64,000 nucleotides of DNA from Owenia fusiformis (taxonomy: Eukaryota > Annelida > Polychaeta > Sabellida > Oweniidae), in NCBI GenBank assembly GCA_903813345.2, contig CAIIXF020000001.1, positions 2,976,001 through 3,040,000 on the forward strand, read 5' to 3'. How positions within the stretch are numbered: the stretch's first letter is position 1; every line of letters begins with the position of its first letter. The position numbers and the translations under genes were made by a program. Positions 1 through 64,000 of this stretch are shown piece by piece. The notes below the pieces were generated by a model. The model saw only the letters and a program-made list of their open reading frames with translations, ran no database searches and was not told the origin of the DNA.

Positions 1-222
1 CCTTGATAAGAGCCCAAGGTGTCTATAGGCAATATGTTTCGGAAGGAATGGGTCATTTAGCTTGAAAACCGAGGGCTTGTTCATTACGGGTTCACAATGT
101 AATGATGTTTTCCTGAAAGCAAGGAATGCCTTCATACTTTATTTTATACCAGAAAAAAAAGTTTTTCTTCCACCATAACGTTAAGGGCATCGAGCTAAAT
201 ATTGCTATATCCAATAAAATAC

Positions 223-552
223 CTGTAGGGGTACAATCAACACCAGCGTCTTCGTTGTGGCCGCATCCAGCTGACGATCCCCATGTGTAATGCGGGCACA
301 TATCAAGTGCATCCTCTGACCCTGTACACAACAATCGACTCAATTGGATGACTCCAGATGCGCTGCCGTATTTGGAACATGGATGCGCGACGGGATTGAT
401 TGGTGGTATGTTTAATGAATTACATACAACAAGTGCGTCTCGAACGTCCCATTTATCATCACAAACAGTACCCCATGTTCCGGAATAGAATACCTCTACA
501 CGGCCTGAAGTCCCATCCGCGCGTCCGTCTACTAAACGATAACTTTGACTCT
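223..552 (-). CDS. SRCR-domain exon of a scavenger-receptor-like gene (partial)
   Basis: One exon encoding a nearly complete scavenger receptor cysteine-rich (SRCR) domain. Seen: the opening YRLVDGRADGTSGRVEVFY, then GTWGTVCDD, the ALVVCNSL helix segment, and the closing GCGHNEDAGVDC. Seven cysteines are present. In minus-strand order the exon is preceded by a possible acceptor (gcgtag, near 553) and followed by a good donor (acag/gtattt, at 223/222). Reading continues past both sites but loses all family resemblance, so the flanking in-frame residues are probably intron. SRCR domains are extracellular ligand-binding modules that usually occur in tandem in receptors or secreted proteins. No other domain of this gene is visible; the rest should lie off the left edge (3' side) or in undetected exons upstream. 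The family call is firm; the exact acceptor is not. Confidence 0.85.
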
Positions 553-619
553 CTACGCCCACAATAAAGCAAACGAAAATGTGTATATATAAGTGATTGT
601 GAACATGGTAAATCATCAT

Positions 620-2772
620 TCCATAGGATAACTTCTATGTAGCGAATTGACTACTGATGAAACCGCATCTCTTGTCATCTGTTGATGATCTAAATGGTTT
701 TTGAAGTGCTAATATGACGTCAATGATTAGCTCTATTTGCTTATTGATGCAGGGTGTGTCATGACCATATTTGGAATCAGATAGTATCAGGTTATATAAA
801 ATTGTTCAATATACCAATATCACTTCATTACCCTACCTATTTAATTGTTTGTTTCCGAGAAAGGTTAGAATATAGGAACCGAAGTTATTGATGATCGTAT
901 TGTTGCAAACGTACTTTATCCGTTGAATATGGGCGCATGCGCAACATTTTATCACCTACCAAGAATAGAAAACACATTCATACCCATCATTCAGATAAGG
1001 AAATGAGACAAATAATCAATATAAAATACTGGAAATTACGTTTCTTACTATACCTTGTTCTCTAATTAAATTACGATTCATACAATGTACTCAGAGGAAC
1101 ATATTACTCAATTTTAAACATAGCCCTTAATTTTACACGTCATTAAAACGTTTGAAACTAAAATAGTACGGTATGTACAGTAGTATAACACAATTGTTTG
1201 CATTTAAGCAATACTCATCTACAAAATTATAAAGTGAATGACATAAAGGGAAATTGATACATGTATTTGATAACAAATAAAATATACCAGAGCAATGCAA
1301 GAGGATTATATTTGTGCCGACACAACCCGTACAAGCTAAGGTCGGCTAGCAGGGAGTACTAGGGAGTACACAAGGTACTTTACAAATTACGCCATGACCT
1401 TACTGGTCCTCATTACTTCAGAGAATTAGAACCCTTAAGAAAATTCTTCTAGTTCATGTCATGTGTGACCCTAAATAAGCCAATGAGCCTCCATAATACA
1501 TATGGGGTATATATCATGTGACCATAAATAAGCCAATGAGCGTCCATAATACATATGGGGTATATATCATGTGACCATAAATAAGCCAATGAGCGTCCAT
1601 AATACATATGGGGTATATATCATGTGACCATAAATAAGCCAATAAGCGTCCATAATACATATGGGGTATATATCATGTGACCAAAAATAAGCCAATAAGC
1701 ATTTGTAATACTATGGGTATATTATATTTACATTATTATAATCATAATGACTGGTCGAAATATGGATTGCCAGTAAGTAAATTATTTACTGTAAATACAT
1801 ATGGGGTACCTCAAGATTCCATATAAAGTTTATTTTTTTTATAGATATTCTGCCATGGCAGCTATTTGTGCTTAGAATGGGACTTTACTCGTTATATCTT
1901 CAACGACCATAAGTCTTACTGATTTTGATAGCCATAAATTGAGGGGAGGACATTATTATGTAAGTTAGATTGTTTGGGTTGCGCGTGTTTTCATTATACT
2001 ATTTTCTTAAATGTTCCTTCTCAATGGGTTTTAGATTTAATATCTTTTGGTCTTCCGGCATTTGTGCTTTCCTGCATATATAGTAAGTCTACTTAAATTG
2101 ATTCCATGAATTTAACCAGATGTAGCATTTCTAAGTCATTCAGTACATACAATGAGTCAATGACCGAATAAACGGCAAGTGACGATAAACAGACATGACC
2201 TTAAATTGAGATGATTGTTTTTAAATCTTTAAAATTGAGCTCTTCTAAAAATTTACTAAGTCTCCGCATACATGTTGCGATGTACTTTTATATTTCAAAA
2301 CGTTTTAAAATTAAGTTATATTCTGTGGACTAAAGATATAGTATAGTTTTGTATTATACAACAATCAGATATTGATTCTGAACTAATATTCCAGTAAATA
2401 CCCTTTATGTACTACCTTTAAAGATCAATGCCATGGATATAGTAATCGAGTGCCAGGAACATTCCGAGAGGGCATTGGACATGGTGTATCGATAAGGCTA
2501 TACTTAAAGGTTATCTGTTTTATAAGAAGAACGTTTCGATGATTGATTCGATTGTACTGAAATCAGAATATCAATAGAAATAACATAAATGTACTCTCAA
2601 TAATTTGACTTTCTTGTAAATAAATGATGAAGGAATTGAAAACAGCTTTTAACTACTTAATTGATGCTCAATTCCTTTGTCATATATTTTGTAATCAAAC
2701 ATAATTTCTCCATCAGCGTAACTTTAAAGACAGATTACGCAGACATTTACTTGATTGTTCCCTTGATGTACT
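620..2772. other. Non-coding stretch between the SRCR exon and the sulfotransferase
   Basis: No open frame with recognisable family motifs on either strand. Apart from the tandem repeat at 1459-1725 it is AT-rich single-copy-looking sequence. An upstream exon of the SRCR gene could be hidden here, but none was identified. Confidence 0.5.
1459..1725. repeat. Tandem repeat, 53-bp unit, about five copies
   Basis: The unit starts catgtgaccataaataagcc, continues through 'aatgagcgtccataatacat' and ends 'atggggtatatat'. The middle copies are almost identical; the first and last are diverged. One isolated, diverged unit of the same sequence lies at about 26915-26975, so the monomer also exists outside the array. 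Confidence 0.9.
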
Positions 2773-3921
2773 TTATATATCGTTAATGTCAAAGGTAAGG
2801 AGTGATTCATTGTCTTGAATGGTTTGCTCGACCTGTTTAAAGTTTGAGATCTTTGAGCCTAGTCCTCGGGGACTTTGTTTAACAAGTTTTGGTAGATAGT
2901 TTTTAATGGGCGTTGGTAGGCCAATAAATTCAATAGCCTGTCTGACAACATTGTTCATTCCTGATACACCATTATCAAAGTCTTCATATGTTAGTATTAT
3001 CTTGCGTGGGTAGTTTTGCAATTCTTTCATACTAGATCTGTACCCATCCAATAGCTTAGTTCTGTAATCAAGAAAATCCTCCCATCTCAGAGGTACCTTC
3101 GTTATCTCGTTGGGTTTAATGCGGCTGTTGTATTGTCCTCTGGCAATGGCAGTTTGAAGTGACATAAACTGTTGAAGTAATTCACGGCGGTACATTACGA
3201 TTATATTGGGATAGCCAAGGTGTTTCACTATATCCATTAATGTTATATTATTTGCGGCTAATTGCACATTGGTGATTTTAAAACCAGGAGTTACATTTGG
3301 ATCGTCTTCTATATCTTCTTCTAGCATGTCTTTTATATAGTTCAATAAAATATGTTTCTCCGGTGGGATTTGATTATTAGAAGAAAGTCTTAGCTCATAT
3401 GGCTTTTTATTCTCATGGAGGATAGCGTCATGGCATATGATATTTGGATGGTTATTCAGTAGCTCTTTAAAGACGGATGTCCCTGACCTCGGCATAGAGA
3501 GGATGAGGAAATAACGCCTGCGTTCTCCAGGGGTGTTTGTGACGTCAGGGGAACTGTATCCACCAGGCGGATTAGGATATGCTATATCATCATCGTTGTC
3601 ATTCTCACTCTCATCTTCGTCACTGTCATCTTCATCTTCGTACTCTACAGTACTTATAAACATTGGGGATGTTTCCTGTTTATTCGGATATTTCTCCTGA
3701 TCCTTGAATTTGCCGACATCAGGAAGGACGTCAGAAAGGACGTTATTTTCTTCCATAACACGATCTAGTCCTTCAAAACTTCGTACAGCATACTCTGAGG
3801 TATCTGAGATTGGTCGAGAAGGTTCCACTAATCTTGTGCTGATGTATGCCAAGATGCCAAATATAAAAATGATGACGAAACAATGGAGAGTCTTGAACCT
3901 TGGAATTCCTGTTCTGATCAT
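2773..3921 (-). CDS. Membrane-bound sulfotransferase, single exon
   Basis: 382-residue type II membrane protein predicted to transfer sulfate from PAPS to a glycan in the Golgi lumen. Residues about 11-28 form a single hydrophobic anchor after a short basic N-terminus. A stem follows with a very acidic stretch (residues 93-112, mostly Asp/Glu). The 5'-phosphosulfate-binding loop is FLILSMPRSGTSVFKELL (about 138-155). The 3'-phosphate-binding segment is NIIVMYRRELLQQFMSLQTA (about 239-258). The YRR...L..Q..SLQ.A pattern resembles the NodH/Stf0-type sulfotransferase group more than the CHST15 or WSCD enzymes next door; the acceptor glycan cannot be told. The frame is open throughout with no intron, which could reflect an old retrocopy. 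It is transcribed divergently from the CHST15-like gene; the two start codons are about 0.6 kb apart. Confidence 0.85.
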   Translation of the reverse strand: MIRTGIPRFKTLHCFVIIFIFGILAYISTRLVEPSRPISDTSEYAVRSFEGLDRVMEENNVLSDVLPDVGKFKDQEKYPNKQETSPMFISTVEYEDEDDSDEDESENDNDDDIAYPNPPGGYSSPDVTNTPGERRRYFLILSMPRSGTSVFKELLNNHPNIICHDAILHENKKPYELRLSSNNQIPPEKHILLNYIKDMLEEDIEDDPNVTPGFKITNVQLAANNITLMDIVKHLGYPNIIVMYRRELLQQFMSLQTAIARGQYNSRIKPNEITKVPLRWEDFLDYRTKLLDGYRSSMKELQNYPRKIILTYEDFDNGVSGMNNVVRQAIEFIGLPTPIKNYLPKLVKQSPRGLGSKISNFKQVEQTIQDNESLLTFDINDI

Positions 3922-4535
3922 TTTAACGCTTGTAATAGTTCCACCATGTGATTCGGAAATAGGTTAGATGTAATTGATATATTTGTATAGATAATACACG
4001 TTATTGTTGTTTTAATTACATGTCAACACCAATCTAGGCTTATTGTTTCAAAATTATTTGCGCATAAGTTCTGGCATGTTGTTTTTTAATGAAATATGGG
4101 ACTGAACATAAAACAAATGAATTGGTATGCAATTTGTATGGAGTTCATTTACTTTCATCAGTTTAACGATCAAGTCTTGCCAGGAAACTACCAAATTACC
4201 AATTCAGTGAAAAAATAATTTATTGTTATTATAAAAGTAATCTATCTTGCCCATTGAAAGGGTCTGTTTTTCTTAGGTAGTATAAACAGAAAATTTCCAA
4301 ACCAAATGCTTTCTCAATATAAAGTATATCTCCCTATTTCTAATTGCAATTTGAGGGAGCTGTTGACCATTTGTACTTTCACTTATGAAACTCGGACGAT
4401 CAACATGAGTAATGGATGGTTTATGACAGCATTGTATTAACCAGCATAGAACGTACATGCGTATGTCAAAACACTTGGGGTTATAAAACTACCTTCATTC
4501 ATACAGATTATCTCTCCTGAGTGCAAGCTACTGAA
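3922..4535. promoter_or_regulatory. Intergenic region between two divergent sulfotransferase genes
   Basis: About 0.6 kb separates the start codons of two head-to-head genes, so both promoters should lie here. No clear TATA box, operator or conserved element was recognised. The assignment is positional only. Confidence 0.35.
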
Positions 4536-7500
4536 ATGAATGCTAAGTATTTTTTCATCTGTAGTTTCTTAGGAATTGTTCCAGTTTTTATTTTCGCACG
4601 AACTCTGTTGTATCGGAATTTTAAAGGGCCGTATGGATATACATTTAACATATTTGGAAATGTTTATAATATATTTGATGGTCACATACACAATGGTGGA
4701 TCAAGTTCTACGCTACCAGCAAGTTATCTTCATGCAAATATGAATAACACTGGAGTTATAGTGGCCAGGGCAGATATGACCCCAAATTCAACCGGATTGA
4801 AATATCATCGAACTGGATCTATCCATGGAAAGGATGCAATACAATTAGCAATTGATCGAGAAAAGATAATAGACTTATTTGGAATAAACGAATCGATGTA
4901 TAGGAATATCAGTAGCGTGATAACAGAACAAGAGATGTTTGATCGACAGATGAGAATCCCGACACCGATCCTAGATATAGTATGACGCAAACTTCACTGG
5001 GGGGTATCGTGATGCAACAACACCGTGTTGTTGCATCAAGATGGCCAGACTTCCGGTGATAGATTTTCGTACGATGTTTTGTTTTCCCAATTTACACCCA
5101 TTTCTAGGACGAGTTGCTCAATAATCATACACGTGCAGTTAGCGCATGATCTATATTTTAAAAAACTGTCATTTGTATACACGTAGCATCATCAAGAAGC
5201 GATAAATTCGTGGTTTTAATTCCTCACTATTGATGCAACAACACCACTCTGTTTTTTATCGATGATGCAACAACACCAATGTGCTGATGCAAAAACGCCA
5301 ATATAATGTATCATTGAACAACAAGAGAAACTGTTTTATGTTCTGTTAACTGGTGTAGGTCGGGACATGAATAAAACGCGTGGGTCAGTGGTCCATGAAC
5401 GAAACGTATTTTGTTTGGTTTCTTTGTCTATATCAAAGTTAAAAGGATATACAAGGCAAACTAAATAAAGTACAAAATCCCCGGGAGGCAATCTCATTGA
5501 TATTGTATCTGAAAAATAAAGATTATACATTTTCTAAATTAAATGCCCTTGATTTACCGTATGGAAATTGCTTACAAATAACTAATATAATTTTGGAAAG
5601 ACAACAGATATCAGTCATTTTGTGTTGTTAGTACCACAATTGAAATACTCAATTCTGATTGGTTGATGAGCGGGCAACAAAATGTATTGTTAGTACCTGA
5701 ACTGAAATACTCAATTCTGATTGGGTGAGCGGGGCGGTCAAAATTATGTACTGTTGCCCGCTACTAGGTACTGTTGACCGCTACTTCTGAAAAAAAAGTT
5801 TCATGACGTCACAAAAAAAACATGGAAGACGGTCATTTTGTAAACGTTGATGAAAATGACTTTACTAGGCGACAAGTATAGCAAAAATACAAATAGAAAC
5901 TTAAAATTAACATTAATTCACTAACGAGTACGCCGTGATGTGCCAAATACAGAGTTAAGCTACTTGCACTGTCTCCATATTTTTTTCTATGCTATTGCTA
6001 ACGTGGTTCGGAGAAAAGGTTGTGAAATGAAGCCATGCCGATTGATGATTTTCGTCTATATGTGTATTATTAGTTTACTCGGACTAACAAAACAATTGTA
6101 GACCTCTCCATTCGATCAACCGTCAAAATCATATACCTACCTATATAACTACTTTAGACCTCGACTTTCGGTCTCTGTCAACAGTAGTTTTTCGGTTTGC
6201 AGTCTCGGTATACAATATACAATTGTTGACCTCTCCAGAGGTCAACCGGCAAAATTGTATACCGAGACTGTAAACCGAGAAACTACTGTTGACAGAGACC
6301 GAAGGTCGAGGTCAACAGTAGTTTCAAGGTTTACAGTCGAGGTATATGATTTTGACGGTTGACCGAATGGAGAGGTCTACAATTGTTTTGTTAGTCAGAA
6401 GAAACTAATAATACACATATAGACGACAGTCATCAACCATGGCTTCACTTCACAATCTTTTCTTCGAACCAAGCCAGCAATAATTTTTTAAGAACATTTG
6501 AAGACAGTGGTAGCTAGATTCTCTGTTTTCGGCACATAACTGCGAACTCACTACGTTTGTATTTGTATTTTTGCTATACTCGTCGTCTAGCAAAGTCAAA
6601 ATATCACTTTCATCAACGTTTACAAAATGTCCGTCTACGCTTTTTTCTGGAAACATTGTGACGTCATATTCCCCATAATTCACAAGTGTAGTACAGTAAC
6701 ATACGCGGTCAATAATATGATATCCCATGATTCACAGGTGAGGTACAGGCAAAAATGTTGACCGCTAATTGACCTATCAGATGCGAGTATTTACACTGAG
6801 GTACTAACAATTTTGCCGGTTGACCTCTGGGGAGGTCAACAATTGTAAACTGTTGACCGCTACTAGGTACTGTTGACCCCTATTTTTGAAAAATTGTTTT
6901 TAATGTTGAAATTTTTTTAATTTTGAAAAATAAGTTGTGTAAAAAATTACAAGCATTTGACGGTTTGGGGATTTTTTGCTAAAATATGATACCTTTACTG
7001 TACTTATCAAATATGTTCACGTGATATTCGATTATATATTCGTCCAATTATTATATTATTTGGACTAACAGAACAATTGTTAACCTCTCTTTTCGGTCAA
7101 CTGGCAAAAGTGCCCTCGACCTCTGGTCTTGATCAACAGTACTTTCAAGGTTTACAGTATCGGTATACAATTTTGCCAGTTGACCTTAAGAGAGGTCTAC
7201 AATTGTATTATATCCTTCAAATTATTATATTCTTCGGACTAACAAACAATTGTTAACCTCTCTATTCGGTCAACTGGCCAAAGTGTATACCTCAACAGTA
7301 AACCCTGAGAGTACTGTTGACCTCGACCTCCGAACTTTCAAGGTTTACAGTATCGGTATACAATTTTGCCAGTTGACCTCAAGAGAGGTCTACAATTGTA
7401 TATTGTATATCCTTTGTTATCCCACCCAAAGTATGATGTCATATATCAAGTTGAAGAGTTGTATACGCTGCTCAGGAGTTTACGCTATCCAGGAGTTGTA

Positions 7501-10500
7501 CATCGTTCTCAAGAGTTGTATAGGATGAGTGTTGGTTTAATGATATTGCAGTTATACAATGCTATTATATAAAGGTTATTTACTGAGAGGGATTCAATAT
7601 TGGTTTTATTCCGAGAGACAATATGATATTTCCCGAGGGCCCGGGATATCTGGGATAACTGTACCCCTATAAATTTACCTTTTTAGGCCCTAAATCTTAT
7701 CACTTTTGTTTACCTTTTTACTCAGTCGGAGAGAAGGAATCCAAAGAGAGCAATAACGCTACAGGTAGTTTATCACTGTTCCACAGATGGATGATAGATA
7801 ATTTCCAATAGCTCATCATGTTTACCGAGAACGAAAGATGTTTGTCCACCATTTTGAATGATACTGACTGGAGTCAGGGTCATCAAGCCATGGAACACAG
7901 TGGTTTATGAAAATAGATTGGGTTACTAAAGTTTGCCATGTTAAAGGCGATTGAACTATGTTATAGAACAACGTCCAGTACATTATAATATTTAAAAGTA
8001 TAAATTTGTGAAAATACATATAAAGGATCTTCGCCCGCAGACGTGTATTTTGAATGCCTTGAGAAGAACGCAAATATGGGTAATGGGTAACGGTGTTGCA
8101 ATAGTAGCATTTAAAAATCTGTTCCTCTCGAGATTTATGGTCTTCTGAAATGATACTATTAATTGGTGTTGCTGCATCATTGCTCAAATCTAGAGGAGTG
8201 TTGTTGCATCTTCGGTCTGGTGTTGTTGCATCAATAGTGAGGAACTAAAACCGTGAACTAATTGCTTCTTGGTGATGGTACATGTATACTAATGACAGTT
8301 TCTTTAAATATAGATCGTGCGCTAACTGCACGTGTATTGTTATTGAGCAACTCGTCCTAGAAAGGGGTTTAATTGGGGAAACAAAATATCGTACGAAAAT
8401 CTATCACCGGAAGTCTGGCCATCTTGATGCAACAACACGGTGTTGTTGCATCACGATACTCCCCAGTGAACTTGTTTCACTAAATATTTTTATACGTTTT
8501 TTTGTTATCAATAGTGAGTTAAGCTTGCAGTATTTTTCATAACCTAAACACGAACGGAAAATATTTAAGCGATATTTGTATGGGCGAATGATCATACGTA
8601 TAGTTTGTCGTTTCGATTTTACATGCTAGCTAAACTCCCTATTGATGATAAATCTTGTACATATACTATATTATATCTACAGTATATCTATGTATACAAT
8701 TTCCTTACCTGAAGTGCTTTCTTTTCCTCTCCCAACCTTTGCAGAATCCCCCAAGTGAATTCCTGCAGGAGTCGAAGAATCCCTGCTGGATAGGGAATAT
8801 TTTCGAGAGCGATACAAACCCCTGCACTGAAGACAATGGTCTGTGTAAATTGTACAAAAAACTATTTAACCAAACAACTAACATACAAACAAATCGTCTA
8901 AAAACTCGCAGTCCATGGAAACTAAGATGTATACCATATTTTTACCTCATAGGCTTTCCAAAGTGTGGAACCACCGACCTTGCAGCTAGGATTTCACATC
9001 ATCCGCAAATATTAGGTAGATTCAAAGAATTCCATTTCTGGTCAAAACTAAGGAAGGATACGCAGGGAGGTTTGATTGACACCTTTAAACCGTATGTTGA
9101 TATGTTTGATATGATTGCCGAAAACATTCGGAACGACATCAAGCTTCGCAGTCATTCCGATGCCATCACAGGTGAGCACATTCTAAAATGCGATGAATAC
9201 ACAACAAAACCCGGGGTGTCTAATGACTGTTATGAATATATGTTTATTTGTGATTTTAATAAATAGCTAAACAAGTCATAGCTTTAATTTCATGTTTGTT
9301 ATTCTCTCCGCATTCCATCATTAATTTTATTTATTTGAAGGCGATAATTCCCCATCAACTGTCTTCTTCTACAATGGGGAATATGATGGAAATGGCCCCG
9401 TCATCATAAATGCCGATATCATGAAACACATAAGCCCATCAACGACGAAATATATTTGTATATTAAGAGACCCAGTAGAAAGGTAAGCGGTAATTAAAAA
9501 TGTTAATGTTAATCTTAAATAACATAGTAATTTTAGTACTAATCAAGAGTCTTAACTCAACTTAGTGTTGTATGTTTGTTTTAGATCTCTGTCCGAGTAC
9601 TACTACTGGCACAACGAAGAAGGTGCAATAAAGTCCAATATGAATCACAGTCAGTATTATCATGTGATGGTCCAAGATGGAATCAGGCGATTTGAGGAGT
9701 GTGCTTCAAATAATCCTCTCAGATATTGTGTTTATTTGCTTTCCAGAAAAGGATTTGGGCGTGGTGCCATGGTATATATTTTTTCAATTTTACAAACATT
9801 GTATCGTGTATTGGTTATTTTCATTACATCACCAATTGAATTTTCTTATCTACCTGAAAAATATAAAATGATTATACTCTCCTCGAAGATAATGAGACCT
9901 TGATGGTCTACTAAAACAGTACGATTCGAGTAACTTTCACAATTGGTCAAATGTTCCCATACTACATTGGGAACAAAGTAAGCTGTCATGTAAACATTCT
10001 ATTTCTAGTTTCGTGTTGCACTTGGAATTTATCACGTGTTTTTGGATGATTGGATCAAAGTGGTTGGAAAGGACGCCTTACTGGTTCTTAAGATGGAAGA
10101 CTTAAGGACGAACCTGACAGGAGTTATGACATCAGTATTTGACCACTTGGATGTCAAACCACGCTTAGGTAGGGAGAACATATACGACGATATTTTATCG
10201 AAAGCGTATGCATGTTTAGCTCATTTTTTGAGTGGTCGTAGCCCCACTCCATTACCCCAAGGACACCTATAGACGTCCTCGATTGCCCATTTAAGCAAAC
10301 GACTATCATCGATCAAAGTATTAAGCATGTTAAACCTTGAAAGAGAGATTTTTGGAAGACCATCCTGTTATATGTTATGTTGACTATACTGTTGAATTAT
10401 GTGGTTCAAGGAATGCTTGTTAACTCGTTATATTTTATCATTTCAGAAAACCTTGAAGAGGAATACACACGAAAAATATTAAGTAATGAAAAACAAAACG

Positions 10501-10622
10501 TACAAACTAATAGACAAGACATGCTCCAAGCAACACGAGTGTTACTACAGAAATTCTACAATGGACATAATAAAATATTAAGATATGTCTTGGATAACGA
10601 AAAATATAATTGGGGTTATTGA
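4536..10622 (+). CDS. Carbohydrate sulfotransferase 15-like protein, six exons
   Basis: Exons: 4536-4979, 8745-9171, 9341-9482, 9585-9771, 10009-10168, 10447-10622 (TGA). All introns are GT-AG and all phases match, giving 511 residues, near the length of vertebrate CHST15 (N-acetylgalactosamine 4-sulfate 6-O-sulfotransferase). Residues about 4-22 are the signal anchor, followed by a lumenal stem with N-glycosylation sites. The 5'-PAPS loop is FYLIGFPKCGTTDLAARI (from about 214). GDNSPST and the 3'-phosphate segment KYICILRDPVERSLSEYYYW (327-346) follow. The C-terminal helix ends in a family-like YNWGY. The ATG at 4536 is chosen because the reading frame upstream offers only a GTG. Role inferred from the family: sulfation of chondroitin/dermatan-type or other GalNAc glycans in the Golgi. 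Intron 1 carries a transposon at 4995-8468. Exon 1 has no strong similarity of its own and is attached by phase and its anchor, so it is the least certain part. Confidence 0.85.
5626..6830. repeat. Large imperfect palindrome nested in the transposon
   Basis: The two arms fold around a centre near 6235. Pairs seen include caattgtagacctctccatt (about 6091) with aatggagaggtctacaattg (about 6366), and the stretch tttgtaaacgttgatgaaa at about 5838 with its complement near 6615-6635. The same 'gacctct...gaggtc' words recur outside it up to 7400. Confidence 0.8.
6450..6728 (-). pseudogene. Possible captured fragment of a coding sequence in the palindrome
   Basis: 92-residue open frame. Its middle, DGHFVNVDESDILTLLDDEY followed by SKNTNTN, resembles the N-terminal lead-in of Crypton/ZMYM/QRICH1-type tyrosine-recombinase-like proteins (an acidic 'DI..LL..' helix followed by KNT). 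The opposite arm (about 5822-5930) carries a decayed copy of the same words. No catalytic core is present. The similarity is from memory of the family's look and is weak. Confidence 0.25.
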
Positions 10623-11778
10623 TTCAGACATTGAAAGTTGTGATGTTTATCTATAAACTATATTACCATAACCTTTATTTGGTTGATCGAGATACTATTC
10701 ATCATTAATTTATATTACCATTTGATAGCAACTTGCATGTAATAAGTTTAAATGTGTTTGCTTCCTCATTCTTTTGAATTCCTTTTAGTATCAACGAACT
10801 CCTAATCGATGTCTTTTTATCATGCCACCATTGTGAAATATAGGAGTTCAGAGATTGGATCCATTGCTATAGTGATTTCTAGACATACAGTGGGCATAGG
10901 AGTTGAAGGGGATTTTTTTGATGTTGCGTAAAGAAACCTATCCAGTCCATGTTAAATATTCAAATCAAGGAGTATCCTATAATCAGAAATGTTGGATTTT
11001 TTAGAAATGCACATTACATGGCATGGAACGATAGAAGTAAAAATTAAGTAATATTTCGAAAGATTTTCGAAACTTATCCTCCATCAATCTTTTATGCCTT
11101 CATTTAACAATGAAAAAATTCAGAACCAACTGAGCCCTGGAACATTCATAAACTAGTTGTACTACTTTTATTTGGCAACTACCTCGATCTCCTGTCCCTC
11201 GGGTACCCTCCAATACACAGTCGTCGAAGAACGGCGAAAATCAATTGCATTGTTTACTTTATATAAATATGATGCAGGCAAACCTATAATGCTAATATAT
11301 GGCGACTGGCGATTTTTAGTAACTTAAAGTGAAAGCTGTAAATGTTTTTTTGGAATCACTAAAAACTTTACCGCTAGATATTTGGTAATAAGAAATGCAG
11401 ATTATAAAATACTTTTAATAGTATCTCTGGGTTGGTTCAATGTTCTCGGCTTACTAAAAATACATTATTCCCTGGTTCAAAACCGCTAGACGGACAATCC
11501 GTTACCCCAAAAGTGAAATAATTGCAATTGTGTTTCAAAGAAAACTTCATTGCGTGAACCCCAGCAAACTAATTACATTCAAAGTTCGATAAAACATGTT
11601 TTTAATTAATTTCATGGTTTGAATCACCACCGTTTGATTTGACTTTTATTTGAACACAAAACCTTTAATAGGCCGAATGTCAAACTGTCGCAGATAGTTA
11701 TCTCGTTCAAACAACACACATGGCTGCTTACAAGATGAATCCATATTGTTCCCCAATTTAATCCACAATGCTGTAATT
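10623..11778. other. Intergenic region between CHST15-like and WSCD-like genes
   Basis: Holds the 3' untranslated region of the upstream gene and the promoter/5' leader of the next one. No further coding sequence is recognised. A short upstream reading frame (ATG at about 11719, 13 codons ending in TAA) precedes the WSCD-like start and could dampen its translation if it is in the transcript. Confidence 0.4.
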
Positions 11779-14291
11779 ATGATTCCTCGGGTTATATCTA
11801 CAGTTTGGGATAAATTCATAATATTAATCGTACTATCAATCGTTTTGGCGATGCTTTCATTTTCATATACATCATCCTTATTCGATATACACTATATATC
11901 TCGACGCTTCTCGATACGAAATGTGACTAGTAGTGAACAGGTATCTACAACAGAAACCTGTGGAAAAGTGAGGTTCTCAGAATGGCCGTTACCCCTGACG
12001 GCGCTTGCGAGTTATCCCGGCTCTGGCAACACATGGACGCGGTATATACTCCAGCAGGCAACAGGTATGTCGAATCTTGCAAAACATAGGGGCAATATAT
12101 TTGTCAAAATGTTGGAATATGGCGCTTACTTGCTGTATTGATCGAAAGGTGACTGTTGCAACTGATATTTGCTGACTGAAAAAAGGTCCGGTCACAACGC
12201 CCTCTCGCGGTAGAATTAAGGATACAAAAGTATATAAGCATTATTATATCCAAGGTCAAGGTCACATTTCAAGAAAAAAATTAGTTTGTGTGTTCATATC
12301 GATCGACTCACTAATTTATAGGAAACTTGTTACACGTTTTCATTATTTTACTTTGAAATTTATTAACCAAATCGAAACAATATTTACATAATATACTGTA
12401 TGGTAGTAACAGATAAACAGGACAAATTGATTATAGATTTTATAACTCCTAAGTTTCCATATTTCAAACTTGTGTCTTAGGGCAAGTTTACAAATTTCAT
12501 GAATTCTTCTATTCTACCGCATCATGCGCCATGTGTATTGAGATCAACGACGCTATTGTGCTTTCAACCGAACTGTTTACCATGACCATGCAATGTATAT
12601 TGAAAATATTGCTTATTATTTCTTTAAAACTGATTTCTAACTGGTTAATACAATATGTTTCCCACCATCTCTCAAAAGGGTTTGTTTGATATGTCGTACC
12701 CATTAAAAACTAACACGTTTTATAATGTCCATATGTTTTGTATCCTCCAACACATATTCAATTTACTATAACAATCATTTAAACACTACATTGGATCAGT
12801 CTAATTTCTGAAAATAATTGTTTGAAATAATTTACGTGCATTGATTAAATCTTAATGTTTGGAGGATACAAAATATTGGACAGAAGAACCTAAATCTAAA
12901 TGACTTTGAAATAGCGCACATCAAATGTACCTGGTATCAACCTGGTAAAACAACTGATTTTGAAAATATTAATTATCGTAAAATTGCCCCTAAACACTAG
13001 CTGCTTTCTATTGTATTTATTCTCAAAGTCTCCTCCATTGTTGTAAAATAAAAAATTTGTTCGGAAAAAATTTAATTTTGAGCATTAACATATTCTTTGC
13101 ATTTGTTTTACAATTGACAAATAAATAACTTTCTACTTCAATATTACATAATTTACTACACTTTGTCATCAGTGTGTTCAAGTTAAGCCGATGAGAGATG
13201 AGTTGTAGTTTACTGTAATTTACTGAGGTCTACATATATATCTTATATCAGTTCATCTTACACATTCGCATAAATCAATAACATTGTTTTCAAAGTAATT
13301 GTTTTTTTCTATAATGGAGATATACTTTTTGTTCTTGAAGGCATCTACACTGGGTCGGTTTACAGCAATGACGATGAGCTGAGACTTAACGGCTTTCCCG
13401 GAGAGGGAGTTACAAACGGGTCTGTTCTGGTAATTAAGACACATCGTGCTCTTTTATCACATAGAAAGTACGACAGGATAGTGATGATCATCAGAAGTCC
13501 ATTCCAAGCGTATTTGACTGACTTTAACAGACGCAGGGGTCATGGGCATACCGCTATTGTGGAATTGACAGAAGGTTATTGTGACCAGCTTGTTTTGCAT
13601 GTCTATATCTGGTTTTGCACTTGAATAGTTTTTATGATGTCGTAAAATATCATTCAATTAATTGATTTAATGTGCATGTTGGCACTAAACGTTATATCTA
13701 TTAGTGTATCTGTTTATTGACGTAAGGTTATTAGGTGAGGTGCGAGAATAGTGTTTGTTAATATAGAGCTATTTTCATAAACTAGTGTAACTGATATCGA
13801 TCAGTAAAACTAAGAGTTCAAAGGTAACCAAGATGAAGACCTAAAATACTTACAACAGAGCATCCGAAAAGTCATATTAAAATTGAGATTAAATTGAAAT
13901 ATGATATAATTTCTCATGTTTAGGATGGTCTGGGTATGTGCGGCGACAACTTGATACTTGGCGTGCGTTTTACGTCAACTGGATGTCTTACGCTAGGGTA
14001 CCTTTTCACATGATCTTCTACGAGAAACTACGAGAAAATGTGAGATCAGAATTAACCTCACTTTTAGATTTCCTTGAATTTCCAATACACGAGGATAGAA
14101 TTGAATGTCTCATGGAAAGGACAGAAGGAAATTTTAAACGACAAAGTGTGAATAGTGATCGTAGAGACATCTATTCATCAAATGTAACTAAGATTTTACG
14201 TGAACACGTTGCAGAAGTCTGTAAGCAATACACAGAGAAGTATCCTAATAGACACAAACTCGGTGATTGTATTTCTTGGTTATCATTATGA
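11779..14291 (+). CDS. WSCD-like sulfotransferase, three exons
   Basis: Exons 11779-12064, 13341-13574 and 13924-14291 (stop TGA), phases 1 and 1, give 295 residues. Residues about 13-29 are a signal anchor. The 5'-PAPS loop is ALASYPGSGNTWTRYILQQ (75-93). A GIYTGSVY motif (96-103), typical of WSC-domain-containing proteins 1/2, follows, then IKTH and the 3'-phosphate segment YDRIVMIIRSPFQAYLTDF (139-157). The last exon carries the W..F..W helix region and MIFYEKLRENVRSELTSLL. Vertebrate WSCD proteins carry WSC domains before the sulfotransferase domain; none is present here, so this is the catalytic domain alone on a short stem. Exon 2 uses a non-optimal donor (gttatt). Inferred role: Golgi sulfation of a glycan (WSCD1 is reported to act on sialic acid; the substrate here is unknown). 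Confidence 0.85.
12530..12770. repeat. Dispersed repeat, copy A (partner at 22310-22610)
   Basis: In intron 1 of the WSCD-like gene. Shares gccatgtgtatt, ttgcttattatttctt, ctctcaaaag and gtatcctccaacaca, in the same order and spacing, with the copy near 22.3-22.6 kb. An interspersed element with no coding capacity seen. Confidence 0.65.
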
Positions 14292-14694
14292 ACATCTGAT
14301 AAAACAATGAAATTACATTACCAGTTTGTTCACATCCGATTTAGTTACATTTTGATGTTATATTGATGTCATCTTCAACTGTAGCTTCTAAATGAGCTTT
14401 ATCGCCCGCTTTATCGTAGATGTTAACATTATTTGATAAATTAATACTTTTGATATTCTCATTTTCAATCGAAATTATTCTTTAAATCGATATACAGTAG
14501 CTCATTAGTTAGATAGGTTCAGTCAACGCCCCTTTTAACAATTATTGGTTTAATTAATTATTGAAGATTTGGACAATTGTTCTAGGAAAATAGGTTGAAC
14601 AGATGTGACATAAATTCCAATAACTATTTACGGACTTGTGAGTAGCATTCGAAAATGCATTTTTATATGTCTAGTCAAAAACAATTTGTGCATT
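14292..14694. other. Intergenic region before the GT92 gene
   Basis: About 0.4 kb, AT-rich, with no recognisable feature. It must hold the WSCD-like 3' end and the GT92 promoter. Confidence 0.35.
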
Positions 14695-16158
14695 ATGTCT
14701 CGTAAAATAAAACAACTTGTTGCGATTGGAGCTGTTATCTGGTGGCCATTTGTATTCGTATTATATTATGCGTCTTTTAGTATCGTGCATGAAGAAAGTA
14801 CACCCAAGGACATTGCTCGTACATGTGGCCCAACAGTAATACCTAATGTGAGAACTGAAACCTTCGAGGAACTTGTTAAAGACACGTTCTTTGCCTTTTC
14901 GGCATTTCGGGACATGCGCATTGTTGACGATAGCAGGAATATGAAACAGTTGATTGACGCGCATGCGCAGTTCGCCGACTCAGAAGGTCAAGTCGGAGTT
15001 GTACGACTTATTGGAGTAGCTTCACGGGATATACCTGATTTGTATTGCAGACTTTCCGATAAAAGCGGAAATGGATATAGCGTTCCTGCAAGACATCACG
15101 CTATGAGCAGAGTGTTAGTTGAGACGATGTATAGAGAATGTACCTATTTTCCATATTTCGTTGACTGTCCACTTTATGAATCACACAAAGACCACGTGGT
15201 AGATGTAGTTGGCATAACTGATAAGATGTGTGGAGAGGTCGACACGTGGTTACCCGTCACTCAAACGTTCTTTGACAATATGCCCGACACTTCCCATAGT
15301 GTCATCATTTGTATGAAAACTCTTTTTGGACTGATAAATCCATCGCGATTAATTGAGTTTCTAGAATTCAGTAAAATATTAGGCGTCGAGAAAGTAGTTA
15401 TCTATGGAGTTTATGATATTGGGCTCGATGTCCGTGATGTATTAGATGGATACATAAAAGAAGGGTTCATCACAATCATAGACTGGAGACTTCCATTCGA
15501 CCCCAATCTTACACACTTCTTTGGTGAAAAAGCAGCTATTAATGATTGTTTATACAGGTACGGCCCACAGTACAAGTATATGTTATTTTCCGATTTTGAC
15601 GAGTATTTCATTCCAAGATCCCACAATACTTTGTATGAACTATTTGAATCGATCGAAGACACCTTTCAAAATCCGTACCATCCAATTGGTGCATTTAGGT
15701 TCCTTCAGACTCGATTTTGCATTGATTCCCCAGAGCCTTCCAACGATAACACTCACCTTGTCACAATGAGCAACACAATGCGTGATGATCCTAGCATCAT
15801 AGCTGCAAAATGTGTCGTAATCCCTAAAAACGTTGTTGAGATGGACGTCCACACACCAAGACAACAAGTGTCCATCAACCACAAACGTCAGATTGTCCCC
15901 GTAGACATGGCACAGATGCATCACTATAGATACCGTGATAAGGAGGAGGAGTACTGCAAGACTGATGATAAAGGTGTGATGCGATTTAACAAAGCACTAA
16001 AGCAGAAGTACAAAGAAGCATCTGATAGGTTCAAGGCCCATACATGGCCCGATAAATTATTTGCTAAGGCATTTCGACCTGTATGTAAACAGCCTGTTGA
16101 GAATATGACGGGCTCTACTGACGATTACTTTTCACGTCTGAATGGGGCAAAAAATTAA
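14695..16158 (+). CDS. Glycosyltransferase family 92 (GT92/DUF23) protein, single exon
   Basis: 487 residues from the ATG at 14695. The frame is open further upstream but lacks an earlier ATG. Residues about 7-29 are a hydrophobic anchor (type II). The C-terminal half is a GT92 domain: SVIICMKTLFGL (about 201-212), LIEFLEFSKILGVEKVVIY (220-238), a W-R-LPF motif (264-268), GEKAAINDCLYRYG (277-290) and the DFDEYF metal/nucleotide-sugar motif (300-305), then MHHYRYRDKEEEYC. Characterised GT92 enzymes (nematode GALT-1) add beta-1,4-galactose to fucose on N-glycan cores. The donor and acceptor here are inferred only at that level. It is co-oriented with two sulfotransferase genes and could build a glycan that they sulfate. 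No intron, which is unusual beside multi-exon neighbours. Confidence 0.9.
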   Translation: MSRKIKQLVAIGAVIWWPFVFVLYYASFSIVHEESTPKDIARTCGPTVIPNVRTETFEELVKDTFFAFSAFRDMRIVDDSRNMKQLIDAHAQFADSEGQVGVVRLIGVASRDIPDLYCRLSDKSGNGYSVPARHHAMSRVLVETMYRECTYFPYFVDCPLYESHKDHVVDVVGITDKMCGEVDTWLPVTQTFFDNMPDTSHSVIICMKTLFGLINPSRLIEFLEFSKILGVEKVVIYGVYDIGLDVRDVLDGYIKEGFITIIDWRLPFDPNLTHFFGEKAAINDCLYRYGPQYKYMLFSDFDEYFIPRSHNTLYELFESIEDTFQNPYHPIGAFRFLQTRFCIDSPEPSNDNTHLVTMSNTMRDDPSIIAAKCVVIPKNVVEMDVHTPRQQVSINHKRQIVPVDMAQMHHYRYRDKEEEYCKTDDKGVMRFNKALKQKYKEASDRFKAHTWPDKLFAKAFRPVCKQPVENMTGSTDDYFSRLNGAKN

Positions 16159-18909
16159 GTTCTTAAAGATGAGAGATTTCCTCTCGCCCATTTTGCCTCA
16201 ACTAGGTGTTGAAAACAAACAATTTGAAGACGCTGGCGAAGATTCTCTTACCGACTGACGCTCGCCCGTTTTAAGACGCTGAGTTCAAAACAGAAAGATC
16301 TTTCCTAGGTACCCTCAAAGAACCAGTACCCTAGTTCTAGACACTATCGTTACAAATGAATTGTTTTCACAAAACACACGAATTTGTTAATTCATTATAG
16401 TTTTAACATTAGGTAACTAATCAACATTACAACCATGTTTTGCGATACCATACACACGGAGATATTATTTATTTTGTAATCCGTTGATACAAGCGATGGA
16501 ACGCGATCGTTAGCAGGCAGAAACATGGAATTGATGCAACGTTGATGATATTAGTTCTCGCGTCACTGTGGCTGTAAAAGACATGTATGATGAGCAATTT
16601 AATTTGTATTTGCCAAAAGCCATATATAAGTTAAATTAAATGCAATATAAATGTGATAGTTAATTACAGTAATGTACAGAAAATCGACTCTATGACAAGA
16701 GTGTTCTTCCTTCCAGGTATGGCGTCAAATTATAACTCATTTACTGATCAACTGATCTGATTTTCTGTTCTCATCATATCACATCTGAGTGACAAAACAT
16801 TGAATGTATATTACTAATGATAATATCATCCTCTATGCTTCCGTTCAATTCGAAATGATCACAATTTATGACATACTTTGTAATCACTAATATATGAGCG
16901 ACACGAAATGGCTTCAGTTGCCAAAACATTAAGTTCCAATGAAGTTTAATTTAGATATTTTATTAATTTTTTAACAGACGTAAGATTTTAGGCTTCTTAT
17001 GGGCAATCTTCACTGATTTCTATCAATATTTTTTCTAGGTCACCTCGTTTTTCGTGTTATTGCGCTGAAGATTTCTAATATCCAATAGTGTTGGCCGTAG
17101 CCAGGCACGAGGCTGGAGAGGCAACTACCCCGGCCATCAAAATGTTTACTGCCTCGTTAAGAATTCTTACTAAAACTGAAAATAAAGTCCACGGTAGTAC
17201 CAACTACACCACTAAGATATAAACAAAAGTTCCCCGAATTTGAAATACAAAAAAACTCATGTAGTTCCCTAATCTGATACCCAACTTCCAAATATTGAAT
17301 TGTCTTTCGCTGGCCAAAAACGCCACAACTTTTTTATTATACCAAATTTTGATGTCACACAGTGCAAGTGGTTCTGGTCATAAAATAAGTCCTCCTTCTT
17401 TGATTGTATCTGTTCTAAAAAAGATGTATTCAATTTTTCTGCCGTGCACTCTTTGATGGTAGCGTTTAGTTTTCGTCGCCATGTCGAAATGGTGGCATCA
17501 ATGAAATGTTTGCTTAGTTTCAAGCAACTTCCCGAATTACCAGTTGTGGTGATTGTATAATATGTACATCTATTGAAGACCGATGCATAACGATGCATAC
17601 GTTAATACAGAGGATTGCATTAGGACTATTAGCGGGCCGAGTTCAGGGACAAATTCTCGAACAATATGATGGTATTGGCTGCCCCATGGGCAGATGGTTA
17701 CTATCCTGTTAAAAGATTGTTGAGCGTTTATGATAATGATACACTTCAAGTTTTACTTGAGAGTTAGTTTAATATTGTGTAATGGAGTTTTTCACAAATA
17801 CTAAAGCAAGGCTGCTTGGCGTTGGCCTGTTAATTTCTACGGTGACCGTGGAAATAACAAGTTATAACATCTACGGCGACCCTGTGGCTTGTAAAAACTG
17901 GATACGCCCTAAGGAGACCGTACGGCGACTGTACATTTTCGACAGTTGCCGTAGATTACCGATTTTACCGATGTACGGTCGCCGTAGAGCAAATGTGACT
18001 GAGGTTATACTACGATCACCGTATAAGTTAAACATGTCATAGCCGAACCGTAGAAAGGTTCCACGTACCTGTATGTCGGGCGCATGGTCGACTTGCGGCT
18101 ACCCTAGGATTTTATCGGTTACAATTTACCTTTGCAAACCGCAATTACTACCGTAGGATCACTGCTGGGGACCCTTGCTGCCACCTTACGTCTACATAGA
18201 TATTTGTCAAAAAATTAACCCCGTTGTGGGGACGTCCTATGATGACCGTGTGTTATTATTTCAAAGACCCTACGACAACCGTAGTTTTTCTGCCTCCATA
18301 AAATCAAAATAAGCCGTTCAACTACCGTAGCTGATATGACTGCTAAATTATCTAATGACAAAAGTTTCCTGATAGTCGTAGAATTTCTAATAAAGGTGAA
18401 GACATGAACGAAATATAGGCTAAATAAGCAGTTTCATCAAACTAATTTTCACGTCTATGTTCTCGATGTTTTGCTGAATGGACTTTTATGAACGAACTAG
18501 CATCGTCATATCACCGAACACCACCCCTTTTACGAAGGTGTGGAGAAAGACGAAATAATACTACAAACCTATTATGTTCGAGTTCTGGAGATTCTGAATT
18601 TACGGTCTTTTAAAATTCAGTTAAAATAATGTATTGTTACGGGTTGCCATGGAACTAACCATATGTCGTACTGAACTTAATACGTCAATAAAATCATTCG
18701 TAGAATGTTAAAGTTCAAAATCAAATGAATTTGATTCTAGGTCAAAGGATAGGCATCGATATGGTGAACTGAATTAAACAATGTTTTTCTCTTCAACCAA
18801 TTATTGAAAACATTCTGTAAAAAACACGGTCCTTTATGTAATGTTGACTGATTGGCAACTATTTAATGCGAAAATTATTTATATACATGTATGTCTAATA
18901 TAACTTTTT
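16159..18909. other. Gene-free stretch downstream of the GT92 gene
   Basis: No convincing exon. A 109-residue open frame on the minus strand at 17269-17598 has no recognised motif. The CCGTAG-rich repeat begins at about 17830 (separate entry). Confidence 0.4.
17830..18370. repeat. CCGTAG-rich degenerate repeat, copy 1
   Basis: The words ctacggcgacc, gccgtaga, accgtag and accgtagaaaggtt recur at irregular spacing on both strands. The block from about 18045 (accgtagaaaggttccacg, then cttgcggctaccctag) aligns with one at about 23025-23090. The family therefore has at least three copies in the window (also 22940-23095 and 23690-23845). GC content is higher than the surroundings. Confidence 0.6.
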
Positions 18910-19755
18910 TTGTTAAAGGCCCCATGTAAAGTTTAAACCACTTTGGCTTATATTGTAGTCTTACCCAATGTTATCAAAGTGTGATATGTGAAACTTTTTT
19001 TTTTAATTTCAAAAAGTGGTTTTTGATAGACTTTTTGTTCCAAAATTTGTGAATTTATTTGAACCAACTTTTAGAGGTCACTCATATCTTCTAATTAGCC
19101 ACAATTCATACCAATGCATAGCATTCATCCTCCCATGTTTTTTGCCGAAAATATTAAGAAAATCGGTTGATAAACAAGCGAGAAATGAACTTATCAGTGC
19201 ATGAAAATGATTCTGAGAAAAATGCAGTTCAAAATTTTAGTTCTGATAGAAACCAATGGTACAATGCTATCTAAAACATAATTTATTCTTCCTTTTAACC
19301 TGGTTAGACAATCAACATTGTTTTTTTATGAAAGTCTAGTAGATTTAGAAAAGATTGACATCGAAAAAAAAAATTCAATTTTTTTCAAAACATTTTTGTT
19401 ACCTTAGTGACATCACTAATGTTTCAAAATATTTTTGATAAGCTAAAACATTGAAGTGGCCCATTAAATATGACATTTTATTATTGAAATAGTGTGTCTT
19501 TTGTTCAATCTTTGCATTGGTGTTTAAAAGATAATCTTTTTTGAAATGCATTAAGAAATATTTGATGATTAAGAAATTTCAACTTTTTTTGAAAAATGGT
19601 GGGAAATTTGAATATTTGAGAAATGAAATGCTCACAACTTTTTTTTCAAAAAAATTTTTTTGTTCAAAAATCTCTAAAATCACTTTTTAAGTCCTGACAA
19701 ATAGTAAATGAATGATAAAAAAATATTTTCAAACTTTAAACGGGGACTTTAACAT
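18910..19755. mobile_element. Putative non-autonomous element with short inverted ends
   Basis: The left end tgttaaaggccccatgtaaa and the right end (aaactttaaacggggacttt, then aaca) are imperfect complements about 0.85 kb apart. The interior is very AT-rich without an open frame. No certain target duplication was seen. Confidence 0.5.
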
Positions 19756-19795
19756 TTTTTGTTTTTTAGCGCAATTGTTTTTGTTCCTTTCTACC

Positions 19796-20130
19796 AATTC
19801 TTGAGAATGAAATAAAATGTCTTTCCGAACCTTGTTGGAACAAAATAGCAAATGCAACATTTTCTTAGACCTCTCAATATTATAGTTATACAAAGGAAAT
19901 TTTGGTTGATTTAACAAAACGTATGCAAAAACTTAAAAAAACAAAATAGATGAAAATTATGATAAACCTTTTATTTCATTAACAAGTTACTTTTTTAAAA
20001 TCAACCAAACTTTCCTTTGTACAATTTCAATATTGAGAGACATAAACACGTTATGTTTATGTCGTTTTGTTCCAATGTCGAGGTTCGGATAGATGTTTCA
20101 TTCCGAATAGAACATATGATACCAAGAACG
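19796..20130. repeat. Foldback repeat
   Basis: The left arm (tctttccgaaccttgttgga ... cctctcaatatta ... acaaaggaaa) is complementary to the right arm (tttcctttgtacaa ... caatattgagagac ... gttccaatgtcgaggttcgg). The loop is about 80 bases. Confidence 0.7.
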
Positions 20131-20558
20131 AAAGAAGTATCTGATGTGTTTTCTAAAACAATATAGAGAAAAGTATATACCATATATAACTCAAATTATA
20201 ATGTTACCATCCAAAAGGTGACCATTAAATTGACGATGTGTAAGATTTTCAGAATGTTTTGATGACTGATTTAAGAGAAACGCGTGTTTAAAAAGTAAAT
20301 TAAATTGAAATTAAAAAAATGATATAAGATATCAGATAAAAAAGGGGAACATCCATACAGGATTGTTTTATCACGTTTAAACATTTTAAGTCATGCGAAA
20401 TGGTACGAACGAAAAAACATCAGGCGAATTAAATAAAGTTGGAACCCTTGGGTAATGGACAGATATGCCAAGGAGTGCTCGGAGCAGACAATATGTAAAA
20501 TAAAAACACCGAGATCTTTATTCCAACTCTTCCTTTAATACTATAAGTTATTGAATAA

Positions 20559-20673
20559 TTTGAAGTGCAATACTGGATGTATTCTGCTCGAGAAATTCTG
20601 TATTGGAACGAGACGAAGTCGAGCGCCAATACAGAATATCGAGAGCAGTATATATCCCGTATTGCACTTCAAA
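20559..20673. repeat. Hairpin MITE, 115 bp
   Basis: Begins tttgaagtgcaatactgg and ends with its imperfect complement (attgcacttcaaa). The inner stem is tctgtattgg/ccaatacaga. Confidence 0.8.
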
Positions 20674-21233
20674 GCATTACGAGTTGTTACGAGTTGTCGA
20701 ATGGATTTCTTTTGTTCCCCGCTTAGAAAACAGTCTTTCAAACAAATATGGGGGTTAACATGTAAACCTATGAGGTCCTTAACTTTTTTTGAGGAGTATA
20801 TATATGTTCTCGTACAACTTCTCTTAATCTATTAAGCGTGTAAGCCTTTCTATTATATAGAGCGTTTATGACCCGTGAACCACCGTCCCTGGTATAAGAT
20901 ATAAAATAGGAGCTAGTGATATGCGTGTGCGTTTAACAGAAAAAACTATTTTTTACAAATAGTTGTATTATTCATTATTATAACATACCTATGATGATGT
21001 ATAGTGCAAAGTGTACACAAGACAGCGGGCCAATATAAGTTTTGAAAAGCCCGCGCCCGCTAACTTTCTGATTGGTCAAGGCACTGACGTCATAACCAAT
21101 CAATCGAAGATAAAACTGCGCGAGCAATTTTTCTAAACTCATTTCAATCATTTTCAAACCATTTGTTTGTCAATTCTATAAGAAAATGGTGCTCTCTGAC
21201 CAGTCTACATCATCATAGATATGTTATAAATCG

Positions 21234-21348
21234 TTTATGTCACTATCGTGGCACATATGCCCTCGGTTCTCAGAGATCAATGTCCCTCCCAAGGTCGGGC
21301 CATATATCACTGAGACCTCGGGCATATATGCCACGATAGTGACATAAC
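21234..21348. repeat. Foldback element, copy 1 (partner at 36894-37008)
   Basis: The ends are ttatgtcactatcgtggca and its complement. The inner part contains cctcccaaggtcgg. The copy near 36.9 kb has the same ends (ttatgtcactat) and the same core read in the opposite direction (ccgaccttgggagg), so the two are one family. Confidence 0.8.
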
Positions 21349-22309
21349 CTCTAATTATTATATACCCAATATGTAACACTAATCCTGATTGGTCAATACC
21401 TAGTCACGTGTTCCGAAATAGATTTACTATTTCCCTCGGAAAGTTATATTCCCTCAAATGTGACGTCAGCGGGAATATACATTTGAACTATTGCCCGCTG
21501 ACGTCACGATTGCAACTTCTATTACCCTTGGAAACGTCTGCGCATCATCACTGCGCAGACGGCGCAGACGAAAAACAGAAAAATGGAGGATGAGCACAAA
21601 CACAAATCAACTCCGTTCACCATGACAGACGTGCGTGAACGATACAATATAAGCAAGGTGGATAAAGTTCCCTAAACTCAATACGTCTGTGTAATTTCAA
21701 GTGTTATGATAATCTATTCCGCGTGTTAAACGCGATTGAATTTGTCAAGTGAGAGTCTCAGAGGCAAACATTTCTGTTGAGCATCTGATGACGTCACAGC
21801 TTGTAATGCTAACAATGGACCCGAGGAGGGGGCTTTCTAAGCCTTTTTGGCCTCCGCAGAGGAAACGGGACAAGAGTCAGTATAGGGTATATAGTCACTA
21901 TTTGTATACTATTAATTAACCCACAGTTTTATAGGTTATGAATCAATAGTTCATGTATCGTACTACGCTCTTCCAATTTCCAGAAAATTATTATATGGAT
22001 CAGAATGAAATATATGTCAGGAATCGCGGTCTACTTTAGACAATTTGTGTTTATGTTAATGCTGTTTATGTTTCTTTATTTTCACCCATATTAAGTAGAG
22101 CATCAAAGGAAACAATCAAAGAGTGTAAAGTACAGAAATGAATAAACGCATTTACAAAAATATTACTACGTGTTTTAAAAATAAAAGTACCTAAAGCATA
22201 AATCTTAACCGGATTCTTGTATGTTGTATTTTCGAAGAACCTCATTATGTCATATAGGGGCAAAATTACGATAATTGGTATTGTCAAATATTTTCAATTT
22301 CTGATATTC

Positions 22310-22610
22310 TACCAAAGCCTGTGCCATGTGTATTTAATAATGTCAACGACATTTAATTTGTGTCAACACAACTGGTTACTATGACCATATGTTATACACT
22401 GAAAATGTTGCTTATTATTTCTTAATAACAGCTTTATTGATGATTTTTTAGACAAAAATTTAATAAATGTATCACGTGCTTCGATTACCAATTTGTTAAT
22501 AAAGTATGTTTGCAACCAGCTCTCAAAAGAGGATTGTTTTATATTTCATACTCATGAAACAGAATACGTTTTATTATGTCCATATGACTTGTATCCTCCA
22601 ACACACTGGT
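22310..22610. repeat. Dispersed repeat, copy B (partner at 12530-12770)
   Basis: Same order of shared words as the copy in the WSCD-like intron, ending gtatcctccaacacactgg. No coding capacity. Confidence 0.65.
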
Positions 22611-22939
22611 TAAAGTAACGTTGTTGATATGTCGTTGATGCATAATTTGTTGAAAACTTCGCCAGAAAGTGCCCTTAGGGGCTAGCTTTTAATTTTTTTT
22701 AAATGTTTTGCTGTTCAATTTTTTGTACACGTATCTTTCAAACATGATTAAGATTTCAGCTTTGCACAAATACGATTTCAAATAATTATTTTGAGAAATG
22801 AAAATAACCCAATGTAGTATTTCGATGATTGTAAAGCAACGGAATCTAGTACTGCCATCTTTTATTCAGCTTTTAATTTGGGCTAGAGTTCCATTCACTT
22901 ACATGCTAAAATCTTGGAAAAGTGGAAAATTTCATGCAG

Positions 22940-23095
22940 GGTTGCCGTAGAAATTATAACTCCGAGTTATACTAGTTGTTCATTTCTGCCGTCCCCGTAG
23001 AAATCAACAGGCCATTGCCAGACCGCAGAAAGGTCCAACGGTTGCCGCACGTCGGGCTTACGGTTGACTTGCGTCTGCTGTAGACATTGATGGGT
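22940..23095. repeat. CCGTAG-rich degenerate repeat, copy 2
   Basis: Contains gttgccgtagaaa, accgcagaaaggtccaacgg and cacgtcgggcttacggttga. Aligns with the 18045-18110 part of copy 1. It abuts the left side of the inverted repeat at 23106-23490. Confidence 0.6.
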
Positions 23096-23105
23096 AGTGA
23101 ACAGG

Positions 23106-23490
23106 GGGGGAGATTTCCCAAAGATGCCCTATCATATTAGCACGTTCGAAAACAAATTTTATAAACAGGCCTCAATTTGCCGTTGAAATGGATCTCCAAA
23201 TGTTCACTGTAGTTTTATGAGTATTCTCTACAAGTATGGATCGAGTAACTATAATAGTATTACCGTAGGTTTGAAATGATGATGTTGAACTGATGTTAAC
23301 GCCATTCCCACGATTTCAAATTTAACTCTGCGCATGCGCAGCACTGAGAGAGCACGTGCTCATGATTGTTCACGTGATCGAATCCTGCAATTTGATTGGA
23401 GATGATGCAAGAGATGATGTAATGGGGAATCCCCGAATACGATAGAATATGAAAGAATTGTGGGAGCTACTCACTCCTCCTGGGTAGTGA
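23106..23490. repeat. Dispersed repeat, inverted relative to 30925-31268
   Basis: Shares long near-identical stretches in opposite orientation with 30925-31268. One is gatgttgaactgatgttaac against gttaacatcagttcaacatc. Another is ggggaatccccgaatacgat against atcgtattcggggattcccc. The two copies face each other around 7.4 kb of DNA next to the homeobox gene. Confidence 0.8.
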
Positions 23491-23689
23491 ACCTCTGGAA
23501 ACAGTTTTAGGGTCAGTTTCGGTCATATTTTTGCTGTAAACACAACACAATACGTATACTGTTTGTTGTTAGGTCACTGATTCCACTGCAACTTATATTT
23601 CACTAACACTTTTTAGCACTACAAATGGCATTAATGTTTTGTACTGATGTAAATAAAACAAAAACAAGCATTAACGTTTATCAACAGAA

Positions 23690-23845
23690 ATGCAAAACTC
23701 GCCGTGCAGCTGCCGTAGGAAATGTGACTGCAAAGGTATCCGACCGCAGAAATTCTACGGCGAGCGTAGAAATGTTACTGACCGCAGAAATGATAGACCG
23801 TGTGGTCGCCGTGGGAAATGTGACTGGGCTGTTATCGTAAATTTT
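23690..23845. repeat. CCGTAG-rich degenerate repeat, copy 3
   Basis: Near-tandem words (gccgtaggaaatgtgactg, accgcagaaattctacgg, gcgtagaaatgttactg, gccgtgggaaatgtgactgg) with a period of about 30-50 bases. Its short open frames look like by-products of the repeat. Confidence 0.6.
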
Positions 23846-26135
23846 GCCATACATACTAGTGCTACATATGATTATAAATTGAAACACGATTCATATCTTA
23901 AAATTAAAAAGCTTTCGCTCGGGAATTTTTCTATTTGGGAAAATGACAATTGGAATGCTATCTCTCCTAATCCTGAACAGATACATTTATACTTGTAGGC
24001 AGTGAATCATGTCTCAAAAATAGATGAAAATGCAGAAAACATTTCAATCGACTGTGTTTGATATTATTTATATCAGAATATTTTATGATCGAGAAGAATA
24101 CCCACCTGCCAAATTGTGCAGTCAATACTGATAAAAAGTAGTGATACACAGTAGTTTACCTATGGGATAAACAGCTTCATCATGGCATTTCCTGTTCTAC
24201 CCCACCCCCCATCCTTAAGTGCAAGATGCTCAATATTTAACAAAATTAATAAACAACATTTATAGTTATAGTTTATTTTTTCGCGAATGCAACTTCGGCT
24301 GTTGGCTTCCGGATTAACCAATTATCCTGTGAGCAATGTACATTTAATTATGAATATTACTTACCAAAAATTGAAGCGGACCCTACGTGTATAAAAATGA
24401 ATGAATTTTAAAAAAGTTTTGGGCGAAAACTCGTTTTTGGGCCTGCTTTTGTCATATTGACACTCTTGGGACCTCAGGCTAAAAAACAGTTTTTATAAGC
24501 TCACACGATGTTATATTTATTGATGCCCCCAAGGATCACGGGTAATATTTTTGAGAAGTCTTTAAATACTATTAAAAAATGTAAACCCCTAGGGACATCC
24601 TTAATATTTGAGCTGAGTATGTACAACGTAGGTATAGATCATGTTAGTATGACCAACAATTCCTTGTCCAAGCAAAATATTCAATAAAATTTGGAAACAT
24701 CTATCCTTTTAACAAATAATGTACATCTTAAATGTCAACTTCTTTGCTACACAAAATTGTTTTATTCTTAGATAATGTTATTTGAAAATTATATTATTCA
24801 AAAATGTGTTGTTCTTATATATTATTGATCATTACCTATTTAAAAATATATTATTTTTGTCTTATCAATTGTCTTGTCGAGTGTGAACTGTTGTATCGCT
24901 GCATTGTCTAATCCACGTGCTGGAATCATCTTTAATATTACATCAACGTGATTGGTTTACCGACTGCCAGTTATATCCGACCCGCTATCACAATTTTGAT
25001 TAACTTTATATAAATCTAGACGATATGTAAAATAAAGTATAATTAATCTGTAAGTTGTACAGATGCGCTAAGCGTTGATTACAGACCGCTCCGAACGACA
25101 GGAAATAATACCAACCCATATTCTTGTTCTTTAAGTCTAGTTTGGCGAGGATCTAAAAGCAAAGGTGAGCATTCATTTTATTTTGTTTTTACATTCATGA
25201 TATATTTATATATATGATCACTTATTTCTTTGGAATGAGAAATCTCTATCCAGAACAGAAATGTTTGTTTTGATAGAACATTAATATAATTATTTAAACT
25301 ATTAATTCAGTAACTTGACTAGGCTCTGTATAAAAATTGATTGATTAATTAGTTAGTAACCCGCTTTTCTCAAATATGTTCAATCAAGAAAATAGTATTT
25401 TACAATACGCCATTTTTGGTTGCGTTTAACAAGATTCTGGAACTTGCGACTGAAAGTTGTAAAAGATAATTTGACAATAATATAATTAATGTTAAACGTT
25501 GCCCAGACTGATTTTACTGTTTAATTGCTGTTTAAAATTGGAAAATGTTCAGTATTTTGATTTCAGATTGTCTGACATATCAGTATTATTTAGTTTACTA
25601 AGACATAATACTTTTTTACTACAATTGGGACATGAATTCTTGAACGGGGAATTAAATGCTAAAATTAATACGTATAATGACTTTATCATTCTAAAATCGA
25701 TAAAAATTAACATCAATTGAAATATAAGAATAGATTGCTCCGTAGTTTCGTAAACTATGTATACGTTTAAAGACTTATTGGTATTTTCCATTAAGCTTAC
25801 AAGCATGTGCTAAATGTCTTAAAAACAATTGAATAAAATATAAAAAGAAATAAAAAGTGAAGTTTTGTTCATAGATCGTCTGTTGAGAATGCACAAAATA
25901 GTTCCCCGAATGTGAGAGCATGTAACTGCTCATGTGTTTATTATATAAAGATATTTTCGTAATAAGTAAATTATGAACGTTTCATTATCTTCCGGAAATA
26001 ATACCCAGTCTTGTCATTTCCAAAATTAGAAGTTTAATATATAGCCGATGAGTCACTTTAAAGTGGAATCTATTTTAAATTAAAGACTGGATGCGAATCG
26101 AAATAACCTTGATTTACAATATTTAAAGCTCAAAA
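23846..26135. other. Gene-free AT-rich stretch
   Basis: No family motif in any open frame. A TATATAAAT box near 25010 and a possible donor (gcaaag/gtgagc, near 25165) could mark a non-coding first exon, but no partner exon is seen. Confidence 0.35.
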
Positions 26136-26440
26136 TTCATTCAAAGTGATATCATATTTGAAACCTTCATGTAAAAATACATCTAGAAATGTGGTTTATC
26201 AAGTGTTTATTAAAGTATTTATATAATTATCAATTTTGCAAATTTAATTTTCGTTGAAAATGTTTCTTCTAGGTCGGGGAGATTCTTCATTGATCCCATG
26301 TTGTTATATAACAAAAAGTGAAATATCTTTTGTTGTATTGGACAGATGATATTTTCTTTTAACTGGGCACATTTTACTTTGTAGTTATGTATAACTACCA
26401 GATACATAAGTGTAATATGAAAATTGAACCACTAATTAAA
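26136..26440. repeat. Dispersed repeat, copy A (partner at 57375-57640)
   Basis: Shares tcaaagtgat, catatttgaaa, acatctagaaatatggttt-like and gaaccacta words, in order, with the copy in the carbonic-anhydrase intron at 57.4-57.6 kb, same orientation. Confidence 0.65.
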
Positions 26441-26600
26441 ACTGATAAATATCTAAGTTATCATTATCTGATATTTAAAGGAATTTGTTTCATGAAAAGA
26501 AAATGAACAATCATATTTATCAACAATTTGAAATCTCTCTTCGTAATAAGAACGACTGAACAGTAAAAATACGCTAAATCTGAAGTTGTATTTTTAGTAT

Positions 26601-26761
26601 ACAAATAGTGACTGCCATTGAGGGAAATAGTACAAAATATTTTTCCCAAAGGAACGAATATCCTGTCCACTGATCACATGTTCCCGAGACTGCAGGCCGA
26701 GGGAACAGGGAACAGGGAAATTATTACACTATTTCCCGAAAATGTGGCAGTCACTATTTGT
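26601..26761. repeat. Hairpin MITE, about 160 bp
   Basis: The ends are acaaatagtgactgcca and the complement tggcagtcactatttgt. The second stem is gggaaatagt/actatttccc. The loop is rich in 'gggaacag' words. Confidence 0.8.
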
Positions 26762-28738
26762 TGTTGCCTTTTTGCTCCTATAATCTCACCTATATAAAAG
26801 AATATAAAATGTATTAATGACTGGTCACATGATCTAACTGGTGATTAGTACATTTCATCGTCCCTGATATCAGGGATTTAGAACTTTCCTGGGAATTAGT
26901 TCATCTATTTCATATCACGTGACCATGAATAAGCCAATGAGCATCTAGAATACATATGAGATATATAATTATAACAACTGTTACACTATATAAAATCAGG
27001 AATTGCTCTCAAATAAGCTAGTTCATTCCTCTGATTTGTCACTTCATAAATATGAAGAGTATAAGAAACGACGAATGCATCTGTAATATATACTAAAACG
27101 AGTCCCCATAGTACGCTGGTAAATTAATTACTTCATATCATCTATTATTTCTGTTATTCATTCAATAGGCATGGTTTTGGTGATATTTTATGGCTTTTCC
27201 AAGGTAGTTAAAGGAGGATTTTTTCATCATTTTACCGTAATGAAAATCCGATCACAGCAAAATTTATTACGGCATGTGACTGTGGCAAAACAATGATATT
27301 TCAAAAAATATAAATTACTGTTTTCACAAACCAGAAAATTTGATTAAAAATGTCAACAATCGCTTGAATATGCCTTGATGGTTAAAGCAGCACGTCGATG
27401 TCATTTAATTCTATTAAACCGAATCAAATGAGCGCTGAGTGATCGTTAATTATGAGTATCTGTTCTGTAAAACACCTGATGTTAGTGTTAATTAAACTAA
27501 AATATTTATTATGACAGCATCGAACCTTGTAGCTACTGCGAAATCCTATGCCGAATTAATAGATTAACAAAACCGGCATTGTATTATATTAATTGATCGA
27601 GTGATTTTAAGCTTTCCATCAAAGAGTTTTTATTAGGCCAATTACTAGTAGAATTCCGCAATTTAATTCATGATTAATGATAATAAATATTCTCTTGATT
27701 GTTAATGCACGAATACTGATTATAACAACATTATCATGGGTTAGTCAGTAGAAAAACGTTTTCATCTATTCTTGAATTTATTTTGAAATTTTGCCGCATC
27801 TCCAAACAGTATATTCCTTAAATTATACGTCATATCACTGGAACGTTGCAATTGTGTTTATCAGATCATGCGCGTAAATCAAACGGTAACAATATACGTA
27901 ATTGTGAATGGATAGAACGTAATTATCTCAAACAACACTTGTAAACCGCACTGCCAAGCCTGTTGTAGAATGGGAATATACTTTGGCATAGGGTGTCTTT
28001 ATTAAGTTACAAATTAAAATTAATAAGTATGATCAGACGCTAGGTAATAACGTTTATTAGAGATTCATTTACAATATTTTCTTCGCCACAAGCTCGTTTA
28101 GAAACAAGAGTAATCATTTCCTTCCTTTTCGAATTAATGGCGAATGCTCTGTGAAAATATTACAGAAAACACGTCATCTACTATTGTTTTTGCAAAGATA
28201 AACTGAGACGCAACCCTAAAAATTTAACACACGACCAGTATGTAACTGGTATGCTAAAGGTATTACCTTAATACGATAGACCTAAAAATGAATAGTAAAC
28301 ACAAAACTGAAAATCTAAAATAATTAATACTCTAAAAAGGATTAATAGATTTATTTTTTGATTTTACATTTCATTTGTAACAGAACCTACCGTGCGTGCA
28401 GAGTCTAGTTAAACTACAAGAAGACGAATCTCTCTTTTAAGAAGTGAAGTCAAACGAATGCAAATGGTGAACAGAACCTCTCGATAATGATATAATAATA
28501 TATAATATCAATAACATACAGTGTATATTTATACATATCATTCTGTATATGATAGTCTTGACCCCTGATTTTTACGACCAACCAATTTCAATTTCTTTTT
28601 TGATATTTTGAACTGAACAATTGGATATTTTATACTTGACCGAGCTTTTCCTTGATGGTAAATGGGAAACTAAACATTTGTAGTTGTTTTAATTTATCGT
28701 ACTACCACAAAGGAACAAATGAATAAGTTATTAAATAC
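26762..28738. other. Gene-free region upstream of the homeobox gene
   Basis: AT-rich and largely repeat-poor. Many TAAT/ATTA words occur, as expected both from base composition and from homeodomain-bound enhancers; the two cannot be separated by eye. A single unit related to the 53-bp repeat is at about 26915-26975. Confidence 0.35.
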
Positions 28739-28745
28739 TATAAAA
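28739..28745 (+). promoter_or_regulatory. Candidate TATA box of the homeobox gene
   Basis: TATAAAA lies 42 bases before the predicted start codon. This would imply a leader of roughly 15 bases, unusually short, so the real promoter may be elsewhere. Confidence 0.25.
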
Positions 28746-28786
28746 CATGCAACAGTTAGCACTGAACAATCTACTGCATTTTAGCA

Positions 28787-31700
28787 ATGACTTCTTTGCC
28801 GACTGTCGTATCTCCATTGCAAGCAAGTGGAATTGGCCGCGAGTTACTCTTGGACGAGTACATGCTGGGGAGAAGACGACAGGTTAGAACCGTTTATATT
28901 TCTTGCTCAGATTTAATTTTATAAACCCCACTCAGGTAGAAACGCAATAGAATGAAAGTTGTATTTTATTTTTAAGAATGTCCAGCTATAACAAAGAGGA
29001 GCGCATTATTTTTCTATTGTTTTTTAAGAATGTATACTTGGCAAGCTATCCAAAACCAGTCTGGCACAAAAGATGATTGACTGTCATGTGCAGTGCACTA
29101 AGCTGAACTAATTATACCCTATTCACTCTTTCAATAGTTGAATAGTAAACACAAAAGGGATCAAACTTTAAACTGTTAACCCTGTTACATACAGTGCACT
29201 GAATCTGAACCATTAGACCCACTTCTCAATACGCTTACCTCATAGTCAATACAAAAGAAATAGATTTTTCATGATCATGGACCATTTACCTTTAATAAGA
29301 CTCAGTGCCCACTGTGTGGTTTAAGTTAGATAAACCATTCGTTTTGGGTCTTAGGAGTAAATAATGGCCTTGCGCCCCCCTCTGGCCATTATTTTACGTA
29401 ATACCCAAGACCCATCGTTTATACATAACATAAACTATCAGCAATCACAGGGCAATACTTTCAGAATTTACCACTATGTGCAAGAACAATTATATTGCCA
29501 ATCTATATCATAATCCATGGCTAGATAGCATCCTCATGTTTCATTTGGTATGCAAATTATGATTTTGTATCAAAAATTAAAAAGGTTATAGCATTTTGAA
29601 GAAAGTGGCGTTTTTTGGCCCACCCTGTATATATTTGATCCAAAAACAAAGCCGGAAGGATTCCGGAATCTCAAGATTTTTAGCCATCTAGTTTGAAAAT
29701 ACGTACAGTTTAGACGGTACGCTTTAGTCTGACTTCATTATTTGTCTATTTCTCTGATCAATCCTTTTATTTCAGAGACGAAATAGAACAACATTCACTC
29801 CGCATCAACTCGCATCCCTCGAGGAACTATTTTCTAGGACGCATTACCCTGATATATTCGTCCGCGAGGAACTTGCAAATGAAGTTAACTTAACAGAGGC
29901 AAGGGTTCAGGTACCAGTAATTTTAGTCTTACTACAATTCATTGGCGGTTGATAACTAATTGCATAGTGAATTGTAATATGTGAACAAACGTATCGAGTT
30001 CAGGATTTATATTTGATTAATATAAGTGTCTGTTTCGCTAAAACAAATTAAGTTACTTATTAAGTGATCATGTTTAGAAATCTAATAACATTTCTTTTAT
30101 TACAATTTGTAACAGCCATATGTATGCATATACAGGGTAGGCCAAACAAATGTTCCTGAAATGGGACAAATACTCTTTGGGGTTTCTAGATAGACTGGTT
30201 CAACATCAAGCCAGCAGCTTCAATGAAATAGTATTAACCTGAGTCTAAAAACAGTTTTTTTTATATGTGGGCTCACTCAAACACCCGACTGATCATCTAA
30301 TTAAATCACATTTACGATCTCAGAATCTTTCTCTGTACGGGCACATTTTCCCAAATCGCCTTTTTCTTGAATCAGTTTTTGTCCATCGTACTCTTCGTCT
30401 CACATGCTTTTAAAATTTCGTTTGGTCTGAAAATAATTTCAGAATATACTGAATAACCCATCCTATTTGTTTCTTTAACGGACTGAATAATATATCTGGT
30501 ACTGGTATTTTATATGTTGTATTGAAAATTATACTGACAGCTGTATAATTTGACCCATAGTGTCTGTCAACCTTTCTTATTCAGAAACCGCAAAAGACTC
30601 ATTTATACCATTTCAGGAACAATTGTAAAAGTAATTTTACATCCCCTGTAAATCATGTTACATTCAAATAAAAAATGTAGACGTTTTGGGGCCACCCCGT
30701 ACGACTGAAAGTGCCGGTGCGTTTGTTCTCGACAATCTTAGTAGATTAAAATATTGAGCACTCCCCGCGAGTTTATCATACCAGAAGAGTTGAAAATGCA
30801 GGCAGAATCTTTTTGCTGAACACATGTGCTAGCATCATATGCTATGAAAATCTGAGCGTTGTCGAACAAATAACACATGGGACGCCAGGATCATGTATAT
30901 TTATAATACCTCATCTTCACAGAAGAAGTGAGTAGCTCCCACAATTCTTTCATAGTCTATCGTATTCGGGGATTCCCCATTACGTCATCTCCCGCATCAT
31001 CTCCAATCAAATTGCAGGATGTGATCACGTGAACAATCATGAACACGTGCTTTTGAAATCATTGGAATGGCGTTAACATCAGTTCAACATCATCATTTCA
31101 AACCGACGGTAATACTATTGAAGTTACTCGATCCATACTTGTAGAAAATACTCATAAAACTACAGCGAACATTTGGAGATCCATTTCAATGGTAAATGGA
31201 ACCTGTTAATAAAATTTGTTATCGAACGTGCCAATACGAAAGGTCATTTTTGGGAAATCCCCCCCCTCTGTCTTCTACACTAACTAACATCTACACTATC
31301 AACCGGTTCGTTTACGTCACAATTATAGTGAGAAGTTTTTTTGACCATTTTGGTTCGTTTTAGTTACCGAAATGGACCCTTTTCCATAACGAAGTGGAGG
31401 TGGGATAATTCAGGGAGGGACTTAAAGAAAACAGAAGTTTCCTTTACAGAATAAAGACACAGATGTATTCATTTAGCATGTCATGTTATTTTATACCAAC
31501 TTATGTATTAATGGGTATCACTCTTGGAGGTTGATCCAATTTATTCATTATTTCCAATTTCAAATAAATCTAATTTTAAAGGTATGGTTCCAAAATAGAC
31601 GGGCAAAATGGCGTAAGGATGTCCGCCTGAGGTATAACCGTGACACATGGAGGTCTCGCCCCTTATCACTATCTCCAGTCTCAAATCCATGGGCATCAAC

Positions 31701-32414
31701 AGCCGCGCCCTCTATAGCTAGCAGCCAAGGCTTGGGTACAACAGCCTCTGCTGAGATGATGTATACAGAAACAATGAGAGTGGCCCAGTCTTGCTTCAGA
31801 GAAAGGTGCGCATTGTGACCGTTCATCAGTATTCATTTGTAATCCAAAGAACGTTTTTTAACTCTTTTTAAAACTTAAAACATATAAAACAAACAACTTA
31901 TCAAAATATATTGCATTAAAATTATTTCTTCAACTTAACATTCAATTCACAATTTTAAGTAGAATGCGCCAACACTACACTGGCAACCAGTAGCTTGGGT
32001 TATTTGGATATAAAACCGCATACGATTATACTACAAATGGAAGTCTCTAAAACAGGATTTTTCAATGTTATTGATATTCATTTCAGTTTTTCAGCAGCGG
32101 CTGCATTTCACCACCGTGCTACCCATCCTTGTCTGCCTCTGTGTACCTGTGCAATCGGCTTAGCAGCGAGGCCTGGTGTAGCATGCACCAGCCATTGTGC
32201 TGCACACTCGACACCCAGTGTACCAACCGCGGCAGATTTCCCGGCAAAGCCAGGCACTAAAAGACCACCATTGAGCATGCACCCATGGGTACCCTTACTT
32301 GGTCCCCGGAATAACGACAAAGTTAATTCATATGACGACGATGATGTTACGGAAGATGAAAGCCCAAATCTAACATCATCGGCGGCAACCAGAGACACTC
32401 CGAGTCCCAAATAG
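28787..32414 (+). CDS. PRD-class homeobox transcription factor (Prrx/Drgx-like), four exons
   Basis: Exons 28787-28882, 29776-29910, 31582-31805 and 32087-32414 (TAG) join with phases 0, 0 and 2, giving 260 residues. The homeodomain starts at the last residue of exon 1 (QRRNRTTFT...), continues through THYPD and LTEARVQ, and ends in [12 protein letters not shown]. It has Gln at position 50, with the intron between residues 46 and 47 that is typical of PRD-class genes. Closest by eye to DRGX and PRRX ([26 protein letters not shown]); ALX is a little further. No paired domain and no recognisable C-terminal OAR motif. The tail has a [12 protein letters not shown] cysteine patch that faintly recalls DRGX and ends in an acidic DDDDVTEDE stretch. 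AATAAA at 32570-32575 is a likely polyadenylation signal. Nuclear DNA-binding regulator by family. Confidence 0.87.
29330..29422. repeat. Hairpin in homeobox intron 1
   Basis: The outer stem is ataaaccattcgttttgggt with acccatcgtttat. The inner stem is aataatggcc/ggccattatt around a C-rich loop. MITE-like. Confidence 0.65.
30133..30699. mobile_element. Degenerate mariner-like non-autonomous element in homeobox intron 2
   Basis: The left end TA/cagggtaggccaaacaaa and the right end ttttggggccaccccg/TA are diverged inverted repeats of the CAGGGTGGCCC type. No transposase was found. A lone right end of the same type is at about 29615-29630 (tttggcccaccctgta). Confidence 0.55.
30925..31268. repeat. 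Dispersed repeat, inverted copy of 23106-23490
   Basis: Reverse complement of the copy upstream of the gene; lies in intron 2, just before exon 3. Begins gtgagtagctcccacaattc and ends in a run of c's before 'ctctg'. Confidence 0.8.
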
Positions 32415-32569
32415 AATATCTGATACTACCGAATGAGAAAATGTATTTGTTGTGCCATCTTTTAAAAATGGTCGTTTACAATTAATTATTTGAACGTTTT
32501 AATAACATGTATATATATGTGTGTGTGATGAACTATAGTATATATGTATATGTAAGATCAAACTTTATA

Positions 32570-32575
32570 AATAAA
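32570..32575 (+). terminator. Polyadenylation signal of the homeobox gene
   Basis: AATAAA about 155 bases after the stop codon, the first such signal downstream. Confidence 0.5.
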
Positions 32576-32889
32576 AATATATATATTATATAACATATCG
32601 GTGTTCTTCTGTGATCGAATAATAGAAGATCAATAATATAGAGGTTATTTACTGGGAGGGATTCAATATGGGATTTATTCCGACGGACATGTGATAAATG
32701 AGATGTGATATATATAACTGTCTTAATGAAATCATTAGTTCAAAATCCATATCTGATTTTTGTATGAAACAAAACCAGACTATATATTTAGCCTAAAAAT
32801 TATGACTTAACTTTATGACATTTTGAAATATAAACTTTTACTGTATAACATAATCACATCAACATAAAAAAAATCAACAATACATATAT

Positions 32890-33879
32890 CGGGTGTCTCA
32901 AAAAAATGTACCCAAAAGTAAATCAAGAGCACAGATAAAACAATCAATATTTTCACACATTTTTTGCATGGTCATGTAGCTAAAACATTAAAATTTTCTC
33001 CCCAATACACCATTTTTAATTCAGTCTTTTCTTTATGATGCTTTAACCCTTTACCTTTTACACCACATAATCGATGTAACCTCATATTTCGATGACAGCC
33101 TGTATCCTTACTGCTACATTGTTCATCACATTTGATAATAATTCAGGTGGAATATTTTGGATTTCTCTTTGAATGTTGCCCTTAAGTTGTTCTAGGTCTT
33201 TTTGCTTGGAATGAGCATTAAAACATTCCTGCAAATAGCCACAGAGAAAGATGTTTGAGGATGACAATGGCAGAACAAATGCAGATAATCAGGTCAATTA
33301 TCGGCAAATGATTCAGGAGTTACCTTTCAGAGTTAGGCAGGCTAAGCTGGAGACCAAATGATATCCAAATGAAAACACAGTGGTCTCAAATTTATACACA
33401 CAACAAAAGCTACACTAGAATCCCAACCAATGCAGTGTCTTGTACCTCTGACCTCCCTGTATAAGGGGGCTATAAGACATTGTGAGAGCCTCCCTATTCA
33501 CCATATTTGACGGCCCATACTTTTTTCTCTGAGGCTATTTGAAGGACCATTTTTATGCTAAACCCAAGCTAAGAGACCTAGAACAACTTAAGACCAGCAT
33601 CCGAACAGAAATCAAAACATTCCACAAGAAATATCAAATGTGGTGAACAATGTAGTAGTAAGGATGCAGACTGTCATCGAAATATGAGGTTACATTGAAT
33701 ATGTGGGGTAAAAAGTAACGGGTTAAAGTATCAAAAAGGCAAAACTGAATTAAAAACTGTGTATAGGGGAAAAAACTTTCATCTTTTATCTACAAGACCA
33801 TGCAAAAAATGTCTGAAAATATTGATTGGTTTGTCTATGGTGTTGATATACTTTTGGGTACATTTTTTTGAGACACCCT
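32890..33879. mobile_element. Mariner/Tc-type foldback element, 1 kb
   Basis: The ends are gggtgtctcaaaaaaatgta and the exact complement, extending more than 100 bases inward with divergence. Each arm carries the same transposase C-terminus. The left arm, read on the minus strand at 33082-33267, has LEQLKGNIQREIQNIPPELL, a pattern typical of the last helices of IS630/Tc/mariner transposases. The right arm has a broken copy near 33570-33685 on the plus strand. The catalytic part is missing. Confidence 0.8.
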
Positions 33880-34113
33880 ATACATGTTCATCACAGGGCA
33901 TTATCTTATTGCTCTCATTGCCCAGATTTCTATGACGTTGACTGTCTGTGTAAGCACGATGATGAAATTACAATTCGCCCATAGTTCAAAATCTCTTCTC
34001 AATTTTTATTTGGAAAATATCGTTTCTCACATGAGAATATCATTATAGCACGCTACGTACAGTATATCGACCCAACTGAACGAAATAGGAAGCTTTATTC
34101 GGCAAAATTCCCG

Positions 34114-34845
34114 GGAGGTGAATACTATTTTCGTGAGGGGGATTGAGAGGTGAATACCATTTTTCTGAGAAGGATTGAGAGGTGAATACTATTTTCGTGA
34201 GGGGGATTGAGAGGTGAATACCATTTTTCTGAGAGGGATTGAGAGGTGAATACTATTTTCGTGAGGGGGATTGAGAGGTGAATACCATTTTTCTGAGAGG
34301 GATTGAGAGGTGAATACTATTTTCGTGAGGGGAATTGAGAGGTTAATACCATCTTCCTGAGGGGGATTGAGAGGTGAATACTATTTTCGTGAGGGGGATT
34401 GAGAGGTGAATACCATTTTAGTGAAGGGGATTGAGAGGTGAATACCATTTTTCTGAGAGGGATTGGGAGGTGAATACTATTTTCGTGAGGGGAATTGAGA
34501 GGTAAATACCATCTTCCTGAGGGGGATTGAAAGGTGAATACTATTTTCGTGAGGGGGATTGAGGGGTGAATACCATTTTAGTGAAGGGGATTGAAAGGTG
34601 AATACCATTTTTCTGAGAGGGATTGAGAGGTGAATACTATTTTCGTGAGGGGGATTGAGAGGTGAATACCATTTTCCTGAGGGGGATTGAGAGGTGAATA
34701 CTATTTTCGTGAGGGGGATTGAGAGGTGAATACTATTTTCGTGAGGGGGATTGAGAGGTAAATACCATTTTCCTGAGGGGGATTGAGAGGTGAATACTAT
34801 TTTCGTGAGGGGGATTGAGAGGTGAATACCATTTACGTGAGCGGG
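34114..34845. repeat. Minisatellite, 32-bp unit, about 23 copies
   Basis: The unit is gtgagggggattgagaggtg plus aatactattttc. Two variants (…actattttcgtg… and …accatttttctg…) largely alternate, forming a 64-bp higher-order unit. Perfectly tandem with no spacers. Confidence 0.95.
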
Positions 34846-35348
34846 ATATTGATTGGGTGGGACAATAATTTTTTTATATCAAAAATAGTCACCGGGAAGT
34901 AGTAATTTGGGATTAAACTTGCTTAATATATTCCTAGGGAATAGAGTATTGAATAAATATTCTCATTGATTTATTCCAATAGATACCTAGCAACAGTGGT
35001 TACCATGGCAATGGTTGCTAGGGGTCCGTCGAGCAGCTAAAAATGACAAGAAATCAAGAAACTTTTTACCATGTAACCATACCTATCTTGTATATGTGAC
35101 ATTTTATATGTCTTTGGCTGAAATAATCATGAATTCTAAAGTCGATGTTAACAAAATACAATTAAATCAAGGGAATACCAGTATTAGAAACCTACAGGGG
35201 CCTAAAGGAGGTGTATGGACGAGATAATGTGAAGCCTTCAACGATGTTGGTATCCTGCCTTTTGAAATAATGGAAGCCACACAGTTTTTGATGCTTCTGG
35301 TCGCAAACCTGAAATACTGCTCCCAGCAAAGGGGGTTGTACAACTCAT

Positions 35349-35421
35349 GGGCGCATGGCGCAATGGATAACGCGTCTGTCTACGGAACAGAAGATTCCAG
35401 GTTCGAGTCCTGGTGCGCTCG
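35349..35421 (+). tRNA. tRNA-Arg (anticodon ACG)
   Basis: 73 bases fold as a full cloverleaf. The acceptor stem is GGGCGCA/TGCGCTC with a G discriminator. The A box is TGGCGCAATGG. The anticodon stem is TCTGT/ACAGA with loop CTACGGA. The B box is GGTTCGAGTCC with T-stem CCAGG/CCTGG. The sequence is close to animal nuclear tRNA-Arg-ACG genes. No intron and no encoded CCA. T-rich sequence follows directly as a Pol III stop. Confidence 0.95.
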
Positions 35422-36172
35422 GTTTAGTTTAATCCATCATTTTTGGCCTCAGGTGCAAGAATATACAAATGCACATGAGCAGTGCAGGCCTCCTAGGCTT
35501 CCATCAACGCGAACATCAATTCTGACGTCGCGAACAACGTTCCTTGCACTCAAACCACGATTCTCACATCGTGAACGTAAAATCTTTTGTCGCGCACCAC
35601 TATTTCCTCGCTCCCGAACATATTTCTCAACTCACGCACAGAGATCCGTACTCGCGAACCACTTTGTGCGTCAGAACTGATGTCCGCCATGATGGAAGTC
35701 TAGGAGGCCTGAAGTGGAAAATGGCTGCTTTATCTGTTTATTGCGTCAGTAAAACCTAACAAATAAGTATTCAAGAGATAACAATGTCGTAATATATTGA
35801 AAAATATGGTCATAGTTTACAGGAATGTCATCTGTGAATAATAACGGGTTATACTCTGTCTATTTAGCAGCAAATAATAATGACCGCGACGATAGATCTG
35901 TTCGCTTCTTCAACCGAGCGGCCTTATGTTATGGGTTATGGATTAACTACGAGTACTGGGTTTTAGAAGAAATAATAGCCTTGGCCGAGGCTATCAGTTC
36001 TCGTAAACTAATATCCCACACTGACTTTTATAAAAGTTAAATGGCCCATGATAGATCCAATTTTAGGAAAATTTGATTTCTTTTGTAAACAGGTTGTTCC
36101 TTTACAACTAAAATGCCGAGTTAACTTGTATTCGCGAATTCAACTGTCGGTTGACGGATTAACCTACTACAG
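35422..36172. other. Region after the tRNA gene
   Basis: Contains several 'tcgcgaac' words between about 35525 and 35665, spaced about 20-35 bases apart, perhaps a decayed tandem repeat. No coding sequence was recognised; the open frames here lack motifs. Confidence 0.35.
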
Positions 36173-36690
36173 CACTGTTCCACAACTTGTTACTTTGACG
36201 GAACGTCAATGTAACAAAATGGATGAACTTTCTGGATACGAGTTTTTTTGTTTTCTCGATTTAAACTTACGTATAAGTCATGTTGCGGATTATCATTTGG
36301 CACAAAGTTAGACAATATAGTCTAGCTATTTGAAATACTCTCGGTTTGTAATTTGATTTTTAAATAAAGCTGTAATTCATGCATTTAGACCATCGCTTTT
36401 GTTACATTGATGTAGGTCGTCAAAGTAACATACATTGGTAACATAACTGAGTTTCGTCAATGTAACAAAAGCGAGGGGGTAAATATATAAATTGCAACTT
36501 CATTTACAAAGCAAATTACAAATCGAAGACACTTAAATTAAAACTAGACTATATTTTCTAGCTTTGTGACAAATTATAATCTGCAGCTTGACTTAAGGAG
36601 GTTTAAATCGAGAAAAGAGAAAACTCGTAAAGAGGAAGTTCATTTTGTTACATTGACGTTCCGTCAAAGTATCTAGTTGTGGAACAGTGT
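36173..36690. repeat. Foldback element, about 0.5 kb
   Basis: The left arm (actgttccacaact, then tactttgacggaacgtcaat) is complementary to the right arm (attgacgttccgtcaaagta, then gttgtggaacagt). A second stem, gcttttgttacattgatg, pairs around the centre near 36430. No coding sequence. Confidence 0.8.
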
Positions 36691-36893
36691 CGAGGGTGGG
36701 CCTTCAAAAGAGGTCATTTATACAAGTCAAGATACACCAAAAATGTTTAGATAATGGGGAAAATATTGAATATTCAATGATAGTATATATATGAAGAGAT
36801 CAAATAATGTTACGGTACTAATCCTTATGCTGTTGTAGTACATAATTTGATGTAATATTTAGAGGTTATGTCACTATGACGTGAAATATTTAG

Positions 36894-37008
36894 AGGTTAT
36901 GTCACTATGACGTGAAATATGCCTGAGTTCTCCCAATATAGGCCGACCTTGGGAGGCTCTATATTTGGGCAAGAACGAAGGCATATTTCACGTCATAGTG
37001 ACATAACT
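36894..37008. repeat. Foldback element, copy 2 (partner at 21234-21348)
   Basis: The ends are ttatgtcactatgacgtgaa and its complement. The leftmost roughly 32 bases are duplicated in tandem just outside (from about 36861). Confidence 0.8.
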
Positions 37009-38400
37009 GATGTATTACATGCCTTTGTTCCCATGGTTACTTTGTATCAATGACGTGACGTCATGATATTATCATGGTTATTAAAGAAATCTAATATCAA
37101 AACGAGGTAAGCGGGCTATATCGGGGTAATCGGGCAATATCGGTGGATATAGCTCGCTAACTTTCCCATTGACGTCCATACAAATGCTTCGCTAGGTATG
37201 TAATACAGGAATAAATAGATGAATGCCAGGATGCTATGAGCAGGAAAGAGATTTGTAAAACACATTTGTGACGTTGCTCCACATACCCTTGACTCCCGTT
37301 ACCATAACGACCATAACCTTTTCATTTTAAAACTAAAAGCCATGACTGTTGCAGGATATATTGCTAAAATGTCATTCTACATTCTGGAGCAATTTCATCT
37401 CATAACATGTAGATCTCTTAAAATGAGAGCATTTGTATCTTTACTTTCCGGACACCCTGTATATGTGCATATGTGAAAATGAGCTTGCAAGTAGTATGCA
37501 AACCTTCCCCTGACCGACCCGGTCATGTTTATGTCTTTTGAATGATGTCTACCCCTTGATGCATGCATCCTTTATAAGTGGTGTTAAGAATATTGGTGTA
37601 GGCCCTAGTGAAGGGAAATGTCATAAAGATTTGACGTATATCGCGATATAGCCGCGTCCCCTTTGTCTTCCAAACGCAAACGGCAGATACAAGGGGTTCT
37701 GGCGTACCAGAATGTTTGACGTAGGATTAAAAAGGAATAAGTGATTTGATATGATGCTTAATAAGCCACTTACAATATACAGGGGGGGGGATGCGATGGG
37801 TGAATGATCGCACCCCCCCCCCCCCATAACCAATAAAGAAGGAAGAAGAAAAGAGCTTTGAATGCCTTTTATTTGAAACTTCTAGTTCAATTTTGAAGGA
37901 AGTTGCATCAATTTGCCTTGTTTATGCCACAATCGCATCCCCCGACTGAAAACCAATTTTTTTGACGATCGCACCACCCTGACTGAAAGCTGGCTACCCC
38001 CCTTTAACATGTATTCAGTTGATATAGCTTTCTCATATGACTAACAAAGATACAGCCATCTTTACCCCATGCAAGATATTGCCATCTTTCATCCTAAAAA
38101 GTCACACGTGCAAGATGAGATTTACTTGTGACATCACTGGTATATAAACATCCACAACATGGCAACGAGTACATCGTTGCTATGCGTATCCATGCTCATT
38201 CTACAAAACTTAGCTGTGACGCCATAACAATGTAGCTTTGTTGCCACGTGTATCCATGTATTTTCTACAATATTGTTATGACGTCATAACAATTGAAAAA
38301 TGAAGTTCCATTAATTTCTAGCTATTTTTCACTCACTTTTATTATAAAAAGGTGAAAATATGGCATAATACAGAGTCATATGAGAAAAACTTTCTTGTAC
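37009..38400. other. Gene-free stretch
   Basis: No gene recognised. A G8 run and a C13 run at 37782-37826 flank 'atgcgatgggtgaatgatcg' and can pair. 'Ccggacaccctgtata' at about 37448 looks like a solitary mariner end. Confidence 0.4.
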
Positions 38401-38403
38401 TCG

Positions 38404-38520
38404 TACCTGTGCAATATCGTCCATTCTTGACTCGCTTTGATAATGTTTCTTTATCTCGTCTGCGACTCGATAAAGAAGAATTATCAAAGCTCATCAAGAA
38501 TGGACGATCTTGCACAGGTA
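38404..38520. repeat. Hairpin, 117 bp
   Basis: tacctgtgcaatatcgtcca at the left pairs with tggacgatcttgcacaggta at the right. The inner stem is gctttgataat/attatcaaagc. Confidence 0.85.
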
Positions 38521-38728
38521 CTCATATAAGAACCTCTATATAAAATACAATAAGACATGATTGTTTTGGCATTTTGAAAATAATATTTTTGTTTCCTTTC
38601 CCTTTATGATGTGTCCTTTTCAGCGTTTGGTGTTCTGCTAGGAATGGATTGAATCAGGGTTTAATTTTGCAAGCGAATCTCGAAACAGGCGCTAAGCACA
38701 ATTACCTTTATTTTACACCAAAGAGTAT

Positions 38729-38889
38729 CAGGCCCGTAGCCAGGATTTGCCAAGGGGGTTTACCTTTTGAAGAATTCCAGGGGGGTTCACTTTTGACAAT
38801 TTTGGTCCAAAAATAGCCCAAATCACTTAAAAGGTGCTCAGAATGGTGAAAACTGCATGATTTTGAAAGATTTTTTGGCTACGGGCCTG
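38729..38889. mobile_element. MITE, 161 bp, with 5-bp target duplication
   Basis: The ends are CAGGCCCGTAGCCAGG and its near complement (…GGCTACGGGCCTG), flanked by AGTAT on both sides. Related copies lie at 46637-46813 and 46852-46979. Confidence 0.8.
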
Positions 38890-40964
38890 AGTATATTCAT
38901 TTTGAGGGTTTAAATAATGTGTTTTATACAGAGAGTCTGTTCCAAATATTGAGTTTGGTTTAAAGAGAAGTATCCCGGGAGAAGTATGAGGGTCCGGTAT
39001 CATTTTCAATGACAAGGGGTTATTCTTTAAGAGTTTTAATTTTATAATCCACATATCCTGAACTTGTGATTAAACTAATGATCAAAGGATGGCTTTTTGC
39101 ATCATTGTTAAATCGGGAATAAGTTTGACAATACCCATGCTTAACTTGGATTTAATTTAAAACATTCCGGTTTTATATACCCTTTGTTTGCATTCGTTTG
39201 ACTTCACTTCTTCAAAGAGACCTTCGTCAAAGATTTCAAATCAAAGGAACCAAAAAGTATAATCTTATGGCCGTTTAAACCCCAGGCTATAAACTACATG
39301 CATTTAGTTAGATCAGAGAATTTCAAAACTATTAATCCCATCAAAACAACATCATGATAAACCATGACATCTCATTTCTTCTCAGCCCTGATGTTTCAGG
39401 TGAAACAGAAAGATGCTATATGAGTATCAGAATGCCAAAACAACCTGATGAATAGAATTAGGATTCAATCCCTTACACGAAATCATCAGTGTTGACATGG
39501 GCTTTCAACTAGCCCATGGTGTTGATAAATATGATGTGTAATCAGAAAGATGGAATCTGTTTTGTAGTGGAATCAATTGGTGCAAGGCCCCCATAGGGAC
39601 CTTGCGTTTTCATACTAAAGTTCGTTTTGGAGTTTTTTCTTATTGTTCTATGTATTTCAAGACATTTTAGAGACAGGGCCCTTTTTCTAAAGCCCTTTTT
39701 AGAAAAATAATTGAGATTACAGAGGATACCCATTATTACTGCTTTTTAACACAATGTTAACAGAAAATTCAAATTTCAAACTCCTTATCTCACTATAATT
39801 CACCAATGGAGAATGTAAGTTGAGCAACCAAACTTGGCACAAAGTTGGACCCTAAGATAAGCTCTAATCTGAGGGGTTTGATCTTTTGTGAAATCATATA
39901 TTTGCCTAGCAACCACATAGCAACCATCTAAAATAACATATGTTACAACATAAATCCACTTAATATATGCTAGGATGCTATAAGACCATTACAAAAAGTC
40001 TTCTTATCCTAAAAACAACAATTCAAACATATTTACAGAAGTGACATCACCATGCTGCATAGCAACAACACGGCAACAGGTTACAATGCCCATTTTGACA
40101 TTTGCACACCATATTCCTATTATATACTAACTTGTATGCTTTTGGATCCCTAACACATTATTTCTTAACATACAGAAATTGTATTTAAGCATAAATGATG
40201 CAGTTATGCCTGACTATTTTCCCTAGCAACTTCCAAGCAACGGCTTAAAATAATGGTTAAATTTGCCTAGCAATGACCTAGCAACAGCTTAAAATAGCAA
40301 TGTTTCTCATAAAAATCTCACTATATATCCACTATTATTTACTTGAAGAAAATTAATATGTATGTCTTTTAATTTATAAAGCTTTGTTGCTGCACACTTA
40401 AAAAATATCTGTAGTCTTTTGTGTAAAGCATGATGGGACATTTCTTGTCTTATGTTTATCAAATTGCAAAAGTCCTGCAATTCATGTTTCAGTTCTGAGA
40501 TAAAGTAAACATAAAATATTCATTGTATTTATCAAGAGGAGGGAAAACCCCATGACTCAATTTATGACATATGATTTCCTCCTTCGCGCACCTCCTTTCC
40601 CGGAAGTACTTAGCCTCCATCTTGGTTTTCAAAGTTTTCAAATTGACCTAGGTTTAAACCAATCAACGATCGACTCGCTAAACCAATCAGCGACGATGTC
40701 ATCTCAATACAGATTTTCATTATAAGCGTATGTCATCTTTGAACCCTGGGGTATCTCCCCCTCTTGTATTTATCCTTATTACATGTACATTTTCAGCTTT
40801 GATACCCCTAAGATAATACTTTATTTGGGTTAATTGCTACAATTTCCTTTGCAGTTGCATAGTTTCGGTGCAGTAGATTGCAGTTCCCTTTGCAGTCACA
40901 TTTTGTGCATCCACATTTAATTATGACTTTACATGCCTCGGATACTTGCAACAGTATTATCTAT

Positions 40965-41408
40965 CTAGGTACGCAAAATACTGATGCGCTCCTCAACCAT
41001 CCCATGGTGAAAGAAGAACTGGATCCACTCTATACCATTGCCCCCATACATGTGCTCCTTGGAGAGCTGCTGGCATGACATGATAGAGTGCTGCATCTCA
41101 TGTTGGAGGTACTCTATCGGGATCCATCTGTCATGAGTGAACACGTGTCTGCGCATGGTATTGAGATTTGTCTCACTGTTTTTAGACTGGTAAACCAGGA
41201 TAATGAACCTCTCAATTGTGCCCATAACTTCTGTTGTTACGGTTGATGGATGATCTGCGAGAGTCAAAAGGACACCTGTTAGATCATTACATAAGTTCCA
41301 TTGCTGGAAAACTGTCACCTTGCTCTGATGGTAAAATCCAGATGTGGTATCAGTTCCAGTATGGCCGTGGAACATTGGCAGCGTCATTGACATGATCTTT
41401 GTGGTCAT
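40965..41408 (-). pseudogene. Transposon-linked coding remnant, left arm
   Basis: 147-codon open frame on the minus strand. Its N-terminal part has PMFHGHTGTDTTSGFYHQSK and then VFQQWN; it continues with ERFIILVYQSK and a HVFTHDRW segment. This pattern ('FHA.TG.D..S.F...GK', 'LERF..LLYD', 'R..LF') is common in large uncharacterised proteins found in many copies in molluscan and cnidarian genomes. The function is unknown; it is interpreted as mobile-element coding sequence. Confidence 0.5.
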
Positions 41409-42106
41409 AGTGCTCTAACATTCTCATGAACTGGAATGTAGCAATACGTTTTGCATTTTGAAAATGCTACATAGACCTCAATCTGTAGCTCAGAGGCACA
41501 GGCTAAGGCTATCACATGCACAATATAACATTTCTGTCAACTGATCTTATCATACATGTCCTGCAACCTTTTCCGACACCATGAGACACATGCAAAAACA
41601 TGTGTATCTGCCTCATGACATTGTTAATTTTCCACATTTGGATAGTAATATTCCACTGAACCCAGCATATGGGGTTTATGTATCCCAGCAGGGCGTGTTC
41701 AAAATACTAATATATAGATTTTAAATCAAGACACCATATTTTACTGATTAAATCGGTAGGTCAAGGTTATACTTGTTAAAAGCTTAAAATCCTATCTGGG
41801 CTTTGCTGAAACATACAAGTCATTAATTTCAAAGTTTCAACTACTTGAGATGCTGAAGGATGTTGGAATTGTGCAAAGGGCTCTATCTTTCAAGAAAGTG
41901 TTGCCAATTGCTTGGTAGTTTGGTGTTAGGATAGGATTTCTCAGAAACAATGACAACAAGATAGAGTTCATAACTAGCAACTGTTACAAGACATATTATG
42001 GCAGACGATAGAATCTTTGTCTCAACCATTGAAGGAGAGTGCATCAGTAATCCTGCTAATTATGCCATAATAGTCCCTGCTCCCAGGAAGAGGCAGATTC
42101 ACAAAT

Positions 42107-42473
42107 ATGTTTTTGGATGTGTCTCATGGTGTCGGAAAAGGTTGCAGGACATTTATGATAAGATCAGTGGACAGTAATGTTGTGATAGCCTTAGCCTATG
42201 CCTCTGAGCTACAGATTGAGATCTATGTAGCATTTTCAAAAGGCAAAAGTAACGCTACATTCCAATTTATGAATTTGCTTGAGCACTATGCTGTCAATGT
42301 TCCATGCCCTTACTGGAACTGATGCCACATCTGGATTTTACCATCATAGCAGGGTGACAGTTTTCAAGCAATGGAACTTATGTAATGATCTTACAGGTGC
42401 CCTTTTGACAAGAAGCACATGTATGGGGCAGTGGTATATAGTGGATCCAGTTCTTCCTTCACCAAGCCTATAG
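42107..42473 (+). pseudogene. Transposon-linked coding remnant, right arm
   Basis: Plus-strand counterpart of the left-arm remnant: SMFHALTGTDATSGFYHHSR followed by VFKQWNLCNDLTGALLT. Broken into two frames (a shift near 42290) and truncated relative to the left arm, so it is dead. Confidence 0.5.
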
Positions 42474-44049
42474 GGATGGTTTAGGAGTCCATCGGGATTG
42501 TGGGTGCCCAGATGGACAATATTGCCCAAACATCCAAAGCATGTAAAGTCATAATTAAATGTGGATGCACCAAATGTGACTGCAAAGGGAACTTCAAATG
42601 CCATGGTGCATTCTACTGCATCGAACTACACACCTGCAAAGGAAATTGAAGCAATTCACCAAAATAAAGTATTATCTTAGGAGTATCAATGCTGAAAATG
42701 TATCAATTTCAATGTGATGAATATTTCGTGTTTACTTTGTCTCAGAACTGAAACATGAATTGCAATTTGATATACATATGACAAGAAATGTTCCATCATG
42801 CTTTACACAAGAGACTAAAGATTTTTAAGTGAGCAGCTATAAAGCTTATAAATTACAAAAGACATATATATTGATTTTCTTCAAGTACATATAGTGGATA
42901 TATAGTGAAATTCTTATGAGAAACATTGCTATTTTAAGATGTTGCTAGGTCATTGCTAGGCAAATTTAACCTTTCAAGCCGTTGCTAGGGAAAATGGTCA
43001 GACATAACTGCATCAATACATTTGCTATATGTTAAGAAATAATGTGGAAGAGATCCAAAAGCAGTGAACATATAATAGATATATGGTCTGCAAATGTCAA
43101 AATGGGCATTGTAACCTGTTGCCATGTTGTTGCCATGTAACATGGTGATGTCACTTCTGTAAATATGTTCAAATTGTTGTATTTTAGGATAAGAATACTT
43201 TTTTGTAATGGTCTCAAAGCATCCTAGCATATATTGAGTGGATTTATATTGTAAAATATGTTATTTTAGGTGGTTGCTATGTGGTTGCTAGGCAAATATA
43301 TGATATCACAAAAAATCAAAGCCCTAAGATTAGAGTTTATCCTAGGCTCTAACTTTGTGCCAAGTTTGGTTGCTCAATTCCCATTCTCCATTGGTGAATT
43401 ATAGTGAGATAAGGAGTTTGGAATTTGAATTTTCTATTGAAATTGTGTTAAAAAGCAGAAATAACAGGTATCCTGTGTAATATCAATTATTTTTCTAAAA
43501 TGGGCTTTAGAAAAAGGGCCCTGTCTCTTAAATATCTTAAAATACATAAAACTATAAGAAAATACTCAAAAACAAACTTTAGTATGAAAACGCAAGATCA
43601 TTCACCAATTGATTCCGCTATTGTTTAGATTAAGTGTTTTGGTACCTTGTCTCAAAGCTCTTTGACCTTATAATTTTCAAGTGGTTTTAAATTCATACAT
43701 TTCAATAATTTGGGATTGTAAGACTTTTCTGAATGATTACGCTAAATATATACACGCATATGTGAGCCTGAAACTATTAATTGAATATATTCTAAGATGA
43801 GTACCAGTTGCATTGGCTCTGTGATTGTACATTTTATGTACAAATGATCTCACATGAATCATCTGAAAGACCTAAATATTTCTTCATAATAACATTCATA
43901 TCGTCACCACGACAGCCAAGGACTTCAAATATGCCAAGCCTATATGGCTCATTCATAGGGCATCATACAAAGTGTTCGTTTCAGTTTCACAAAGGTTACA
44001 CAATATGCAATTTTAAGTGGGTTTTAAAGGATAGGTTAAATTAGGGAAC

Positions 44050-44560
44050 AGGCCAGCCGGGGCACGGGGCTTCCCGGACCGGGCTTTAATAGGGGCTGAG
44101 GATTGTAGGTACCCTGAAAAGGCGTTTGAGGGGGTAGGTACAATGTAAGAGGTAAATTGGAGTGAAACCCCCGGGGGAACAATAAGCCTTTAACGGGGAA
44201 TGGGAGGAAGGTACCCTGTAGAATAATAGCTTTAACGGGGTGCTGGGGGGACGTATTCTGCAAAGTAGGGTTTTAACAGGGGGTAGATGTGGAAAAGTGG
44301 GACAGGGGGTTGAGGGGGTAGGTACCATGTTAAGGCAGAGCCTTAACCAGGGCCTTAACGGAGGTTGAGGAGGTAGGTATATACTCTATTTAGTAGCGCA
44401 TACACAGGGTAATGGAGTAGGTGTCATGTAAAAAGGAGCCTTGACATGGGGACCGTCGAAGGGGGTAGTTGCCCTTTTAAAATAGGGCCTTAACATGATA
44501 TTGAGGGGATAGAAGATGGGGATATGGGAGTAGATTCCCTATAAACCTTTTACAGAAAAA
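44050..44560. repeat. G-rich degenerate repeat
   Basis: The words ttaacggggg, ttgagggggtaggtac and aggta recur every 50-65 bases for half a kilobase. Too diverged for a firm unit. The proline-rich open frames on its minus strand are by-products. Confidence 0.6.
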
Positions 44561-46630
44561 TAGTTAACAAAAGGATTAATGCAAATGCCTTTTATATGAA
44601 CAAAATGTCAACTGCGGGGAGTTTCCTGCACCCGCGATATGGTTTGTTCATTTAGAATAAGATAAACCATGACCATGTATTCCATTCTGACAGAATTTCA
44701 TCTCATATCATTATTATGTTCGGAATCCTGGTTCGTAATGTTCCCGGGGAATGTCTATTCAAAAAAATAATTTTAGATAGATACAAAATAATATTGATAA
44801 TACACATAGACACTTAATTTGGCTCAAGTTTGAATTTAATTGGCGGATTCATAAATAAAATCCGTCAAATTTCAGTTTGGAATTTTTGTCCAATACACTT
44901 CAGAAAAACTTCCGGAGCCCCATTTTCTATCAACATGTCAGCAATTCTACATTCTTCCAAAAGAAATACAGAAAATATCTCAGTAAATATCTGTCCTAAT
45001 GAGATAGTTTTGAAGTTCGAAAACCGGGTGAAATTGGTTATAGTAAATTGAATATGATAATCAGAGCCAGAAAACAGAGATACATGTACGTAGCTAAAAT
45101 AATGGGGAATTAAAAATAGCCTCTAATAAAGTGCAATCATGAACTCTCTTGAAAGCCCATGCTCTAATCAAGGTAATCTTGGGATATCCTGTCCATTAAA
45201 AGCAAAAACCCAATCAAACAGTTAATTAATTGATTATCTGGTCTAGACTAGGGTACAAAAAAAGTATTAATATATGAAGGACAGGGGGCTACTGAAACTG
45301 GTAGTTCAAGCGTATGCTTGTAATGCCTGGGTCATATTTGCTCAGAATCATCGTTCGGCCTCCGGTCGATTGAGTATTTTGTTTAAAATTGTAAATTAGG
45401 GTTTGAACAAAACACTCAATCGGCCGGCGCCCGGCAGATGAATTGGAGCAAATGGGACCTAGGCATATGAGGGGCAACATTTTAGATATAGTATTGTTTG
45501 AAATCCTGGGAAAATGCACTCCCCCAATTTTGCAATTATGGTCTGGTGCTAATGAACCCTTTAATTTGTTTTCGTTTACATGAGCAACTAACAAATATAT
45601 TTATTCTCATTCTGTCTCAGCTTAGTTTTAATAAAATTTTACCCCCACCCTTCGAATGTCTTTGTCTCCCTTATTTTTGCAACCCTACATTCAGTTTATT
45701 TTTAAACCAAATCAAGAAGTATCCGTCCACATATCAGATATTAAATCAATAGTTGTTTATTATAAGATTATGTTTATAGATCATAAGCTATCTGTATTTT
45801 CAGCTATAAAATTAGCCCTCCCCCTCTTCGCCGACAGATAGAGATGTATTGTTTAAAAGAATACTGCATCCCCGGTCAATAATTCTTTTACCACTTTGAG
45901 CAGTTTTCTTGTAATTTTGAGCAATTATCAAATGTGACCCGACCCCTGGAATAATTCAAAAGTCATTCCCTTAGCAAATGCTGGCTTCGGACCTGGTACT
46001 TATCAAGACGAAATAATTTTCGTTGATTATTGGAAATATCCATTTAAACAGACCCTCTTAATTTATGACAAGTTAACAATAAAAAAGAATGTTGCGATGC
46101 TTTTTGATTTGAGAACGCATATTTAGCTAAAGCAAAATACGAAATATAAACTCATGCGGTAATTATAATTTAATTTACAAATACCCGGGTCCAAATATCA
46201 TGAGTGTTGATTGCAATTATGTTCGATGATCGTCAACATGAAAGAAAAATATGTCTGAATAATTAGCTATAAAACATCTTTATTAGAACTTCCCTACACT
46301 TTTAAATGCTCATCTTGTCAAAGAGTACCATCCACCTGAGATTTAGATGTAGATCTAAAATCAAATTGTTTTCAAAAGTATTTATAGATTGGTTTACATG
46401 AGGGGTTCTGTCCATGTGGGTTGTGTATTCTTTTCATAACAAAGAGTTGTTTTGCTTCCGGGGTCTTAAATTTTTCAATTTTAAATAGTAATTAATAAGA
46501 TTAATAAGATCAAAAAGACTGGGCACTGCCGTCGCCCCATCATGATCAATACAGGTGACAATAAGCGACAGTTGTTACAGTACAAGTTATTGATTCAGGT
46601 TCATATTTGTTATAAATATAGACTTGATTA
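44561..46630. other. Gene-free stretch with one hairpin
   Basis: No gene recognised. A hairpin at 45323-45466 pairs atgcctgggtcatatttgct with agcaaatgggacctaggcat. Its inner stem is ggtcgattgagt with actcaatcggcc. Confidence 0.45.
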
Positions 46631-46636
46631 CGTTTC

Positions 46637-46979
46637 AGACCCGTAGCAAGGATTTGCCAAGGGGTGGGTTACTTTAAAAAAAAAAAGTTATAGTTAGTTC
46701 GAAAATGGCCAAAATAATTTAAAAAGTGCTCAGAATGGTGTAAAATAATGCATTTTTGGTGACGGAGGAGGTCGCTAGAACCAATCTACTCCCCCCCCCA
46801 TGTATACGGGCCTGCATGTTCTATCTACATATTTGACTATTTGATCAGGCCCGTAGCCAGTATATTTGCCAAGGGGGTAACTTAAAACGTGCTCAGAATG
46901 GTGAAAACTGCATGATTTTGAAATACTTTTTGGCCGGGGGGGGGCGTCGAACCCGTCGAACCCCCTGGCTACGGGCACG
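46637..46979. mobile_element. Two adjacent copies of the CAGGCCCGTAGC MITE family
   Basis: Copy 46637-46813 (cagacccgtagcaagg … tacgggcctg) and copy 46852-46979 (caggcccgtagccagt … ggctacgggcac) are both related to 38729-38889. They share internal gtgctcagaatggtg and gcatgattttgaaa words with it. Confidence 0.7.
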
Positions 46980-47906
46980 GTTGAAAGTGGAGTTTGTTAA
47001 TTTTTCAAACTGTTCTAAAAGACGATTTCCATCTGCACACGTCTACTCATTTCGATTAAGCTATTGCCTACACTTACGCGCACACACATACTTTAAAATT
47101 AATTTTATTTTGATAATGATTTAAAAAACATCAATTATTATCAACATGAAATTAAAACGATTGTTATATTCCAAAAGTATAATTAAGCGCGACTATAGCG
47201 CATAACAACAGGTAGCCGGTCTAATTATACTGTTTGTTTTGATAAGGCAGTGAGATATCAAAACTCTTGACACGCTCTGTACACGCGAGGTCTTTGCACC
47301 TCTTGACACGTCTTGGAATCTCTAGATACGCGGAGTTTCTAGACTATCTTTGCACGTCTAGAAATTGCTTGGAACTTCACATTTGACGCAGTGTATAGTG
47401 CAAAATTCAGCAAAAATACTCAACGAGTACAGCTGTGACTGCAATATGCAGGGAAATTTGGGAATTTTAATTTTTTGATTTTTGGTCACTCACGGCACCC
47501 CTGGTGTCAGTTTTAGTCTCTAACTCCACGTGAAAACAAAGGTTTTTCAATTAAATGGTGTCATTTTGTTAGGGAATGATTTATCTTTAAAATGATATAT
47601 AATACATGGCATGGCTTAACATATATCATATGAATCATTCATCTTAAAACTTGGGTGTTGCTTTTTTGGCCCACCCTCAAATAAATATTATAATACCTGC
47701 CATTGTTTTATTCATATTTAACACTGTGGTTAGTCGAAATATGTGGATGCAGTCATGTACATGTTATGTATCGTAAGTGCTCGCGTACATTATAGGGTAT
47801 GGGGTCATTGCAAAAATATAACAGCAAGTCGAGGTAAGTAATTATTTCAAAGTTTCTGCTAAACATTGCGTTTTGAAATATGGCATATATATTCAATATA
47901 TATATA

Positions 47907-48883
47907 CAGTGTGTCTCAAAAAATGTTACACTTACAAAAAGTTCAATATCTTTCATAATTTTGACTTTTCCCCTAAAATATACTTTAGATACCAAAGACA
48001 AATCTTTCTCGAATAATTTGACACCATCAGATTCAAAATCTGTCCTTGATTGGCTCCACAGGACAGCTTTTAGTGTCCCATGGTAAAATCTGACTTGCGC
48101 CAACTTCTAAGTGATTAGATGGACCAAATGACAAAAGAGGAACAGTTTCTTTAACATTTAACTTTTTCTTAGTAGAAACTTGACCTTTAACTGAGTCATT
48201 CTGTAATTTTCCTATTTGGCTTACATATGATCATTGGGTCTATCCACATAAACATGCATGTGGTTCCCTCAAAATGTTCTCCAGAGCAAATCTGAGGTAC
48301 CCTTGCCCATGCGCACATGCATTCTAATATCACACTGATTTCATCAATTATTTTTGCAGAAGACCATTTAGGTCAGTTTCTGATGCCGTAAAGCGCTTTC
48401 AGAGGCCCTTCAAAAAATCAAGGGTGTAAAGTGGGATGACCCTGGGGGCCAATCCATTTTGTAATTCAATGCTATCTTCTGATTTCCAAAGAGTTCTACC
48501 AAACAATCTGCCACAGGCCTTTGCACCATCCTGTTGCCATCATACGGTAACAAAATTGAACACTCTGACAATGAAATCTTGTAATTCTATCCAGGAAAGA
48601 AACAACTGGATCATTGATCATATCAAGATATATCTGTCCACAGCATTCACACCAAAAAAGAATTGATCACCACATATCCAACCACTGAGAAGTTGGCGCA
48701 AATCAGATTTCACATGCATCCATAAAATCTGTCCCGTGCAGTCAAACTTGGACGGATTTTGAATCTGATGGTGTGGATTTATTCGACTGGGTTTTTGGTA
48801 TCAAAGTATATTTTAGGGGAAAAGTCAAAATCATGAAAGATATTGAACTTTTTGTAAGTGTAACATTTTTTTGAGACACACTG
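47907..48883. mobile_element. Mariner-type non-autonomous element, 977 bp
   Basis: The ends are CAGTGTGTCTCAAAAAATGT and its complement, with inverted similarity for about 200 bases, and TA on both sides. The interior has no intact transposase. Confidence 0.8.
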
Positions 48884-50287
48884 TAGTATGACAATATACA
48901 GTGTAGGAAGGTTTCAGCTACTACATTCCTGTAATAGGGAAGAAATTTTAACAACATTTCGTAAACGTAACATATATGTATAAAACGGATGCCAATATGT
49001 ATCATTTGGATCCAGAACGGTAACAAATGGATGCTATCATAAATTATACTTTATTATGATGATATATTTACAGAAGAACAACTGGCCAGATTTCCTGTGT
49101 ATCAATTGCTTAGTTAATCATTCCTCATTCAGCGAAGCAATTGAACACACCCTTACAAGACAGCCTCAAGAAGAATTGAAAATTGATAGACTGGATATAA
49201 ATCCATAAACTTGAAAATGCTATTACAGAAGAAAAATTAAGGTTTCATCCCTCATACAGTAAACTTGAAAAAATGGGTCCATATCATGTCATGTAATGAT
49301 GACGATGAAAATATTGAAATCAGGTACAACAATCAAGAGAATTCCAAGATTCATCAAACAACTCTTTTACACAAAGATCAAGATCTAGAGCCATTAACAT
49401 TCTTTGACAGTGAAAGGTACATATGCTACATTGCTTGTGATTTGGCTTATAAAATATCTGGCCTCTTATATTTTGATATGCTTCTCTGCATGTAATTTCC
49501 GAAAAAAATAACGTGGCTAATAGTCCTTAAATCACAACAGGCCACAGGCTTATTGCACAAAAAACTAAATAATCTGAAATATACGACTGTCATTCGTATT
49601 GTTTCCTTATAATAAGGAGTTTAAGCTTGCATATAAAATCGAAACGCCAACCTATACGTCTGAGCAATTGCCCTTACAAATGCATCGCTTACTTAGGTTC
49701 GCGTTTAGGTTGTTAAAAACAGTGCTAGCTTAAAGTCTCTATTATTGAACAATGGCCTTTTGATTTCTCGTTTTCTATGTTTTACTGACACCATATGACA
49801 GTGAACTTTAACAGTTCAGCCAAAAATATACCAAACTACACACGATGTGTAAAGAAAGACTATTGTCTAATACTACCTTAATTAAAAAGTCCAAACCATT
49901 CATTTACTTTATTGTTATTTTGCTATACATCTTATCACTCTTCTCGTTTTCTTTATATTGCTACCTTTCATATCGTTGGTTGTTTACTGTAATTCCAACA
50001 AATAACACATGGATTAATGCCTGACGATGTAAACACATAAAAATGCTCCTACGTTTTTTCAATTACATCAATTAAACATTTACAAGCATTCTGCATAAAT
50101 GTGTGAGTATATCAATTTTACGTTTTGATGGATGCGTTAAATACTTTCATATTACACTATTAATTTAATTTACACTATAGCGCCATCGAGCAATGCTAAA
50201 TGTCAACAATGAAAAAAATAATTTTATTTCAAAAAGCACGTTTCATATTAGGAAAGAAAACCTACGTTTACTCGCTTCTAATTTAGG
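48884..50287. other. Region upstream of the carbonic-anhydrase/vWA gene
   Basis: AT-rich; holds the promoter and 5' leader by position. No TATA box or other element is distinctive enough to call. Confidence 0.35.
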
Positions 50288-53200
50288 ATGATATTGTTAA
50301 TGTTAGCCGCACTGCCGTTAGTTAACAGTCAAGGTACGTACTATTGCAAATGTTTTGTTTCATTTTATTTATAAATTGCATATAATTGACTTAAAACTAA
50401 TCAAGTATCATCTAAAATGTTAAATCATAAAATTACAAAACGTGAGTCTATTCATTTTCACCATATAAATTGCATGCTCTATAATCGATATGGCATTTGA
50501 TGCCATTAATATTACGTGAACTGTTATTTCATCCTTTACATGCATCAGAATGGAACTATGGAAGTTTAGGTAAGTAATTATTGATATAATAAACATAATT
50601 TAGATATAAGTAACCGATATCAAAGATAATGATCAGTATTTTAATGTAAATGTCAAAATCACTTGTACATGAAATTGAAATTGTGCGATGGAACAAAATA
50701 TATTGATTCGGAGGGTTGTAAATTAACAAATGAATATGTATCTCCATGGATACCTTAAGAGAATGACTCGCATAATATTGGGTTGTTTCATCACTTTTCC
50801 TTATGACTTAAGCATTTGATGTCTAACAATATATCTAAGGGATTCTAGAGAGATATGCATACTTGGTATATCCCTTGAAATAAACTGAAGATTTTGCACA
50901 CTTTACGTTGTGAAACTTGCTGGTCAAAAGAAACGCCCCGATTCCAAGTTTTGTTAACGTTTAAGTTTATGTTCCTAGCACATTTCCAGCACTGTTTAAT
51001 AAACAGTGCTGTTTGGTGATTGGCAGTGTGCCCTCTTTAAGTAAAGTTTTATTTTAAACTATTTGGAAGTAGCCTCCATGTCATAGATTCGGCTCCCTTA
51101 TTGAATGTTGCAGTGGAATTTGAAGGTCAGAGTCTCAATGATAATATATATTATCAGGAATAATTCATCTTGCCCGTTGGCCATTTTGACTTTTAAACAT
51201 TCCTTTGTACTGACACCATACATTAGCCAGTAAATGCCATGGCCTCCCACGTCTGTTATAGACAAGGTATGGACGTGACCTGAGGCCTTGGCATACGTTA
51301 TAAAATGTTTAATAATCTCCCAGTTTACTAATGTTGGTAATGCCTAGTGTATATGTAAATATACTATCTTGGCTACTTACTCATGCAAATGACAAGATAG
51401 TTGTAAAACACAAGAAACTTTATTTTACTGTATACCCGGGCCTCAGGACGTGACCTCCCTACTTTCAAATGGCGTTTTGAGGTTTGTGCATCATTCTTTC
51501 GGCCCAGTCAACTTGTAGAATATAAAGCCTACCTGACCTAGATAACTTAGCTGTCATAGCATATTCAACAGGTCAATAAAGTCCCAGGCTCAATTCTTGT
51601 TTGAGAAGTAAAAGTATTTTATGGATTTACCCTTTAATTGTGCCTTTTTTGATAAATTGGCCAAAAAAGGCCTTAAAGCCCAAAAGGCCCACTTTGAGGC
51701 CTTACAAAAAATGTTTGGCCCAAAAACTATGGGCCCCAAAAACTATGCCCCCCCCTCCGGATCCGCCACTGATCCTTGGTTGATTGAAGGTGTTGTTTGT
51801 GCATATAAGTATTTGTATGTATCGGGTATATAAAGTTGGAACTAACATTATAAATGGTAATAGAGATATGCATACAATCACCGTGAAACAGATACATTGA
51901 AACACTATCCATCATTCTGTTTTCAGATAGTTTATGCTAATATTTTTTATAGAAATGCAATTATTTGAAGTGATACAAATGATGTGACATGAATCATCAT
52001 TATGAAATTTATGTTTTCTTAATAGGTCTACGCACAAATGAACATGCTTACAATTAAAATGTCTATGTTATACATAACATTAACCAGAAGACCCAGAAAG
52101 AGCTACATCTTACCGCCTACTATTAATTACAGGGCCGTCTACATGGGGGGATGGTTTCTCTCAATGTGGGGAGCCGAACCAGTCACCTGTGGACATTGAC
52201 ACAGACAAGTTAGAAACGGATTCGAGTTTAAATGCATTCGGATTTCATAACTTTGATAAAAAAGCTAACAATGAGCTCGAAAATACAGGACATACTGGTG
52301 AGTATTTTTCAATTATTTCTAATGTCAAGAGTTTCGGAAATATTTTATGTTTTTCAACATGTTTCGTCATGACTAGAGTATGACCGATATACAGGGTCTT
52401 AACAATGTACCCAAAAGTATACCAACAGCACAGATAATCCAATCAACATGTTTGTGATGTAGCTGAAGCATGCACTGAACGATGAGAATGATGATGTTTA
52501 AATCGATCATTCAATCAAATTACAATATATTGAGTTAAATTTCAAATAATCCCTCAAAGAGTCTCGATGCTTCTTTTGATAATTTGCCCTTACTTTGGGA
52601 AGATTGCAAGTGTGAGGTTGTCCGGGCATTTGATATATTTGTCTGTGAAGATGATAATTTAAAGATATCATTAATCTTCGGCAATGGTGGCACTTTATTA
52701 GACTCCAGATGAAATCTGGAGTCTATTGTTTTTGCCTCTTTTCTTATTAGACTCCAGATGAAATCTGGAGTCTATTGTTTTTGCCTCTTTTCTTTTTCTT
52801 ATTCTTCTTATTCTTCTTATACTGATCGAGTTTTCTCAACAACTATAAGACATCTTTTCAAGACTATTATATGGTCAATATAGGTATAGTATCTAGTTGG
52901 TGGGAAATGGGGTCAAATTTTTATCTAGGTCAAAGGTCAAGAACTAGGTCAAATCCAGTACTTTGTCACTTTTTTCGATTTTCTCGGTCGTCCTTCAATA
53001 TTTTCGATCCGGGTTTTTTTCATTGTGTTCCTTATAAAAAAGTAGGAAACCTAGGGTCGATTTAGTTTTTTGATATCTCAAACCGATTTTGAGATATCAG
53101 TGTCCGAAAACCAGGTCCAAAAAAAGGTTCTCCGAATCAAATGTGCAGGATATTAGTCTTATAGGAAATTTTCTCAGGATTCCGAATCTGAAAACGAAAT

Positions 53201-56200
53201 TTAGATCTGACTTCCGGTTTGGAAGTTATGGCGTTTTGAAAACTCAAAAATCGCTAAATTTGGTGCCCATGTTAAGTCAATGGGAAAAAATATTTTTTTG
53301 AAGTGAAAAATACGGAATATAGACTGAGTTCAGCTTCATATAATCCAAGCCTTTAAAAGAAGGGGACCTCAAAAGCCATCTAGCTTCACAATTTGGACAC
53401 CGAAATGCCTAGGTCAAAATCTAGGTCAAATTCATAGGTTTTCCTTATTTTTTCGATTCTGACACTACACTTTAATTATATTCTTCGAAATTGTGTATAC
53501 ATGTAGCCAAGAATATGCTAATAGTGTTAGCCTTTTGCCGTCAGAAAGTATTTTGACCCACTTTTGAGATATGGTGTCCGAAAAGTAGGTCAAAATAAAA
53601 AGTTCTCCAAATTGAATATATGAGTTATGAATTAAGGGTAGAATTCTGTCAGGAATCCGAATCTGCAAACCAAATTTCGATCCAACTTCCGGTTCGGAAG
53701 TTATGGCGTGTCCGAAAAGTAGGTCAAAATAAAAAATCTCCAAATTTAACGTATGAGTTATGAATTAGGGCTAGAATTTTGTCAGGAATCCGAATCTGCA
53801 AACCAAATTTCGATCTGACTTCCGGTTCGGAAGTGATAGCGTTTTGAAATTTCGAGAAAAATCGATCTGATGGTATCCTGATAGAAAGTCAAGAGTAGAG
53901 AAGAAAATATTGAAAAATTCATCCATCCTTCCTATCTCATCCTACCCTATCCTTCCTATCTATCCTTCCTTCATATCAATTCCTTCCTATCCTTCCTATC
54001 CTATCCTATCCTTTCTTCCTATTCTATTCTATCCTATCCTTCTTTCTTATTCTATCCTATCGTTCTTTCCTATTCTATCCTATCCTACCTTCCTATTTTA
54101 TTTATCCATCTCTTTCTAGATGACTCAGCTTATTCTGGATGACTCGGCTAAAAAAAGTCTAGATCTGGAGTCTGAAATTGAACTTCGTTCAATTTCCAAA
54201 ATCTAGTTCTTCTTATTCTTCTTATTCTTATTATACTGATCGAGTTTTCTCAACAACTATAAGACATCTTTTCAAGACTATTATATGGTCAATATAGGTA
54301 TAGTATCTAGTTGGTGGGAAATGGGGTCAAATTTTTATCTAGGTCAAAGGTCAAGAACTAGGTCAAATCCAGTACTTTGTTATTTTTTTCAATTTTCTCG
54401 GTCGTCTTTCGATATTTTCGCTCGTTTTTTTTAGTCATGTTCCTTTAAAACAAAGCTAATTCCGAAAGGCAAATCGTTTTTTGATAACTCTAACCGTTTT
54501 TGAGATATGGCGTCCGAAAAGTAGGTCACAACAAAAAGTTCTCCAAATTCAACATATGAGTTATGGAATAGGTGTAGAATTTTCCTAGGTATCCGAATCT
54601 GCAAACCAAATTTTGATCCGACTTCCGGTTCGGAAGTTATGTCGTTTTAAAAGCTCAAAAATCGCTAAATTTGGTGTCCATGTTAAGTCAATGGGAAAAA
54701 TGATTTTTTTGAAGTGATAAATACGAAATATAGACTGAGTTCAGCTTAATTTAATGAAAGCCTTCAAAAGAAGGGGACCTCAAAAGCCATCTAGCTTCAG
54801 AATTTGGACACCAAAATGCCTAGGTCAAAATCTAGGTCAAATTCAAAGGTTTTCCTTATTTTTGCGATTCTGACACTACACTTCAATTATATTCTTCGAA
54901 ATTGTGTATACATGTAGCCAAGAGTGTGCTAATAGTGTTAGCCTTTTGCCGTCAGAAAGTATTTTGACTCACTTTTGAGATATGGTGTCCAAAAAGTAGG
55001 TCAAAATATTAAGTTCTCCAAATTTAACGTATGAGTTATGAATAAAGGGTAGAATTTTGTCAGGAATCCGAATCTGCAAACCAAATTTCGATCCAACTTC
55101 CGGTTTGGAAGTTATGACATTTTGAAAGCTCAAAAATCGCTAAATTTGGTGCCCCATGTTATGGCAATGGGAAATAAGGTTTTTTTGAAGTGTAAATTAC
55201 GAGATTTAGACTAAGTACAGCTTAAAATAATGAAAGCCTATGAAAGAAGGGGACCTTGAAGGCTACTTAACTTCAAAATTTGGACACCAAAATCCCTAGG
55301 TCAAAATCTAGGTCAAATTCATAGTTTATTCTTATTTTTGCGATTCTGACACTACACTTTAATTATATTCTTCGATATTGTGTATATATGTAGCCAAGAG
55401 TGGGCTAATAGTGTTAGCCTTTTGCCGTCAGAAAGAATTTTGACCCACTTTTGAGATATGGTGTCCGAAAAGTAGGTCAAAATAAAAAGTTCTCCAAATT
55501 TAACGTTTGAGTTATGAATTAAGAATAGAATTTTCTCAGAAATCCGAATCTGCAAACCAAATTTCGATCCGACTTCCGGTTCCGAAGTTATGGCGTGTCC
55601 AAAAAGTAGGTCAAAATAAAAATTCGCCAAATTTAATGTATGAGTTATGAATTAGGGGTAGAATTTTGTCAGGAATCCGAATCTTTACATCAAATTTCGA
55701 TCCGACTTTCGGTTCGGAAGTTATGGCGTTTTGAAATTTCGGAAAATCGATCTGATGGTATCCTGATAGAAAGTCAAGAGTAGAGAAGAAAATATTGAAA
55801 AATTCATCCATCCTTCCTATCTGTTCCTATCCTATCCTATCCTTCCTTCGTATCCTTTCCTTCCTATCCTTCCTATCCTCTCCTATCATATCCTTTCCTC
55901 CTATTCTGTTCTATCCTATCCTTCTTTCTTATTCTATCCTATCGTTCATTCCCATTCTATCCTATCCTACCTTCCTGTTTTATCCATCCATCTTATTCTG
56001 GATGACTCGGCTTATTTTAGATGACTGGGCTTAAAAAAGTCTGGATCTGGAGTCTGAAATTGAACTTCGTTCAATTTCCCAAGTCTAGTTATATTTAGAG
56101 TTCGAACTTGAAAGAGAAAAATCTTTTCTGTAACTTAAACAGAAGATCAAGATGTGTCTCATTGGCCCACTCCTACTATCCTGTCCCACTCCTGTCCTAG

Positions 56201-59200
56201 ATCATTTATATAAAGATGAAGAGAAAGGGACCTAATGTAGGTCCTTTGGGGACACCACATCGTCACATTCCCTTTGAGTATTCTTTGACAAAAGTAGTTT
56301 ATTTCCTGTTACTGATATAGCCTTTGAACTCATCAAGGGATTTTTCCTGGAATCTACGAAGATCCAGTATATGTCGAAGAATATAATGATCAACCTATCA
56401 TACACTTTCCTTACATCCAAAACTCTTAAAATGATGTTTTTCTCCATTGTTATCCTACGATTATCTTGGGAAGTCAAAAATGTCTAACAAGTACATTCAT
56501 TCTTTCCAAATTTATTCATACGAATAATTTTGAACTTTTCAATTAACTAGCAGTGCAATTCTGTTATTTATAATATATTGTCAAAAGTGATCATGGTCTG
56601 CAATCACTAAAGCACCATTAATTCGTTTTATTTATTTCAATTCATCTCGAAAGATAAGAGGTGAGAGCGATAGATTGATTGAGTAAAGTAGCTAGATCAG
56701 AAGTAAATTTACCACTCCAATTCATAATTGTTTAATTAATTAGTGAAATATCACCCTACCTCTGAATCTTTTAAATTATCAATCATTTTTTGAACTTTTC
56801 GACTGTTACTCGTCTTAAAGATACACTTTAATTGAAAGAATGTGATGTTTTTTTCAAGATGGCAGGATAAAGGACAAAGGAACATAAGAACATAAACTGT
56901 TCCAAACCGTTCGGCAAATCGATATTAGAATCCCCATTAAGAAAAATATCTCACTTTCCTTTTAAACTAAAGGCTTAATTTGTCATTAAAATATCAGTAT
57001 TAACATAAAAAAATTTGCAACCAACTGTAATCAGGAAATGCCTGTTACATTCATATTGATTTCAATAGTAATAACTTGCACATCATAATCAAATCATATC
57101 TCGTTTCATACCCAATATTAGTTACTATAAATGCCACCACATCCGCCTGTTCTAACAGTTTTACAGCAGATAAATTCTGAATTGAATCTTTGTATTTGTT
57201 TTCAGATTCATTGCTCTCATTAAGCCGAATTTCAAAGACAACAGATATGCAAATGTTCTTTAGTTTGTGTTAGAAACCATAGTATGTAGTTAACGATAAT
57301 TATAATACATTCCCCATCCCTGTATTTCAATGAGAAATGATGCGAGTAGAAATAATCTTTATTTACGTCATTAGATATTCAAAATCCACTCAAAGTGATG
57401 CCATATTTGAAATCTATATGTTAAAGTACATCTAGAAATATGGTTTAAAAATTGTTTGTCAACTTAATTCTTTTTGAAAATATGACTTCTAGTTTGGAGA
57501 GATTCTCCATAGACCCCAGTTACAAAATCACAAAAAATAAAATATCTTTTCTTGTATTGAACATTTCCTTTTACTGAAGATATTTTTAATTTGCACAACT
57601 ATTAGATACATAACAGGTGATATGAAAACTGAACCACTAAAAGAGATGTAATTTAAGTTCAAGGGAGCTTACTATATCCGCCTTGATATCTGGCCCGAAC
57701 CTGGTGGTGAAACTGGTAACTACCTCCTCGCATTTCAGCAATTATGGTGCTTGGAATTCGTAAACGAGTGTACGTCTACAATGGCGGACTGGAGGGAAGC
57801 TATGTCGTAGTAGGGTTTCACTTTAGGTGGGGATCCGAGCATACGGTTGACGGCAATCGGTCTCCACTCGAGGTACATAGATACTAGTTTGCTATACTCT
57901 AGTTTAAAAGTTTCATACTTGACATTGGACATTACGGACTCATACAATATAGATAGAAGAAAAATTAAGATCTAACCTCCCCGGCTAACCTCGTTTTTTA
58001 CCTTTATATTTACCTTTAATCACCCAATTTTTTTCTTTTACTACTGATTGTTCCGTCCTGTTTTGAACTATAGCAGTCATAAATGCAATTTCAGTATTGT
58101 AGCTAAGCACGACACCTTTACTAAGACGACTTTTTCCTTTCATTTCAGTTGCAAATTGTATGTTTTAACAGGAAATTTCCAACAATGAACGACGCCATTG
58201 AAGCTTCGAATACTGAACCAGACAGTGTTATCAACTTAGCCGTGCTTTTTGAGGTATATTATTTTAGCAAATCATTAGCATCCAGATCCAAGTCGTACAA
58301 ATATTTTTATATTTTGCACACAAAAATAAGAAATAATGAATGTATTTCCAGATATCCTCTTCTGATAACAAAAACTTGGACCCACTCGTGACTGCACTCG
58401 AACAGGTACAGACTGCAGGTAGGGTCGACACATGGGGTTCGACAGTACACACAGTCAGTTATATGGATCGTTTGCTACTTTTGATAATAAATGTGAACGG
58501 TTGCAGAAATGAAAACCAAAGAAACTTGAAATAAAACTTGAATGGTGATACGATATTTCTAGATACAAGTGTTTTATATGCCAATATTCATATCATAAAG
58601 TATTTGATGATGCATATCAATTATTTATCACCATAGGTTCAAAGGTGAAGGTCAGAGGTCGTCTCCGATTTAAAGATCTACTGCCATTCTCTGCAGCGAC
58701 AAATTATTACAGATACCAGGGAAGGTTTTCCAACCCACCATGTTTTTATACCTTGTGGACGGTTTTCTCGGACACTGTTTTGATCTCGGAGACACAGGTA
58801 AGATGCAATCAGTCATAACATGCGTTACATTATATTTCACTTCATTACATTACACCCTACTGCTTTCGGTGAAACTTGTGATATATACCAGAGACAACGT
58901 ATAGAGGATTGTTCCATCAATTCTTTAATGCTAGATGAAGTTGACTCTCTTATGGTATACAAATAAACCATAATTCTTTTTTTTCAATACATCATATTAC
59001 ATATGAATTTATCCACACTTTTAATGGATCGTGACCACTTCAAATTGCTAAATTGCAATTCTTTGCAGCTCGAAGCGTTCAAAAGGCTAAAAGACAAAGA
59101 TGGGAATCCATTGAAGGATACATTCAGACCGACCCAACAACTTGGAAATCGTGTTATCAAGTCAAGCATGCCACCACTAAGACAGTTCGACCCTGGTGTT

Positions 59201-62200
59201 CCCAATAAATGTATATCTTATATAGCGGTCAAGTAGTCGATTGAGACTAGATATACTTTTTTGTAAAACTTATATATCCTGAAATGATTGGACATACATG
59301 TTTTCATTTTATTGTGGATGATCCAATGTAGCCTTGCCCAAGTCTATGTCTTTTTTATTTTTCATTTTTATTTAAATTATATTGAAGATCAAGATACGTA
59401 AAAGAAAGTATCGTCTTGGGCAAGGCTAGATCCAATACTAAACAACCGATTCATCATCTGAATAAAAATGTTTTGAAAATTATTTACAAATTCCAATACT
59501 TTAAAGGATATTTTAACAATATACCAAGAAAATATAGGAAAAACATACAGATACGTTTTTTCTTCAATGTTACTATTTTTGTGTTATATAAATGAAGCCT
59601 GTGTGGATGTGTTTCTGGTCATTGACGAGAGCTGCTCTGTGTACGATGACATGCACAAAGTGAAGGAGTTCCTCTTGGATCTGGTGGATAGAATTATTAT
59701 CGGGACTGATGCCGTGTTAATGTCGCTTGTAAGGTATGGTCTTCATCTAACACATAAATGCCTCATCTGTTATATTCAATGTCACTCATCGACTCATTCC
59801 CCAAACAGTGATTTGATAACTACTTTCATCATCAGGAAATAAACAGAATACGTATATGCCACTCATTTGTCATAAATCTATAACTTTACACATGTACATC
59901 GACGGTTGCCGTTCTCACTTTTTACAGATATAGTGCCCCAGTCACTATGAACTTTTACCACAGCAATACAACCAACAATGATGTTGTCATGCGACTCATC
60001 GACACACAACCTTTAGGACAGCGGACCACTTGTAGGACGCATACCTCAGAAGCACTCAAGTTCAATTTGAATAGGTTTAAGATGGTTTTTAATGATATAT
60101 AGATTCACATAACATCATGCCATCTTTATTTGAAAAAAAACTAATTTTGCATTAAATGTTAATTTTAATTGTTGATAATTTATAACGTAATTATTCGTAT
60201 AACTACCTGTAATTCAAATGATTGTGTCCTTCCTATATATATTTCTCATTTAACATTTATTTCGATTTTGAGGTACTTTAATTATGATTTATGATTATTA
60301 CTGTTGTTTGTAGGTTCTTTGGCCTACATGGAGGCCAGAGGAACGAAACGACACAGCGTGATTATGGAATCAGAACAGTTGCTCCTGACGTCATGATAAT
60401 AATAACAGACGGAATCTCCATCCCTATGAGAGCCCGAACATGTAAGGTTTTAATTTATCATCAGTTACTGAAATATCCAAATTAACACATTTGATGAGCT
60501 AAGATTATTATCCAATGATAATTTCCATATCTGACCTGACCATAATTATATTGAATAATTTATTATTGTATGAATCTCTATTTTTGTTTCTCCAATAGCC
60601 GCGCTTGCAGAAGCCGCCAAACTGAGAGGACATGGAGTCGAGATTTACACCATCGGCTTGAAAAATCAAAACGCACGCAATGGATATGAGGAGCTGCATG
60701 GATTTACTGGGGGCAAAGATGACCACGTGTTTGATATCAACAATGATGGTTTAGCAGGTCATTTCGCGCATATCATCAACTCTTACGACACGTGTACAGG
60801 CGAAAAAAGTATGATCAGATATCAATTTGTGGTACGAATCAGTATTGAACGTTCAAGTAATAGTATATTCAGATTAAAGCATTAATATCAAGATTCTTTT
60901 ACAAACTTTTACAAACTTTTCATGACATTTCTGATAAATGACCAAGATGAGTACTAACTATTATTTAATTTTTCAATTAATTTATGTAACATAGATACAC
61001 AAATATAATATAGACAGGAAATCACTTGTCTACATCTAGATTGTTCTGACCAACTTGACATTGTGTTGGTAATAGACACGTCACAGAGTTTACTGACATC
61101 TTCTGAGTGGGATCGGATCACAAAGAATCCAGACAATCACCATGAGATCAACTCTGAACATCTGATTGCAGTAAAGGAATTCTTTAAACAGTTATTAGCT
61201 GCAATTCCCATTGGTTTGTGGCTTACTGAATCTTGTATTTTGAACTAAAGACATGTATTATATGTTTCAAATATGAATTATGCGATGTAATCAATTTAAT
61301 AACAATTCATGAAAGATACGCATGTAGAGCCCCAAGCAACATAGAAAAAACATAGACACCTATCGAGTGTATTTAATAAAATAAGTAAAGTACTGAAATA
61401 GTTTGGTCAAAACAATTCGACAAGAGTTGGACTACTTGGGTAGCATCTAACGCATTTTGTTTAATACAGGGATCGATAAAGTTAGAGTAGCCATCGTTTC
61501 ATTTGATGAGGTTGTGAGAATCCACCAATACCTTGATGACACAACGGACTATGCAGGAACAAATGATATATTGACCAATAGTGTCATAGATTATACGGGT
61601 GTAGGGACACGTACAGATGCAGCACTTCGATATGTTCTCAACAGGTGAGGGGTCGAACGACCACCAATTGTCACTTTTTGTAATTAAACAATAAAGGACG
61701 ATTCTCGGTTTGGAGAACGAAGTTCATGAATCTAAATGAGCACTATCCCTGCTTCGGACAAATTTGATTTTTTTTACATAATATAGATTTGAATGTCTTC
61801 TTTTGAATAGTCATAATTTAATTTGGGTAATATTTCTAGATTTTTCGCAAAAAAATATTAGCGCAGTACACTGATGAACTTTTTTCCCCAAATCGAGACT
61901 TGTATTTTATTGAATCGGTCTAATTGAGCGTTACCCCTGCTTCAGACCAATTTGTTATTTTTACATCTTGTAGATTTAAATGTCTTCTTTTGAATATTCA
62001 TAGTTTAATTTGGGTAATATTTCTATATTTTTCATGAAAAAAGTTATTAGCCCAGGAGACTGTTCTCCAAACCGAGAATCGTCCTTTAGTGTTGAAAAAA
62101 GAATAAATTGGTCAAGAAATTAACTCATAAGCGCAGAATAGTGGTTCAGAGAAAACAGCATTTTAACATTTTAGTTCTCGTCGGTTCCAGTGGTATATTA

Positions 62201-63053
62201 ATATTTAAAACATGATATAAAATCATTTCGACCTTGATAGGACAACAATATTTTAACGTTTTTTGAAAGTTGAGGATATTTAGAAAATATTTGTTGGAGA
62301 AAAATTGGCCACCTGAGTGAGATCATAGCGTATACTCACGACATCACAAATTTGTAGAAATGCTTTACAAGTCTGTATATGCAAAAAATCATAGATTGAT
62401 TGGTTGAAATAATTTACAGGGTGGTCCAAAAAAGGGAACCCCTGCAACAGGCTACATTTTTGTGAATGAATACATGAATTGGCTCATATTATCACGTATA
62501 ATTTCTGCAAATTTCAAGACTAAGAAAAATGTATGGTACCAACATAAATTTTAGACCTTTCTCTACAACATGTGAAAATAAAAAAGAATTCCTGCAAGTA
62601 ATAAGGGAAATATGGCCAGTTGCAGGGGTTCACTTTTTTGGACCACCCTGTAAATGCCTGATCTATTCAGAGGAGTAGAGAAAGTATTGTGTTTTACAGG
62701 ATTAAACTGTTGTATTTGATGACCTATTTCCGCACTAGCGGCACATTCAAACATTTGAAAATTATAACATAAAGAACTTTTAAAGTCACATTTTAAAAAA
62801 ATGTCTCAAATAGTTTTCAATTATGAAAAGTAATAATTCAACTCTATTTTACTTTACGGGACGGGACTCATTTGCTTCAAGGGTGTTGAAAAAGGATCGT
62901 GGAGACCGAGTTGATGTCAACAACTTCATAATGCTGGCAACTGACGGTGTGGCCTACCCATGCTGTACAGCTAGTTGTTGTCATATGAGCACAGGCACTA
63001 TACAATGCCCCACCACTGACTACCCATGCATAACTCAAGAAGATGCGACAAGG
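50288..63053 (+). CDS. Secreted pseudo-carbonic-anhydrase with tandem vWA domains, 15 exons, 3' partial
   Basis: Exons: 50288-50333, 50549-50569, 52133-52297, 57739-57872, 58149-58253, 58352-58418, 58637-58797, 59069-59210, 59598-59733, 59928-60074, 60314-60441, 60599-60808, 61040-61213, 61470-61644, 62882-63053. All are GT-AG with matching phases and give 661 residues, with a donor (gtagtt) leading out of the window. Order: signal peptide (1-14, MILLMLAALPLVNS), alpha-carbonic-anhydrase domain (about 16-275), vWA 1 (about 282-480), vWA 2 (about 489 onward, incomplete). The carbonic-anhydrase domain lacks two zinc ligands and should not be catalytic; both vWA domains keep MIDAS residues and should bind a divalent cation and a ligand. 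Inferred role: extracellular matrix or adhesion protein. The join of exon 8 to exon 9 is the weak point: phases fit (T + CC = Ser), but the acceptor (aaatgaag) is poor and reading through exon 8 reaches a stop at 59234-59236. Each half is certain; the fusion is probable. Confidence 0.7.
53925..54116. repeat. Microsatellite (TCCTA)n-like, first copy
   Basis: Pyrimidine-rich run of tcctatcc/ttcctatc words inside repeat unit 1. Confidence 0.9.
55805..56000. repeat. Microsatellite (TCCTA)n-like, second copy
   Basis: Same run inside repeat unit 2, with several changed words, so it has diverged since the duplication. Confidence 0.9.
57375..57640. repeat. Dispersed repeat, copy B (partner at 26136-26440)
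   Basis: In intron 3, about 100 bases before exon 4. Same order of shared words as copy A. Confidence 0.65.
59328..59428. mobile_element. hAT-type MITE, 101 bp, with 8-bp target duplication
   Basis: The ends tagccttgcccaag/cttgggcaaggcta are perfect complements. GATCCAAT flanks both sides (59320-59327 and 59429-59436). The 8-bp duplication is the hAT hallmark. It lies in the intron between the carbonic-anhydrase and vWA halves. Confidence 0.9.
61694..62086. mobile_element. Inverted-repeat element, 393 bp, in intron 14
   Basis: The ends are aaggacgattctcggtttgg and its complement, with TA on both sides. The interior has two tandem copies of a block of about 150-200 bases (…ccctgcttc.gac.aatttg … tttaatttgggtaatatttct…). 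Confidence 0.85.
62417..62650. mobile_element. Mariner-type MITE, 234 bp, in intron 14
   Basis: The ends are CAGGGTGGTCCAAAAAAGGG and an almost exact complement, continuing into aacccctgcaac/gttgcaggggtt. TA flanks both sides. Confidence 0.9.
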
Positions 63054-64000
63054 GTAGTTTTCGTAATCATACTTTATTAATTAGGTTGTGTGATCTTGAG
63101 GTCCAAAGTGCATCGTTCCATAAGAAGTTCATATTCATTATCGCAAACAATTTCAGAAGGTTATATCTTGGATTATGACTATTTTCTGACAATGAAGACA
63201 AGTTTATCTTTTAGATCAATTCATTATCTCAAAGAAAATTATGCACAGTAATAATACATTCAAACAAACTCGGAGATATTTAACTAGCAATTAACCCATC
63301 AACACACTTTTTGACCCCATTTTGAAGATGTTGACCCCATTTTCACCAAAAATGCAATCATTTTTTACAATGTTTAATGCATTACTATTCTTTATTTTGA
63401 TGTATCAAATAGTTCTTGAAAGAAAAATTTAATTGCATTAAGATAAGTGTTCCCCATGTTATTTCTCCATTGAAAAATCCCATGCTATCCATTGGTTTCA
63501 GTTAATTTTGGTCATCCAAATTGAATATCTTTAAAGTCCCGGGAGCAATCAAATTTTCCTTTTAGGAAATCGAACATTTCTCAAACCACATTCTAATTAT
63601 GCATTCAATAATATAATAAAAGGTTGCATTTTTGGTGAAAATTAGGTCAACATTTTTGAAAAAGTATGTTGATTGGTCCATTGCCCCTTCAATATCACTT
63701 AGGTCTGATTAACTAAATTATCATTATACTTTTCTTGAAGATAATGAATGGATCTAAAAGATACACCCATGTTCATGATAAAAAAATATTCATAATTCAA
63801 GTTAGAATCGTTTGAAATTGTTTGCGATAACCTACGTGCTCCTTTTCAAAATTTGGGTCCAAGGGCCCACAATTTTTTGTAGAACTTTGTAGAAATCTGG
63901 ACCCACCCTTGTTAGCTCTTGCAATCCGCCATTGTAGTTATTCTTAATTATCTTATGATTAGAATCGGTATAAACCAAATAGTATACCAATTACATTGCA
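63054..64000. other. Right end of the window, probable intron of the vWA gene
   Basis: The expected next exon (closing strand of vWA 2) was looked for and not seen. AT-rich without repeats of note. Confidence 0.45.

What the first reader, a model, noticed from the sequence alone, without database searches (positions are those of the whole stretch)
50288..63053. Carbonic anhydrase fused to tandem vWA domains in one secreted protein
Eight carbonic-anhydrase exons and seven vWA exons lie in the same orientation. Every phase fits across the junction: exon 8 ends with one base, exon 9 supplies two, giving NK-S-CVDVFLVID. Known carbonic-anhydrase fusions include receptor phosphatases PTPRG/PTPRZ and molluscan nacreins; I know of no characterised protein joining it to a tandem vWA array. 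The combination suggests an extracellular matrix protein, and both modules are known separately from biomineral matrices. Inference beyond domain identity is mine.
Basis: partly seen in the sequence, partly recalled or inferred. Interest (0 to 1): 0.85.

Follow-up and report, generated by a model that had tools for sequence, protein, structure and literature searches.

The report
Dead carbonic anhydrase fused to adhesion domains
An animal genome carries a small family of genes for a secreted protein that joins a carbonic-anhydrase-like domain, which has lost its zinc-binding site, to one or two adhesion-type (von Willebrand A) domains; it probably works as an extracellular binding protein, not as an enzyme.

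Summary
The fusion is very probably real. The model is signal peptide, alpha-CA domain, vWA1, vWA2, about 750 residues. The main evidence is comparative: CA exons followed by this kind of vWA exon occur at 7 places on 3 large contigs, one a tandem copy directly downstream. The CA/vWA junction is phase 1 in 7 of 7, also when phases were left free (6 of 6 non-reference copies). Copies 1 and 2 show purifying selection on both halves (dN/dS 0.20). Both vWA metal (MIDAS) motifs are intact in the window copy. Best reading: a secreted adhesive or matrix protein with a pseudo-enzyme CA module. A biomineral role is untested; weak hints point to an annelid. No transcript was available, and the window copy's junction has weak splice sites. 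My limited open-access searches found no report of this architecture.

The parts
50288..50333 (+). exon 1: start codon and signal-peptide-like MILLMLAALPLVNSQ
   Evidence: MILLILAVLPLVNSQ in the tandem copy
50549..50569 (+). exon 2: (E)WNYGSL, start of CA domain
52133..52297 (+). exon 3: CA domain
   Evidence: PF00194 match
57739..57872 (+). exon 4: CA domain, zinc-ligand strand FHFRWG (H94 kept, H96 to R), loop before SEHT shortened
58149..58253 (+). exon 5: CA domain, third zinc ligand H119 to Q (LQIV)
58352..58418 (+). exon 6: CA domain
58637..58797 (+). exon 7: CA domain
   Evidence: PF00194 match
59069..59210 (+). exon 8: end of CA domain and linker; phase-1 donor T|GTATAT; unspliced reading ends CISYIAVK*
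59211..59597 (+). intron 8 (387 bases), the CA/vWA junction
59598..59733 (+). exon 9: vWA1 start, MIDAS DxSxS (DESCS); 136 bases in 7 of 7 family loci
59928..60074 (+). exon 10: vWA1; 147 bases in 7 of 7 family loci
60314..60441 (+). exon 11: vWA1, MIDAS aspartate (IITDG)
60599..60808 (+). exon 12: end of vWA1
61040..61213 (+). exon 13: vWA2 start, MIDAS DTSQS
61470..61644 (+). exon 14: vWA2 (GTRTD)
62882..63053 (+). exon 15: vWA2 (LATDG), cysteine-rich insert; exons 16-17 follow outside the window at L001:2-122 and L001:325-453

Best explanation
A member of a multigene family encoding a secreted protein of about 750 residues: signal peptide, acatalytic alpha-carbonic-anhydrase-like domain, short linker, vWA1, vWA2. 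Shown by sequence: the exon anatomy, its recurrence at 7 loci, conservation of the junction phase, purifying selection on both halves (copies 1 and 2), loss of the zinc site, intact MIDAS motifs in the window copy. Inferred: the CA fold serves as a pseudo-enzyme ligand-binding surface and the two vWA domains bind partners in a divalent-metal-dependent way, so the protein works as an extracellular adhesive or bridging component (matrix, tube, cuticle, mucus or body fluid), not as a CO2 hydratase. I put the fusion itself at about 0.93 and the adhesive/pseudo-enzyme mechanism at about 0.6.
For: Continuous phases and AG/GT borders over 17 exons. The tandem copy directly downstream has the same 17 exons, 74% identity over 742 aligned codons, dN/dS 0.195 overall by my own counting script (signal+CA 0.258, vWA1 0.163, vWA2 0.159). 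Exon 8 donor and exon 9 acceptor are phase 1 in 7 of 7 loci: read by eye in unconstrained translations, and best in a scan with phases free in 6 of 6 non-reference copies; over every exon placed, 66 of 67 chose the phases of copy 1. Exon 9 is 136 and exon 10 is 147 bases in 7 of 7. All 7 scored genome matches that start at exon 9 residue 1 with at least 49% identity lie 3' of a CA, same strand. Unspliced tails after exon 8 run 2 to 55 residues and, by eye, share only the first codon; only 3 of 7 loci have an in-frame Met upstream of exon 9. Trees of CA and vWA1 give the same three groups (copy 1, copy 2), (P1, P2), (P3, P4, P5); the vWA2 tree, without P2, agrees as far as it goes. Zinc ligands 94/96/119: copy 1 H/R/Q, copy 2 H/R/H, P1 N/N/T, P2 F/F/M, P3 I/N/Q, P5 K/N/Q, P4 unread; 13 of 15 other CA exons keep HxH. 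Nearest solved relatives of vWA1 are collagen VI alpha 3, von Willebrand factor and integrin I domains; for vWA2 collagen VI alpha 3, the others only weakly.
Against: No transcript, protein or orthologue from another species was available. In the window copy intron 8 has the second-weakest donor of 17 (the 17th being the unproven one after exon 17) and the weakest acceptor of 16 by my simple consensus score; an in-frame Met lies upstream of exon 9 (MLLFLCYINEA); an unspliced reading gives 8 residues and a stop. The first exon finder imposed the phases of copy 1; the phase-free rerun searched only around those picks, and one exon (P1 exon 13) preferred another phase. A donor-like GTAAG after exon 17 recurs but no further exon was found, so the C terminus is uncertain. 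P2 shows no vWA2 in the 30 kb fetched. Several exons of P2-P5 were not resolved, and exons 1-2 of P1-P5 were not found, so their signal peptides are unknown. Order within the C4 trio differs between trees. Whether other CA genes have other kinds of vWA nearby was not tested: the PF00092 search scored only 150 of 685 candidates. The adhesive function rests on family analogy.
Confidence: 0.65

Rival explanations
1. Two adjacent genes: a secreted CA-like protein ending CISYIAVK*, and a separate vWA protein starting at the in-frame Met near 59567.
For: Both readings are open in the window copy; intron 8 splice sites are weak there.
Against: The phase-1 junction is kept in 7 of 7 loci on three large contigs, the unspliced tail is not conserved, 4 of 7 loci have no in-frame Met upstream of exon 9, intron 8 is only 133 bases in P1, and no exon-9-type match at 49% identity or more was seen away from a CA (92 of 245 candidates scored).
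Confidence: 0.04
2. One locus, two products: weak splicing of intron 8 in the window copy makes both a secreted CA-only form and the full CA-vWA-vWA form.
For: Weakest acceptor of 16 and second-weakest donor of 17 in this gene; short open tail to a stop.
Against: The tail is not conserved even in the tandem copy; exon 8 donors of copy 2 and P1-P5 score higher (5.4 to 10.2 against 1.4).
Confidence: 0.15
3. A biomineralisation matrix protein in which an active CA supplies bicarbonate and vWA anchors it.
For: CA and vWA are both reported from biomineral matrices (listing); in pearl oyster the Pif vWA domain pulls down the CA nacrein (PMC11291548, section 18 read).
Against: Zinc ligands lost in 6 of 6 readable copies; no Gly-Xaa-Asn repeat visible in the sequence; no chitin-binding domain; the genome hints at an annelid (weak).
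Confidence: 0.1
4. A humoral or immune recognition protein (plasma or mucus) with vWA-mediated binding, expanded by duplication as immune families often are.
For: Several divergent copies, likely secreted, tandem duplication.
Against: No site-specific positive-selection test was run; overall dN/dS of copies 1 and 2 is low.
Confidence: 0.2

Closest known systems
CA-related proteins (CARP VIII, X, XI) and the CA-like domains of PTPRG and PTPRZ
   Same: Alpha-CA fold; PTPRG and PTPRZ are among the best solved-structure matches (E 2e-29 to 7e-29; the best is CA IV, 2.3e-31). That CARPs and these domains lack zinc histidines and bind protein partners is recalled.
   Different: PTPRG/PTPRZ continue with fibronectin III, a membrane segment and phosphatase domains (recalled); here two vWA domains and no further conserved exon found. 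Orthology to any CARP was not tested.
Nacrein (molluscan shell CA)
   Same: Secreted multidomain alpha-CA.
   Different: Nacrein is described as an active CA with a Gly-Xaa-Asn repeat between CA subdomains (PMC11291548, section 18 read); here the CA is uninterrupted and lacks the zinc site, and the partner is vWA.
Pif / BMSP shell matrix proteins
   Same: Secreted vWA-containing matrix proteins; the Pif vWA binds nacrein in pull-down (PMC11291548, section 18 read), a separate-protein parallel to this fusion.
   Different: They carry chitin-binding domains; a CA domain is not among those described in the section read.
Collagen VI alpha chains, von Willebrand factor, integrin I domains
   Same: vWA domains; nearest solved relatives of the vWA parts.
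   Different: No CA domain (recalled); no collagen repeat here.
Carb::Aldo fusion of Colepidae ciliates
   Same: A lineage-specific fusion of PF00194 to an unrelated domain (PMC13344042, passages read).
   Different: Partner is aldo-keto reductase, CA is active, organism is a ciliate.

Membership tests
Alpha-CA fold (PF00194) | Profile match above the curated cut-off over the whole domain | tested here: met
   209.7 bits against cut-off 27, residues 23-266, profile 2-253 of 254
Catalytic alpha-carbonic anhydrase | Three zinc histidines (94, 96, 119 of CA II numbering, recalled) | tested here: not met
   Window copy H/R/Q; 0 of 6 readable family copies have all three
CA-related (acatalytic) proteins | CA fold with at least one zinc histidine replaced | tested here: met
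   As above; activity itself not tested; 13 of 15 other CA exons of the genome keep HxH
CA-related proteins VIII/X/XI | Orthology to one of these clades | not tested
   No tree with named CARPs was made
vWA domain with MIDAS | DxSxS, threonine, aspartate motif (recalled) | tested here: met
   Window copy vWA1 DESCS / T / TDG and vWA2 DTSQS / GTRTD / TDG; in exons 9-10, D9, S11, S13, T82 and T84 invariant in 7 of 7
Nacrein | Active CA interrupted by a Gly-Xaa-Asn repeat | tested here: not met
   CA domain uninterrupted and zinc site lost
Pif/BMSP | vWA plus chitin-binding domain | tested here: not met
   Only PF00194, PF00092 and PF13519 found at E 0.001
PTPRG/PTPRZ | CA-like domain followed by fibronectin III, membrane segment and phosphatase (recalled) | tested here: not met
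   vWA1 and vWA2 follow the CA; no conserved coding exon found after exon 17 between copies 1 and 2
Secreted protein | N-terminal signal peptide, no membrane anchor | tested here: inconclusive
   Hydrophobic N terminus MILLMLAALPLVNSQ, kept in the tandem copy; no predictor run; not found in P1-P5; C terminus not fully certain

The most novel reading that the evidence does not exclude
A lineage-specific expanded family of secreted pseudo-carbonic-anhydrase/vWA adhesins that fuses in one chain two partners that in nacre are separate interacting proteins (a CA and a vWA protein), with the CA turned into a binding module, and with the window copy using a weak intron 8 to release either the CA part alone or the full adhesive protein.
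Probability: 0.2. Interest if true: 0.75.

Novelty: new variant of a known kind. Interest (0 to 1): 0.55.

Why it matters
Few fusions of alpha-CA domains to other domains are well known (PTPRG/PTPRZ and nacrein by recall; Carb::Aldo, PMC13344042). A family in which the CA has lost its zinc site but is held under selection next to metal-binding vWA domains is a test case for what the CA fold does without catalysis, an open question for CARPs (recalled). It also gives a fused counterpart of the Pif-nacrein interaction reported in pearl oyster (PMC11291548).

Tried and rejected
Two-gene model: tested by junction phase, unspliced tail and upstream Met across 7 loci and rejected. Active-enzyme reading: rejected on zinc ligands, with 15 other CA exons as control; 2 of those 15 also lack HxH, and two of the 15 (L035, L044) are near-identical copies. 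A third vWA or membrane exon after exon 17: copy 1 downstream (64454-70230) compared with the fetched downstream stretches of copy 2 and P1-P5; nothing convincing. Second vWA in P2: not found in the 30 kb fetched. Papers on a CA-vWA fusion: none recognised in the listings (14 papers; 0; 2; 0; 4; 1). Of these I opened three: PMC11291548 (passages, and section 18 read), PMC13344042 (passages) and PMC7191736 (passages; leech saliva, CA and a four-vWA protein described separately); the others I saw only as listings. Dropped before counts: a spurious P4 exon 7, and a first P5 exon 15 that was replaced. P4 exons 4, 5 and 7 remain unread.
Full report
Names used. Copy 1 is the window gene, copy 2 the tandem gene downstream; P1 lies at contig C1:14.79M, P2 at C3:27.36M, P3, P4 and P5 at C4:10.80M, 10.75M and 10.63M.

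What was checked. The window is G000:C1:2976001-3040000 of a 498-Mb genome with 12 large contigs of 32-62 Mb, the 13th being 0.66 Mb. The spliced 744-residue model has a hydrophobic N terminus, one Carb_anhydrase domain (E 7.1e-62) and two vWA stretches.

Where the gene ends. After exon 17, copies 1, 2, P1, P3 and P5 meet a stop within a dozen codons; a GTAAG donor-like word also sits there. P4 and P2 were not read at this point. No conserved coding exon follows in a comparison of copy 1 downstream (up to the start of copy 2) with the fetched downstream stretches of copy 2 and P1-P5. I take vWA2 as the last domain, with the last few residues uncertain.

The family. tblastn of the model against the continuation of the contig found a second gene immediately downstream (continuing coordinates 70236-91180) with the same 17 exons. 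Genome searches found five more places where CA exons are followed on the same strand by related vWA exons. Among scored matches that start at the first residue of exon 9 with 49% identity or more, 7 of 7 lie 3' of a CA (in which 92 of 245 candidates were scored). P2 has vWA1 but no vWA2 in the 30 kb fetched.

The junction test. In 7 of 7 loci the exon 8 donor and the exon 9 acceptor are phase 1. I first read this by eye in three-frame translations. The exon finder had the phases of copy 1 built in, so I reran it with phases free around those picks: exon 8 and exon 9 kept the phases in 6 of 6 non-reference copies, and over every exon placed 66 of 67 did, the exception being P1 exon 13. Exon 9 is 136 and exon 10 is 147 bases in 7 of 7. 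The joint reads K or E, then S (A in copy 2), then the first vWA cysteine. Intron 8 runs from 133 to 6747 bases. Unspliced, exon 8 would add tails of 2 to 55 residues that by eye share only the first codon; only 3 of 7 loci have an in-frame Met upstream of exon 9. This is what a conserved intron predicts, not a conserved gene end. Against it, the window copy's donor is second weakest of 17 and its acceptor weakest of 16 on a simple consensus score.

Selection and history. Copies 1 and 2 are 74% identical over 742 aligned codons with dN/dS 0.195 by a counting script of mine: 0.258 for signal plus CA, 0.163 for vWA1, 0.159 for vWA2; the 22-codon linker stretch gives 0.58. Unrooted trees of the CA and vWA1 parts recover the same three groups; the vWA2 tree lacks P2 and agrees on the rest. 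P4's CA is represented by exons 3 and 8 only, and P3 and P5 also miss some exons. Order within the C4 trio differs between trees, with IQ-TREE support of 69 to 88. One fusion followed by duplication and dispersal is the simplest history (inference).

The CA is a pseudo-enzyme. Aligned to CA II and CA IV, the window copy has His94 but Arg at 96 and Gln at 119 (numbering recalled). The other readable copies, aligned by eye, are copy 2 H/R/H, P1 N/N/T, P2 F/F/M, P3 I/N/Q, P5 K/N/Q (exon 5 of P1 is the least certain placement). So 0 of 6 have all three ligands and 0 of 6 have HxH; P4 is unread. As control I fetched the 15 other CA matches that span this exon: 13 of 15 keep HxH. 'Other' means that no exon-9-type vWA was matched near them; their flanks were not read. 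The 6 linked copies also lack most of the loop between the tryptophan position and the EH/SH motif, seen by eye, which supports a common origin.

The vWA domains look competent. DxSxS, threonine and TDG motifs are present in both vWA of the window copy; in exons 9-10 the DxSxS and threonine positions are invariant in 7 of 7. Nearest solved relatives are collagen VI alpha 3, then von Willebrand factor and integrin I domains (weak for vWA2).

How it most likely works (inference). A secreted bridging or adhesive protein: vWA domains bind partners through their metal sites, and the CA fold offers a second binding surface, as thought for CARPs and PTPRG/PTPRZ (recalled). A parallel exists in nacre, where the Pif vWA domain pulls down the CA nacrein (PMC11291548, section 18 read). 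A mineral role is possible but nothing here shows it. Three Eryth_link_C matches over cut-off hint at an annelid; contig number and size would fit Owenia fusiformis by recall, unverified.

Novelty. I recognised no report of an alpha-CA to vWA fusion in the open-access library searched (listings, plus passages or one section of three papers). Domain-architecture databases could not be queried, so predicted relatives may well exist there. I class it as a new variant of a known kind: a CA-related fusion protein with a new partner.

Noticed in passing
window 52600-56150: Intron 3 holds a repeat block: a 226-base unit pair 1414 bases apart at 95%, 300-base units at 87-94%, and CTATCC-type tracts; by eye the word CTCCAGATGAAATCTGGAGTCTA stands at its left end. 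Looks like a nested non-autonomous repeat.
   Followed up: partly
window 57739-57872 and family copies: The 6 readable vWA-linked CA copies lack most of the loop between the FHFRW-type strand and the EH/SH motif that the other CA exons have; a possible shared derived deletion (by eye).
   Followed up: partly
L005:8347-8601, L007:7419-7673: P1 and P2 carry a threonine-rich mucin-like stretch after vWA1 that the window copy lacks; P4 has one before vWA2.
   Followed up: no
window 62882-63053: vWA2 carries a cysteine-rich insert (YPCCTASCC...CPTTDYPC) right after the MIDAS TDG, seen in 6 of 6 copies with a vWA2.
   Followed up: no
window 92-634 (-): Scavenger receptor cysteine-rich domain frame, PF00530 E 1.8e-25.
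   Followed up: partly
window 14614-16158 (+): Single 514-codon open frame with glycosyltransferase family 92 match, PF01697 E 5.7e-35; a sulfotransferase-like frame at 2773-3963 (-) matches below cut-off.
   Followed up: partly
window 31477-31818 (+): Frame holding the end of a homeodomain ([13 protein letters not shown]), Pfam match just below cut-off.
   Followed up: partly
G000:C2:215362-215740 and G000:C3:26073306-26073720: Two other CA exons also lack the full HxH pair (ITIHFG and FRFHWG), so further CA-related proteins probably exist in this genome.
   Followed up: no
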